64,000 nucleotides of DNA from Fragilaria crotonensis (Eukaryota > Bacillariophyta > Fragilariophyceae > Fragilariales > Fragilariaceae). The notes below the pieces were generated by a model, which searched no databases, was not told the DNA's origin, and was given only the letters and a program-made list of their open reading frames with translations. This document shows positions 1-64,000 of this stretch, piece by piece. Position 1 is the stretch's first letter. Each line of letters opens with the position of its first letter. Position numbers and translations under genes: made by a program. The stretch is from positions 1-64,000 of the forward strand of contig JAKSYS010000266.1 in the NCBI GenBank assembly GCA_022925895.1. Direction: 5' to 3'.

Positions 1-2816
1 GACAGCCTTGTTGACGCTACGAATTTTCAACTTTCCTTGTTTGACCACACTTCCACCGAAGTAAAGTTGGCTGTAGTAACCGTGATGGCACAGTTTTGAC
101 CCGGAGTGCTTTCTGACCGAAGGAAATGACAACTCCAGAAAACTTTTGATTTTGCGTTGGTTCCAAGCGACGACTGCATTCAGCGAGAAGTGTCTAAACG
201 CCCGTTGTATTTAATTAAAGATGGCCCAATGGCAAAATTCTTAATTAAAGATCAATTTCGGTCCTAACTTAACTTCTTCATTTAGCCTTGTATATCAAAA
301 TTAACTCGGCAAACGTATTTTCCATCAAGTTAAACCTCATGTGCCAAATGGGGGTGTCTTAGTAAGCAATGATTCAAGACCTACGTTTGTGGTGAACGTA
401 AAACTAGAACCCCGGTTTGCTTCCTCGAATGTATAGTACATGACCTATGCAGGCCACACAAGCAAAACCATGTCATTTGAGGCCTCAATTGACACATCGA
501 CTTCATTGCCTTCCTCTTTGATTGAAGCAAAACACTGAAATGCAATGGCCTTGAACGTGCTTTAAATGAAAGGTATGTCATTGGTGTGAATCTCTAATTT
601 TTGTTTCTTGTTGGGTTGTGGAAACAAATTTACCACCAGGAGCTTTTATTGCAAGTTGCTGTCTTGTCTTCGCCCCATTTCTCACTTCCTTTGTTGTGCA
701 GTGGTTGTGTTGACTTTGACAGAGTCCAACAAAATGTCCTAAGACTTTCTGCTGGCATATTTGTTGAAGCAAAGAACTTGAAGTTTGTGTCAATCGGGTG
801 AAGAGGTACAGTTATTGCTTCGTCCACGTTGACGACTCACAACATCACCATCACCGACATCGATACCATTGCTACGCGCACCTCCCGATACCGCCGCGCT
901 CTTGTTCATTGTGCTGTCGTGTTCCCCTCTTCTGTTCCCGTCGGTTCTGCGCTAACTCGACTCCCAAGCAAGTCAATGTATGTGGAGCCGCCGTAGTTGC
1001 CCAGGACTGCAGTGGTGGTTGTGGTTGCTTTGAAGCAACTCAAAGTTTCCCTCCGGAGCACTCCTCCTGCTCAAACCCATGACACTTCTACGCGGCTTCC
1101 CTCAAGTGTTGTAAGTAAGAGACATTTATGGTGAATCAAAGAATGGCTGCTGAAGACAATAATTTGATAAATCTTTTCAGATTGCGATGTCACGAGGAGG
1201 ACTGACTCAAATTTGGATACAGCCAATGCAGCGGGACGACAGCTACAATCTTTACAGCAGCAGCAGGCCGAAAGGTCGTCGAAGATTTTTATGCTTTCTA
1301 TATGAAGAACTCACCACGGGCAAAACCAGCAGATTGCATTTGGTGAATGCTGAATATTGGTGCCGATTAATGACGCACCGCATGATTTTTGACGGATCTG
1401 CACTCAAAGAGCTCAAGTATTAGGTTGTCTCACCCCAACAAAGTACTAAAAGGAGAGAACAATTCATGGTGACATCACTTCCACACATCATTACCAGGGC
1501 CAATGCTGAGCGCGCAAGTGTTTAACAACATGAGACATATACTGGTATCATGCCGTACTGCGCCATGTTATGTACCGTCGAAATCGCGTACTGGCACCGT
1601 TGGAAGGACTACAACATGCATGTGCTCTCGGTGCAAAAGTGCTTTTGAGTGCACTACAACAAAATGGATTTGCCACACCAAAAAGGAAAGTTTTGCATTT
1701 CTACCCATAAAGAGTCCTGCTACAGACAATAAAGTATAGATGTTGATTGCTGCTTAATGAGTTGTATGCTTGATGTATGAATCTATTGACGACGGCAATT
1801 GGCCATTGTCAGTATCCATTTTTGTGTTGTGGATGGTACAATTTGTACATCGACCGTCTTGCAAAACGTTCGAAAATGGCCATCTTTCAAAAACGATTTA
1901 TCTTCAATAAAAGAAAGCCTCTCGGGCGTTTAGACACTACTATAGTCTTATGGCTGGGCGACTGATTGCGGGAGAAATTCCAATGACTGAATCGTGTCGG
2001 TGAGAGGATTGGACACTTCCAGGGGTGGTAGTTCTGATTTTATATTTGACAGGACTGGGGCGCCTTGACTGGAAAATTTCCATGACATCACATGAAAAAG
2101 AGCATTTAGAAAACGCGCCAATGCTCCTCCTGTTGCCTGTAGGAGTAGGCCTGACCACGTTGTAGCATTTTGGCGTGCTTGGCGCACTATTTCCGGCAGA
2201 TTTGACGCATTCTCGGGGGCAAAAAAGGAGTGGCTGGACTAGTCCGTTACTGTCATCGTCGTAGTTAGTTTGTGGGAATGTTCGCCTGCTGAGCCAAGAT
2301 ATTGCAAACTGAAATTCTTCGATCATCACTGGATCAATTGCATTTCACTGAGGTCGTGACCCGTATTGACCTTCATTAAGTTGTTTCAATGCTTCTGCTT
2401 GGTACAAAGCCACAGCCATGCCATTTAATTCCTATGATGAGATTGAAGTCTGCTTTGTAGATGCGGATAACGTGCATCCTGCGTATCTTTATGCAGCCAT
2501 GGTCCTTGAACATGATAGTGCTTGGTGCTATGCGTTGCCAACGTTTGTACAAGTAACCTCTTTACAGAACACAATTCAACAAGGACATGTGCACTTCTGC
2601 AAGGGTTTATTACTCCTTGAGAGCAAGAAGCTTGCGGTGTGCCTGTGTGCGCTAGTCGTCTTCTGGTAGCAAAGGGTCCAGCCGAGGAGGGACGTGAGAA
2701 TACTTATGCTTAGCATAGAGGGCTTTGCATCACTGACGACAAGAGAGATGGAATGTCACAATCAGCCAAAGCAGGACAATGGCTTCATCAAGAAGAACTG
2801 CCGTGGCCAGCATTGT
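1..2816. other. No recognisable gene; AT-rich intergenic DNA
   Basis: Only short open frames of 60-130 codons occur on both strands, none with a recognisable motif, compositional bias or matching exon partner. A frame at 2418-2669 reads like degraded protein sequence but I cannot assign it. I see no RNA gene or clear repeat. Confidence 0.5.
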
Positions 2817-2930
2817 ATTACATTGACAACAAGAGGTTGGAAACTCTTGGTCGCTTGGAAGGATGGCAGCACGGATTGGATTCTGTTGAAGGACTTGAAA
2901 GAAACAAGCCCCAATCACATAGTGCTGACG
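2817..2930 (+). pseudogene. Ty1/copia polyprotein scrap
   Basis: About 38 codons read like the short conserved segment that precedes the reverse transcriptase in diatom Ty1/copia polyproteins: a tryptophan-rich strand followed by KDGSTDWILLKDLKETSP. The same segment occurs, diverged, in the larger copia remnant on the minus strand near 39.4 kb (SSDWVSLKDPKESYPVE), which supports the call. No flanking protease, integrase, LTR or RT could be found here, so this is an isolated relic. The family identity rests on recalled similarity. Confidence 0.5.
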
Positions 2931-3609
2931 TGTGATCCAGTATGGGTCTGATAAACTGTTTAAGTCTACCTGTTGTATAACTTACCGCCAACAACCAGAG
3001 CGTTAAACAGAAGATAGGCAACATGAGGGAGACAAGTCAAGTAAAAACAATAAAGATTAGAATTGTCAATCACTGTTAAGCATCCCCAGTCATCTGCGTA
3101 GGAAGAAATCGGATCGAAAACGTAGACGTGGCTGGCATGTACTGACGGCAGGTTTAACATGGTCGTGCGACGTTATACAGTATACGATATCGAACAAATT
3201 CTTTCTTCGCATCAGGGAGGCCAAATCTCTGGTTTGTACTTCACCCGGTGGGTTTTAATCACATATTCCATCAATTTCTACTTATTTCTGAGAAATGTTT
3301 GCTTTATTGTAAATATATATGAACAACAAAACACATTTCTCCTACTTATTGGCAATGTATGATTTTCAGATATTTGTAGCTTTGTTGTAGATATTGTTTT
3401 ACAATAATAACTCTTTGTGCATTATTCAATGGTAATTTATCTTGAATTCCCTGTAATGGGTCACCACCGGGCCAATGTTCACTCATGCTCAAGTTCCAAG
3501 GATGCCGCGCAATTTTCTTCACGCGCCAGACTCAGGATTATGTTGTTATGTCTTGCGCCAAAATTTGTTGCCTCAAAGTTGCACCATCAGGCATTGTTGA
3601 CAATTGTCA
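2931..3609. other. Gene-free stretch, possible left part of a DNA transposon
   Basis: AT-rich DNA without a convincing frame. It lies directly before the transposase zinc finger at 3610 and may contain the left end of that element, but I could not identify terminal inverted repeats or a target-site duplication. Confidence 0.35.
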
Positions 3610-6539
3610 TGTTTGATTGCTTTAACATCAATTGCTATGCTAGGTTTAAATCTGAACGCGGACTGCGTATGCACCTTTGGCGGAGTTCATCCTGTAAGGA
3701 TTACATGGAAAGGCAGCAGTCAGGAACTCGGGCAAGCGTGGATGGTTGCCCCGAAATTGTTTCGACAGTGCGACGTCCCTGTTATGGTGTAGAATCAACC
3801 CGCCTGAATCCAGGAATGGACACAAATCCTCCCACGCACATGCCATTGAAGAATTTGACTATGGAACAACTGGCTATGACGACGGCAATGATGATGATGA
3901 TGACAATGAAAATGACAAGAATGAAATGTGTTTTAACGCCCAGCAGTTAGATCAACTTCCAATAACAACGACACTCTTTCCTGAATTGACAATACTGCAT
4001 CTCCTGCAGTTGTCCATGCGTTGATGGAACGCATTCGTGCAAATGAGAGGCATGCAGTGATGGTTTTGCAACATGATGTTGAACATCGATGCATTGTTGA
4101 ACTTTGAAGATTCTGGAGGACGCCCAGTGTCCTGACTACATGCTGCACAAAGTTTTAATGTGGGCTTACAATGCAAAGTCTAGCGGCTTTGACTTCAAGC
4201 CAAAAGCTATGTCCAGGAAAGCGAACATCCGATGGATGTATCAGGCTTTGCAACATTCACACCACCATCTCCCCAGGTGATCTCCATTGCCCTTGAAGAT
4301 CGTGACAAACCTCAAGAGATTGCTTGCTTTGACTTTGCTCCCATCCTTTGTCGTTGCTACAGGATGAAGACTTGATGGCACCAGAAAATCTTGTGCTTAA
4401 CCACGAGGATCCCACGTCAATGTACCTCCCACGCAACAACAAAATTGGTGAGGCACACACTGGAAGCCGCTACCGTGAGCTCTATCATGAACTTATCACT
4501 CGAAAGAATCAGCTACTTGTCCCTATCATCCTCTATATTGATGGGACTGCCATTGACAGCAAGGGGCATGTTGAAGTGTGTCCTGTGTCCTTCACGACAT
4601 CTCTTCACTGAGAAGCTCAGGAGAAAGAGCACATCCTGGCGAGTACTAGGCTATGTTCCCGACTTGAATCGCGGACGATCATCCGCAATGAACTCTCAAG
4701 CTAATAACGCACAGTCCAAAGGACGCACCACACGTAATTTTCATGCAGTGATGGACGTAATTTTGAATGGCATGTCAAAGGCACAAGCTGGAAATGATTG
4801 TCGTTTGAGGAATGTTCCTTTGAAACTTGGCGGTCAGTGGGTGGTTGTTGATATTGTTTGTCCACTGCTTTTTGTGATTAATGATGGTAAGCAAGGCGAT
4901 CAACTTTGCTGCCGTACAAACAGTCACCATAGAAGTACACCTCGTCACCATCGGTCCTGTGATTGTGTTTTTGATGATCTTGACAATCCAAATGTTGAGT
5001 GTTCTTTTCTTCGCATGGATTATGTCAATGATGCATGTCGCAATGGGAAAGACGATTTTCTTCAGCAGCTCTCAATGTACAGGGTTGACAATGCCTTCAA
5101 CCGTGTCCAGATGGGACGTAATCCTCATGGCATCTTCATGTGTGCTGTCATCGATGTCATGCATACTGTGCAGCATGGTGTCATCATGTATGTACTTGAG
5201 TCATTCAAGACTTTTCTTGGCGCCGAGATCTTGGCAATCCTTGATGACATGGCACTTAAATTTGATGTCACATGCCTCCAAACTATTCGTCAAGATTTTC
5301 CTCGAACTGATTTCGCACGCGGCATCACCAACCTAACACTTATTGAGTGCTCGGAACAATCAGGTACTTTGTTCCTTTCGCTGCACTGACTATGCAGGCT
5401 GAGGTATGGCATGCCATCTCAAGGTACATCCCCGATCTTCCGGCAGTCCTGGGTACAATGGAATGCCTTCTGTGCTTCGAGGCATGGCTGGATGCTGATA
5501 CCTATTGGGACGCTATAGGAGGAGATAAAGTTGGGGAGGCAGCCTTGGCAGAAAATGCAATTACACGGCTCATGTCTCTTATTCTGAAGTACCTCCCACG
5601 AGATGCTGGTAATGGCTGGAAGGTGTCAAATTCCACGAATTGAAACACATCGTCCGTTTCATTTCTACGTTTGGAGCACCTCGTGGTTACAATGCCTCAC
5701 GACCCGAGGAACATCACAAGGCCCATGCAAAGCGCCCTGCTCGTCGTTCACAAAAGTGCATTCAGACGATAGACCAGCAGTGCGCACGGAGAATTGCCGA
5801 CACATTAGTCATAGACACAATGCACGCCGTGTTTGCAGAAGAATTCCGTGAAAAACGCTCCCTCAACACATCACGTCCACTAGCAACGAAAGAAGTAGGT
5901 CGTGGCACTCGCTATCACATCCGATGCTTCCGTGATCCCAATCAGAACAATCGTTTGGTTCGTGAAGTTGTTTTCATAACGGAAACAAGGGAACCCATCC
6001 ACCTCGAACCAAATCTTGCACTTTTCATAGTGCAATCGTACAGTGAAACTGACTTGGATGAGAATGGGGAGGGTACGATAGAGTGTAGCACTGAATACAC
6101 AAAGTACGAAGTTGATTCAGAAGAGAAGTGCATTTCCATTCGAGCCCATCCAAATTTTCGAGGTGATGGATATCCCTGGTATGATTGGGCATTGATTCGG
6201 TTTGAAGACAATCAAGGAAATTTGGATGACTTCCCATGTCGTATTGTCAGTTGTATTCACCGACGTGGACATCCCCAGGAGGATAAGTCATTCGACCTCG
6301 TGGTCCAATCTTGCAATCAGCCCACTGGTCGCGAGTCCATATTGTTCACTGAGTGGACCTTTGACCGAAAATTCTACGTTGTTTCCAGCACTGCACTTGT
6401 TTCTTTGTGTTATGTACTTGTCGATGGTTGCGAGCTTACGGACACAGTTTTTGTCGTGAAGGATAAGGAGAGTGGGCATCTCTGTTTTACAAATCTGTGT
6501 GGTGATCCGCATTCTTCAACTATAGTATGTATCAATTAG
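3610..6539 (+). pseudogene. Plavaka/CACTA-like (CMC) DDE transposase, frameshifted
   Basis: A broken transposase spread over several frames. First comes a zinc-finger-like segment (3610-3715: CFNINCYARF, then RGLRMHL with a terminal Cys), as at the N terminus of Plavaka-type transposases. An acidic D/N-rich linker follows (about 3800-3930). The catalytic part has the first Asp in YIDGTAIDSKGHV (about 4540), then GYVPDLNRG, and a second Asp in VINDGKQGDQ (about 4876) before a Cys/His cluster. The C-terminal part carries the CACTA-like KFHELKHIVRF motif (about 5630) and an HK..K...R segment, then a domain of about 300 residues ending at 6539. Frame changes near 3800, 4610, 5350 and 5635 rule out a functional product as it stands; some could be unrecognised introns. 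A cut-and-paste nuclease is inferred from family knowledge. The convergent broken region on the minus strand is probably its partner gene. Confidence 0.62.
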
Positions 6540-8931
6540 TACCTCAACCTCTTCCTTCTTGGTACCGTGTAGTTGCCCTGCATCAGCATGGCTGCCGTTA
6601 TAGATTCAGTTGGTGTCCCTTGTGAACGGTCTCCCGACAACATCACCCGAGGATGAAGGTCTTCATTGAGACTGACATGTCCCTCTCCATCAAAGTTATC
6701 CATCGCCACGGAGTCAGAATATTCATCATCAATATCACGAGAGAATAGGGATGAGTCCTCATCAGCAGTCACCGCTTCATCAGGTTGGTGTACCTTATCC
6801 CAACCCTTCTTCTGCGCGTAAAAACACAACCAGTGTTCCTCCGAGCCATCTTTGGGCGGTGGATGCCCGTCAGGTCCGCATCCTCAATTTTGGGGACGTA
6901 AGGTGGAAGCACTTTATCCCACCAAGGAACAAGGTCATCGTCATTGCTGTTGTCATCACCGTTAACTCCAGCGGCTCCAACAACATCCACGCCCACGTGC
7001 GGTGCAATGATTTCGTCACCGGATGCTGTGACAGGACATCCAGCAGCCGCAGCCGCAGCTGCCCTGCATCGTCCTGCATTTACAATCCGCTCTTTAGCGG
7101 CGGAGAATGTACCATACACATGGTTCAGTGTGGGATGGTCGCCGCCCCATATGGCTTGCCAGTTCCGTCAGGACAAGTCAGTGACGTACAGTGACGTATG
7201 ACTCGGCCATCCCAACTGATGGCTGTTCCATGGTATAGCTTGACAGCAACGCCATTGAATGGCGCACCGTTATTGTTCCCGAATAGATTTGGCATCACAA
7301 AAACCAGTTCGCCGCCTTGCCAGGGACTTCTTCAGTCCAAACTGAGAAGCCCTGAGGAGTCACCCACATCGAAGTGGGAGGCGTTTCCAAGGTCCACGGA
7401 CATGTCAATGGAATACGCCACACGATCTTCACTTCCTTGTCAGCCATTGGTGTTACAGGGTGGAGACCGGTGTCGCCTTCAGAATCTTGCATCACGGCAA
7501 GAACTTCCGGAAAGCAGTTCGCACCAATCTTAGCCAACGACTCAACAAACTTCCGCAACATTCGCTGGGGAACTTTCGAGTTTGCAGCGTACTCTGCCGT
7601 TGTCACTCCGTCAAGAAGGATGCGAGTCCCAATCGGATGCATGTTTCAAGATCACCGCGACTGGCCCTAGCCGAGCCGACAGGAACACGCGTCCTCAACA
7701 AAGAGTTGTGTAACGTGATGAAACGCAAGTCCTCAACCATGAGTGGTCGCCCTGCTTCACCCTTACACAATGGATCCAGAGTTGGCGATAAGATCTGGCG
7801 AACCATGATGATCGACTTCCGAGATGTGCAATTGCCAATTGGTGCAATATCCACAACAATGTCAACCACAGCATTATCAGCCCCATCAATCACAAGACAA
7901 TCGCTGGGCAGGCGGAAGTGATGGCAGCCAGGAGCATAGTGTCTCCCCCCAATTCTGACAGAGTTTGACCTCGCCAAGCGGTCATTGAAAGCTTGCCCAC
8001 GATCAGCTGGATGCCACGCACCAATATCAATGCCACCGATGACATCAGGTGGCATTCGAGGACCGTCAGCATCGGAGCACTGACTTGCCCAATACACCTG
8101 GCGACTCAATTTTTCGTGATGATAACTCCGGGATATTTTCCAAGCGGATACAAATCCACCATCTGCAGAGGCATCGAGGCAAGTTTTCTCACGTATCCAC
8201 CCAGACCGAAGGCCAATCGGTCCATTCCAGTATCTGATGATTCACTTGTTGCCCGAGAGAGTCGAAGCCAGCTCATGTCCAGCTGTACAAACGAATTCTG
8301 CAAACCCGTCTCAGCCTTGCGTCGCTCGCGGTGGCTATACAAGGTGCCAGCACCGGGAAGGAAAGCAAGCACCGCACAGTACTCGTAATCCTTCCCATCC
8401 TCGTCATCGCTGTCAGTGTAGACGCACGCATTAGCGACAGCGTCAGGATCTCGTTCGCCAGAGGAGCCACACCTCTCCCAGTTGTGGTCGCGCGCGATGA
8501 AGAATAACATCTAGCAAGAAGAATTCCGAAACATGGTCATGTACACCAGGTCTACAGTAGAGTTCATCAAGGGAACGAAGTTGTGTGACATGATACTGTT
8601 TTTCTCTAAAAGAATCCTGAATCCACCGCAGTGGAGTCCCACAAATACATAGATCATCAGGCATCTTTGGACGTGAATCCATTGCAGCCTTGAAGCCACG
8701 ACGAACACTCCCCCGAAAACCAAGGGGAACACACTTCAACAGAAGCGACAGAACCTTTGGATGGCCAGGGTAGTAGTTCCTACGGCCACGCGAACGTGGC
8801 ATTTGTTGTGCACCACCTGCAGCTTTTCCAGGGTTTACACGCGGGTTGTCCCCAAGATTCAGAACGCTCGAACGACAGATCGACGTCCGACCACGTGTAG
8901 CCAAATGGTCGTTGTCATCATTGCGAATCAT
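6536..8931 (-). pseudogene. Broken coding region of unknown function, convergent with the transposase
   Basis: Five consecutive minus-strand blocks, each open for 100-170 codons, abut or overlap in changing frames (8931-8443, 8510-8106, 8109-7603, 7642-7295, 7119-6769) and finish beside the 3' end of the plus-strand transposase. The conceptual protein has a basic N terminus (RGRRNYYPG), an acidic DSDDEDGKDYEY patch and hydrophobic stretches such as GGIDIGAWHPADRGQAF, none of which I recognise. Block junctions look like single-base indels rather than introns: at 8106-8109 the stop of one frame overlaps the continuation in the next. Its position, convergent with the transposase and ending before the repeat block, suggests a second gene of the same element, as in two-gene CACTA-type transposons, but it could be a captured host gene. 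Confidence 0.4.
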
Positions 8932-8944
8932 GGAAGTTGAGCGA

Positions 8945-9760
8945 AGGCGACGTCAAGCTGCGTCGTCTGTTGAATGGCAGCTTCAGCGACAGGACAATAT
9001 CAGTCCTCCCAAACAACGTTGATTGCGGCTTGCTAGATGACGTCAAGTCGCGTCGTCTGCTATATGGCAGTTTCGGCAACAAGACGCTTCCAACAAAGTC
9101 AACAGCGATTGCAGGGCAGGCCAGATGACGTCAAGCCGTGTCGTCTGCTATATGGCAGCTTCGGCGACAGGACGCTCCCACCAGTCCTCCCAACAACGTT
9201 GATAGCGCTCGCAAGATGACGTCAAGTTGCGTCGTCTGAAATATGGCAGTTTTGGCAACAAGAGCGACTCCCAACGAGACGCTCGCAATCAGTCGCTGTC
9301 GTTGCAGTTGTTGTTGTCCCAGTCGTTCGTCGGAAGATATTCCGAACTTAATGCACTCAACGCCGTCGTCACAGTCGTTTGGCAGGGATTCGACTCAGCC
9401 AAGCAACGCAGGCTCACGTCGAAGGTGCGTCGTCTGCTATATGGCAGCTTTGGCAACACAACGCTCGCAATCTGACGCGCTGTCGGAAGATATTCCGAAC
9501 TCAACGCACTCAACGCCCTCGTCACAGTCGTTTGGCAGGTAACTCAACGCCGTCGTCGTTCGTCACAGTCGTTTGGCAGTGATTCCGAACTCAAGCAACG
9601 CAGGCTCACGTCGAAGGTGCGTCGTCTGCTATATGGCAGCTTCGGCAACACAACTTAATGCACTCAACGCCGTCGTCACAGTCGTTTGGCAAGCAACGCG
9701 GGCTCACGTCGAAGGTGCGTCGTCTGCTATATGGCAGCTTCGGCAACACAACGCTCGCAA
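8945..9760. repeat. Seven-unit dispersed repeat block (GTCGTCTGCTATATGGCAGC)
   Basis: The core GCGTCGTCTGCTATATGG plus a CAGCTTCGGCAAC tail recurs in one orientation near 8961, 9051, 9138, 9230, 9427, 9619 and 9717, usually preceded by GACGTCAAG or CACGTCGAAG. A second motif, the near-palindrome TCGGAAGATATTCCGA (about 9330 and 9483) followed by an ACTCAACGCCGTCGTCACAG-like string, is interleaved and also repeats. Spacing is irregular (about 85-200 bp), so this is not a simple satellite. Its place at the edge of a CACTA-like element fits subterminal transposase-binding repeats. One frame translates to repeated RRLLYGSFGN, which I take as a by-product. Confidence 0.75.
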
Positions 9761-10176
9761 TCTGACGCTGTTGACAATGAAAAGACTTCCACAACAGTAA
9801 TGTTGGTGTGAACAATTGGTGTGGTGTGAACAATGTTGGTGGTAACATGAACAAATTGCTTTCGATACGTAGCAAATGTACTAGAAAATTGATAGAGATT
9901 TTCAATTTAATGCGTAGCTAGTGTACTGGACGAAACGTAGAGACTCCAACAGCATGAAGTGGGACTTCGAACACAGTATACAAAAAAAACTAGAAGCTTC
10001 CTAGGAATTGATAAGAAACTTTGGTAACAAGATCGATACATAGGATATATTAATCGCATACGAATTTTTGATTGCGAATGCGGAGAGTTTAACTCCCCAG
10101 AAGACATGTGTCACACAAGTAAAGAAATTGCTATTTACACGAAATGATTTCTATTTATTTTTTTAGTTTAGAAATG
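9761..10176. other. Gene-free DNA up to the LINE insertion point
   Basis: AT-rich sequence between the repeat block and the LINE-A target duplication. A short GTTGGTGTGAACAAT direct repeat lies near 9803-9836. No gene or RNA seen. Confidence 0.5.
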
Positions 10177-10192
10177 TGAGGACTTCAAGTCC
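10177..10192 (+). repeat. Left target-site duplication of LINE-A
   Basis: TGAGGACTTCAAGTCC occurs here and again at 19304-19319, immediately outside the two ends of the retrotransposon. A 16-bp perfect direct repeat is typical of target-primed reverse transcription. Confidence 0.9.
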
Positions 10193-10287
10193 ACACAATT
10201 TTCTAGTTTAGTTTTTCGCAAGTACGTTCCGTCCGTCGACCGTATTTGCGTACACCGAATAGGAAGTTGTCGCGTATCAACACCACC

Positions 10288-13268
10288 ATGACCATGACCG
10301 CCCAAGCGGCGCTCCCGTCACCTCCCGATCCTGCTGCCTATCATGATCCACACCACCCCACATATGGCTTCCATACTGAGGAGTGGCATGATATGCCTCG
10401 CTCTCCTACTGCCTTAGCATGCTTCACTGAAGAAGAACGTTACCGCCGTGAAGCTAACGCACACGCATACCGCCAATATGGCACTCCTCAAAACTGGCTC
10501 CGTTACCTGACCCTTGGTTATTACGTCTACGACGACTGTTCTAAGTTTGACGCCCTGTGGATGAAATACAGCGCCGATCCGATCATCTGTCATCGCATGG
10601 TATGGTATAATTTTCTCTACCACGTGGACCGGCATCTGGATATTTCTACAACTCTCTCCGCATGGGCAACTGATGTCTCGCAACCATATCTCCAGCGACA
10701 CGCACCTCAGTTCTTGGACTGCAACACCTTGGAAAGCACGTGGGCTGATCACATTCAAGGCGATCATGACGTCATGGCTATCGAGTCCACCCAATGGACG
10801 ACAGTCGGCTCCACGAAAAGAAACTCCCGCAGCAAATCTCCGCCAGCTTCCTTTCCCACAAGTACTGATACGGCCACACAGTCTCAGAACGCCACTAACA
10901 TCTCTGGAGCACGCATTCACCAGTCATCCCGAGAGGACAGTATGCCGCATATCGAAGGAACACCAGTCATTGCTAGGCTCTCAGCAGTCCGGCCTTCTCC
11001 AGCAAGTGTGGACCAAGGCATGGACACGACCGATCAAACTCATCAACCCACGGCCTCTAGTCATCATACTACTGCATCCGAGACGTCTTCCGTAGGAAAA
11101 CAGTCTGCTCTGCAACCCTACTTGAATGTCCCAACTAACGACGGGACATACCGTCTCACATTCCGGTGGAACCCGAAGGGAGATTTCAAGCAGTATCAGG
11201 AAAATCCTACAACTTGGCTCACTGGCGTCCATACACTTATGAATGCTCTCTTTCACGATTCAGATGGCTCGTTCTATCGATGGGAAAGCCTTGATCTCAC
11301 GTCATCAGCGGTCATGTCAGAATTGTCACCTGGCGAACTTCGTGAATTTTTGTCTCCAAAGATAACTTTTCTCCCCTCCACAGCACAGATCGTGTTCGGG
11401 GCTCGCGTCTGCTTCGCTGCCACTTTTCCCGGCCAATGGAAGAATCTTGACAGGACTCGACAGTTGCTCAAGGATAATCAAGTCTCAGTGCAGATTTCGA
11501 ATTCCACCACCACCAGCGGGCGCATTGTGACAGCGGGATACATCTTGTTTAAAGCGGCCAGGACTACACATCGCACGAGATTCCTGCAAAGCATGCGAAC
11601 AAAGCTCCCTCCGGAAACCCCATATTTCGATATTCTCCAGTTCCAACGTACCCCAATGGAACAGAAGATAGATCACTTGGTGGTGCAATGCGGCGAAAAC
11701 CACGTCTCTCCACTCTCTAAGGCACTCTCGGAACTTCTGCCTGGACACAACTCATCCCTATATCTGCCCCGTTTGGCTCTAGCCAAACTATCGCCTACAC
11801 AAATCAGTACCTACTTTGAGATGCAGGATAAATACTCAAAGACACTCAAGTCATTGGCATTGTCTCCCACGTTAACAAATCTCGATAAACCTCGGAAAGA
11901 ATTTTTGCCGACGGGACAGTGTTGGAACGGTCGACTCGTGACTGGGCGGCTACCCTCTTCACTGATCGTGGCGATGTCAGTGCTAGATGCGAAGTTGTCA
12001 ATGGCGGATACGACCAAAAAGCTTACTTGCTCGTTCCAGCACAACATTTTCTAACTGCTCAAGAACATCTTCGTCAATACAGACTGAGGATCAATCCTAT
12101 CGAACGCCGCGAAGCAAGATTTCGAGACAGCCTCCCGGGACTTCCATCGGTTATCCACATCGACGTCTCGACACAACAGAATTTGGATTTCCTGGCCAAT
12201 CTATCGTCAGCTGATGTTTGACGAAACGCTCCCACTTCTGTACGCGCGGACACCAGTATTCATGCACCACATCTCGTATCGCCTGCGGCTCATTTAAACC
12301 CCTGGCATCACGAGGGCAGACCAAATCCCAAATCAAGCAACGGCGGCATGGACAGGAAACACACATCTCGGTTATCGTCCCTCGGTGAAGCACGCAAGTC
12401 AGCGGAAGATTATCACAGCCAGCCAGGAGGACAGGACGATCAAACCAGTTCCACAAAATCGGCTACTCAGTCAATGGCGACCCCGTCGCTCCTGTCTCAT
12501 ACCACTACCAGACGCCTGAACGAGTTGGAAGCTATGTTTCGTAGTCAACAGACTACGCTAACTGAAACGACTCAGATGGGCAAGCAAATGGACGCAGCTC
12601 TGCAACAGACAATTCACACTCTACAGGAAAATAGCGATAAGCTTGTATTGACTATGGAGCGTCAACAAGATACTCATGTCCAACTGGTTGAGTTGAGCAC
12701 CCGAGTATCCCGATTAACTGAAGTCATGGATAAAATGGCATCACAGTTAGACGCCCTGACTAATTTAACCATTAGTCAACGCGTCCACGGCAGCAATCAT
12801 GCCAGCGATCTCGATCCTACTGGAGCGAGCCGGCGGCGACCGATTGGAGAGTTGTCCATGGCTGGGCAATCTGTTGACGGACCTCCTGCCACTAGTGACT
12901 TACATCCAGTCTCCCCTCCAGAAGGTCCACCAGCGCCGGGCGGCATCGCCAATCATCCGACATCGGACAACCTCGCGTCTCCCACCAAGAAGAAGGCCAG
13001 ACCAATTCCAGCGGACAAGCCTGGTTGTACGCTCCACACGGACCTTGAGGAAATGTCCCTTGGGTCCGACAACAATGGCAATACAGAATCTCCCGGCCGC
13101 CCAGCTAGGCTATCCCTGCTTTTTCACCCGCCAGAATCCAATCAGACTATGGGGGGTTTGCTTCTGGACGATTCCTCGGACGATTTTTCCACCAACATCG
13201 ATGTTATGCCCGGTCTGGACACTCAATACACTTCTCCAAGTGATCCAGAGGGAGGCGCCTCCCGATGA
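10288..13268 (+). pseudogene. LINE-A ORF1 (Gag-like, coiled-coil C-terminal part), disrupted
   Basis: The first in-frame ATG in good context (ACCACCATGA) is at 10288. The frame runs to 12054, but coherent coding appears to switch to another frame around 11900 (IFADGTVLERSTRDWAATLF), continues to an in-frame TGA at 12219-12221, and is then open again in that frame to 13268. The part after 12348 begins with an ATG and contains a long heptad-rich segment (about 12520-12770: LNELEAMF.., LQENSDKL.., LSTRVSRLTEVMDKM) likely to form a coiled coil, followed by a Ser/Pro-rich tail. The N-terminal 600 residues lack a motif I recognise. ORF1 proteins of LINEs bind element RNA and assemble the particle; that role is inferred here. 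The last codons overlap the ORF2 start as ATGA. Confidence 0.65.
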
Positions 13269-16200
13269 CCACGGCAAATACATCACGATGTCAGTCCCAA
13301 ACTCCCTCTCGCAGTCTTGTTTCCGCAGCGATGAACCCGACACTGGATCCCCCTGAGCCACTGCTAGCGCCGTATCAGTCTTGCCTCGAGTCTCCCCGAC
13401 ACCAGATGGAGGTACCAAGCCTACCACCAACCCCTACAGTCACGGCATCATCGTCTTGTCCTGTCCACCGAGTGAGCAGCACATATACTCTCCCAACTTC
13501 CTCCATACTTCTCCTTCCCAAAAGGCGACCCGGAAGAAACGTTTGGTCGAGTCCAATCGATCCGCATCCCCACACACATTTTGGTAACACAATTCGCGAA
13601 AAACCCAAAAACGGGATTCGCGTATTTTTCCAGAATGTCAATGGACTCTCTCAGTCGTCGGACTTTGCAGATTATAAGTACTATCTCTCGTGTCTAAGAG
13701 CATATGACATTGATATTGCTGGCCTTGCCGAAACTAATATAGCCTGGCAGCATGCTCATAATCAGCAGGACTTCCGACATATCGCTCACCGTCAATTTCG
13801 CATTAGCAAGGTGACTTTTGGCTTTCCGGACGCTCAAGTAGATCCGTGTTCATCTAACGACTCTCGTCAATCCGGCGGTACGGTCTCTATTCTGCAAGGC
13901 GCTATCACATCTCGCATTTATGGCAATAACATCACGGATGACACTGGCCTCGGCAGATGGACTGGGGTCACACTACGCGGGCGCGACGGCTACATGATAA
14001 GCATCATCACAGCCTATCGTACGTGTGGCGGTAACATCAAGACTTCCCCGCTCGGCAGCGTTTTTAGCAGGGAATTCCTGTATTTCAGAGGCCAAGGAGT
14101 TATTCAACCAAATCCCCGACGTCTCTTCTTCCAACATCTTGGTACCTTGATTCGCAGCTTACAGGCATCTGGTCACCAGATTCTTTTGATGCTCGACGCG
14201 AACTCAGACCTGTCTACCGACCACAGTTTCTCGGAGTTCCTATCGTCGAGTGATCTTCACGATCTCCACCAATCTAACTCTCCGCCATCCACCTACATTG
14301 GGTCGGCGCACCGACGGATCGATTATATGTTGGGATGTTCCTCTTTGCTCAAGTCCAGTCGACGCTCCGGCGCTCTATCGTACTTTGAGGGTCCCCAATC
14401 TGACCACCGCGGTCTATTTGTGGACTTGGTTCTCCCATCTCTAATTCACCCCAGCCTCTGTAAAGAAAAAATGGTACCGGCATCTCAGCGAATCCTTCAC
14501 ACGGGAAATCCTGAACTGGTATCTTCTTAACTTACAGCTATACGTCAGTATTATGTCCAACACCGCATGTTTCAACGGATGGAGTACTTGGCTCAGCACC
14601 ACACAACCATGGGTAGAAACGAGGTGATGCAATCTCTGATCCAATGGGACAACGACCAAGGCAGAGCTATGGCCTGTGCCGAATCTTCAATCAGTCGTCC
14701 ACCAAAGCCTTACGCCTGGTCGCCAACACTTCGCAACCTCGCAGTCATCCGGCGGTATTGGAAACTTCGGCTCCGAGAACTCACCCATCAACACAACTAC
14801 CAAACCACGTTTTCCCGATGGCAGACTCAAATACAGAGGTACGATCCTGGGTTTGCTCTTCCACGACTTCATGATCAGCTCTCGATTGATGAAGTAAGAG
14901 TATGCCTCAACCAAGCCACAAAACAATTTCGCCGAGCTCAGCTGAACTCTTCCGCCTTACGCATTTTGTCATACGAGGACCTGATTCGATCCTACAACGA
15001 GGACGGGAACCCCAGTACGAGACCGGAGTCCCAACGCAAGGCTAAGCAATTACTACAGACTATCCGGACTGAGACATGCAGGAAGTTTTTTGGTGATCTT
15101 CGATCCACGTTCAAGCCCGCCGACTTCCAGCGCGGCTTGTCGTCTGTATTGATTCCACGACCTCTCAATCCAACGGCGACGAGTTCTGTCAACAGCTCTA
15201 TCTATTCCTTATTACGTGACACCAAACCGGAGGCCCTGCAATGGGATACTGTGATAACTCCAGCGGACATTGAGCGGCATCTTATTGCTTACAATCGGGA
15301 TGCCTTCCGAGCAGCCGCATCTTCTCCATGCGGCCATGGCCTCATATACAATGCTATTACTTTTACGAGCTTATCTTTTGAAGCCAAGTCCATGCTCCAT
15401 GGCTTGGTCCCATCGGAGTGGCATAATGACGACGACATTCTCAAGGAATTCCTCGCCTCATTCTCCATTCCGGATGCGGTTCGGGCAACCGCTCCCATAA
15501 ATACAACTCTTTCGGAAAGCGATGTCATGCGAGGCTTTAATGGCTGGAGAGAATCAACCTCTACTTCACCATCCGGTCGTCACCTCGGCCATTACAAAGC
15601 CTTGATCCAAGATCCAGACCTCTTGACCTGTTTCACTCAATTTTTGAACATCGCTCTTTTTCATGGGATCGCCTTGCCCCGGTGGTGCAATGCCACAAAC
15701 GTCCTCATCGAGAAAGATGCCGGACGTCCATGCATCAATCGACTCAGAATCATACACCTCTTCGAAGCCGATTTTAACTTTCTCCTCAAAATTATCTGGG
15801 GATCTCGGCTGGTCCAGCGCGCTGTGGAGTTCAACTTATTGCATGACGGCCAATTTGGCTCGGTTCCAAGGAAAACCACGATGGATCCCATCATGTTGAC
15901 TCAGCTAACAACTGACTTATCACGGATTTTAAAGGTCAATGTGGCACGATTCGATAATGATGCATCGGCTTGTTATGACCGCATCATTGTTGCCCTTGGC
16001 ATGATGGCCGCGCGACGATGTGGTATGCTCGATAACGCCATCAGCACGCATGCTTCGGCGCTCCAGTTTATGAAATACACAGTAAAGACTGTGTACGGCG
16101 TCTCGACAGAAAATTATGAAGGAACTCCCCTGGAACCCTTATTTGGCACTGGGCAGGGCAGTGGCGCTTCTCCTGCAGTATGGCTATCACTTGTTGTCAT

Positions 16201-19145
16201 CCTCCTGCATACGCTGGAGCGATTGGTACCGATCGAACTGCTTTTGAATCTCCAAACAAATGCTTGACGCATAGTCGACTGGTGGATGCTTTCGTTGATG
16301 ACACCTCCCTTGGTATATCGGATATTGATTCCGAGCACACGCTGGAAGAGACCGTCCTTCGTCTTCAGGCGGTTGCTCAAACGTGGGAGAAGCTCCTATC
16401 TTTGTCGGGAGGTGCTCTTAATCTCAAGAAGTGCAGCTGGTACGCTGTTCACTGGGAGTGGCACAACGGACGCCCAGTGATACGCCCTATCCAACCGGAT
16501 GACCCTCAGGTGCTTTTGACACCATCCTTTGGCTTATCAGACCCGCAAGTTATTCCCAGGATGTCTGTCGACCACTCTTCCCGCATTCTCGGAGTTTACT
16601 TATCTCCGACGGGGAATTTCTCGGACGCGATCAACAAGTATCGGGTCAAGGCTGATAGTTTTGCCGCACGCCTGAAATCACCGAGGATCGGACATACGGA
16701 AGCAGTGGTTTTCCACAGATCAATCTATATCCCATCGATGCGTTATGGGCTGGCGGCTATCTCTGCCTCTGAAGGTGACCTGTCAGGAATACAGACAAAG
16801 GTTCTCGCATCTCTTCTCCAAAAGATGAACGTAAGTAGCACTATTCCTACATCAATACGACACAGCCCAATAGAACTCGGAGGTCTCGACCTCTATGACA
16901 TGCGCACAGAACTGGGCATCGAACAACTTCAATTTCTCCGCAACGCTATTTTTTCCAACTCGTCGGCAGGTCGTTTGATACTTTTGAACCTCCAGTACTT
17001 GCAGCTGGAAGCAGGTATTGCTGAAGGACTTTTGGCGAATCCTGGTATCGAAGTGTCATACTTAACCCCATCTTGGCTCGTCTCAGTTCGTGACTTTCTC
17101 GCAACACATAATATGTCAATCACTCTGACCGATCAACCGACCATTCAAACAGCGGGCCCTACCGACCAATTCATCATGCAATCACAGCATCTGCGACGCT
17201 ACAGCAAGAGCCAACAAATGGATATCAATTTGGTACGGATATATCTCCAGGTAAATACCCTGGCTGATATGACGGATGAGCTTCAACCCAATCGCATACG
17301 TCTTGAGTACCTCGACGGGACGCGTCCGCTTGGGTGGACCACCACTATGAGATGGCCAAAACAGCTGGAACCATCCAAGTCTCAACGGCGACTCTGGAAA
17401 CGATTTATCGCATCCTCTTATCTGCGTTATATTCCTTACTGGAGCCAACCGCCCCTCTCGAATACAGAGTTCGCTGGCTCCGCGTATAAAGAGACATTAC
17501 GCAGCACGCCCGACTATGCTCACGCGACTACGACGCCTTTGTCTCAGTATTTATCAACCCTTCCACGCACTCAGCGTCGCATGGTGTCTGACGTGGAACA
17601 AGTCGCTGATGATGTTCAAATCTGGCGCGCCTTCCGCTCTAAGGAACGTCTTCACCTTGCATCGGATGGCGGTTTAATGGGCCGACGGGAACATTCGGGT
17701 AGGTCTTGACAACCTCCAAACGCGTCCTTTTTAAATGTGGCGGACCAGTCGATTGTCCACATGACACAGCTACATCAACTCGTAGCGAACTGTGTGGCAT
17801 CGCCTCCGCCCTCCTTCTGATCGCTTCAGTGGCACGCAATTGGGGTTTACGTCATCGGTGCTCATTTCGAATTATCACTGATAGTCGATCTGCTCTCGCA
17901 AAAATTCGACATATCTTGAAACGTCATGGCCTCGAGAGCCGGCAACCACCTGAGTCCGATCTTCTGATGATGATTCACTCTTTGCTCCGGGAGATCCGAC
18001 GTAAGGTTTCTTTCCGATGGACAAAAGGCCACCAAGACTCCATCGCATCCTATGCGAGTCTTCCCCGCGATGCTCGGATGAATGTTGACGCAGATTTTTT
18101 AGCCACTCGATACCGCTTGCGTGGCAAACTGAAGTCTTCGAGTCACATTGATCATTATCCAGAGCAACGGATCTCTATCTCCATTCAAGGCATCCGCTTG
18201 ACTAGCCAGCTGGACTCGTGCATACGATATCACGTCAATGGCTATCATCTGAAACAGTATATGCTCGAACGGAAGGGCTGGAATGAAGATATCTGGAATT
18301 CCATCGATTTTGGACTATTTGGTCAACATACTCGGTCTCTGTCATCTTCACATCGCGTTTTAAAAATGAAAATGGTTCACGACCAACTTCCCCTTGGTGT
18401 TCGACTGCATCAACGTTCCTTGAGTAAAACGGAGTCCTTGAAAACTTGCCCGTGTTGCAGAAATAGCATTGAGGGGAATTATCACTTCTGGAGATGTGCG
18501 GCGAACTCGTTCTCAGCAAATGGTCTTGCAAACCTTCGACGGGCATCAAGTGGGCGCCAGGAGAACGGGCTTAACCCTATTCGCACATTATTGGTCTCAG
18601 GAATCGAGCACTGGCGGGCGACGGGATCTTCCCATTTTCGGGTGGATGTCAATGACTATCCTTCCCATATGAGAGATTACGTCCAGAACATTCTGCGCGA
18701 TCAAGAACTTATCGGCTGGGACAATGCCATCCACGGCTTGCTCAGCAAGTCATGGGTTGACTTAGCTTCCCTCGACTATTGCGGCTCCCATCGATCTCCG
18801 CATGATGGCGCGCGACGCATGCGGGAGTGCACGAAAGCCTTATTTTCATTCTCTCAAGGGTTATGGAAGGCACGGAACGTGGCTCTTCATGAGTCCGAGG
18901 AAGCAAATCGTCGGGACATTAGGTCCGGTTTGGCTGACACCATCACCTGGTTACATAATCACCCGGATCAAATATGTTTCGATGATAGATATCTGGTCGA
19001 CATGCCTTTACATAAGCTTCTGCAATGCTCTGCATCTACGCAGCGCCGATGGATCAAGCGCATGCAAGACTCGAAGGCCCTTCATACGCGACGGGGCGAA
19101 CGACAGACGTTGATTACGTCATTTTTCCGGAAAACGGCCTCATAA
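13265..19145 (+). pseudogene. LINE-A ORF2: endonuclease, reverse transcriptase, RNase H, zinc knuckle
   Basis: The ATG at 13265 overlaps the ORF1 stop. The endonuclease motifs are in order: QNVNGLS, LAETNIAW (catalytic Glu), LMLDANSD, and SDHRGLF (catalytic His, about 14400). An in-frame TAA at 14528-14530 separates this from the RT in the same frame. RT shows SPSGRHLGHYKAL, NRLRIIHLFEADFN, motif A FDNDASACYDR (about 15950), motif B GTGQGSGASP (about 16145) and, after a frameshift near 16230, motif C AFVDDTSLG (about 16290). RNase H has SDGG (Asp), TRSELCG (Glu), TDSRSAL (Asp) and NVDAD. A frameshift and a TGG-to-TAG change lie near 17690-17700. The C terminus bears CPCCRNSIEGNYHFWRC. The protein would nick target DNA and copy element RNA into the nick. 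At least four lesions inactivate this copy. Confidence 0.85.
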
Positions 19146-19303
19146 TCACGACTCACCGCAACGCAAAGTCCTCAATTCTCTGGAGTGCATAGGTAGAGCG
19201 TCAAAACAATTTCTCGCTGCCCTGTGGCAGCTGGAAAGGGGTACTCACCAGAGTCCGTGTGGTCTCTGGACGGCGATAACCCTATAATTAGTTTTGGTTT
19301 GTT

Positions 19304-19319
19304 TGAGGACTTCAAGTCC
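19304..19319 (+). repeat. Right target-site duplication of LINE-A
   Basis: Perfect copy of TGAGGACTTCAAGTCC found at 10177-10192; marks the 3' end of the element. Confidence 0.9.
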
Positions 19320-19978
19320 CATTTCCGCGGTAAGCAAAACTATGGCAGAGATGCACATGTATGAATCTTGAATACACTTCATAGTGTGCTGATTAAATAC
19401 ATATATGTTATATTCGTATATAACTATCACAAGTAATATGTCCGAGGCAGTACAGTACAAGCTTGTCATATAAACATGTGTGACCGGCAACAAACAATAT
19501 ACAGATGTGCACAGCAGTACACAGTACCCCAAAGATACCATACAGTATTACTATAGCTACTGCTACTTACTACAGTACTACAGTACGGTATTTCTACCAC
19601 AGCATTGCAGTGTAGTTCTACCGTCATATGCACTTCATTACTTTGGTACAATTATTACAGCGTCATTACATATGGATAAGTAGATATTTAAATGGATGTA
19701 CTTATTGAGCAATGCATGTGCCCTTCGCTCGAAAGACTTGAAAATATTTCTTTTGAATAATTTAGTTCATAAAGAAATACATACATAAAACACAGATTTC
19801 GAGGGCATTGAATTTTTACAAGACCAGCACACAAAGCACCATCCCGCAAGATGCAGCACAATCATATTTGACAATAGTTGTCAACAACAAGAGATCTTGT
19901 TGATGACAGTTGACTACACCACACCTGACGAGCCTGCCATAGCTTGCTCTGATTGGTGTGTACCTGCAGTCAACCAAG
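19320..19978. other. Gene-free DNA with TACAGTAC-rich tract
   Basis: The stretch 19490-19660 is rich in overlapping TACAGTA and TACTACAGTA strings, a low-complexity palindromic sequence that also recurs near 32800, 36960 and 37030. No gene seen. The end of the stretch holds the presumed 5' region of the gene that starts at 19979. Confidence 0.45.
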
Positions 19979-21633
19979 ATGTCGTCGAGCGCGGGAAAAA
20001 GAGGCTCCAATCAAGGTGGTGGCAGTCGTGATCATGGACATGGAAAAGGTGCTGGGCCTCCAAACGCAGCGCCAGTTACAGTTAGGGGGCAATCTTCAAA
20101 CTGGCAAGGAAAAGGATCACCATCGCCTTCTGGCGACTCGCAAATGATACGACGGAGTCAAGCTGCAACGTTGTCGCCCAGCAGAACCCGCAGTCAACAA
20201 GATGCAGCAACATTGTCACCCATGATCATGACCCGAAGTCAAACTGCAGCATTGTCACCCATGATCATGACCCGCAGTCAAGCTGTAACAGCTGGTCGAC
20301 ATGCTGGTTTCACGAATCCAGGAAGTGGAGTTGGAGGAATGTCTGGTAGATCACAACAGGAACGACAACAAGTGCGACGACAACAAGAGCAACGATATCT
20401 ACAACGACTTCAAGAACGATTTCAAGAACAACAACAGCGACAGCAAGTTCAACAACAAACACCACCAGCAGCAACAACAATAGGAAGGGAAGACGATATT
20501 GCACGCGATTTAGAATTCACACATGCGAATTGGTGCAAGAAGCCACAACGGGAGGATAGCAGCCGCACTGCATTGACGAAACGGTAAGGAGAAGATTGGA
20601 AATGGGTGATCATGATGGACTGACAAGAACTAAGCTTAGAAAAGTAAGCCAAGAGTTCATGCACGACAAGGTGGTGAAAGAGCTCTTATTTCCGAAGCAA
20701 AAGTTTGCTACTCTGGCTGAACTTGACTTCAGCAACAGTCCACACTCAATTTGTAGGTTCATGGCGAGCAAGCTCCAGATAGAAGGCGAGGATGAAGTGA
20801 AGACTTGGTGGGATGGAGTCAAGAAACATGTTAATGATGCACTGAAAAGGCATAGAAATAATGTCATCAAAACCATCAAACAACTTTTTAGAGGTGAGGA
20901 ACGTGCATATTGCTCAGGATGGTGGTAACTGTGATTGACTTTCTGTACTGACAACTGCTATTTCACAGATAAAATACTGGGGCGAGATGGATATGCTGTC
21001 ACGTTTGAACTTAATCAGATTGCTGGAATGAGGAGTCCAGCATCTAAAGAAAGATACATTGACTTCCTTGACTGCCTTGTCAAGGCTGTCGTCGGGTACA
21101 GCAAGTACATGGAGAATCGCACAAGGCAGCCTCTGAGTCAGTGGTTCACACTGACGGACGAGGCCTTCCTGATGGTGTGCATCGAATCGTACATGACAAA
21201 ATGGAGGCATGATTGGATGGTACAGAGAATGGGACCTCCAGCCACAATGCCACCTCGCGATAGTTCTCCACAATTATATGAGGCAAGATACACTGGAAAA
21301 ACTTACGGAACGAAAAGAAGTTGGTCGAAGGAAGGGTTAGAGCGTTTCAACGCATTAATGATTGACGTGTTTCGCAACCGTCAAGAACATGGAGCAGCAT
21401 TTGACGCTGACTTCTTGGAGGAAATGAAGTTCAGGTATGCTTCTGGAATTGACGCTGCAAGTGGACAATCTGGAGAAGAAGCTGAGGTAATTCCTGTGGC
21501 GACTGTTCAGCCAACAATTGTCTACAATGATTTCAATATGGAATTGTTATTAGCACACGCAAACATCACTGGAGGTGCAGGGATGAATGGAGAGCAGCAA
21601 CCTGACGATGGAGTTCGAGGAGTATCAGTTTGA
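19979..21633 (+). CDS. Unrecognised protein, three predicted exons (19979-20583, 20640-20893, 20969-21633)
   Basis: Joining the exons at GTAAGG..TTAG (20584-20639, 56 bp) and GTGAGG..ACAG (20894-20968, 75 bp) gives one uninterrupted frame of 507 codons plus stop. Both introns carry frame-breaking stops and splice in phase. The N-terminal 200 residues are low complexity: a Gly/Ser/Pro region, three TRSQ..A.LSP(MIM) repeats, then a highly charged Gln/Arg-rich helix. The C-terminal 300 residues look globular: a segment with FMASKLQ..EDEVKTWWDGV, a second with FLDCLVKAVVGYSKYMENR, and a closing KRSWSKEGLERFNALMIDVF. I do not recognise the family. Proteins with this kind of W/K-rich segment are often encoded near diatom transposons, so it could be a transposon accessory or domesticated gene; nothing here decides that. 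The first intron is short and could instead be a frameshift. Confidence 0.55.
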
Positions 21634-22128
21634 TAACAATGGTGCTTGTTAGTGTGCTGGCAACAACACACAGTAGTAGTACAGTACTGTGCCAGCTTAA
21701 CACTAGAAATATTTGCGGGAAAGTTTGGAATGTCACACTAGAAATATTTATGGAAAGTTTGGAATGTCAAGCCAAATGGTGGGGAGAAAGCCTTTGTACA
21801 GAATTATGTATAAAACTTTAAAGATACATCTGCAGTAATTTCACTTTTTGTACATAAATATCTAGAACTTTTCTAAGTAATAGCCAACGAAAGAGGTGAT
21901 AGATATTAAAATATTTAATTATAAAATGTCAAAAATAATTATTCAGACTCCAGAGATTTGGCCCCCCTGATGCGGGCCACCGTTACGAAATTACATTTCA
22001 CGAACGTTTTCGTTTTTGAGGGTCTATTTTACCACTAATTCTTGTTGTTGCTGAGGCCGATGCTTAATAAAAACAAAGTGTGTAAAACAAAACAAACGGG
22101 ACTGCACCGTTTGCGAAAAGTTCTGCTT

Positions 22129-22235
22129 AGTTGGACAAACCGTTGAACAAACCGTGCATCACCGTTTGTGAAACCGGGGTCTTTTGGCTTTTCTCACAAA
22201 CGGTGCAGCATGGTTTGTAAAAGACCCGGATAACA
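22129..22235. repeat. Nested inverted repeats around CCGTTTGTGAAA
   Basis: CACCGTTTGTGAAA pairs with TTCTCACAAACGGTG about 25 bp downstream, and CCGGGGTCTTTT pairs with AAAAGACCCGG overlapping it. The strings AAACCGT and ACGGTTTG also recur within 100 bp. The arrangement could form alternative hairpins or a cruciform. It may be a small MITE relic; no target duplication identified. Confidence 0.55.
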
Positions 22236-22731
22236 AAGCATGCAAAACAAACAACAAACCATTGCACATGGTACTCGAGTACTCGGAGTACTGCACTTGC
22301 TACGGATACCATCCGCGCGACAATGAAATACTACTCGGAGTACTGTCTGCATTGTTGATGATACTCCAGTACACCCTTTGCAACTCTTTTGCATTGGTGC
22401 TTGATGCTCCGCTACCGGTACCACCATGTCACAGCAACAAGAGTCTTTACTCCTCTACTCCTGCTTATCAATAGTTTGCGTTTACATACTTCGAATTATG
22501 AACAAAGTGGAGGAGCGGATGTTGGACATGTACCAGTACCTGGTACTATAGTGGATCAAGATCTTGTTGGTGCGGCACAGACGAAGGTACGACGGACCGT
22601 TTGGATTTGACAAAGGAGACGAGAGGCACGTGCTCATGAGTATTAGTTTTATTCATGTCTGTATGTATCGATAACGATGGTTTGTTTTCTTCGACAAAAA
22701 CTCCAACAAAGCGTGCATCATGGTTTGTTTT

Positions 22732-23093
22732 GTGACACACGTTGTTTCTCTAAGCATTGGCCTGAGTTAGTTCTGCATCACAAGACGTCAGGATTGCAGG
22801 AGGATGCAACGATGCAAAAAACGATTTCTGGTTGGGCTGTCTCACTTCAGCTTTCCTCGAAGCAAACATCGTTTGCCATGGTATTGCAGCAGTAGTAGTA
22901 CTCGAGAGTTAAGTGACACACGTTGTTTCTCTAAGCATTGGCCTGAGTTAGTTCTGCATCACAAGACGTCAGGATTGCAGGAGGATGCAACGATGCAAAA
23001 AATGATTTCTGGTTGGGCTGTCTCACTTCAGCTTTCCTCGATGCAAACATCGTTTGCCATGGTATTGCAGCAGTAGTAGTACTCGAGAGTTCC
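22732..23093 (+). repeat. Tandem duplication, 2 x 181 bp
   Basis: The unit beginning GTGACACACGTTGTTTC and ending near CTCGAGAGTT is present at 22732-22912 and 22913-23093 with only a few differences (for example AAAACG/AAAATG and CGAAGC/CGATGC). High identity implies a recent duplication. Confidence 0.9.
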
Positions 23094-26000
23094 AAGTGCA
23101 TCATACTAAACCATTGTTATGAAACCCGTCAAACGATTGATTCGTAGAAAGCCGTTGGCACAAACGCATTGCAACCATGCCACACAGAAGTTACACATTA
23201 CCGCAACACTGCTGTGAACACATTTTCTCACTACGCCTCCTTCCCGACTGTGAATAAATTATGACAATATGGTGACATTCGATGCTTTGTCATGAGTTCG
23301 GATGCGGAGTACGCAGAATTGAACTCCAAATCAAGCGATGTTGCTTAAGGTAATGGTATTGTCATCGTTGACGATGCTGCTCCCGCGGAATCGGTCAGGA
23401 TCGCACCGACCCCATGGGAGGAAATTGCCAAAGCATGACCATAGGACTCTCGTATAAACTGTGCCGACCAACTTGTGCCGCGGGCAAGACAGACATATCT
23501 CTGAGCTTTAATTGCACAAGTTTTCAAAAAATATGACGGTAGGCATGCACATTCGTGGGGACGGCAAATGCCGATGGCATCAACATGATTTGGGACCATC
23601 ATCCTCAAACCAAAGCGGTGCATTCACTCTTGTGAAAATCTAACGTCCTGACAGGTTGTCAATCCCAAGATTTTACAACCCGAATTGCAACCCACCAGCC
23701 AACAACAAATTGCGACAGTGGTGATGACGCCGTCTTGTTACTGCTCCCTCAATTTCTTTCATCATCCCAGAAACCGCAGTTCGTTGTAAAACGAGATTCA
23801 GGGCCTCATGGAAAGTCCAATACACATGGGTGTGCATTGGCTTCATCCGGAAGGGTGAATTACGATGAAGGCAATGTCATCGTGAGCAGCAATTGGAGTT
23901 GTCCGAAATTTGCAGCAAACGAGAGAGCAAAGACCAAAAAATGTTCGCAGAGTTGACTATAGTAGTAGTTATTGAACATCAGTACAATAAGTTCCAAGAC
24001 CTATGGCTTATTTCACCCTGGGGCTACATATCGTAGGCATACGTAGACTCAGTATTCTAAAAACTTAGTTGAAGCAAACATTGCTTGTCGGCAGCTGGCC
24101 CATCAGCTGCTAGGATACGTTTTCATAGTTTCAGAATCACTCCATTATCACATTGTTCCCAAGTATTGCTGATGAGACAAAGCTCCTGACAAAGCCTGCA
24201 TCGAAGTCAACTGCAGCTCGGTGAGTTTTGAATTCCTTCGTAATACGTTCAATTAGAGGCAAGGAGAGTGCTGGTGTGTCATCCTCACAATTGTGCATCT
24301 TGTGCTGATGGAGTGCATAATATGCACATATGTACAATCGAGCACGTCGAGAGCTTTCGAACAGTTGCTGTTGTCAGGACTTCTCTACTTGTGCAATCGT
24401 TCACTAACGCCTTGAAACCCGTCTTTCCCCTTTTAGATTCCAACGGTTTGCGACGATAAACACATTTAGCCACTCCCCAACTATACTCAATTCCTTCGCC
24501 AGCCATTTCCGCGTGAAACTTTGGAGTGATGATAACCGAAACACCAAGTTCCTTTCCAACGTGTTGAAGTGCGGTCATCTCCTCGGCAAAGTCGAGGCAA
24601 GAAGCCATGAGATACTTCAAGCTCCAACGCTCTGCATCCTCTAAAACTTCGCCGTCGCTGTCCTTTGCTACATCAATTGTATATCTTTCAAGTTGACCTT
24701 CATCAATCCATCCTCGCTCCCATAGGACTTGCAGCAGACCTTTCGGCTGACCCGCCCAACCTTTTCTCTCTCGTGTCCTCTCAACCCTCGTTTCTAAATT
24801 CCTATCCCTCGCAATTTGTTGTAATTCTGCAAGTCGATACTGGCGACGGTCGTTCAAAACATCGAGGGGCCCAAGTTCGGCTTTTAGCTCAGCAATGGTC
24901 TTGTTTCTCATTCGAGGGTTTCCTGGTGCAGGAGGTAGTATACGGTCGTTTCGAGTGAGCTCCCTTTCTTGTGGCGTCATCCAAAATGGTCCATCATCGT
25001 CCAAGGTGAACACAAACGACTGCGTGTCGCCAACCTCTAAGGTACGTGCATTAAATCCGAGGTATCCGTCATGCTCCTTGATTTTTGATTCACGCATCAT
25101 CGGCTGTGCTCCTCCGTAGCCTCGGTTCATGCTATAAGCATCCAAACCACCCATCAGCTTCTTCGCATGTCCCTGTGAATGGTCAAATAGAAACACAAAG
25201 TCGAACTGCGGGTATAGTACCTTGATGCAATCCACGCAGTCTTCAAATTGAATGCTCATGTGATTGTAAGTCCAATAACCTTCGTTGTTTGTTCCTAACT
25301 CAAAACTCACGACAAATGGTGATTCTTCCAGATTCTTTTTTGCAACTTGACCGTGGATTGCAATCGCAGCATCCATGTCAGCATAGTTTGTCCCCCGACG
25401 TGTCTCGTTTATCTCGTCCATCTGCATTCGACTGATATGCACTCCAAATCCTGTTTCTCTTGATTGAAAGGCTGAAAGCATTAGACTCAAGCCGTCAGTC
25501 TTTGGAAGCAGTGCACGCCGACCGTCTGGGCTCACCCACTGTCGCGTTTTCAAAAGGAACTGGTTAAAAACACTCTCGTCTTGTCCAAAAATCATCAGTG
25601 GTTTTGTACCTGGTTGTTTGCGAACACTCAGGTTACCTCCGAACGCTCCGAAGCCCATTTCGTTCGCAACCGAATGGAGAAATTCATAATCATCAACGTG
25701 AAATTCAACCATTTCGTCTCCCGTATTTGGATCCTGGTAAGCGTATCCTTGACTTGCCAAGTTGTTTGCGATTCGTTTCTCTAACTTCCACTCCTTGACA
25801 GTTCGCTTCGTCACTTGGATCCATCTATACGTACGAGGTTCCAGCTTTGACAAGTAGTTTGTGCAAAAGTCATTGCAATAGAACACCACGTCAGGCCGTT
25901 CGTGTCCATCAACAAAGAATGATTTCTTACGGTTGTCGTGACGATATCCAAGACGTCGCAGCCAACGCCAGGTCGTACTAATTGAAATAGGATGTTCGAT

Positions 26001-26413
26001 ATAACGAGAAAGCAGACAGTCTTTAATTGTTGTTTGCTTTTGGTTGTTCTTTGTCTGCTCATTAGTAGTAATTGTGTCCTCGCCTTCATCCTCAGCAATA
26101 CTGCTTAATTGTTCGTGCTCTTCTTCGTCTTCGTTCTCGTTTGCTTCTTGCGATTGGATGCATTTTGGAATGATCTTTGTGATGAGCTCGTTTCGTGCTG
26201 ATTCCACTGTGAGGTCGGCAAGGTTTGTATTGCAGTACCCGGTCCATGGTAATGTTATTTCTTCATGAAAGTACTCAAGAAGGTCAGGCAGTGGTCGCTG
26301 TTGTTTATGGATCTTTGGATCGGGCAGTGGAAAATGCTCTCGATTCGCTCGTAGCATGATATTCCAACCTGCTACCGTGCGTTCGTTGGTAGCTGCCGCT
26401 TCAATACCCATCC

Positions 26414-26430
26414 TACTGCTATCATATATA
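26414..26430 (+). repeat. Target-site duplication (left) of the 472-bp LINE fragment
   Basis: TACTGCTATCATATATA, repeated exactly at 26903-26919. Both copies encode the same IYDSS of the transposase on the minus strand, showing the original uninterrupted coding site. Confidence 0.9.
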
Positions 26431-26902
26431 AAAAAAAACCTCAATTTAGCGGGCCGCTTCATCTCCTCCAGCGATCGTACCCACACACACGACTAGAACA
26501 TCCTTCAGTTAAAAGCGTCCAGTGGTGTATCCACTCCAAATCACCTTACTGGTGCCATGACTCTTATTGATCTGACTGATATGGCTTTGCGCTTGGCGCG
26601 CCGCAAGCTCTCACGGAAGATAGGTCATTTATCTGTATCCAATTCCTCATACTAGTCGGATTTTGGTGCCGTTGAATGTGATCTTGTACCTCGCGAAACA
26701 TGAGTGTTTGTACTTCCGGTTCAAGCTGGTCCCTCGTCTCGTATATGGCACGCAATTCCGCTTCTGTTCTTCTACGATTCGCCTCTCGTTTGGTTCAAAG
26801 TTTTCCCATGAATCATCTCGTTCCGTTGTTTCCACACGACCGTCCATTGTTTCCATATCGCAAGTATAAACCTTTGTTGCCAATGTTTCCCTTTTTTTAC
26901 TT
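26431..26902 (-). mobile_element. 5'-truncated LINE 3' end (LINE-B-like) inside a transposase gene
   Basis: A 472-bp insertion flanked by 17-bp direct repeats. On the minus strand it encodes a WENFEPNERRIVEEQKRN-like segment and then a frame with EPEVQTLMFREVQDHIQRH and RNWIQIN. I associate this charged C-terminal tail with LINE ORF2 proteins of the LINE-B kind; LINE-B at 42.5-46.0 kb likewise ends in a charged tail after the knuckle. The 3' end is GAGGTTTTTTTT against the duplication. Extreme 5' truncation with a long target duplication is the hallmark of target-primed reverse transcription. Family assignment is by recalled pattern; the insertion itself is directly visible. Confidence 0.75.
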
Positions 26903-26919
26903 TACTGCTATCATATATA
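26903..26919 (+). repeat. Target-site duplication (right) of the 472-bp LINE fragment
   Basis: Exact copy of the 17 bp at 26414-26430. Confidence 0.9.
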
Positions 26920-27971
26920 GCTTGGGTACAGCAATCTTCTACCCACCGGGCGGAGTTCATCTCCTCCAACGCGATCGTATAGGCTAAACACAATATAGAA
27001 CATCTTTGTCGAGTTATAAATACATCGTAGGCAGAACAAAGGTTGTCGACATCATGTCGTTCAATGAGATCTCTCCAGCCATCAGGACTCTTGTTGACTT
27101 GCTGAAGCCTTTCTATTCTATCCTGGAGAACTTCAACAACGCTTCGGTGGTCCGTTGAGCTCCCAAGGAAAAGCTTTTTGCCTCTGGACTGTCCCAGTAA
27201 CTTCAATCATGATCTTGGCAGATGCCGAGCCGGCAGCAGCAGCTTCAGCAAAGAAGAAGCCTTTGCTTTCTTATTACTCTCAGCTGCCTGTGCTGCAGCA
27301 GCTGCTACCGCTTCAGATCTTCTTTTTGCTTTTGATTGCAATTGAATTTTGTTTATCAGATCAACCACTTCGGATGCACCACGAGCAACACTGTATCGAT
27401 CATTTATTCGTTCATCTTGCAAGAGTGATAAAAAACTCCTCTTTCCTCCATCCGGCGGGCGTTCAACCAATCCTCCTGGTTCTGTAACAAAATATCCCCA
27501 CATGTGTCGTTTGGGATTTCCATACACATCAATGCCTTGCGCCTTGCGTCGAAATTGTCCAGTTTGGTTCGTTTCGGTGAAATCGTCCAGTACTGCACCT
27601 CCGCACGACAAAATTGCCTTGTTCATCATACCCCTGTTGAATCCAAGGGTCTCTAATGACGGAAACTGCGCCTTGATTGCTTGAAAAAAGTCTCGTCCGA
27701 CAGCCACTTGTCTTGGTACCGCTTTTGTTTGATGACCTGAAGCCAACACTTGTAATATGTTCGCAGTGTCTTCATTTTGCCTCAACTCCCCTCCCTCACA
27801 AGCTAAAGATTGTTGTGAACAGTATTGTTCAGCGAGACGCAACAAAAGCTCGGGCAGTTTCGAAATGGAAGTTAGTGCAATTGTCGTCGCACCATCATGG
27901 TCTGCGAATCTCTTTTTTGTGTGCAGTCGACCGTGCTATGTTGGCATGCGAGTCAGCCATCCTTGTATGTA

Positions 27972-28268
27972 TCACTGCGACCTCCTGGATTTTGTACGGA
28001 GCCTACGTACGTTCAACGATATGTAAGATTTATGTGAAACAAGCCATACCTTGGGAGGGTCCAGGTGAAACCAGCCATACAAAAACTCGTCCCCAAAAAC
28101 GTTCTGGAAATCACTCGGATGCGCCTCATATCCCATTATCAACGAAAATCTGCCAAGGTCTTTTCGTTGATACACGAAAAACACAGCCTTTCCTCGAAAT
28201 ATTTCAAGATTCTGGATTCCTTCTGGTGGGTCTAATATGTGTGCGTTCAATTCGCCAGGTTGACACAT
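27972..28268 (-). pseudogene. Possible upstream exon of the transposon gene
   Basis: A frame of about 98 codons with plausible protein composition (LEIFRGKAVFFVYQRKDLGRF, GDEFLYGWFHLDP) lies just upstream of the transposase accessory region on the same strand. The last 20 residues are basic and probably intronic. It could be the N-terminal exon of that gene or an independent small gene; I do not recognise it. The plus-strand frame over the same DNA is considered a shadow. Confidence 0.3.
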
Positions 28269-28643
28269 GCTACCAGGTACCGTCTACTGTCACTGCTGGC
28301 ATCAAACCCATGAAGGTGGTTTTCTTGCCAGAGAAGAAGACGTCGTTTCTACCGTTGCATGGAGCCGTAGAAACTGTAACGACGATCGATGCTAGTGCGG
28401 TGTTGATGAGTGGTGGTTCCACATGAGGATCATTGCCAAAATGGTCGTCATTGTCGCTTTCCGAAGAGCGACGATATCAACACATCTCTGTGTTTCACAT
28501 CAAAAACAAATTAAACGGAGGATTGCTATGTAATGCTAACTGTTAATAACAATTCTCACATCAACACGCTACCGAGCGTCAAGACGTGAGACATTCATAG
28601 TATGACACAAAGGTAACATGTCCGACAGTTCGAAGCATGTCTT

Positions 28644-30167
28644 TTAATCGGTACCTTGCGCATCACCATTATTGACAGTCAAAGATTTGACAAACTGCGC
28701 CACGCTGGGGTCTTTCTCCACCAATGCTTTCAAACTGTCAGGGGCATGGTCGATAAAGTTCGGGAGCTTGACAATGTGTCCAGGACCATATTCAAGGACC
28801 GTGTTGTCATCCTTCATGTTAAGGCCGGCACGCTCCTCGGCAGTTCCAATGTACTCCTCATCGCGTTTGAAGCCAGCAATGGCCTTGTGAACATCTGCAA
28901 TAACCCATGCTCCCTGACAAAGGCCAGTAGCCTCCAACAAAAGGCAAATGCGAAGCAGAATGTACGTGATGGGGGAGGACATGAACGTGATTGGGAAGCA
29001 GGAGGCCACAAGCTGCCAAGCGATGGAGCCAATAATCGTGGTGATCAAGGCGCCAAGAAGACCGGTATCGAAGAGCTTCTGGACGCCGTCAGAGACACCG
29101 AAGATGTTCGTTTCACCCGGGGCAATCTCAACACTTGTAACTCGGGCCACAAAGAACATGCAAGAAACCACACAGAGTTGTCTCCCAACCATGAATCCAG
29201 GCAAGTTGCGAGCGTCGCCGCTGAAGAGCATGTGAGCAGTCTTCCTGGCAAAAATGTTGGAACCGCGGTCCTTTGCGCAAATCTTGGCAGTCGCAAAGAA
29301 GGCAATCTGCATGGCCTCGAGCATGCCGACAACACACAACAGGAATATGAAGACGAACACAGCAGCAATCGGAGGAATACCGTCCCAGACAGTTGTCTTG
29401 CCCTCAAACAAGGCAGTGAAGGTAACTGCCAAGGCGAATCCCAAAACTACGAACGAAAACAAGCATCGCAACCAGAAGAAGATGTTCATGATTGCCGATC
29501 GAGGAGGCTCCTTGGATACCACAGGCTCTTTGGCCAAGTAGCACACGATCATCTGAAGAACATAGGATGCATGCAACAACCCTGTGAACTCGATGGTCAT
29601 TGAAACCCAGAAGACAGCTGACATGAAGTAGTTGTTGATGTAGTCAAGCATGCAGAGCGAAGCGTTAACCTGGGAGTTGAGTTGTCCAACCATGCAGGTA
29701 AAGAGGATCATTGCCAGACCACTACCCAAGAAGATAGTGATGATCCATTCAGGAAGTCCCCAGAGTGCCGCACCCTTGGTGGGACCGCCAGCCATGTTGA
29801 CAGCAAACACAGTCAAAACAACCAGGAATTGACGACCGAGAAGGTAGCGGTCAAGGTTGTCGCCAGTGAAGCAGAACTTGCAGATGGAGTGAGTTTTCTT
29901 GTGCGAGACCTTGTAGAGTTCTGGGTTGACCGGCGCGAGACCAACGAGAGAAGCTTGACCTCCTTCGACCATGGTGAGCCAAATGATAGCACCCCAAATG
30001 ACAACAAAGGCGAGGATAGGACTGACTTCCGAAGAGATCTTGGTCTGGCCGGTGAAGATCAGGCCCATGACCATGGCAATCGAGAAGATGAGTAACCCGA
30101 TGGAGTAAATGCTCTTGAACAACGTGACATTGTCAGAAATATCTGGAAGGGGGGTTTCGATTGCCAT
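28644..30167 (-). CDS. SIT1: Silicon transporter SIT1 (sodium/silicic acid symporter)
   Basis: A 507-residue intronless membrane protein that takes up silicic acid, coupled to Na+ in studied diatoms, at the plasma membrane or silica deposition compartment. About ten hydrophobic segments lie between residues 20 and 425. Two half-repeats carry the family's paired motifs: EGGQ (68-71) and GRQ (111-113) in the first half, EAMQ (284-287) and GRQ (328-330) in the second. CMLD (172-175), a motif noted in pennate diatom SITs, lies on a membrane segment. The C-terminal 80 residues are hydrophilic and charged. The start ATG at 30167 gives a typical N terminus and length, and the upstream DNA carries the paired motif described separately. 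A near-identical but disrupted paralogue lies at 47487-52616. A 315-codon open frame on the opposite strand is a codon-bias shadow. Function is inferred from strong family resemblance. Confidence 0.95.
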   Translation of the reverse strand: MAIETPLPDISDNVTLFKSIYSIGLLIFSIAMVMGLIFTGQTKISSEVSPILAFVVIWGAIIWLTMVEGGQASLVGLAPVNPELYKVSHKKTHSICKFCFTGDNLDRYLLGRQFLVVLTVFAVNMAGGPTKGAALWGLPEWIITIFLGSGLAMILFTCMVGQLNSQVNASLCMLDYINNYFMSAVFWVSMTIEFTGLLHASYVLQMIVCYLAKEPVVSKEPPRSAIMNIFFWLRCLFSFVVLGFALAVTFTALFEGKTTVWDGIPPIAAVFVFIFLLCVVGMLEAMQIAFFATAKICAKDRGSNIFARKTAHMLFSGDARNLPGFMVGRQLCVVSCMFFVARVTSVEIAPGETNIFGVSDGVQKLFDTGLLGALITTIIGSIAWQLVASCFPITFMSSPITYILLRICLLLEATGLCQGAWVIADVHKAIAGFKRDEEYIGTAEERAGLNMKDDNTVLEYGPGHIVKLPNFIDHAPDSLKALVEKDPSVAQFVKSLTVNNGDAQGTD

Positions 30168-30311
30168 TTTTGATTAGTAGATTTTGGTCTGCAAAGGAAG
30201 ACACAAATCAAAGTTGTGAGACAATAGCAAATGCTAGCTACTAGGCGACTTGAAAAGGAAGCGGTGGCATCGCTTGTGGCCACCGGCAGGAGCTATATTT
30301 AAAAGTTGTTT

Positions 30312-30418
30312 CCATGTGTGAACGGTTTACTGGGAATGGAATTTTGCGTCAATACATACGGGTTATGTATAGATTTATGTAAAGGTTTGTGGGATTAGAT
30401 CTTTTCCAAAACTGCGTC
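30312..30418. promoter_or_regulatory. Paired upstream module A/B, SIT1 copy
   Basis: Module A (CCATGTGTGAACGGTTT, then CTGGGAATGGAA) starts 145 bp upstream of the SIT1 ATG, and module B (TTTGTGGGATTAGATC, then TTTTCCAAAACTGCG) follows with 58 bp between the shared TGGGA cores. The plus-strand sequence is given; the gene is on the minus strand. Related pairs lie at 32450, 33049, 52787 and 53141. A TATA-like TTTAAATATA (minus strand) lies near 30294-30303. Regulatory function is inferred from recurrence and position only. Confidence 0.5.
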
Positions 30419-30467
30419 GCTATCTTGGGTTGTTACTTGCGTACATGTGTCTTCTGAATTTCCTGAG

Positions 30468-30578
30468 GAAACTTGTTGGTTATCATTATGGTTTTTACAC
30501 GGAAACTTGTTGGTAAACATTATGGTTTTTACACTGGGATAAACGGGGATAAACGTGGATAAACGTGGATAAACGTCC
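30468..30578. repeat. Minisatellites upstream of SIT1
   Basis: A 34-bp unit beginning GAAACTTGTTGGT and ending GGTTTTTACAC is duplicated in tandem (about 30468 and 30502), immediately followed by about four copies of an 11-bp GGATAAACGTG-type unit (30538-30578). The tract lies 300-410 bp upstream of the SIT1 start. Confidence 0.85.
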
Positions 30579-30973
30579 ATTCTTCCGGACCTCCCTGGGA
30601 TAGGAGGTCGCACTAGTCTAACGGCTCTCAAGGCCATGTAATACTAAAAGCGGCAGTGATCCAGTTGCCACTCCATGGCGGCGGTCATCCATCATCGCTC
30701 AAGAATGCCATGACAGAGCAAACTTTCTTCCACATGACAGATGACTGAGGGAAAGTAGTGATGGTCACCAGCATGACGAATCGCACAACCTCCAATTCTT
30801 CACGTTGATCGATGAACTACGTTACGGTGGTAAACGAAACGATGTGGACAGATAAACACTTAGACTTCAAAATATTCTAACATCTACAACGTAACGGCTT
30901 TAGCGCTGATTTCACACCACTAATTGCCTCGTAGGACGGTACGACAAGGATTGCGCAACAACAATATCACGTG

Positions 30974-32371
30974 CTAAACAGGCGAGTCTCGACTTTCGTC
31001 ACACGCCGGAATGCGAGCATCATTTGGAAGCACATCTGTTTTGCACAATGGACAACAGCTTTGCCGTTCTGTCAGCCATGGCTTGATGCATTCCAAATGA
31101 AAACCATGGTTGCACCTTGGTAGAATTCCTATCGCTTCGCCATCCTCGTATTCTTCAAGACAGATGGAGCACATGGAGCAAGTGGTGAACAAAAATGTGT
31201 CAGATGGTTCCTTGACAGTTTGGGAATGAGGCATATCTTCAGCATAATCCTCCTGCTGATCCCGTTCAAGGTTCTCCATGATTTTGTCGTCATCAGTTTT
31301 GTCGGCGTTGACAGGCTTCGATTTTTCGTCGTTAATGGGGGGATCGGCGTCAGCTCCATCGACGTCATTGCTTAGTTCGTGTGCGTCATCTTCTTCCATC
31401 GGTTTTCGTTTGTATACAAGCTCCGGTAACGCTTGAACTTGTTCCTCTGTCAAACAAGTCGCCGTATGCTTGTCGTGATGCATATCCGAACCAGTCGCAG
31501 ACAAGATCGGCGGGGGATGAATGTATTGTAATCCAGTAACTCGGCCGTTGTCGTCGCGCCTTAGTAGGATGCGACCTCCAGACGAGTACCACAAATAACC
31601 AGCTCGGGCGCAAGGAGCAACACCTAAGAAAGCAAAGAGCACACATCTCAAGTAATAAAGAATGGCGCTCGTATCATTCTGATCAGGTTCCGTCGACCCA
31701 CGTCCTGAGTCGTCGTTACTGTGGACAACTTCCAGATTGACTCGCAGATCCCAGGGACGGCTTGCTTCGCCTAGAAACCTCGAGCTCAAACCGGCTTGGT
31801 AGGAATAGTTGCTTACCATCTCAAGGATTCCCACACCAGAATTCCAAGTAGAAGACAAGAACATAGAACTCACTGGATCTTGTGCCTGAAGGGTAGTATT
31901 CGACAATATATAAATCAAGTCGTCGGGCTGCGAGCTGTTGGTGTTATGCACGATCATATAACTGAGGGACGGCGTCAATCGTTTTTGTATCTCGGTAATC
32001 ACAATCGCCTTCAGGTCCACTGGACAACCACCCCGCGCTACCAGAAGAGCTATAGGTCGATCCATTGTCAAGTATCTCGCGTCTAACATAGTCATGTTCT
32101 CAAGTGATGCGGGGAAAACGCAAAGGTTCAGATCATCAGGCGGGAGCATCAACAGGGGTTGAAGCGTCATGTCATGTTGAAGTTTCACATCAAACTCGGC
32201 AACTTGTGAGCGAAAAGTGACGGGATTCCAATCAAGTGGAGTAATCAATACTGTGGGTGGAAGATCCCCTGCGACCGTAGTCGTAAAGTAAAGCAACAAG
32301 TGGCACAATCCTTGCGCAAAGATGGACCTCATCGTCACCGTGAAGCCGCTTGTAAGTGCTCTCTGTGACAT
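30974..32371 (-). CDS. PA-TM-RING family E3 ubiquitin ligase
   Basis: A 465-residue protein with the order signal peptide, lumenal PA-like domain, one membrane segment, acidic linker, RING-H2. A signal peptide best starts at the second Met, residue 14 (MRSIFAQG, hydrophobic to AGDLPP). The PA-like part is about residues 40-190, with the typical IALLVARGGCPVDLKA strand and Cys. A hydrophobic segment (LRCVLFAFLGVAPCARAGYLWY, about 230-255) is followed by Asp/Glu-rich cytosolic sequence. The RING-H2 finger near residues 400-447 has all ligands: C-x2-C (CSICLEEY), C-N-H-x2-H (CNHGFHLEC) and C-x2-C (CCPLCK). Such proteins sit in endosomal or secretory membranes and ubiquitinate or sort cargo. No intron is needed. 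The gene lies upstream of SIT1 on the same strand and divergent from the ATPase. Which of the two Met codons is used is uncertain. Confidence 0.85.
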   Translation of the reverse strand: MSQRALTSGFTVTMRSIFAQGLCHLLLYFTTTVAGDLPPTVLITPLDWNPVTFRSQVAEFDVKLQHDMTLQPLLMLPPDDLNLCVFPASLENMTMLDARYLTMDRPIALLVARGGCPVDLKAIVITEIQKRLTPSLSYMIVHNTNSSQPDDLIYILSNTTLQAQDPVSSMFLSSTWNSGVGILEMVSNYSYQAGLSSRFLGEASRPWDLRVNLEVVHSNDDSGRGSTEPDQNDTSAILYYLRCVLFAFLGVAPCARAGYLWYSSGGRILLRRDDNGRVTGLQYIHPPPILSATGSDMHHDKHTATCLTEEQVQALPELVYKRKPMEEDDAHELSNDVDGADADPPINDEKSKPVNADKTDDDKIMENLERDQQEDYAEDMPHSQTVKEPSDTFLFTTCSMCSICLEEYEDGEAIGILPRCNHGFHLECIKPWLTERQSCCPLCKTDVLPNDARIPACDESRDSPV

Positions 32372-32449
32372 ACGGAGTACGGTGTGACCAACGGCGGAAG
32401 AAAGAGTTCGTCACAAATCTCGAGTTTAGTCTATAGTCCTATGACTTCG

Positions 32450-32548
32450 TTTGCATGTGTGAATTGTTTTCTGGGACTGAAACTAGTAACAGATGGTACG
32501 GAGACTATAAATTATAAATTGACATGTGTGTTTTGTGGGACTGGAATT
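32450..32548. promoter_or_regulatory. Paired upstream module A/B, RING gene copy
   Basis: Module A (GCATGTGTGAATTGTTTT, then CTGGGACTGAAA) starts about 80 bp upstream of the RING gene ATG and module B (TTTTGTGGGACTGGAA) follows, 64 bp between TGGGA cores. Same plus-strand orientation as the SIT1 copy; both genes are on the minus strand. Confidence 0.5.
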
Positions 32549-33534
32549 AAGTGTGTGGTTTCCACATTTCCGCCACACCCTGGTACTGAACCTGCCAGCT
32601 CATTTTAAGGTGGGGTCTCTTAAGTGACAATATCACTCATGGATAAACACAGCTATCTTTCTCCTTAATCAGGTTTATTTCGGGGATATTGTTCATAATG
32701 CCCTCTTGGTCACATGCCTGACAATGCTCGTCGGAGCCAGTATTTTGCGTCATCATGACATCACAATCCTCCTCGTTACCTCTTGCCGTAGTACTACAAG
32801 TACCTGGTACTGTATTATTGTAATACGACAGTACGGTTGTTATAAGCCTGCAGTAATTTGCGAGATACAGGTATGACGGTATGACGCTAACAACGTGTTC
32901 GTGTACTTGAGTGTACCTGGAATTAGACGCAGACTGGTACTGTGCGGTTGATATCGCTTGTGACCAATGCCCCAATGTGCCTGAGTTGCCATACACTACT
33001 GTAGTCTACTACTGCGACTATGCAAACAAGATGTTTCTTCTTCGTTTTAATGTGGGAATTGGTTAACGGGATTGATACGTCGATTGAATTGTATGCATGA
33101 ATCCATTCTTTACATATAAATATGCAGTCGAATACATCCCATGTTTCTGGGACTGGATCTTATCCAAAAATGCGTCTACGTCTTGCTATGAGCTATGAGG
33201 TCGTAAATGCCCGTAAAATGCACATGATTATGTTCCATTTCGTCCACATCATGTGTTCATTGTCTTCGTTCGATATACGTTAACCTCATTTCTTATCGTT
33301 GATGAAGATTGCTAAACTTCTATTTTGAAGACTTTCTGGGATTGAAGTTTAAATGGGTGCTGCGACACATGAACACACATTCATATGCATTCATACGTAC
33401 TGCGATTTGTGCAACTCGCCGACATCATTTTGTTTCTCTTTTGGCGCACGCAAATCAAATCGTCATTTTTCTTCGGCTTCCGTGTTCTGACGTGAGAGTA
33501 TTGGAGTAGTGGTGAGAGGACGTAACAGCATTCG
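32549..33534. promoter_or_regulatory. Intergenic region between RING gene and ATPase with a further module pair
   Basis: This shared upstream region of two divergent genes contains a diverged module A (GGGAATTGGTTAACGGGATT, about 33055), module B (TTTCTGGGACTGGATC then TTATCCAAAAATGCG, 33144-33175) and a partial A-like string (TTTCTGGGATTGAAG, about 33334). A GTACCTGGTACTG-rich palindromic tract lies near 32800-32840. No coding region is apparent. The ATPase start lies at 33535. Confidence 0.45.
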
Positions 33535-36500
33535 ATGAAAGCGGATAACTTGAAGGATGATGCCCATGGGGGCCCCACCACCCCCTCGTGGCACGCCATG
33601 AGTGTGGAGCAGGTGGTTTCTAATCTTGGTCTCAGCACGTCTGTGATAAAGCAGGGTTTGACAAATGCCGAGGCCAAGGAGCGGCTCGAGAAGTTCGGTC
33701 CGAACAAGATGACTGAGGCTGTGAAGAAGACTCTCTGCCAGCGTATCTACGATCAGGTTGCCAACGTGTTGGTGTTCATCCTCGTTGTCGTTGCAATCGT
33801 CTCCGCTGTTCGTGCCGCTACGTCTACTGACTCCAACACAATCGTCACTAACGCGATCCAGGTTGGTCTCATCGTCGGCGTCATTGTCGTCAACACCATC
33901 ATCGGTATTGTCCAGGAAGGTTCTGCTGAGGCTGCTGCTGAGGCTTTGAGGAATATGCTTTCTGCTGACGCCCTCGTTATGCGAGACGGAAAGGAAGTTC
34001 AGATTCCTAGTGTAGACCTAGTTCCTGGCGATCATGTGATTATCGGGACTGGCGACAAGGTCCCGGCTGATCTGCGTATGTTTATGGTCTCCAATGTCGC
34101 ATGCGGAGAAGCTGCGCTGACTGGAGAGTCTGTACCGATTGACAAGACAGTTGAAGCGATAGCGGTTGCGGGCAACCCAGAGTCCACCCCGCTCGGTGAT
34201 CGTCACAATATGGCATTCAGTGCCACGCTTGTCGCCCAAGGTCGGGGTGCGGGTATCGCCATTGCTACGGGTGACGATACCCAAATCGGTACTATCAACG
34301 CCCTCGTCAGTACTGTTGAGAAGAAGAAGACGAACGTTTTGGAGCAGATTGACTACATTTCCAAGTGGTTGGCCTTCTTCATCCTGCTCTCCACTCTTGC
34401 TACCTTCCTTATTGCCTTCTTGAAGACTGGACTTCCCGCTATTGATGCCCTTTCTATTGCACTGGTTTGCGCTGTTGGTATGATCCCTGAAGGCCTCGAG
34501 GCCATTGTCACCATGACGTACGCTTGGGCTGTTTCCAACATGGCAAAGAAAAATGCCATCATTCGGGCTCTTCCAGCGGTTGAGACACTCGGTAGTGTCA
34601 CAGTCATTTGCTCTGATAAGACTGGGACCTTGACCCAAAACAAGATGTCTGTCGTCGCGTTTGTCACCTCCAACGCGCACTATCGTGTTGATGTCAACGC
34701 CAAAGATCGTTCACCGGCCAGTTTCGTTCGCGACGATTCATATTTGTCTGTTCGCGCTGGGCATCAGGCCGATGCTAATCTCCAAGCAGTTATTAAAGAT
34801 GGTCCCAACACAGCCATCCCTCGTCGTGGGAAGCTCGCGGCTTCTAACCACTACGCCATAACTAGTCTTGAGAAGCCACCTCCTTCGATGCACAATCCAG
34901 CCTCGGATGACGGCGTCGACGGCATACCTGTCGCAAATGGAGCTTCTCCAGACCTCCAATTCATCAAGTCAGCTCTTGCTGGCGGAGTACTCTGCTCGCG
35001 ATGTGTCCTAGGTGTTGATGGAACACGCGACGGTGAGATTGGAAACCCCACTGAGATTTCTATTCTACGCGCCGCCTACAATGCGGGTGTTGACGTTGAC
35101 GGTTTGAAGGAGAAGGATCCAATCATCGCCGAGGTTCCGTTTAGTTCGTCATATAAATTTATGTCGACCATACACGAACCCATGTCTGAAATAGACGGCG
35201 AGGGATTAGACGGTCACTACATTGTCCACGTGAAGGGTGCCCCAGATCGGATGCTTGCTCTCTGCAATACGCAGGCCAAAGCTGGAAAGATTGGCGAAAC
35301 TGAGCCAATCAGAAGAAACTATTGGACGGAACAGATTGTCACTTTATCTTCCCATGGCCTTCGTGTTTTGGCTCTCACTCGTGCGGTCGTACGGAAGACG
35401 GACGTCAAGGCTGGGGAACAACTCGGCCCTGAGTTCGTCAACGGACGCCCCGTTGAGCAGTGGCTTACAATGGTTGGTCTTTGCGCCATTCAAGACCCTC
35501 CTCGCCCTGAGTGTATCGACGCCATCGCCACTGCTCACAAAGCTGGAGTTCGGGTTGCTATGATTACCGGTGACCATAAGGATACCGCCATCGCCATCGG
35601 CACTACCCTTGGTTTGGTCGACGAGGAATACCCTAGTGGTATCACTGGTCCTGAGCTCGACGCGATGAGTGAAGATCAATTGAAGGAGGCTGTCATGACG
35701 TATAATGTATTTGCTCGTTCGTCACCTGAAAACAAGCTTCAAATTGTGAAGGCCCTTCAAGCACAACAGCAAGTCGCATCAATGACAGGTGATGGTGTAA
35801 ATGATGCGCCATCCTTGAAGCAGGCCGATATGGGTGTTGCCATGGGATTAGAAGGGACTGACGTAGCTCGCGAGGCGTCGGATATGATCCTTGCCGATGA
35901 CAATTTTGCTACCATCGTTGTTGGTAAGACAGTCTGTATGATACTTGTTGCGTGGCTGTCACTCGCTAAATCCTAACGCGCCATTGTCGTCGTGCAGCGG
36001 TTCGTGAGGGTCGAGTTGTTTGGGATAACCTTCGGAAGGTTCTTCTTGTGAATACTCCCATCAATAACGCGCAGGGAATGTCCGTATTGTTCGGTTTGGC
36101 CTTCGGTCTTAAACAGACTCCCCTTACTTCCATCCAGGTCTTATTCTCCAACTTGATTTGTGCCGTGACCCTCGGATTTGTGTGCGCCATCGGTAAGTTT
36201 CTGATTACAGCTCTATATTGTTATGCGCTTCGTCGGTTACGATTTCATGTGGAACTGATATCAATGCCATCTCCACAGAACCTGCCGAGGATGGTATCAT
36301 GGACATGCCACCCCGAAAAGTCGGAAAACGCTTGATTGGGCGTTTCTTGTTTCTTCGAATCATGCTTGGAACTTTTATTTTGATTATGGTCGTCATTGGA
36401 TCCACATTCTGGGCTAAAGACAGCGGATATGACCTTGAACATCAGAGATCCGTTGCGTTCAATGTTCTTGATTTTGGAGCTATCTCCATTTGTTTGTCAG

Positions 36501-36865
36501 CTCGATTCTCGTACAACAGTTCTATACACCCTCGTCTGTTCAGAGGAAATGCCTTTTGTTGGTGGTCAGTTTTAATTGTTGTTGTATTGCAGATCGCCAT
36601 CACCTACATCCCAGGTCTCAACAGCGTCATTTTCAACATGGCTCCTATGGACGGGACTTTGTGGTTCGTCACTTTCCTTGGCATGCTAATTACTTTCCTT
36701 GTCATGGAGGCGGAAAAGGCTCTTCGTCGTTACCTAAAGGACCATGGATCGGACACTGATGATAGAGTTACATCTCCCATCTTTGATCAAAAGGTCGTCA
36801 GCGACGGCCACGTGAACCTTCCAGACGGTGCCTCGCGGTTGGGGCTTGAGGAGCTCAAGAGTTAA
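33535..36865 (+). CDS. P2-type cation-transporting ATPase, three exons
   Basis: Exons 33535-35923, 35998-36192 and 36279-36865 join in frame at GT-AG introns of 74 and 86 bp to give 1056 residues. It is an ATP-driven cation pump. Visible in order: cation-ATPase N domain (about 20-90), actuator domain with LTGESVP (about 196), IPEGL (about 317-321) on the fourth membrane segment, phosphorylation site DKTGTLTQ (D361), an N domain with KGAPDRM, hinge GDGVNDAP (752-759) and six C-terminal membrane segments. The sequence after the hinge ([20 protein letters not shown]) resembles prokaryotic PMA1/PacL-like and related algal pumps more than SERCA: the Thr-Asp pair expected in SERCA's sixth segment is absent. 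Ca2+, Na+ or another cation cannot be decided from sequence. Reading through intron 1 hits a stop after 17 codons, supporting splicing. Confidence 0.88.
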
Positions 36866-37970
36866 AGCTTGCAGCCAGGGTGCAGATCCGATTAGTCTAG
36901 TATTTACATGTAGTAGAATGAAGTGAAATGACGTCATGTCGTCCCAATCACTGCGTACTACCTTACCAGTACTGTACTGGATTACAGTATTGTATCTCCT
37001 TTAAGGACATAATTACTTGCTGTATAAAAATGTACGGAGTACTGTACTGGTTTGTGGAGGCGCATCACAAATAGTGACCTCGTGAATGACGTCATATCAC
37101 TGCATTCCAAGGAGATCTTTCGCAGCACTTATGTTTATGTACTTCAGATATGCATATATGAATCATATGTAATATAAGGTATAAGGCCACCGGTGGCACA
37201 CCTTTAATTTTTTTGCCCTATGGCGTAGTGGCAAGAATTTAGCGTCGCTGGTTTTCACGCATTGGATTGAACTCTCGACCCCTTGGCTTGGACTCCTTGA
37301 AAACAGAACATCCAACCGAGATCTCAAATAAATGTATCCGACATAACTTACATTCCTATTTTGAAGCGATGAAGAGCACAACTAGTAAAAACTATAAGCA
37401 TGTAACTATCAAGTATAAGGACCCACAGTTTGGAAATTGGATAATCACATGCGTCATTGTAAAAGGCAAGAATGTCATCGGCGTCCTCAGTACATCAGCA
37501 GTATCTCAATAACACTGTTGTACTTAGTCCATTCTTCTCCAATTAAATGTGTGCGCGTACTGAATGGAAGTTACTTTGAAAAGCATTCCGCAAGATTCTG
37601 GTGAGTTCTGATGTGTGCAACAGTTATAATCCCCCGCTGCCGCAATGGTGATATGCCACGGACAAATGCTTCTTATTCAGCATTGACTCGACGTTTGACG
37701 TGTTCCTCATTACACTTTCATTCTCGCAGTAGACATGCGCAGGATCACCCTTCGACAACGGTAAGCCGAAACACCGCAACTTGAATCGTAGATGTTCAAT
37801 GGCTCAAGGCAGACCTTCAGCGCACTGAATTCTGCTGCTGAAACCTGCAGTATGACACTATCCACAAGAGGGTAGTATTGTACTGTGTGGGTCGAGTTCT
37901 CCTAATCATGAGCACAGCGGCAGCACGTAAAATAGATCTGGGATTTTTAGTCTCTATCGTGTTTTGTCGT
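36866..37970. other. Intergenic DNA after the ATPase, with a tRNA-like relic
   Basis: AT-rich, with TACTGTACTGG-type palindromic strings at 36955-37050. One degenerate tRNA-like stretch (described separately) is the only feature I can point to. Confidence 0.45.
37203..37290 (+). pseudogene. Degenerate tRNA-like sequence (possible SINE or tRNA pseudogene)
   Basis: TGGCGTAGTGG (about 37222) fits the RNA polymerase III A box and GGATTGAACTC about 40 bp downstream is a weak match to the B box. The D-arm string TAGTGGCAAGAATTTAGC resembles tRNA-Glu types, but I could not fold a convincing anticodon or acceptor stem. Likely a relic, or chance. Confidence 0.25.
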
Positions 37971-40264
37971 TCACTGACTGTCCACAGTATCAAAGAATGA
38001 TTGAGGAAGACAACCCGCCATCCGGAGTGAGATCGTCGAGTGACTTTGTTTTAGCATGCGAGCGTCAACGTAAGCCATGATCTCCATACAAGTACTCCGT
38101 CCTCTGGGCATTGGCATACGATGTGGGAGTGGCTCCTCAGCATAGCAATAGATTTCTGAAAAGTCTTCTCGCTTTGTGCGAAAGTCCCCGTAATCCGTCC
38201 GTGATAATTCTGGCGACAGGTATAGCGTTAGTTTTGGATGACATTTGAGGAATGCAAAGATACGTAGTAATTGGTCTAGGTGACTCTCATGTGGATTTGC
38301 TCGGTACTGTAACAGCAGCGGTACCTCAGCCAAGCAGTTCATCAACCCTGCCAATCTCAGTTGAGCAGCGGAGAACGTCAATCAACTCCTGGAAATACGT
38401 CGTGCCATTGGAATTATATTCTTCGGTGATATCCAACTCTGGGGAATATGTGATGTTCATCAGTGTGTCACTATTCGTAGTCGGTAATTTGTATCCTTTT
38501 CTCTTGATGGCTTCACTAACATTCTTCACTGCAGCCTTGTCATAGTCTTGGCTTGAAATTGCAAGACTCTTGATCGGTTTCTTCTGTAACTTTGCTCCAA
38601 GGTAATAAACATGCGGCTCTATCTTGTCGTTCTTAAAGCTAGTAGATGTACCTCGTATGATCTTCGCTAGTATTGCTCGTGCGTCGCAAGATAAGGCCAA
38701 AATGTCATCAACAAACATCATAACGTACTCGTAGAACATGTCTCCATCTGACTTCGTAGCTGTACGTCACCATACATATGGGTCAGCCATGGATGATTGA
38801 AAACCCATCAAAGAAAGTTTTCCCAAATTCGGGACCAGCTACCATCCAAAACTTCCCTTTGTTTGATGCTGTCAAGAAAGCCTTCTGAACTTCTGCTCTG
38901 AATACAGCCAAATCGTTCAAAGCAGCCAAAGATCTGAAGTATTCTCATGGAGTTGCGTGAAATCACCATATTGTACGTGACAGAAGCTGGAGCCCCTATC
39001 TTATGACCGTCGGCGCAGTACCTGGCCTTCCGTCAAAAGTTTTCACGAGGAGCTTAATGTCGAACACGCACAAGATGTCCAGTTATCTGGGTAATAACCC
39101 ACCAGAGTGGTGCTTGGATCTCGCTCCATCAAAGTCTTCGAATGCTATGCGGACATTTTGCATCTCGAGTTTGATTGCATCCATCCACAAGGTTTTTCCA
39201 TTTTCCCTGTCGATCTTGATTCCCTCTTTATATTTATGGGATTCTAGGTACCCTACTTGTGTGTATGTGCCCAATACTACTTTGACTTGACCTTTTGTAG
39301 CTAGTATCCGTTTTTGTTTCTGTAGAATATACGAAATCCGCCATGCGAGAGCTGGTCCATCTTCGAGCATGTATGCTTTGCATACACAACAAGCTCCACC
39401 GGATAGGATTCTTTGGGGTCTTTGAGTGAGACCCAATCACTAGATCCATTAGTGCGCCATTCAACCAGCAACTCGCTTAGTGGTCTGCTTTCGTCCACAT
39501 GAGTTTACGTAAGTTAATGGCTGTTGGGAATCGCATCGTGCAAGGTGCAATGGTCCATAACTGATGAAGAACATCATTTGCCGTCTACCCTCTTCATCAA
39601 CCTGCGCCATCAAGTTCTCTGCAATTAGAATTGCCAGTAACTCTTCAATGTGTTCATCCAAGTACTCATTGGGTTGGCACGTGCAATTCCCGCTGGCCGA
39701 CCATATTTGTCACGAACTCGTCATTTGCGGACAGCAGTTGCATGCACCATTTCACCCTCTGATCTTCGTTACCTTGCCATTTCCGTACCAACGTGTGGGC
39801 CCAAGGTCACTTCTGTGCGAAGGTTCGTTTTTTCGGGAAAAAACCTCCGACAGCGTGCTTGAATAACACATGTTTTCCCATCCCTTTTTCAAAAGTTAAC
39901 TGGTCACGACCCTTCCTAATTATGGAACTTCCCCAAGATCGTCATTCCTTTTGCATTCTAGTACATATTGTTTCACCGATCAAAGCATTTGTTTTGTCTC
40001 CGAATTCTGACTGTGATCTCCTTCCAAGTGGCGAGCGCTCACGCTCTGGGGTGAAGCAATGAGAATGGAGGGTCCACAATCGTCCACGAAGATGGATACG
40101 CACAAATACCGAAGAATGGTATACAATTCTCTCAGCAATGGCGTTCTGCGTTCAAAGTAGGCGGCACCAGCACGTAGTTGCTTGGGTGAGTTGGACAGTG
40201 TTGTGTAGATGCTTTCGTAACAATAAACCTTGTACCTCTTTCCCTTACAATCAATGACCAACAA
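37971..40264 (-). pseudogene. Ty1/copia retrotransposon polyprotein remnant
   Basis: Reading leftward: a degraded integrase-like region (about 40260-39700), the pre-RT segment SSDWVSLKDPKESYPVE (about 39430), the RT N-terminal part TLWMDAIKLEMQNVRIAF (about 39150), the catalytic MMFVDDILALS (about 38710) and an RT/RNase H bridge with HLDQLLRIFAFLKCHPKLTL and EEPLPHRMPMPRGRS (38280-38080). These strings fit diatom copia (CoDi-type) polyproteins. Frames change repeatedly, some parts are missing and no LTRs were found, so the element is dead and truncated. Confidence 0.7.
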
Positions 40265-40791
40265 GAAGAGTACAATTGAAGTAATAAAGGGATTAAAGTA
40301 GAAGTTGTGTTCAGAATACAGGGGAAGTATTCCGAATTAGACTAGCTACATAGTGCCTCATTTAGTAACATGCTGTATGTCGGAGTGCATTTGCACCGGG
40401 CGGTACTGTATTGTAACAGCACGGTGCGTGTACACATACCATGGACAAAACAAAACTAAACAAAACCTACTAATCCTCGGGTTGTCACCACCTTGAGAAA
40501 GTACGGACTCAGGTATTTTATTACTATCTACTAACTCGAACGTGATCCGATCGATGTCGCCAGGACCCATCCAAAAGTAAAAAAACTAGAAATCAGTTTA
40601 ACGTGCTACCGCTATGCCCGAGAAGAAGGCATTCGACCCGCACAGATAGGAACTGCACTGGAGTATGCAGTAGCTATCGGCAATTCTCAACCGTACTTAC
40701 TGGTGCACACTGAAGTAATCTCTAATCGACCGCATGCCTGCAGTCACTCACCGCTTGGCGCGTCGATAACTTTCGCAAAAAGATTGGTGCA

Positions 40792-42497
40792 TTAATAGTA
40801 GACAACCCGTTTGTTGTGACTCCCAGAGAATGCTGCTTGTGCTCGGTGACATTGTTGGTATGTAATAATCTTGTACATGCTCTTCGTATAGCGAACGGTT
40901 TCAATAAACTTCTGTAAGTTGCCGCCTGACATGATCACGCCTCGAGGCTCCCGCCCGGGAACGTTCGTCGTGACCCATCCAAAAGTACTCATTGTACGAT
41001 CAAGCCCCCCGTCTGATGCAATGTATAGTCTCTCGCGTGATCGAAAGGCGCGCCAGACTTGTAAATTGTCCGCTACGTGTTCGACATCCGAAACCATCCT
41101 CCGTTATGTCAGTGGTGGTAATGTTTTCAAGTACACAAATAGCCTGAGATTTGTGCCATTCCCGGGGTCTTGAATAGAAGAAGAAGTTTCCTGGAACATC
41201 GAGCGGATATTGCCTTGGAATTGGTGTTCTGGCGGCTGCTTCCAGACTGGAACGTATCGTAAGTACGAAGATGAGACGTATCTTTTCCAAAGACGGCGTT
41301 GTGAGGATGACGGTGGTGCCTGATGTGGCCATCGCATTCGCTCTGTCCATTCTTGCGGAGGTTAACCATCTAGATACTACCTATGGTTTATGAGATTGGG
41401 TTGAACGGTGTCAATCATGTTACCTGAGGGTTGTATACTTTTTGAACTAGTACATGATGGATGCCCCGCTGCTGGCTAGGTGTGGATCAATTTAAGTGCT
41501 CATGTTGTATAAATGAATTGGTCCATCGGCCCTGCCTTACTTATACTTGGTTGTTCGGTCAGTGTGACCGACAGATTGTGTTTCGACAAACACTCCCGTA
41601 GCGAAAGAAGCCAAGAGGAAGTCAAATACGGAATCGCCTTATTGGGATGTTCAAGCAAATACTTGCCGATTCCAGCTTGTTCTGGTTGGAGATATTGGAG
41701 ATTCAGGAGAAAAAGAAGTTGTCCTGCTGCCGATTTTGAAAAGACAGCATTTCTTAAGAATTTCAAAGATTCAATACCGAGCTCACTATGCAAGTCTTTT
41801 AAGTCCAGACCGCCGAGTTCCGCAGGACCGTATCGTATTGAGGTTGTTGGTAAAGTACTGCACACGTTCATTTTTTTGAGGAGTGACGCGAGTACACGAG
41901 TCTGGATTGTTGAATGTTCTTCTTCAGATGCCGAAAGTGCTGCCAACCCATACCGCACGGTCGGGACATAAATTGATCGATGGAAAATGCGAGCATCAAT
42001 TGCCTTTATACAAAGGGAATGAAGGCGGGCCGCAAACGAGTCGGCTTTAGTTTTGTGTAATTGTATATGATCCGGGAAGCTGCCAGAAGGAGACAATTGA
42101 ACCACGCCAAGAACTTGCGAACATGTTTCCAATTGCATTTGCGGAATTGCTTGTTGTCGCGGAGAGCCAAAAGCATTCTTGCCTATGGTAATATTTGGAT
42201 CTTCGGAACCAATCGGGCGAGGGAATGGCCGACCATTCTTCTTCCACTCCCAGTTAACGATGTAGTACCAGCTGCAGTTCTTACAATTCAGAGAACCGCC
42301 TGAAAGAGAAAGGATGTGCTCCCATGTCTGAGCGATACGCTGCAGGTTCTCGATCATCATGTCCTCCAATGCAAAATCTGAGGAGTAGGGGTCGGTAAAC
42401 CCAGCTGATGTATCCTCAACAACGTAGGCGTCTAGCAGTCTAATGTGTTTCATTCTTGTACCGTTCGGAGACTCGAATGAAATTCGCTCTTGTGTTA
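40792..42497 (-). pseudogene. LINE-A copy 2, downstream part (RT motif C, thumb, start of RNase H)
   Basis: The minus-strand frame 42510-41500 continues the LINE-A RT: ERISFESPNGTRMKHIRLL, DAYVVEDTSAGF (motif C with one inserted residue, so the VDD is broken), ILSLSGGSLNCKNCSWY and FHRSIYVPTVRYGLAALSAS. All align by eye with copy 1 at 16.25-17.1 kb. Further pieces (RWPHQAPPSSSQRRLWKR near 41330; VSDVEHVADNLQVWRAFRSR then YIASDGG near 41090-41020) match 17.3-17.7 kb of copy 1. Similarity fades near 40.9 kb, so the RNase H remainder and the 3' end are lost. Its upstream part lies beyond the LINE-B insertion at 46031-46445. Confidence 0.85.
42479..42497 (+). repeat. Target-site duplication (left) of LINE-B
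   Basis: GAAATTCGCTCTTGTGTTA, repeated exactly at 46012-46030. Both copies encode the TQERIS residues of LINE-A on the minus strand. Confidence 0.92.
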
Positions 42498-45400
42498 AAA
42501 AACCAAACATCTATTTTACGTGCTGCCGCTTCTTCTGGAATCCGGAAGGTTGACTCGCACGACTGAACATACCCCGTGTAGGAGCACGTCCAATATGATT
42601 TCCACCCTGCTACATGTCCGTTCGTGTCGATTGGAAGTACGACCGAATTGATCGCACTCCTGCTAAAGTCTTGTTCTTAACTCTCCGCGTGCTTTCTCTG
42701 AACACTGGGGTATTCACTGTCAACCAATTTTGAATTGCCCATGTCGGTCGTTGCAATTGGTCCTGAAGTTGTCAACTTAGGAGTTCCTGTACTCTGGGCT
42801 TGTAGTGTCGACGATTGTCATATGCCGCTCGCAATTCCCTCTCCACTTCTCGCCTAAGTGCCTGGTTTTGAGTTTCTGTGTCGCGTCCGTGCAATTCTTC
42901 GTTTCATAATTTCCACAACTTCATCCAATGTTTCCAAATGTGTGTAATCGACTGGATTTGCCAGCATTGTCCCGTCCGTTTGTCGTCTGTACCCCGTTGC
43001 CGTCGCTCCCTCGCGTAATAATCATCTTGGGTTCTACTCCACTCATTGCCGAATCTCCCGTTAATAATTTGTCTCCACCCGATTGAGTTCTGTTGGGATA
43101 GTATCACGTGGTGCACATCTCTCCGGTATTCGTTTGGGTTCAGGACCATGTCGTCGTCTTCGCTTTGCATCCATGCAGTGCGGATTTTATTAAATGCCGA
43201 AGAGGTCTATATGTGTCCATCTTCGCGTGGAACTCTTCAAGCGATTCTATGAATTTCTTGCGCCACGTTTCTCGGCTGTCAGATCGACATCGAATAATGT
43301 GATCTCTATCTTCTTTGAAGCATTGATGGCATCCTGGGCACTGCCGTTTTCCATTGTCCTGTCGGTTGGCGTGTTTCAAGGTTGGAAGACATTTGTGGAC
43401 CATCTTTGTTAAATGGATTCGCTGTTTGATATCTTTTCTCATCGCTTTACCGTGTGCGCCCCAATTGACCATGTCCATTGTGTTGTCGTCAAAGTTATTC
43501 TTGATCTGAATATATTTCTTTAGAGGACCGCTCGTGGCTCGTCGTCGAATGTCTGTTGCATATTTCGCCGTTTGTGTGCCTTCCGGATATATCAAGAATG
43601 CCCCTGTGTGCTGTGTCATATAGGCGTACGGTCGTGGTTGGCCGAACCTTTTCCTGAAACGTTCGTGCCATGTCGTCTGCATCTACGTTCAACTGGGCTA
43701 AAAGATCTAGAAGGCTGTATGCTCGATTAGCGTCTTGATGTCCTTTCACATATACCAGCCAACTTGACGTTTGGTAATTGGAGCAAAGTGTTTCGGATTT
43801 TGACTAAGAGGTCCCACTCGGGTATCAATGGATTGAGTGGTGCCACGTCGGGTTGCTTGTAGACTCATTGGCTCCTTTCTTGCTGCCGGACTATTGTCAT
43901 CGCCTCTCCCGAAGATTGTGTCGAGCATGCTTTGGCTGTCTGTTCCTATAATGCCTGTCCATGTGCCGTCCATCGCAGTGAATTCCGCCAGGCGAATTAA
44001 GAATCTCAAGATAGAAAGCATTCCGCTACACTCGGCCCTGTACGAATCCATGACATGCCCTCGCGATGGGCCCATGCCTGTTGCTGCATGTTCTCCCTCC
44101 ATGTTGCTCAGCGTCCAGCCAAATGCGCCTGCGTTTCCATACTTTTCTGATCCGTCGCTTCCTGCAACAACGAATGCTTCTTGTAGATCAAGACATATTG
44201 TATATGCGTCCGCAATTAGTTCGGTATGTTGCAAAAGATCAGCTTCCCATGCCTCGAGTGAGTGTACATAATCCGCGAATGTTGCGATTGTCGGTTGCCT
44301 TTGGGTGGGAATCATCGCAGTTTTGTGAGTGATTTTCCACCGGTCGTATCCCTCGTCTTCGGTTTCTACTGGGATAGCACCTGTCGGAAGGTCTTTCCCT
44401 CGAACTGTTCTCGACGTCTGTTGGTAACACTGAGCGTTTTCTCTTCTGCAATATGCAAACGTGCCGCCAGAAATCCGCACGTACATCGAGTCAGGTGTGG
44501 CATACGCGAAGTGTTCGAATCAACTTTCCCGATGTCCCCTAGTCCATTTGCCCAGTGGTTGTCGAAGCGTACCGTCATTGTGACTCCACAATGAAATTGC
44601 CTTCTTCCATAGTTTCCATACTGCATTATTCGGTCGTTCTTGGTGAACAACCTTTATCAACTTTGCCTCAACACTTAATAATGAACGTTCTCCGTTAAGT
44701 TTGGTGTTGTCGAGTCGATCTCCCATCGTGGTAGCGAGGTCAGCTATTGTTAGAACGCCGAGATACATCCAGCAGTAATTGAGCTGACGTATCTCGTTTG
44801 GGGCGAATTGTTTTGATGCCAGTATATGATCGATTATGTAAGTGTCGTGTTCTCTCTCTAAAGGTGCAACTCTGTTTTGATCCACTTGTATTCCTGCCTT
44901 GATGTGTGATAAATATTTACGCAATGATGACAGCCACGGTGATTCCAAATGCACCAAGTCCACATGAACGTTTTCCAGTATTGGTGTTGCTATTCCCGCG
45001 CAGTATTGCGCCCACGCCACTGCGCACCGAAGCAAGCGACCTGCTTGTGTTTGGCTCCGCCACCAGCAGTGGAAGAGAAATAATTGAATTTGCCCGATAC
45101 CTTGCTGATCGTATAGATGCCTGAAATTAGCTCCGCCGAGTTCGAGTGGGCCGAATAATATTTCGCGTTTGGTATTCCGATTGTATCCGCACTTGGCGTA
45201 TATCACAGCCATCGCCTTTCATTGGATGTTTGTTAACTGTGCTTCCGTAAAGTGTGAATTTGCTAACGGATAACCAATGCTTGGCAGGTAGCATGCATAA
45301 TAGTATGTCCAAGCCTCTTCTCTTGTCAAAGTACAGTTCCACATGAATTCTACAGACCCGTTGCTTTTCCGTTTCAGCTGTCTATACTGCTCTTTTTGGG

Positions 45401-46011
45401 TTCCAGCTGGTTCTTTGTAATGTCCCAGCAGTGCTTTATGTGCCTCGCACGGTGACAAATATTTGAGGAGTTTTCCATCGCCTGTTGTTGAGTCTATGAC
45501 GTGTGCCGTGAGAACCGGCAATCCTGCTCCTGTGAACTGCCATGCCATAACGTGATACGAGCATTTGGTCAATTCCAAAGCTCCGCCTGTTGTGCTCAGG
45601 AGATTCGACCATATTTGTGCGTTTCTGCCTTCGTAGTTGATGAAGTACCGATTGTCGTGAGTGTTCTGTTTCCTCCTGAACAAATGTATTGGTTTGACCG
45701 TTGGAGTTGTCGACAAAGCCGACCATTCCAAGCTCAACTTTCTCCGATTTGTCTGGGGAATAATACACTGCTTTGTCTGCTTGTTTGTCGTAGCAATCGT
45801 ATAAAACACTGCTGGATAGGAAGCACCAGATGACAGGCGAGTTCCCACTGCCTTGTCCAGTGCCATAGATGGGTTGCGTTTGGCAATGGCTGTATCCTTC
45901 TTCGTCCAAGCCTAGCTCCGTTCTGATGTGATACTTTGCTTGTACAACGTACTAGAAGCGTTTGTCGATGTAACTGTTGCAGGCACACCAAATGTGCGAC
46001 TTGATACCATG
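42498..46011 (-). mobile_element. 5'-truncated non-LTR retrotransposon LINE-B, inserted in LINE-A
   Basis: A 3.5-kb insertion with a perfect 19-bp target-site duplication. On the minus strand it starts abruptly inside the RT domain, shortly before motif B, and runs to a 3' end reading GTTTGGTTTTTT next to the duplication. Truncation at the 5' end is typical of incomplete reverse transcription. The family is distinct from LINE-A although domain order (RT, RNase H, CCHC-like knuckle) is the same. Confidence 0.88.
42904..45990 (-). pseudogene. LINE-B ORF2 fragment: RT motifs B-C, RNase H, zinc knuckle
   Basis: Frames shift several times. Motif B is YGTGQGSGNSPVIWCF (about 45860), and the motif C position reads GFVDNSNGQTNTF (about 45720), with Asn where the second catalytic Asp is expected. 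Next come a thumb-like LLSTTGGALELTKCSYHVM (about 45600) and LFGPLELGGANFRHLYD. RNase H follows: GSDGSEKYGNAGAFGWTL (Asp), SYRAECSGML (Glu), GTDSQSML (Asp; 44300-43920) and, in another frame, KGHQDANRA with LNVDADD (43750-43680). A CPGCHQCFKEDRDHIIRC knuckle lies at about 43350-43300 and a charged C-terminal tail runs to 42904. The disrupted frames and the altered RT site make it inactive. Confidence 0.8.
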
Positions 46012-46030
46012 GAAATTCGCTCTTGTGTTA
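46012..46030 (+). repeat. Target-site duplication (right) of LINE-B
   Basis: Exact copy of the 19 bp at 42479-42497. Confidence 0.92.
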
Positions 46031-46445
46031 GCTTTTCAAGGGTATTGAGAAGTACAACAACAAGCGACAGCCGTGTGAGTCAAGTGTTCATATACCCAGG
46101 ACATCCCGGCAGCATGTTATAATAGAATTGGTTTTTTTTGGGAGGTGCCACTGCCTTGCTTGACCTGTGCCAAAAAGAGCTTCATCCTCTGTCCCAGAAT
46201 ATTGTTGTATCGAAACTCCATGCATCGTCTTCACAGCATACCGCATAAATTTTAGTGCAGATGAATGTGTGCTAATAGCAGTTTCTGGCGTTCCGCAGCG
46301 TCGAGCAGCGAGCATACCGAGGACTATAATTTGATCGTAACAAGCAGATGTGTCGTTATCGAAACGCGCCGTATTCATTTTTAAAATCCGCGAGAGATCT
46401 GATGTAAGCTGTGCCAACATGATTGGATCTAGTACCACGGACATA
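46031..46445 (-). pseudogene. LINE-A copy 2, upstream part (RT motifs A-B)
   Basis: The minus strand encodes LDPIMLAQLTSDLSRILK, motif A ARFDNDTSACYDQI, LAARRCG and FMRYAVKTMHGVS, then motif B FGTGQ with a frameshift, and after it LSLVVVLLNTLEKL up to the LINE-B target site. This matches 15.88-16.24 kb of copy 1. Upstream of about 46445 similarity stops abruptly, so the copy is 5' truncated or broken by other DNA. Confidence 0.85.
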
Positions 46446-47486
46446 TTGTAAGTCGTGACAAATATGCAGCCAGTGACAAACAGACCCAACAACTTGCCAC
46501 TGGAATGGAGAAAAGCATAGAAGACCAATGGACAGAAGTATTCTTGGTCAGAAAGCAAACTAACCAAAAACGCAATTCCTCACTCTCCAAAGTTGAGGAA
46601 AACACCCCACAAGTTAACATCATCTTCAAATTCAATCTGCTGGTTAATGACACTCCAGCATGTACCAGTTTGAAACCAATGGCAAAGAACCAGGCCTCAT
46701 AAAGTCCTCAGGCGGACAAAGTGTTCATCAATTGTCACTGTGGTTGTCATCATTTGACTTGCTCTTTTTCTCCCTGCTAGTAAGGAGTTGGGCGGGGCAT
46801 TCGAGCACAACATGAATCCATGGCATCATATGTGCAGAGACTCTGACAAGCTCCTGCTCAGCAGGCTGATCAGGCCCCGTCTTCCAGTTTGGGTGAAAGC
46901 AGTCTCTCTCACACTGAGCAGCACACCATCCATCCTTGGAGGATATTGATTGCAGGTAAACCAATGATAACAAGAGTGAGACTACAGTATCTGCCTAGTG
47001 GGGTCATCCTGCAAGTCATCCCACAGAACAGGGCTAAAAATGCCTTGCCCATCAGGCTTGGTCCAAATAACTTAAAAAAATTACTGGACAGTATGCAACA
47101 GGATAGCTGAAAGCATTATTTTTATTAAGAAAATTACATGACGTGAGATATTCAAGATATTTGAACTCCGGGCGATGTCTTACTGGATTACTGAATGACC
47201 AAAGGCAATACGTGAAAGGGTCCGTATCATACTGTGATAGACATGAACAAAGAGAGCTTATCTGTTGATTATGATCTGACTATTCAACAAAGCAAGGATG
47301 TGTCACCAGCAATAAATGTAAAGGTTCTTTCTTTATTGAGGATTACTAAGTTATCCGTCTTACTATACTGTTAACAATTCTCACACGAAGCCCTATCAAC
47401 ACTCCTCCACCATCAAGACGTGGCACATCCATATGACAGAGGCACCACGTCTGACAGTCCGAAGCGGATAGGGATCAGGATGTCGT
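46446..47486. other. Unassigned DNA, probably transposon relic, and SIT2 downstream flank
   Basis: Minus-strand pieces such as CFHPNWKTGPDQPAEQELVR (about 46900) and, further on, PLVSNWYMLECH (about 46660) read like degraded protein, possibly a transposase, but I cannot name it. From about 47340 the sequence resembles the 3' flank of SIT1 (AACAATTCTCACA, then ATCAACAC and CAAGACGTG), diverged. Confidence 0.35.
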
Positions 47487-48512
47487 TTATGCCAACGTCT
47501 CTACATTACCATCACGGGTCCCATCGGAATCAGTGCCTTCCGCACCACCATTCGCAACAGTCAAAGACTTGACGAACTGCGCCACGCTAGGGTCTTTCTC
47601 CAACAATGCTTTCAAACTCTCAGGGGCATGGTCGATAAAGTTCGGGAGCTTGACAATGTGTCCAGGACCATATTCAAGGACCGTGTTGTCATCCTTCATG
47701 TTGAGGCCGGCACGCTCCTCGGCAGTTCCAATGTACTCCTCATCGCGTTTGAAGCCAGCAATGGCCTTGTGAACATCTGCAATAACCCATGCTCCCTGAC
47801 AAAGGCCAGTAGCCTCCAACAAAAGGCAAATGCGAAGCAGAATGTACGTGATGGGGGAGGACATGAATGTGATTGGGAAGCAGGAGGCCACAAGCTGCCA
47901 AGCGATGGAGCCAATAATCGTGGTAATCAAGGCGCCAAGAAGACCGGTATCGAAGAGCTTCTGGACGCCGTCAGAGACACCGAAGACGTTCGTTTCACCC
48001 GGGGCGATCTCAACACTTGTAACTCGGGCCACAAAGAACATGCAAGAAACCACACAGAGTTGTCTCCCAACCATGAATCCGGGCAAGTTGCGCGCGTCGC
48101 CGCTGAAGAGCATGTGAGCAGTCTTCCTGGCAAAAATGTTGGAACCGCGGTCCTTTGCGCAAATCTTGGCAGTCGCAAAGAAGGCAATCTGCATGGCCTC
48201 GAGCATGCCGACAACACACAACAGGAATATGAAGACGAACACAGCAGCAATCGGAGGAATACCGTCCCACACAGTTGTCTTGCCCTCAAACAAGGCAGTG
48301 AAGGTAACTGCCAAAGCGAATCCCAAAACTACGATCGAAAACAAGCATCGCAACCAGAAGAAGATGTTCATGATTGCCGATCGAGGAGGCTCCTTGGATA
48401 CCACAGGCTCTTTGGCCAAGTAGCACACGATCATCTGAAGAACATAGGATGCATGCAACAACCCTGTGAACTCGATGGTCATTGAAACCCAGAAGACAGC
48501 TGACATGAAGTA

Positions 48513-51500
48513 CAGCTGGTTTTCTGTTCTAAAATCCGGGCGCACGTCCCAGTATTAATTCTACGCTAGACCGATTTCACTGCCAATATGACGTCACGAG
48601 GGCGGGACTTTGTCGTGTTGGAAGCAAGGCTTCCACAATGAGATTTTCAAGCCGTCGTTTGCAACATTTCCATTCTAATCTATAGATTTACCTCCTGCAG
48701 TCACCTTCCTATGTAACTCAGTGAACCTACTGTTGGTGATAAATCTATAGATACAATGGTTGACAAAGGTAAATATGCTATTTTGACTGATGCCGTCATG
48801 CTACTTCGAACAGACATCACGTATGGTCCGAGATTGTCAAATTGCTGGCTTCCTGCATCAACTTGGGCTGAAGCTTTAGGGAGATTTGATGTCAATGCGT
48901 CCCTTGGCGTCATTGATGTAAGAAGGTTCAATACAGGGATGTCCAAGTCGGCTTCTTTCGGAGAATTGATGCACCGATTTGATGGATCAAACACAACAGG
49001 AGTGTTCAGAGTCACATACAAGAACACATTCTATTACTACTTCACAGAGAAATCAAGGCAGATACGGTACCCATGTCCACTTAACAGTGCATGGAACGAA
49101 AAAGTAATGGAAGCAGCCGCAAATGTGCTAGTCATTCCAAGCACAAGATCAAGACCCGCTCTCGACACAATGATAACTACACCTGTCAACACGGAGGCTA
49201 CAACGGGAGGAAGGATCGGAGACATTGTTGAGCAATCACCGAGCAAACGAGCAAGGATAGGAGATACTGGTGCGGCCGCTGTAATGATTGCTGCTGATGC
49301 TTCTAGCTCAAGTTACTGGCCATGTAGCCCAGAGGCATACCGAGTGTTCAAACCACCAAAGAAACATGGGACAACGAATTGCGAGGATGGGAATGATACT
49401 GATTTCGATTCTGAAACTCCAATGGAAGCACTTCAGAGAAGGATTGTACTGCTTCAAAGCGTTCATGAGGAAGAAAATAATTGGAGGAATGTTGTGCAAG
49501 GTAGAGATATCGACAACGTGTGTACCAAAGCTGAGATATGCGCTGTCAGGCAAAGGGCGACGTTTCTTTGTTATGCGTACCGATTGGCTCTTGCAAAAAT
49601 GAATGAATGGACGTGGCAAGACTGTTGCACTGAATCTTGTAAGGTATTGAACACTGTTGGTATGACGCAAGCAACCTTCTATAAAACCATCGCAAATTGG
49701 AACATTGTGTTCCGTAATTTTGAATGCTTCCCAAACCCAAACTTGTCTGTTCAGTGTGGAAACGACCTCTTCCTCGAGTTCTCGAAGTGTTTCCATGCGC
49801 AAAGGAGCAGATTGTTGCATTTGGCGTCGAGAACTTGTCACATCTTTCAATTGAAGCAGTCTATCAATTCGTTCATTCGTCTGTAATCCCAAGGCTGGCT
49901 GCGTTGTGGAAACGTGAATCGGTAGTAGACGAAGATACTGCAGAAACGTCAACATTGAGTACAAGTACTACAGCCATTAATCCTACTAGCAATCCTGTCG
50001 ATGTCGATCAAGATGAGGATGATATTGCGCTATTCCTTCGCGCACATAGACTTAAAAACATGAGCTTCACAACAGCATGGCGCTGGATGCGATTACTCGG
50101 ATTCAAGTATGATACGAGAAGGAAGAGCTTCTACGTCGATGGCCATGAACGTGAAGATGTTGTCGCACATCGAAATGCATTCTGCAAGAACTACCTTACC
50201 GTGCTTGAGCCACGTTGTCGGCGTTGGATTCAGCTTCCACTCAGTGAAGCTGCTACGATCAAGACCTTAGACACAGATTTCGGACATCATTACTATGATA
50301 TTATATCTGATGAGACTCGGGTTGAGTTTCACGTTGACTATTGGAAGAATTGCATATCAAGAATCAAAAGGGAGAAGAGGCAGCGCGAGATGTTGAAGCA
50401 AAAACAAGCATACGAGTGTCATCATCAGTCAGGCCCTTGATGATTATTGGTCAAGATGAGTCTGTCTTCGCGCAGTATCTACTGTCCTCCAAACAATGGG
50501 TTGGGCCAAAGGACAAGTGCCACTTCTGCCCAAGTCGGAGGGCGATGGGTATATGCTTTCTGCGTTCGTGTCACGCGAATTCGGCTTTGGCAGGCAGATG
50601 ACAGAGGATGAGTTACAAAGAGTGAATATGGCAAGGCAAACAGCAGCTCTCGGCGGTGGAAATTACCTCGATACAACAGCTGCGATGGAAATCTTGGGAA
50701 CAACGAGGAAGCCGATTTTGTTGGAATCCCCCTTCGTAAAATACTTGTTCATCGGAATCAATAATCAGGGTTATTGGAATTCATACCACATGAGTCTTCA
50801 GCTTGAGGATGTGGTTGATTGCCTACGAATCCTATATCCAAGCTTCGATTTTGTATTTTTGTTCGATCATTCTCAGGGACACGCTCGCAAACGTGATGGT
50901 GCACTCAGTGCGATCAACATGCAAAAGAACTTTGGAGGATCAAAACAGCAGATGAGAGACACAGTCATAATGTCACAAGAGGGTTATCTGGGCACACACT
51001 CACCAACCCTGGGCATCGGAGACACACAGTCAATGGTATTCAATACTGACGACTGTGGCCCATGGTATTTGACACCAGAGCAACGTGACTTACAACGTCA
51101 TGATCGAATAATGGGAAAAGAAGCAAGCCAATTGAAAACAAAGAAGACCCTTCTTGAAGAGCTCAACGAAAAGGGTGTGACGCTCCAACAAAAACGCGGG
51201 TACACTAAAGCCGAACTTCAGGAATTGGCAAGAAACAATTCAATCGAAACTCACAAAGAAGTCGACAAAATCCTATCTGGATGGGAAGGAAAATCTAAAG
51301 GCATGCTACAAGTTCTGTGGGAAAGAGGACTGATTGATCCAAGTGAGTTAGATAAATACACTGTCGACGGAAAGAAAGACACAATTTCAGGGAAGATTGA
51401 CTTACGGTATTCCCTACGCCATCTCATCGCAGAGTGTGCTGATTTCAAGGATGAGGAAACGGCACTTCAGTACCTTGGATCTCAGCTGGGCATCACGGTA

Positions 51501-52077
51501 CTTCTAACACCAAAGTTCCATGCCGAATTAGCAGGGAAGGCATTGAATTTTGCTGGGGTCACGCAAAGGCTTTCTACCGACGGGTTCCTGTATCTCAAAA
51601 GAGGGACGAGAGAATTTCAAACAACTTGTGAGAGATTCAACGTGTTCAATCAAGGAGTTGACCAAAGAAAGGATGGGAAAGTTTGCTTCGAGAGCACGCG
51701 CATATATTTGTACTTACCATCATCTTTTGAGAGTCAGCAGAGAATGAGGCAGCAAGGTCGTACCCACAACTTCATCGCCACAAGTATAACAGAAGATCAA
51801 GGACTTCTGTACTCCGAAATCCAACGCCTGATGAAATTGTTCAAGTCTCACAGGTGTGCATTGGACTTCGATCGTGGCTTCGTCAACAGTGCACTCAAAG
51901 AAGCAAAGACAAGAAACGAGGAGGACGAGGTGTGATCATCATGTCGACAGAGATGGATTTTTATGGTCGCAGGAGACAGCTGCTACTAAAACTTGATAAA
52001 GGATATGGAAATAATATGCGTGCATGGTACGAATTGTACACAACCTACGTTCGGACGCTTCAACGAAAAACCAGCTG
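48513..52077 (+). mobile_element. Tc1/mariner-IS630-type DNA transposon inside SIT2, TA target duplication
   Basis: Comparison with SIT1 defines the ends exactly: SIT1 has GAAGTAGTTG where SIT2 has GAAGTA, the element, then TAGTTG. The target duplication is the dinucleotide TA. The terminal inverted repeats are imperfect: the left end begins CAGCTGGTTTTCTGTT and the right end, read inward on the other strand, begins CAGCTGGTTTTTCGTT; after the shared 11 bp they match only in part. TA duplication plus a DDE transposase of the VDGHERxDVV type supports the Tc1/mariner superfamily. Transposase reads opposite to SIT2. Confidence 0.92.
48756..51935 (+). pseudogene. Transposase gene of the SIT2 insertion, multiple frameshifts
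   Basis: The first frame (48756-49886, ATG start) encodes an accessory N-terminal part including ALQRRIVLLQSVHEEENN and RATFLCYAYRLALAKMN, matching the same part of the element at 24-28 kb. Coding then switches frame near 49740, 50335 and 50500 and transiently between about 51540 and 51720. Motifs: MSFTTAWRWMRLLGFKYD and VDGHEREDVV (HTH region, about 50060-50160), first Asp IGQDESVF (about 50455), second Asp FLFDHSQGHARK (about 50865), and third acid EGIEFCWGHAK, present only in the out-of-frame stretch near 51545. The C terminus (LMKLFKSHRCALDFDRGFV) is again in frame. At least five lesions mean the copy cannot make transposase as it stands. Confidence 0.8.
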
Positions 52078-52786
52078 TAGTTGTTGATGTAGTCAAGCAT
52101 GCAGAGCGAAGCGTTAACCTGGGAGTTGAGTTGTCCAACCATGCAGGTAAAGAGGATCATTGCCAGACCACTACCCAAGAAGATAGTGATGATCCATTCG
52201 GGAAGTCCCCAGAGTGCCGCACCCTTGGTGGGACCGCCAGCCATGTTGACAGCAAACACAGTCAAAACAACCAGGAATTGACGACCGAGAAGGTAGCGGT
52301 CAAGGTTGTCGCCAGTGAAGCAGAACTTGCAGATGGCGTGAGTTTTCTTGTGCGAGACCTTGTAGAGTTCTGGGTTGACCGGCGCGAGACCAACGAGAGA
52401 AGCTTGACCTCCTTCGACCATGGTGAGCCAAATGATAGCACCCCAAATGACAACAAAGGCGAGGATAGGACTGACTTCCGAAGAGATCTTGGTCTGGCCG
52501 GTGAAGATCAGGCCCATGACCATGGCAATCGAGAAGATGAGAAGTCCAATGGAGTAAATGCTCTTGAACAAGGTGACATTGTCAGAAATATCTGGAAGGG
52601 GGGTTTCGATTGCCATTTTTGGTTAGTAGATTCTGCTCTGCAATGGAAGACACCAGGTCGAAATTGTGAGACGAGAATTTGGTGTGGTGGTCCCTCGCAA
52701 AAAGGTGAACATTTGGCTATCATACGGCAAAAGAAAACGTGACGTCGCTTGCAAGCAACGGCAGAAGATGTATTCGATGTTGTTTG

Positions 52787-52890
52787 CATGTGTGAATTGC
52801 TTCCTGGGATTGGAATTTTGATTCGATCATACAGATATATGAAAAGATATTGCTCACGTTTGTGGGACTGGATCCTTTCCTAAAATGCGT
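52787..52890. promoter_or_regulatory. Paired upstream module A/B, SIT2 proximal copy
   Basis: Module A (GCATGTGTGAATTGCTT, then CCTGGGATTGGAA) begins 171 bp upstream of the SIT2 ATG, module B (TTTGTGGGACTGGATC, then CTTTCCTAAAATGCG) follows, 58 bp between TGGGA cores, the same spacing as in SIT1. The DNA between module and gene is diverged from SIT1. Confidence 0.5.
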
Positions 52891-55196
52891 TGCCACCTTG
52901 AGTTTAAGCTTGCTTGTATGTGTCCATTGTTTACTCTGGAACATCTGGTTGACCTTGGTTTTTATTCTGAGATAAAGATAGCTAAAAGTCAGTGTACCTT
53001 GCCTTGGTGGGATTAACCTTGCGCCAACGGCTCTGGGTACAGATGGTAATTGAATTCGGTGATATCGCTTGTGACCAACTGCGGATCAAAAATGTCGTCA
53101 CAAAACCAAGTTACATAATGTTTTTTGTTCGATATTGTTTTCATGTGTGAGTTGTTTAATGGGATTGAATCTATATACTTTTAACTTACATATTATAATT
53201 TTCGACGTGGAATGTGCGTTTTGTGGGACTGGCTCTTTTCCATAATGGACGGGTGACGAGTTCCAATTTTGAGTTTCTGCTGGTCAGTGATACTATGATG
53301 ATGTAGTCTATGCTCTAGACATGCCCAGTATTATTCCGAATCATCGTTTTCCTTTCATCTCGTGTCCGATGTTGCTTTATAGATGACACACGTTGATGTA
53401 TCATACTATCATACACATATATGTTTGGGACGAAATCTTTAGATGTGTGTGTTAAAAAAAACTGAGCCACCAAAGAACTTGCTGTTGGGTTGTCTGAGCA
53501 ATACTCACACTTGCCGACGAACCTTGGCACAGACGACGTCAGACTTCAAACACCTCAGACTATCAGACTGTAACGTGAGACGATAGTGCGATGATCTGTC
53601 CGTCACCCGTGGGTGCTAGTCTAGCCTCACATCACACAACAACCAGCCTGAGCCCATGTTACCCGTCCCGTCATGTTACAAGACTTGATACTTGATCACA
53701 CGCATCCTGTAACATCCTAACTCGGTTGACTCTCACATTAGAAGGAAGATCTCTTTCCCTTCATGCTTAAATCGCTTTCTCGCTGAATACTTTCCCTTCA
53801 TGGTGGGACCATGGATCCTCAGCCAATTCCAATAAAACGTGTCGGTTGAATGAGGTGGATGCTGACCTCTTGTGGTACTGCGAGTCTCGGACTCTTTGGT
53901 TCCAGAAGATTTTAAGCGCAATGGAACCTCTTGTTTCCCTCAAAATGTTCAGGTGTACATCCTGTTTTCGGGTAGCTTTATCTGTGTCACTGCACAGCTT
54001 CATTTCGTATTGACCAGAGCAGAATTCCCATCGTTTGCCAGCCAGCGTTTTTGTTCTCAGTTGCGACCCCTTCATTCTTGAATAATGATGTTCCTCACAT
54101 TGACGATTTGTCACCACCCAAGAAGATTCTTCTGATCGGTCACTATTCACGCGTCATTCGAATAAAGAAACTGAGGTATTAATGGCGACGTTGACTTCTG
54201 GGTGCTGCATCGAACCAACTCCATACGTCGTGAAGCAATATATACGACGTAGTACCAGCTATGCCTCAAAAGGAAAGGAGCCCATGGTGTGTCGTGCAAT
54301 ACAAAAAGCCATCTAATGCCGATAGGAACTCTCCTCTCTACTTGACTCAGTTGGGAGGTCTTGACATTTGAGAATATGATTGCGGTCGTCAATGTCGGTG
54401 CATGTTTGGGCAAAACAATGGTCCGGTGAACGCTGTAAATTTTTGTCAGCAAAAGGTCATTGTCGTGAACCCGTGTCCCACAGATAGTGGACGCACTTTG
54501 GCAACATTCGACCATGCCGAACCGTGTGCATCCCGATGAACGCTCTCTGACATTTTCCTTCGTCCAACCATTTTCGAGAGATTATGTCATGAATGTAAAT
54601 GATGGGGGACCGCTAGAGTTGCAGACCGAGTAAAGTGCAGAGACATGTTGAGCTGATAAGGTTCCATTTTGAAGCATGAGATCAGCTCAAATATCAGTGG
54701 GCGTCGGTCGTCTATGTTGCCTCGCTGTAATCTCGATGCCATGCTAACTGCGTCAACGTTCAGTTACGCGAGCGAGGTGAGGTTGTCATGCGCCGTGTAC
54801 ATGCTTATTGTTGTCCTGCTGTAACGCTTTGAATATCCTGGAAGTGCGGTCGTCTCAATGGCTCTTCAACGTATTTCAAAGTATGTCCGTTCATGTCTTG
54901 ACGAGGAAATACGTGTTGACTATCTTTCGACTGTTCGTAGCAGATGTTGCTCTTCAGGTCCGACGTGGCCAACAATTCGCATGCAAACCCAGATTAACTC
55001 ATTATGGCTGACGATATCCCCTGGCATCATTCTTGTGGGCGCTATATCAGGAAAAGATCAGCAACTATAGTACAAATATAATGTCAATGTCTCGTTATAT
55101 ATGGTAGATTAGAACATAAAATCTGAGGAAGGCGGCAACATCAGTTCATTGCCGGAGACAGCTGTTGTTCCAGTTCATCGATCACGTCATTCGTCT
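52891..55196. other. Long gene-free region with a second A/B module (53141-53247)
   Basis: A second pair, TCATGTGTGAGTTGTTTAAT with GGGATTGAA and GTTTTGTGGGACTGGCTC with TTTTCCATAATGG, lies about 525 bp upstream of the SIT2 start (64 bp between cores). Beyond it, 53250-55190 shows only short open frames on both strands with no motif; one minus-strand frame of 127 codons (54150-53767) is polar but unrecognised. The last part is the downstream flank of the SLC13 gene. Confidence 0.4.
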
Positions 55197-58100
55197 TCAA
55201 GCGTCAAATTCTTGGTGCTCAAGAGGCTTTTCTTCGGTCGTTTTGACAACATTTCCATTAATCTTGCTGAAACCATTGCCTTCATTCTTAAGAACACGTG
55301 TTTCTTCATTCTGTCCTGCCTCGTAACCTGGTTTCTTGTCCTTCTTAAAAATCGCATTTATAATCGCACCGTTGCTCAAGCGAATTGCAGAAACCACCAC
55401 GAAAAGGATTCCAGTAATAACCCAACTGACATACCACGTGTCACCGGTTGATACAATCGCAGTACCACTGATGAAAAGAATAAGCTGAAGAGGTCCACCA
55501 AACCTCAAAAAGTCAGCGTTCTTGTAGCCACCAGGAGCGCATACCATTAAGTTTGTCTGGTATCCAAAAGAGGTCATGTAATCGCTGGATGCGAGCATGA
55601 CTGTGATGGCCATTCTGAGACGATTTACACCAGTTTGATCCACAGCGTCCATAGCAATAGGATACATGAGTGCGGCGGCAGCGTTGTTGGTCAGAATACT
55701 GCTTAAAAGAGACGTTCCCAAGAAAATGGCTCCGTAGACTCCAGCGTCTACCAAACGAGTTGAGAAAAGAAGAGTTAGGAAACGAACACGACATGGTATA
55801 CTGGCGACTTCCAAAGATAAAGAACTCACCTCCAATATTCATCGAAGTGCCCACTCTCACGAAAAAGGTTGCCAAACCAGCTGCAACGCCTGAATTCACC
55901 ATCGCCGTACCAATTCCAAATGCAGAAGCCACAACGATGTAGAGATCCCATTGAAGACAGTCCCTGGCTTCCTGTTGGGTCACAATACCCAAGAGGACCA
56001 TACAGACACCGACAATAGCCGCAGTGATGAGTAGTTCCCTGATCTCAAGCCCGGCAACGACCAAACTTGTGATAATCAGCACAACGCTAAGAAGGAAGAA
56101 ACGGGGACGAGGCGGGGATGAGTTTTCGACCTCAGTCACGAGGGCAAACGTTTCATAGTTTCCTCTGTGCTGATTGACAAACATCGGCCCGGCCTGAATG
56201 AGCAGAGCATCGCCAGTTTGAAGCTTGACTTTGCCTGGATGCTCGTGGACACGATCGCCACTTCGCTGAATAGCAATGATAGCACCGCCGTATCGAGTAC
56301 GGAATTGTGACTCAGCTACGGTCTTACCAACCAAAGGCGATCCCTTGGCGACCACAGCTTGCACCAATCGACGATCCTGCAACACTGGAGTAGACTTCTC
56401 GATCTCCTCGCTTTCGTAGAAGACAAGCCCATGGACCGTTTGGAGGTCGGCAACAGATTCTCCACTTCCAGAAAACCAAAAGACATCACCAACACGCAAA
56501 GGCTCGTCAACCGTTAAGGCTTCAAAGCGAGATTCGCCGAGTTTTGGATTTCCCACAGGTCGATCAATACTGACAAGAACAGCTCCAGGCAACGAGTTGT
56601 ATCCCAATTGCTGCAGGGACTTATTCTCGAGGGGGGAGTTTGGTGGGACTACGAATGCAGTCAAGAAATCCCCTTTACTCACAGAATCTGAGCCGCCGTC
56701 AAAATGCCTGTCGTCCTTAAATTCAACCTGAAGGTCCTTCCAAACTGAAACGAGTCCCTGATCTTGTTCAAGGTCCGGATCTTCATTCCCATTGCGCGAA
56801 TCTGAGGTTCCCAAAGCTTTTCCAAACAGGGAAGACTTCGATCCTTTCTCAAGTTTGTCATAAAAGTCAGCTGGTGGTGAAATCAGCAAAGGAGAGCCTT
56901 CGAGTACTTGCAGTATCAACAGGTCGCCTACCTCAAGCGGTGCGTGCAATGTTACATTTTTCTCGTTCTTCTGCAGAGCAAGAACTGAAGCCTTGAATGT
57001 CTCGCGAAACGTGATGCCGAGGGGTTTCTTTCCAATGAGACTCGATGACTTCGGAACGTAAGCCCGAACAACCCGAGACCCGACCTGCTTTTTCAATGCG
57101 GGTAGTTCTGAATCACGAGACACGTAGCTCAAAGCAGACCACACCTCACCATACTCAGGAAGAGTAGAACCGAGGGACTCGGTGCGCCAAACAGAGATAG
57201 ACCTATCGTCAAACACCGCTGCCTCTGAATGACGAACCTTGAGACCCAATTCAAAGAGAGCGGAGGAAATCTCCATAAGCAGTCCAGGACGGTCGATACA
57301 ATCAACCCCAGCAATCAAAGCACCATCACTATGATTAACATCCTGAGTTACCACAACTCGCGCTGGTCTTGGTCCGGTGGCAACAGGACTACGACCATCG
57401 ATTTGATCTGAAAAACTGTTGACAATTTGAAGAAGCTTAGAGTCATTTGCGGATACAACTGACTCAAGTGTCGTTCCAATTTCATCGGGTGCTTCAGCTT
57501 CTGTCAGAGGGTCACCAGGTGTGATGATTTCAAGAGCATGCTTCTCGCAGAACTCGCTGAATCCGCTGACGGATCCAGCGAAATACAGCTCGTCGCCCGC
57601 GGAGACCACAAAGTCTTTGCTCACAGCATAAACCATGTTTCCTGTTGCAGCGCGTCGAACGTTGACAAGGTAAATTCCTCCAGAGTTACCTAAACCGGAT
57701 CTCCTCACTGTTCTACCAGCAGCAGGTGACCAGGGTGTCGCTCTAGCCCCGAGTAAGATTGTATCGCCTTCCGTGTTGACAGCCTTTCGTCCGAATGGCA
57801 GCAAGAATGGACTGAGGGCCATGATGTACGACAATCCAATAAGCAAGTTAGGAATGCCATAAAGCGCGATATCAAAAATGCCCATGTTGCCTTCAGGTGT
57901 GCCTGGGTAATCATCTGCTAAAAGGCCCGAAACCACAAGATTCGTTGACGTCCCCACAAGCGAACAAGTTCCTCCCAAAATCGTAGCGTATGATAGTGGG
58001 ATCAAGAGCTGCTGACGTGGCAATCCTGTGTTCTTGGCCCAACGAAGAGTGAGGGGAATCATGACGGCTACAATGGGCGTGTTGTTGAGAAACGTTGATA

Positions 58101-58482
58101 TGATTCCAATCGGAACCATCAATCGTAACTGTGCGCCAGCAATGGTTTTGGGCTTTCCCAATATCATGCCCATGTAGTAGTCAAGGGCCCCAGTGCGACT
58201 GATTCCTTCGGCAACAATAAACAAAACCATGACCGTCAAAATACCCGTGTTGGAAAATCCAGCAAGGGCTTCCTTGAGCGTGACAATCTCGGTAACCATG
58301 AATAAAATCAACGTAGTCGCCATGACCCAGTCAACTCCAATCCTGTCGGTACTGATGATAGCCAACATGATGACAATAGAGACCGACACAACCACGGTCT
58401 GCCACACAGGAGCCTTGGTCGCCATTCGGCGGACAACCTCCTCAAAAAAAGTCGTGCTCGACATCTCAGACGCTTCGACCAT
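55197..58482 (-). CDS. SLC13-type anion permease with RCK_C domains and an ACT-like domain
   Basis: Two exons (58482-55830 and 55747-55197) joined across an 82-bp GTGAGT..GTAG intron give 1067 residues. The N-terminal half-permease (about 25-235) has the SLC13/DASS signature FLNNTPIVAVMIP and the GTCSLVGTSTNLVV loop. The C-terminal half (about 800-1010) has LTNNAAAALMYP and SFGYQTNLMV. Between them lies a cytosolic region of over 500 residues with four RCK_C/TrkA-C-like repeats (about 255-325, 463-525, 605-680 and 705-770; each has a G/P-SPL-GK pattern and a GD-L-F/I-Q/A strand) and a segment at about 370-435 (GVDCIDRPGLLMEISSALFE) that reads as an ACT domain. The architecture resembles algal and cyanobacterial SLT/SAC1-like Na+/sulfate transporters; sulfate or a dicarboxylate is the likely substrate. 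RCK_C domains usually sense small ligands. The ACT-like insertion is unusual. The final 60 residues are a charged tail. Confidence 0.85.
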
Positions 58483-59234
58483 AACTATACCAGTGGTAGT
58501 AGTAAATGAAAGGTACTCGGAGAGCCTGGGGTAGTGAACCTTCGGAACTACAGCGAATTCGCCAAGTGAATTCTAACACCCGAGAGAACTTTTTATGCAC
58601 GAAGGGATTAGTTTTGAACTAATCTCATTTAAGTTGGCGCTTCGCGGAACCTTCTGTACGATCGCAGCACTTATGTACCACTTACCTACCTAGAGGCTAC
58701 GCTCCAGTATATTCTCTATATGCGTCAACGAGGAGGGTGGCCGTTTGGAATTGCATATAGGGATGGGGATGCGGCATTCCGAGTTCTCCAGTACACGGTC
58801 TTGTAGGGGATCTCTGTATTCTGAAGTACGTGAACATCATACCAGGTACAAGTAGACCTATGTCATACTCACACTGTCTTCTCTGGACACTCGACCAGTA
58901 TCACATACTCCGAGTACTCATTAGTAAGTGGTAATCATACAGTAGAATCTCTTGTAAAATTGTACGTAGAGTGCACGTCATGGTGCACGTCTGAATTTTT
59001 TCGTAAAACCTGGTACTAGTTCCATTGCTGCGGCACATGAAACATTTTTTGTATGTGTAAAGTGTCATAATCCTTCATGTGTTAATTGTTTTCTTTTTTG
59101 AATCAATATTTAGGCTCGATCGGATCGATTAGAGGACATGACGACATGACACATGCCACCAAATCTTATACTACTACTGTATTGTGTTTTGACATGTACA
59201 CAGCATTGGCATCTTTCTTGCATGTACTATGTAC
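58483..59234. other. Upstream region of the SLC13 gene; no other gene
   Basis: Probable promoter of the minus-strand SLC13 gene. It contains GTACTCGGAG and GTACTC-type strings and a weak A-module-like string near 59077 (TTCATGTGTTAATTGTTTTC). No coding sequence recognised. Confidence 0.4.
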
Positions 59235-59400
59235 CAGAGTCCTGCACTGGGTACCCATACCCAGTACCCACCCAGTACCCACCCATACCCATGGATAATG
59301 GGTGGGTATGGGCACGCCCAACCAGTGGGTGGGTGGGTATGGGTGGTCCAAACTCCACTGCGCAAATCGTGGGTGGGTAATGGGTGGTCTAACCTGCCCA
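59235..59400. repeat. G-rich GGGTGGGTAT/GGGTAATGGG repeats with inverted C-rich copy
   Basis: A C-rich half (ACCCATACCCAGTACCCACC) meets a G-rich half (AATGGGTGGGTATGGGC, then GGTGGGTGGGTATGGG) around CCATGG, forming a large imperfect inverted repeat. The same G-rich string recurs on both sides of the TIR element at 62.6 and 63.9 kb. The G runs could fold into G-quadruplexes. Confidence 0.8.
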
Positions 59401-59499
59401 CACGAATCGACCATTGCACTCCATTTCTCCAAGTATCCTGTATCCTGTAGCTAGTAGCCATAGGGCACTCCAGTACCATTTCCTAGTGTGGTGCAAGGC

Positions 59500-61460
59500 G
59501 CAAATCAATGTTGATTGTCACAATCCCCAATTTAATTCATATTCTGTGTTCAGACTTGGAGTTGCAGAAAATAGTCCTATCAATGCTTCATTGGTGATAT
59601 TGATGGCACCCTTGGATTGTATGTACTAAGCTTACTCATAGACTAGTACACAAATCAACAATGTGCCTCAATCCCAAAGAACAGCTTGTCCTGGGTGCCA
59701 AATTCCTTTATAAATGCAAAATGTGAGGGCTGAAATGGAGATGCAAAAAATGCAACTGTCAGGAATTATGAAGATTTTTTGGTCGTAGTACTGACGGCAG
59801 CCATTGATTGCAATGGATATGCAAACTGATTGACTAGTGGGCAATTCAATGAGCAATTTGCAACTATAGCACATTTGATGCTTTCCAATTAAATGGATGA
59901 TATTCAGTAGGCAGACAGTGAGATAAAACAAAATTGTACTGGTGTGGGTTGCTTGGTGTGCATTGATTGTATTGCTTGATGGCATCCTTGGAAGCGCTTC
60001 ACTTTCCAAGCTCATTGACTTCTTGAACAAGATTCAATGCATGATCCCAGAATGCAATAAAAATACTATGCAGAAATTCTCATTTTGGAAATGAAAAACT
60101 AGCTGTCATCATGATGGTTTCTTAAGTGTGTATTGGGTGTATTGACAGCACCCTTTGATTGTCAGTACTATCCATGCCCATCAACACTTGTTGAATTCAA
60201 TGCACAAATCAACACTTTGGGTGTGGGATCCTAGTTAAAGAGGTGCAAAATCTGTGGTCAACCTGGGAATTGGAAAGTTTTGGTCAATATTTGTTGAGTT
60301 TTTATTATGTGTGGTATTGATGACACCCATTGATGGTAACTGACTTCTGGTAAACTCAGTGCACAAGCAAATCCAGCACACTTGTTTACTTGGTGTAGGA
60401 TCCGTGCTCAAATGCAAAAACTGCGGTCAGCTATGGGCATGGAGAAATTATTCTGTCAGTGTTTGTTGTATCTTCTTCGGTTGTTTTGTTGACCCTTCTT
60501 GATTCTAACAACTTTCAATACAAACTGACTGTTGCGCAAACAAGCAAGTATGCAAAACCCCTGAGTAGTACACAACTTTGGCAGATTGGGGGTTCCCACT
60601 TCAATTCATATTCTGTGGTCAGACTTGGAGATGCGGAAGATGGTCCTGTCAAAGTCTCTTTCAGTTGCATTGTTGATAATCATGACACCCTTGGATTTTT
60701 TGTAGTGAGCTTACTTATTGGTTGAATCACAAGGCGATGCACAGCCAAGCCCCAAATATACAGGGTGCAGAGTCCCCATTGTAATGCAAAATCTGAGGGC
60801 TGCATTGGAGATGCAGAACAAATCTTCTGTCAAGGAATGTTGAGGGTGTATCAGAAATGTTTTTGACACCCTAGGATTTTGTAGTGAGCTTACTTGTTGG
60901 TTGAAAGGCAAGTCAGTGCACAAGCCCCAAATATACAGGGTGCAGGGTCCCCATTGTAATGCAAAATCTGAGGGCTGCATTGGAGATGCAGAACAAATCT
61001 TCTGTCAAGGATTGTTAAGGGTGTATCAGAAATGTTTTTGACACCCTAGGTTTTTTTTTGTAGTGAGCTTACTTATTGGTTGAAAGACAAGATAGTGCAC
61101 AAGCCCCAAATATACAGGGTGCGGGGACCCCTTTGTAATGCAAAATCTGAGGGCTGAATGAAAGATGCAGAAAAATGTTCTGCCAGAGTTTGTCAAGTTT
61201 GCATTGATGATACCGACGGCATCCTTTGATTGGAGTGGGTATATACCCATTGACTAGTGTGCAATTCAGTGGGTAATTTGCCACAATTGCCGATACAGGG
61301 TTTTTATTAATGAATATTCTGCAGTCAGACATTAATATTCTGCAGAATTGTAATGTTGTATTTTGTTGAGTGTGTATGGATTGTATTGATGGCATCCTGA
61401 GATCCTTTCAACCTTTTTTGCTCATTGACTTCTTGAAGATTCAATTATGATGCCAAAATG
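59500..61460 (-). repeat. Degenerate tandem array, unit about 175 bp
   Basis: Anchor strings such as GCAAAATCTGAGGGCTG followed by GGAGATGCAGAA, and farther on GACACCCTAGGATTTTGTAG, recur near 59535, 59718, 60245, 60414, 60610, 60785, 60961 and 61140. The three best-preserved adjacent units (60610-61290) are spaced 172-180 bp and share long near-identical runs, including AAGCCCCAAATATACAGGG. Outer units are strongly diverged. Open frames here are chance. Strand is arbitrary. Confidence 0.85.
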
Positions 61461-61728
61461 CGAACAAAAAAATACACAAAAATGATCAATACTCAATGGA
61501 TTTTGGATTTTTAAAAAATCCAAAACTGGCATTTACTCCATCATCAAAAGCCTGAGACTCATTGGCTGAAGCTCCCGCAACAATATTTGCTTTGGGAGTT
61601 AGTGTTGGTGTTAGCGACATAAGTTAATGTGAAATTTAGGATGCGATCACATGTTATCTACTAGTGTTGTAGTCACACAAATCAGAAGTACTTTATGTTC
61701 TGAGCTTGTCAGTTGCACTATAACAACC

Positions 61729-62500
61729 CTAGCATTGACTTTCGTTGCTGGAGCTTCTGTAAATGAGCAGGTGTTTGATTGAACTGTAGTCAGAGTCGTC
61801 GGACAACATCCGCAGCTCTGACGGTTTCATCATTGTATCCTTGAAGTTGCAAAACATCTCTTCATTTGAATTGTCGTGCTTGGACCTTGTAATGTAAGTG
61901 GCGAACTCACCGAACATTTTCTGATGACGGTCATCATTGCCATTTGCAAGACAAGCGAGAGCAATCTTGGCTTGTTGATTAATTGACGGCTTCCCCAGTT
62001 GAAGGAACTCTTCTCGAATTCACCTGCAATCCTTGTCCGCCTCTCAGTATACATTGGATGAGTTGCAAAGGCAAGTGCATGTGCTTGTGTAGATGGTTGC
62101 AAGACAATGGTCTGTTAAATTGTCATTCAAAACAATATCATCATTATTCAGGTTCAAGCCTTACTTGACAGCACCATCAAGCTTCTTCAGGTGATATTTT
62201 ATTGCAACAAAGCAAGCATAAACAGACAAGAAGGCAGAAGGTAGCATCCTTGCCTTCAAAATAGGTGGGACAGGAACTGATTGTTTGAAAAAGGACTTGA
62301 AAGCGGCGACGCCCTTCCAATACGCTGGATCTGCGACAAGCTGCTTCAGCTTGTGCAGCTTGTCACACATGTCATGTCAAGAGAGGAGTAAGGGGTTGCT
62401 GTTTGATGGACAGCACGTGCAAAAAGCATGTTTAACTTCTGCATTTCATCTGCCTTGAGAGAATCAAAGTGTTGCCAACCGCCAGAAAAGAATGATGAAA
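61729..62500 (-). pseudogene. Possible hAT-like transposase remnant
   Basis: On the minus strand, near 62480-62380, the DNA reads GGWQHFDSLKADEMQKLNML then FARAVHQTATPYSS, a pattern like the pre-catalytic part of hAT transposases (ARA..xTGTPF). Downstream frames CDKLHKLKQLVADPAYWKGV, KARMLPSAFLSVY and EFATYITRSKHD could be diverged continuation, interrupted by stops and frame changes. No DDE acids or ends identified. The family call is tentative. Confidence 0.35.
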
Positions 62501-62665
62501 TATTATACAGGTGTTGTAACAGCGTGTATTAAACAGCAATTAAACAAACACATCCATAGTTATAGTTCGCGGAGTGCGTACTACCGTGTGCTCTCGGTTT
62601 GTGTCGAACAGGGACTTTTACGCGCGGACAACGGGTAATGGGTAATGGGTGGGTATGGGTACGAC

Positions 62666-63912
62666 CTAGTGTCTAGCATCCCGACGGGGTTAATTAACCC
62701 CAAACGGGGTTAATTAACCCCGTATTTGCACATCACAAAAATTGTTCGCTACTACGTGCAAATCTTCCGTTCGAATAGAAACTTGGGCAGTGGCTCAAGG
62801 ACCCCATTATTGTGCATGCCGTCAAAGCCCAGTATCTGTATATTGTTTTTCATCGAGAAACAAGAGTTTTCTGCATCAATTTTCTTGACCCTCTGATTTT
62901 CCTGTCATTTCTGATTAAGACTAGCAGTAGAAATAATACCCGATTCTACGTAAAGCTCACTATTCTGACACTCCTTTTGGCCTGCGGTTTGTTTACGCTC
63001 ATGTCGAATTCAACCAAAAGTAAGGTGACTATTGTGTGTCAAATACATTGAAGTATTGTATCTAAACATGAAACTTGTCGGGCGCTCAATATTTAAGCGA
63101 CAGCAATCAATTAAAGAACGACATCAAACCAGAAAAAAAAATGCAGAAGAATCGTGTAGAAAATATACCAAAGTCTACGAAGGAGTAGGTGGTTTCGAAT
63201 CCCCCGGTTTTACATAATTCTCATCTACATATAGAAAAAGCTGAGGTGATCATCATCTTCAGTATACCTTCAATGGTGATGAAGTACTCAGGACATTTGA
63301 CCAGCTTGAAGAATTCACAAGTATAGGTTGATCGGAAAAAGGAACCCCAACGGACAATTTCCACGCAGAAATCGTGTAGAATTTGTACCAAGCGTTGGAA
63401 AAAAATTCTCTACTATGACAGATTTTGAATTAAGAGTCAGAAGATGATTTCAAAGCGCTCGGCAAGGAGTGAGGATGCCAGATACTTCGAAAGTTGTCGG
63501 TCACCGGTCACGCAGTAATGTTTTCCAACGTCTCAATTTGGCTTTGCAGAGTTGAATGAATTTGACTTCCACAAAAAAACTGTTTTGAAGTTACGTAGAA
63601 CCTCTACCACACTCTACGCACGTTTGCATACCTTTAGTCAGAAACTGATCGGGGATGAAAAGACGAAGTATCGCGCTTTTCTTTCACATCAGTGACTTCC
63701 ACTGAAAACAAAGAAAAGGAATATGGATCAAATGGATGCACTTAAGTATCGTCATCTTGCAACATAGATGACTGCAGTTGGAGCACTTTTTTCTGTGGCC
63801 CGTGGTATTAAATGTACAGAAAAGCGTCTTGCACACGTACGAAAATGACGGGGTTAATTAAGGCAATTGACGGGGTTAATTAACCCCAAGGCTCCGGGAG
63901 GCTAGACACTAG
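62666..63912. mobile_element. TIR element with GGGGTTAATTAACCCC palindromes, about 1.25 kb
   Basis: The left end CTAGTGTCTAGCATCCCG is mirrored at the right end by its near reverse complement (CGGGAGGCTAGACACTAG, 63895-63912). Inside each end lie copies of the perfect palindrome GGGGTTAATTAACCCC: two on the left (62686-62701 and 62706-62721), one and a half on the right (63850-63861 and 63872-63887). A TA dinucleotide sits at each border and could be the target duplication. The interior has no recognisable gene; a 79-codon frame with a hydrophobic stretch (62812-63051) is not convincing. Best viewed as a non-autonomous DNA transposon, inserted in G-rich repeats. Confidence 0.75.
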
Positions 63913-64000
63913 TGGGCGTGGGTGGGTAATGGGTGGTCCGAGCTGGACCGTGCGAAGAGTGGGTGGGTCATGGGTGGTCCAAGCCTGCGTACCGGCTGCC
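63913..64000. repeat. G-rich repeat flank
   Basis: GTGGGCGTGGGTGGGTAATG and, after a divergent spacer, GTGGGTGGGTCATGGGTGG, homologous to 59310-59400. This is the right-hand continuation of the repeat interrupted by the TIR element; the left part is at about 62636-62660. Confidence 0.8.

Follow-up and report, generated by a model that had tools for sequence, protein, structure and literature searches.

Very probably, a recent transposon burst in the genome of the freshwater diatom Fragilaria crotonensis broke one silicon transporter gene, SIT2, at codon 180 and spared its neighbour, SIT1. A 3.56 kb family of cut-and-paste DNA transposons would have multiplied recently in this diatom genome, and one copy would have landed in SIT2, at a TA within codon 180, and duplicated that dinucleotide. 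From then on SIT2 would no longer have been able to encode a full transporter, SIT1 staying intact. Both genes lie in the 64,000-nucleotide stretch of DNA that was analysed, called the window below.

SIT1 (28644 to 30167, minus strand) is an intact silicon transporter gene with an open frame, and was used as the empty-site reference for the interrupted SIT2 (52616 to 47487, minus strand), to which it is about 97.5% identical. Positions 28646-29630 of SIT1 align with 47528-48512 (97.7%), and positions 29628-30222 with 52077-52672 (97.3%). The 5′ part of SIT2 (52078 to 52616, minus strand, 97.3% DNA identity to SIT1) is open over 539 nt, from the ATG to the second base of codon 180, and the 3′ part (47487 to 48512, minus strand, 97.7%) ends at the stop codon and includes one copy of the duplicated TA. 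Against Pfam family PF03842 (Silic_transp, cut-off 26.8), the scores were 645.5 bits for SIT1 and 399.8 bits for the 3′ part of SIT2. The 5′ part was matched with the SIT1 protein, at 393.5 bits and 83% identity, over an aligned stretch made up partly of element-coded residues. In SIT1, CMLD occupies residues 172-175, and the GXQ motifs are EGGQ from 68, GRQ at 111, GRQ at 328 and GVQ at 361, the fourth place, from 284, reading EAMQ. A simple hydropathy scan gave hydrophobic stretches, without a clean count of the ten TM segments expected of SITs. Based on the Pfam match and the CMLD and GXQ motifs, SIT1 is assigned to the SIT family, with silicic acid transport as its predicted activity.

Over 505 codons, compared without indels, the two genes showed a Ks of 0.055 and a Ka of 0.009. 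The resulting Ka/Ks of 0.17 argues that SIT2 was under constraint earlier and that the insertion came late; a working transporter would formerly have been made by SIT2. Similarity in the 5′ flanks is about 73% over 200 bases, reaching 84% over the 56 bases preceding the ATG, and in the 3′ flanks about 70% over 100 bases. An alignment of five SIT 5′ flanks also revealed a conserved box upstream of SIT2 (52779 to 52797, minus strand), a candidate for a shared SIT promoter element. The possibility that the pair represents alleles of one gene misplaced in tandem was rejected, as the flank alignment is patchy and the upstream frames differ.

An earlier note, made from the letters of the window, had claimed an exact insertion with TA duplication in a Tyr codon at position 180, just past CMLD, in a gene still open everywhere else. 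The alignment with SIT1 confirmed each of these points. The insert spans 48513-52077 (3,565 bp) and is flanked by TA on the left (48511 to 48512) and on the right (52078 to 52079), where SIT1 has a single TA at the matching place. With 539 nt of coding sequence before it, the junction splits codon 180 (Tyr) between its second and third bases, just downstream of CMLD; apart from the insert, both halves are open. Read from its ATG, SIT2 now gives a truncated frame (51939 to 52616, minus strand) of 180 SIT residues, followed by 45 element-encoded residues and a stop, so that a full transporter is impossible. The insertion is therefore one that, judging from the reading frame, would abolish SIT2 function.

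The inserted unit recurs throughout the genome. Its ends read CAGCTGGTTTT...AAAACCAGCTG, with terminal inverted repeats exact over 11 bases on the left (48513 to 48523, plus strand), imperfect beyond, and on the right (52067 to 52077, minus strand). The genome holds 55 left ends, 53 of them exact with TA, and 52 right ends, all exact; the reversed-pattern control gave 0 in both cases. These ends pair into 48 complete copies, the end-pattern starts being 3,501-3,541 bases apart, with 11 single ends left over. No short derivatives retaining both ends were seen, the unpaired left and right ends lying on different contigs. Among the 39 copies that were fully read, 37 have TA on both sides, each within its own flanks. 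The 48 pairs, with their constant inverted ends and a target duplication that does not vary in length, mark the element as a DNA transposon of the cut-and-paste type bearing terminal inverted repeats, and because the unit recurs in this way with the same ends, a chance match of the insert is excluded.

The element belongs to a very young family. Only 27 substitutions were counted in 138,962 aligned bases of the 39 fully read copies, and 25 copies, the SIT2 copy included, have zero substitutions relative to the majority of the 39, a likeness which polishing may exaggerate. The absence of substitutions in the SIT2 copy and the low Ks between the two genes support the previous suggestion that the loss is recent. 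The target sites show a preference for a palindrome around GTAC, this core being found at 19 of 37 sites, whereas among the window's remaining 2,658 TA sites its share is 8.7%. When the SIT2 site was excluded from the target model, it came 5th among the 33 TA sites of the SIT1 coding region.

The SIT2 insertion may well be fixed, although the earlier note proposed that it may differ between alleles or strains. It is quite possible, if somewhat short of an even chance, that it is heterozygous or present in part of the culture only, with an intact SIT2 on the other haplotype, in which case the loss would be at most one of dosage. The window shows one haplotype, and redundant heterozygous contigs were removed in the pipeline of the published F. 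crotonensis SAG 28.96 assembly (PMC9476933), so that an intact SIT2 allele could exist; a very young, substitution-free element also fits an insertion that has not reached fixation. Against this, no second, uninterrupted SIT2-like copy was found on another of the contigs searched, which is weak evidence given the removal of heterozygous contigs. One candidate for an allelic contig with an empty site, C846, has similarity to just the gene next door, and SIT2 is absent from its first 1,810 bases. As for dosage, the effect expected by the earlier note holds more narrowly, because a search with the SIT1 protein detected five further SIT loci (on contigs C703, C349, C637, C97 and C771) plus two fragment loci, and SIT2 is not the sole backup.

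Residual SIT2 function, by splicing of the element from the message or by the two halves acting as separate proteins, is very improbable. Both halves are open and the upstream box is retained, but the obvious GT...AG in the inverted ends, identified by eye, would leave 11 bases and a shifted frame, the N-terminal frame enters the element and stops 45 residues on, and working half-transporters are an assumption that gained no support from the tests made here. Misjoining of a repeat into SIT2 during assembly is hardly credible: the element is a high-copy repeat, a class prone to misassembly, and the assembly has unpolished indels in its repeat copies, but in SIT2 the ends of the element are exact and TA stands on either side, as in 37 of the 39 copies, a false join is unlikely to hit both ends with a duplicated TA, and an element of 3.6 kb is shorter than the read N50, published as 17.8 kb (PMC9476933).

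Inside the transposon (48513 to 52077, plus strand as given by its transposase-like frames), three frames were distinguished, all on the plus strand: frame 1 (48717 to 49886, 389 aa, stop to stop), frame 2 (49724 to 50440, 238 aa, stop to stop) and frame 3 (50460 to 51935, 491 aa), which carries the second acidic motif and has transposase-like relatives among the frames of other parts of the genome. A long transposase frame without interruption is absent from all 39 copies. The longest frame, found in two copies, is 738 aa, compared to 1,072-1,084 aa in open relatives. Indel events among the 39 copies amounted to 237, of which 64 were outside homopolymers. The frame breaks, mostly homopolymer-length differences, are probably nanopore residue, and some of the indels outside homopolymers may be real. 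For annotators this is a caution, since frame breaks in a repeat may reflect sequencing residue rather than decay.

Candidate acidic motifs are kept across the aligned relatives, with about 226 residues from the second D to the candidate E; the enzyme mobilising the element would be a transposase of the DDE type. No match above the curated cut-off, and no DDE family, was found in Pfam for the frames scanned; NCBIfam (two relatives) and PDB sequences (up to E = 10) gave no match either, so that homology to the Tc1/mariner catalytic domain, such as Pfam DDE_3, was found in none of the three. A genome search with PF13358 (DDE_3) returned one stretch, at 21.2 bits versus a cut-off of 28.6; it was rejected as a relative, its frame having no significant match to the element family and appearing by eye copia integrase-like. 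PHROGs gave weak matches (best E 0.023). Relatives were confirmed neither in viral contigs (52 pattern matches) nor in prokaryote genomes (20 pattern matches). An AlphaFold model of a related transposase frame in the window, run with two other window rows, was uninformative (mean pLDDT 33.6).

Compared with the portion of the Tc1/mariner study available (PMC4495683), the element resembles Tc1/mariner, Submariner included, by its TA target duplication (37 of 39 copies) and short inverted ends, and its relatives have a similar acidic motif pattern (GQDES, FDHSQGHA, GIEFSWGHAK). It differs by the D-E spacing of about 226 residues, compared to 75-86 in Submariner and 27-31 in the classical clades, by a protein of about 1,080 aa, by having no Pfam DDE_3 match, and by a palindromic target preference extending past TA. 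Neighbouring, near-identical CMLD-bearing SIT copies are also found in another araphid diatom, Synedra ulna, whose SuSIT1 and SuSIT2, in the section of that report at hand, are identical, 5,239 bp apart, and have three CMLD units per protein (PMC6114903), whereas SIT1 and SIT2 are single-unit genes separated by about 17 kb, one of them interrupted. In Thalassiosirales, duplication and loss of SITs are described, in the accessible part of the study, as frequent and mostly species-specific, with relaxed selection on freshwater branches (PMC10700740); those losses were deduced by gene-tree reconciliation, whereas the SIT2 lesion is visible to the base. For F. crotonensis SAG 28.96, probably the same strain as here, the available text reports 48 mobilome genes up at high pH and proposes gene disruption as a possible consequence of such a 'genomic roulette'; it deals with transcripts, and names no insertion or disrupted gene (PMC9732472).

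The SIT2 lesion and the element family appear to be undescribed so far. Gene disruption by a transposon is itself a known kind of event. Silicon is required by diatoms for wall building, and repeated gain and loss are believed to adjust the number of SIT copies. Here a probable SIT loss is caught at base resolution and at a very early stage, and the near-identical element copies make ongoing transposition directly testable in a strain that is probably public, and probably the one in which stress-induced transposon transcription is reported in the part of that study available (PMC9732472). More tentatively, and we consider it unlikely, the element may still be mobile in the cultured strain, an active transposon that favours GTAC and belongs to a DDE lineage hitherto unrecognised, with the SIT2 insertion polymorphic among haplotypes or cells. 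If so, the culture would be a mix of silicon-transporter dosages, the element would be serviceable as an endogenous tool for diatom mutagenesis, and stress-induced transposition would have hit a silicon uptake gene needed for frustule building.

The silicon transporter gene SIT1 is intact (28644-30167, minus strand), and its paralogue SIT2, on the same strand, runs from an ATG at 52616 to a stop at 47487, with an insert of 3,565 bp at 48513-52077. DNA alignment gave 97.3-97.7% identity between the two over the coding region plus some 50 bases upstream of it, and the Pfam family PF03842 was matched by SIT1 and by the 3′ part of SIT2. A TA flanks the insert on either side, a single TA is found at the equivalent position of SIT1, and the break falls inside codon 180 (Tyr), 5 residues past the CMLD motif (residues 172-175). 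The reading proposed in the earlier note, of an element inserted with TA duplication in this Tyr codon just past CMLD, with SIT1 as the empty site, was thus borne out, as was its description of the other parts of SIT2 as open: the remainder of the gene is still open frame, though separated. We conclude that the insertion is genuine and is defined with single-base precision.

The element belongs to a family of near-identical copies. A DNA search of the genome (62.1 Mb, 881 contigs) returned at least 41 matches at 99-100% identity, an undercount because 40 of the 203 candidates were scored. The left end (31-base pattern, up to 2 mismatches) was found 55 times: 53 occurrences match exactly and have TA, another has a single mismatch, and the last, from an adjacent pair on contig C90, has two. 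The right end (21-base pattern, up to 1 mismatch) was found 52 times, always exact; the reversed left-end pattern and the right-end control pattern each had 0 occurrences in the genome. Left and right ends formed 48 complete pairs, with pattern starts 3,501-3,541 bases apart, and 11 ends were unpaired, 5 of which lie too near a contig start for the partner end to fit. All listed DNA-search matches spanning the whole element, 39 copies, were read at full length, and 37 had TA on both sides. The remaining two are the C90 neighbours (L016 and L049, 75504-79071 and 79066-82633), placed head to tail with a single CAGCTG in common. Their junction lacks a TA, and the arrangement may stem from the assembly or be a tandem or joined-end product. 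Contig C349 holds a full copy (10874-14445) about 19 kb from its own SIT locus (33346-34862).

The 37 target sites are strongly unlike other TA sites of the window (summed divergence 2.15 bits, whereas 500 random draws reached no more than 0.60). A GTAC core was present in 19 of them, versus 8.7% of 2,658 background sites, and the palindrome extends around it to approximately CAGG-TA-CCTG. Scored with a model from which it had been excluded, the SIT2 target (AGTAGT) was a moderate match, at the 96th percentile among window TA sites and 5th of the 33 TA sites in the SIT1 coding region. Gene interruption was checked in the 7 TA-flanked copies read with 1.5 kb of surrounding sequence to the left and right, the rest having 60-base flanks: the SIT2 copy was the only one of the 7 interrupting a recognisable gene, and another, L010, sits within a 214-aa open frame.

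Substitutions among the 39 copies were rare, 27 per 138,962 aligned bases, at 14 variable columns, and 25 copies, that in SIT2 included, had none. Length differences were far commoner (237 events, 173 in homopolymers of at least 3 bases and 64 outside them), and in the frame breaks inspected, homopolymer length varied between copies. As real divergence normally gives more substitutions than indels, most of these length differences probably represent nanopore errors that persisted where short reads could not polish the repeats. Polishing with reads common to several copies may also have wiped out true differences. Judged from these alignments, the element is very young, and since SIT1 and SIT2 differ by a Ks of 0.055 and a Ka of 0.009, its insertion is much more recent than their divergence. 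The absence of substitutions in the SIT2 copy, set against that Ks, agrees with the recent loss of SIT2 claimed earlier. Polarisation against the outgroup SIT loci of C703, C637 and C349 assigned 9 changes to the SIT2 branch (6 synonymous, 3 replacement) and 9 to the SIT1 branch (5 and 4), 11 of 29 being ambiguous; these branch changes give no sign of SIT2 decay before the insertion. Synonymous sites of the pair are about 95% identical, versus patches of 70-84% identity outside the coding region, a drop suggestive of gene conversion between SIT1 and SIT2.

Three relatives of the transposase-like protein, with open frames of 1,072-1,084 aa, were found elsewhere in the genome. The aligned relatives have in common the motifs GQDES, FLFDHSQGHA and PKFHAE followed by IE..W, which are similar to the DET, DNA and PIE motifs that PMC4495683 gives for Tc1/mariner transposases, but their second spacing, of about 226 residues, is unlike that group. 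No Pfam match exceeded the curated cut-off (the best below it, a SAP domain in one relative, scored 18.1 bits for a cut-off of 26.3), NCBIfam gave none for two relatives, and PDB sequences none up to E = 10. Because of this spacing and the lack of matches, we do not class the element as a Tc1/mariner member; its behaviour appears to be that of a cut-and-paste DDE transposon that targets TA. Motifs of this kind also occur in fungal transposases, which offers a lead. A related, divergent frame of 735 aa lies past the 3′ end of SIT1 (24285-26492, minus strand). The ends of the young element are absent around it, and on its two sides, at 23906-23925 and 26783-26802, lie the arms of an imperfect 20-base inverted pair.

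The genome search for silicon transporters gave 17 matches. The loci on C703 and C349 (L002 and L005) are 99.94% identical apart from indels, that on C637 is 92.5% identical to both, and all three are about 80% identical to SIT1, with 1-2 small indels apiece. Stops were listed within these matches by the search; codon-by-codon reading along SIT1 found none in the three loci. Since indels make up almost all the differences between C703 and C349, the breaks in their frames may be left over from sequencing. That the two carry different small indels points to nanopore errors that escaped polishing, to haplotypes that were not collapsed or to a duplication of recent date. PMC9476933 describes the genome of Fragilaria crotonensis SAG 28.96 (61.85 Mb, 879 contigs) as built from MinION R9.4.1 reads with Illumina polishing, redundant heterozygous contigs being taken out. 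A three-unit SIT frame lies on C97, a two-unit frame on C771, and fragments on C76 and C169. Given these further loci, the loss of SIT2 would alter the dosage of one SIT type and would not reduce the cell to a lone transporter gene.

Translated from its ATG, SIT2 gives 180 SIT residues and 45 element-derived residues before a stop, and a full transporter from the assembled gene is almost certainly impossible. Transcription would presumably persist. The box ATTCACACATGCAAACAAC, 163-181 bases upstream of the SIT2 ATG (52779-52797, minus strand), is found unchanged before the SIT loci of C703 and C349; the C637 version differs from it at one position and the SIT1 version at two. The stretch directly preceding the ATG is also conserved in these five 5′ flanks, which beyond it and the box align only in patches. 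The box is a candidate shared SIT promoter element.

Next to SIT2, a transporter-like gene (54446-58600) has a 93% identical second copy (C846:1811-6009), which has no adjoining SIT2. Long frames at 10207-19145 and 41500-46579, the latter set split into short frames, resemble non-LTR retrotransposons by eye, and a direct duplication of 179 bp (98.9% identity) occupies 22732-22910 and 22913-23091.

In the titles and abstract beginnings of the literature matches listed, we found neither a transposon-disrupted silicon transporter nor, for active diatom DNA transposons and F. crotonensis repeats, a description of this element. PMC10700740 reports frequent copy gain and loss in SIT families, and relaxed selection on them in freshwater branches. 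The disruption of SIT2 is an event of an ordinary type that affects an important gene, and its setting is unusually clean and open to testing.
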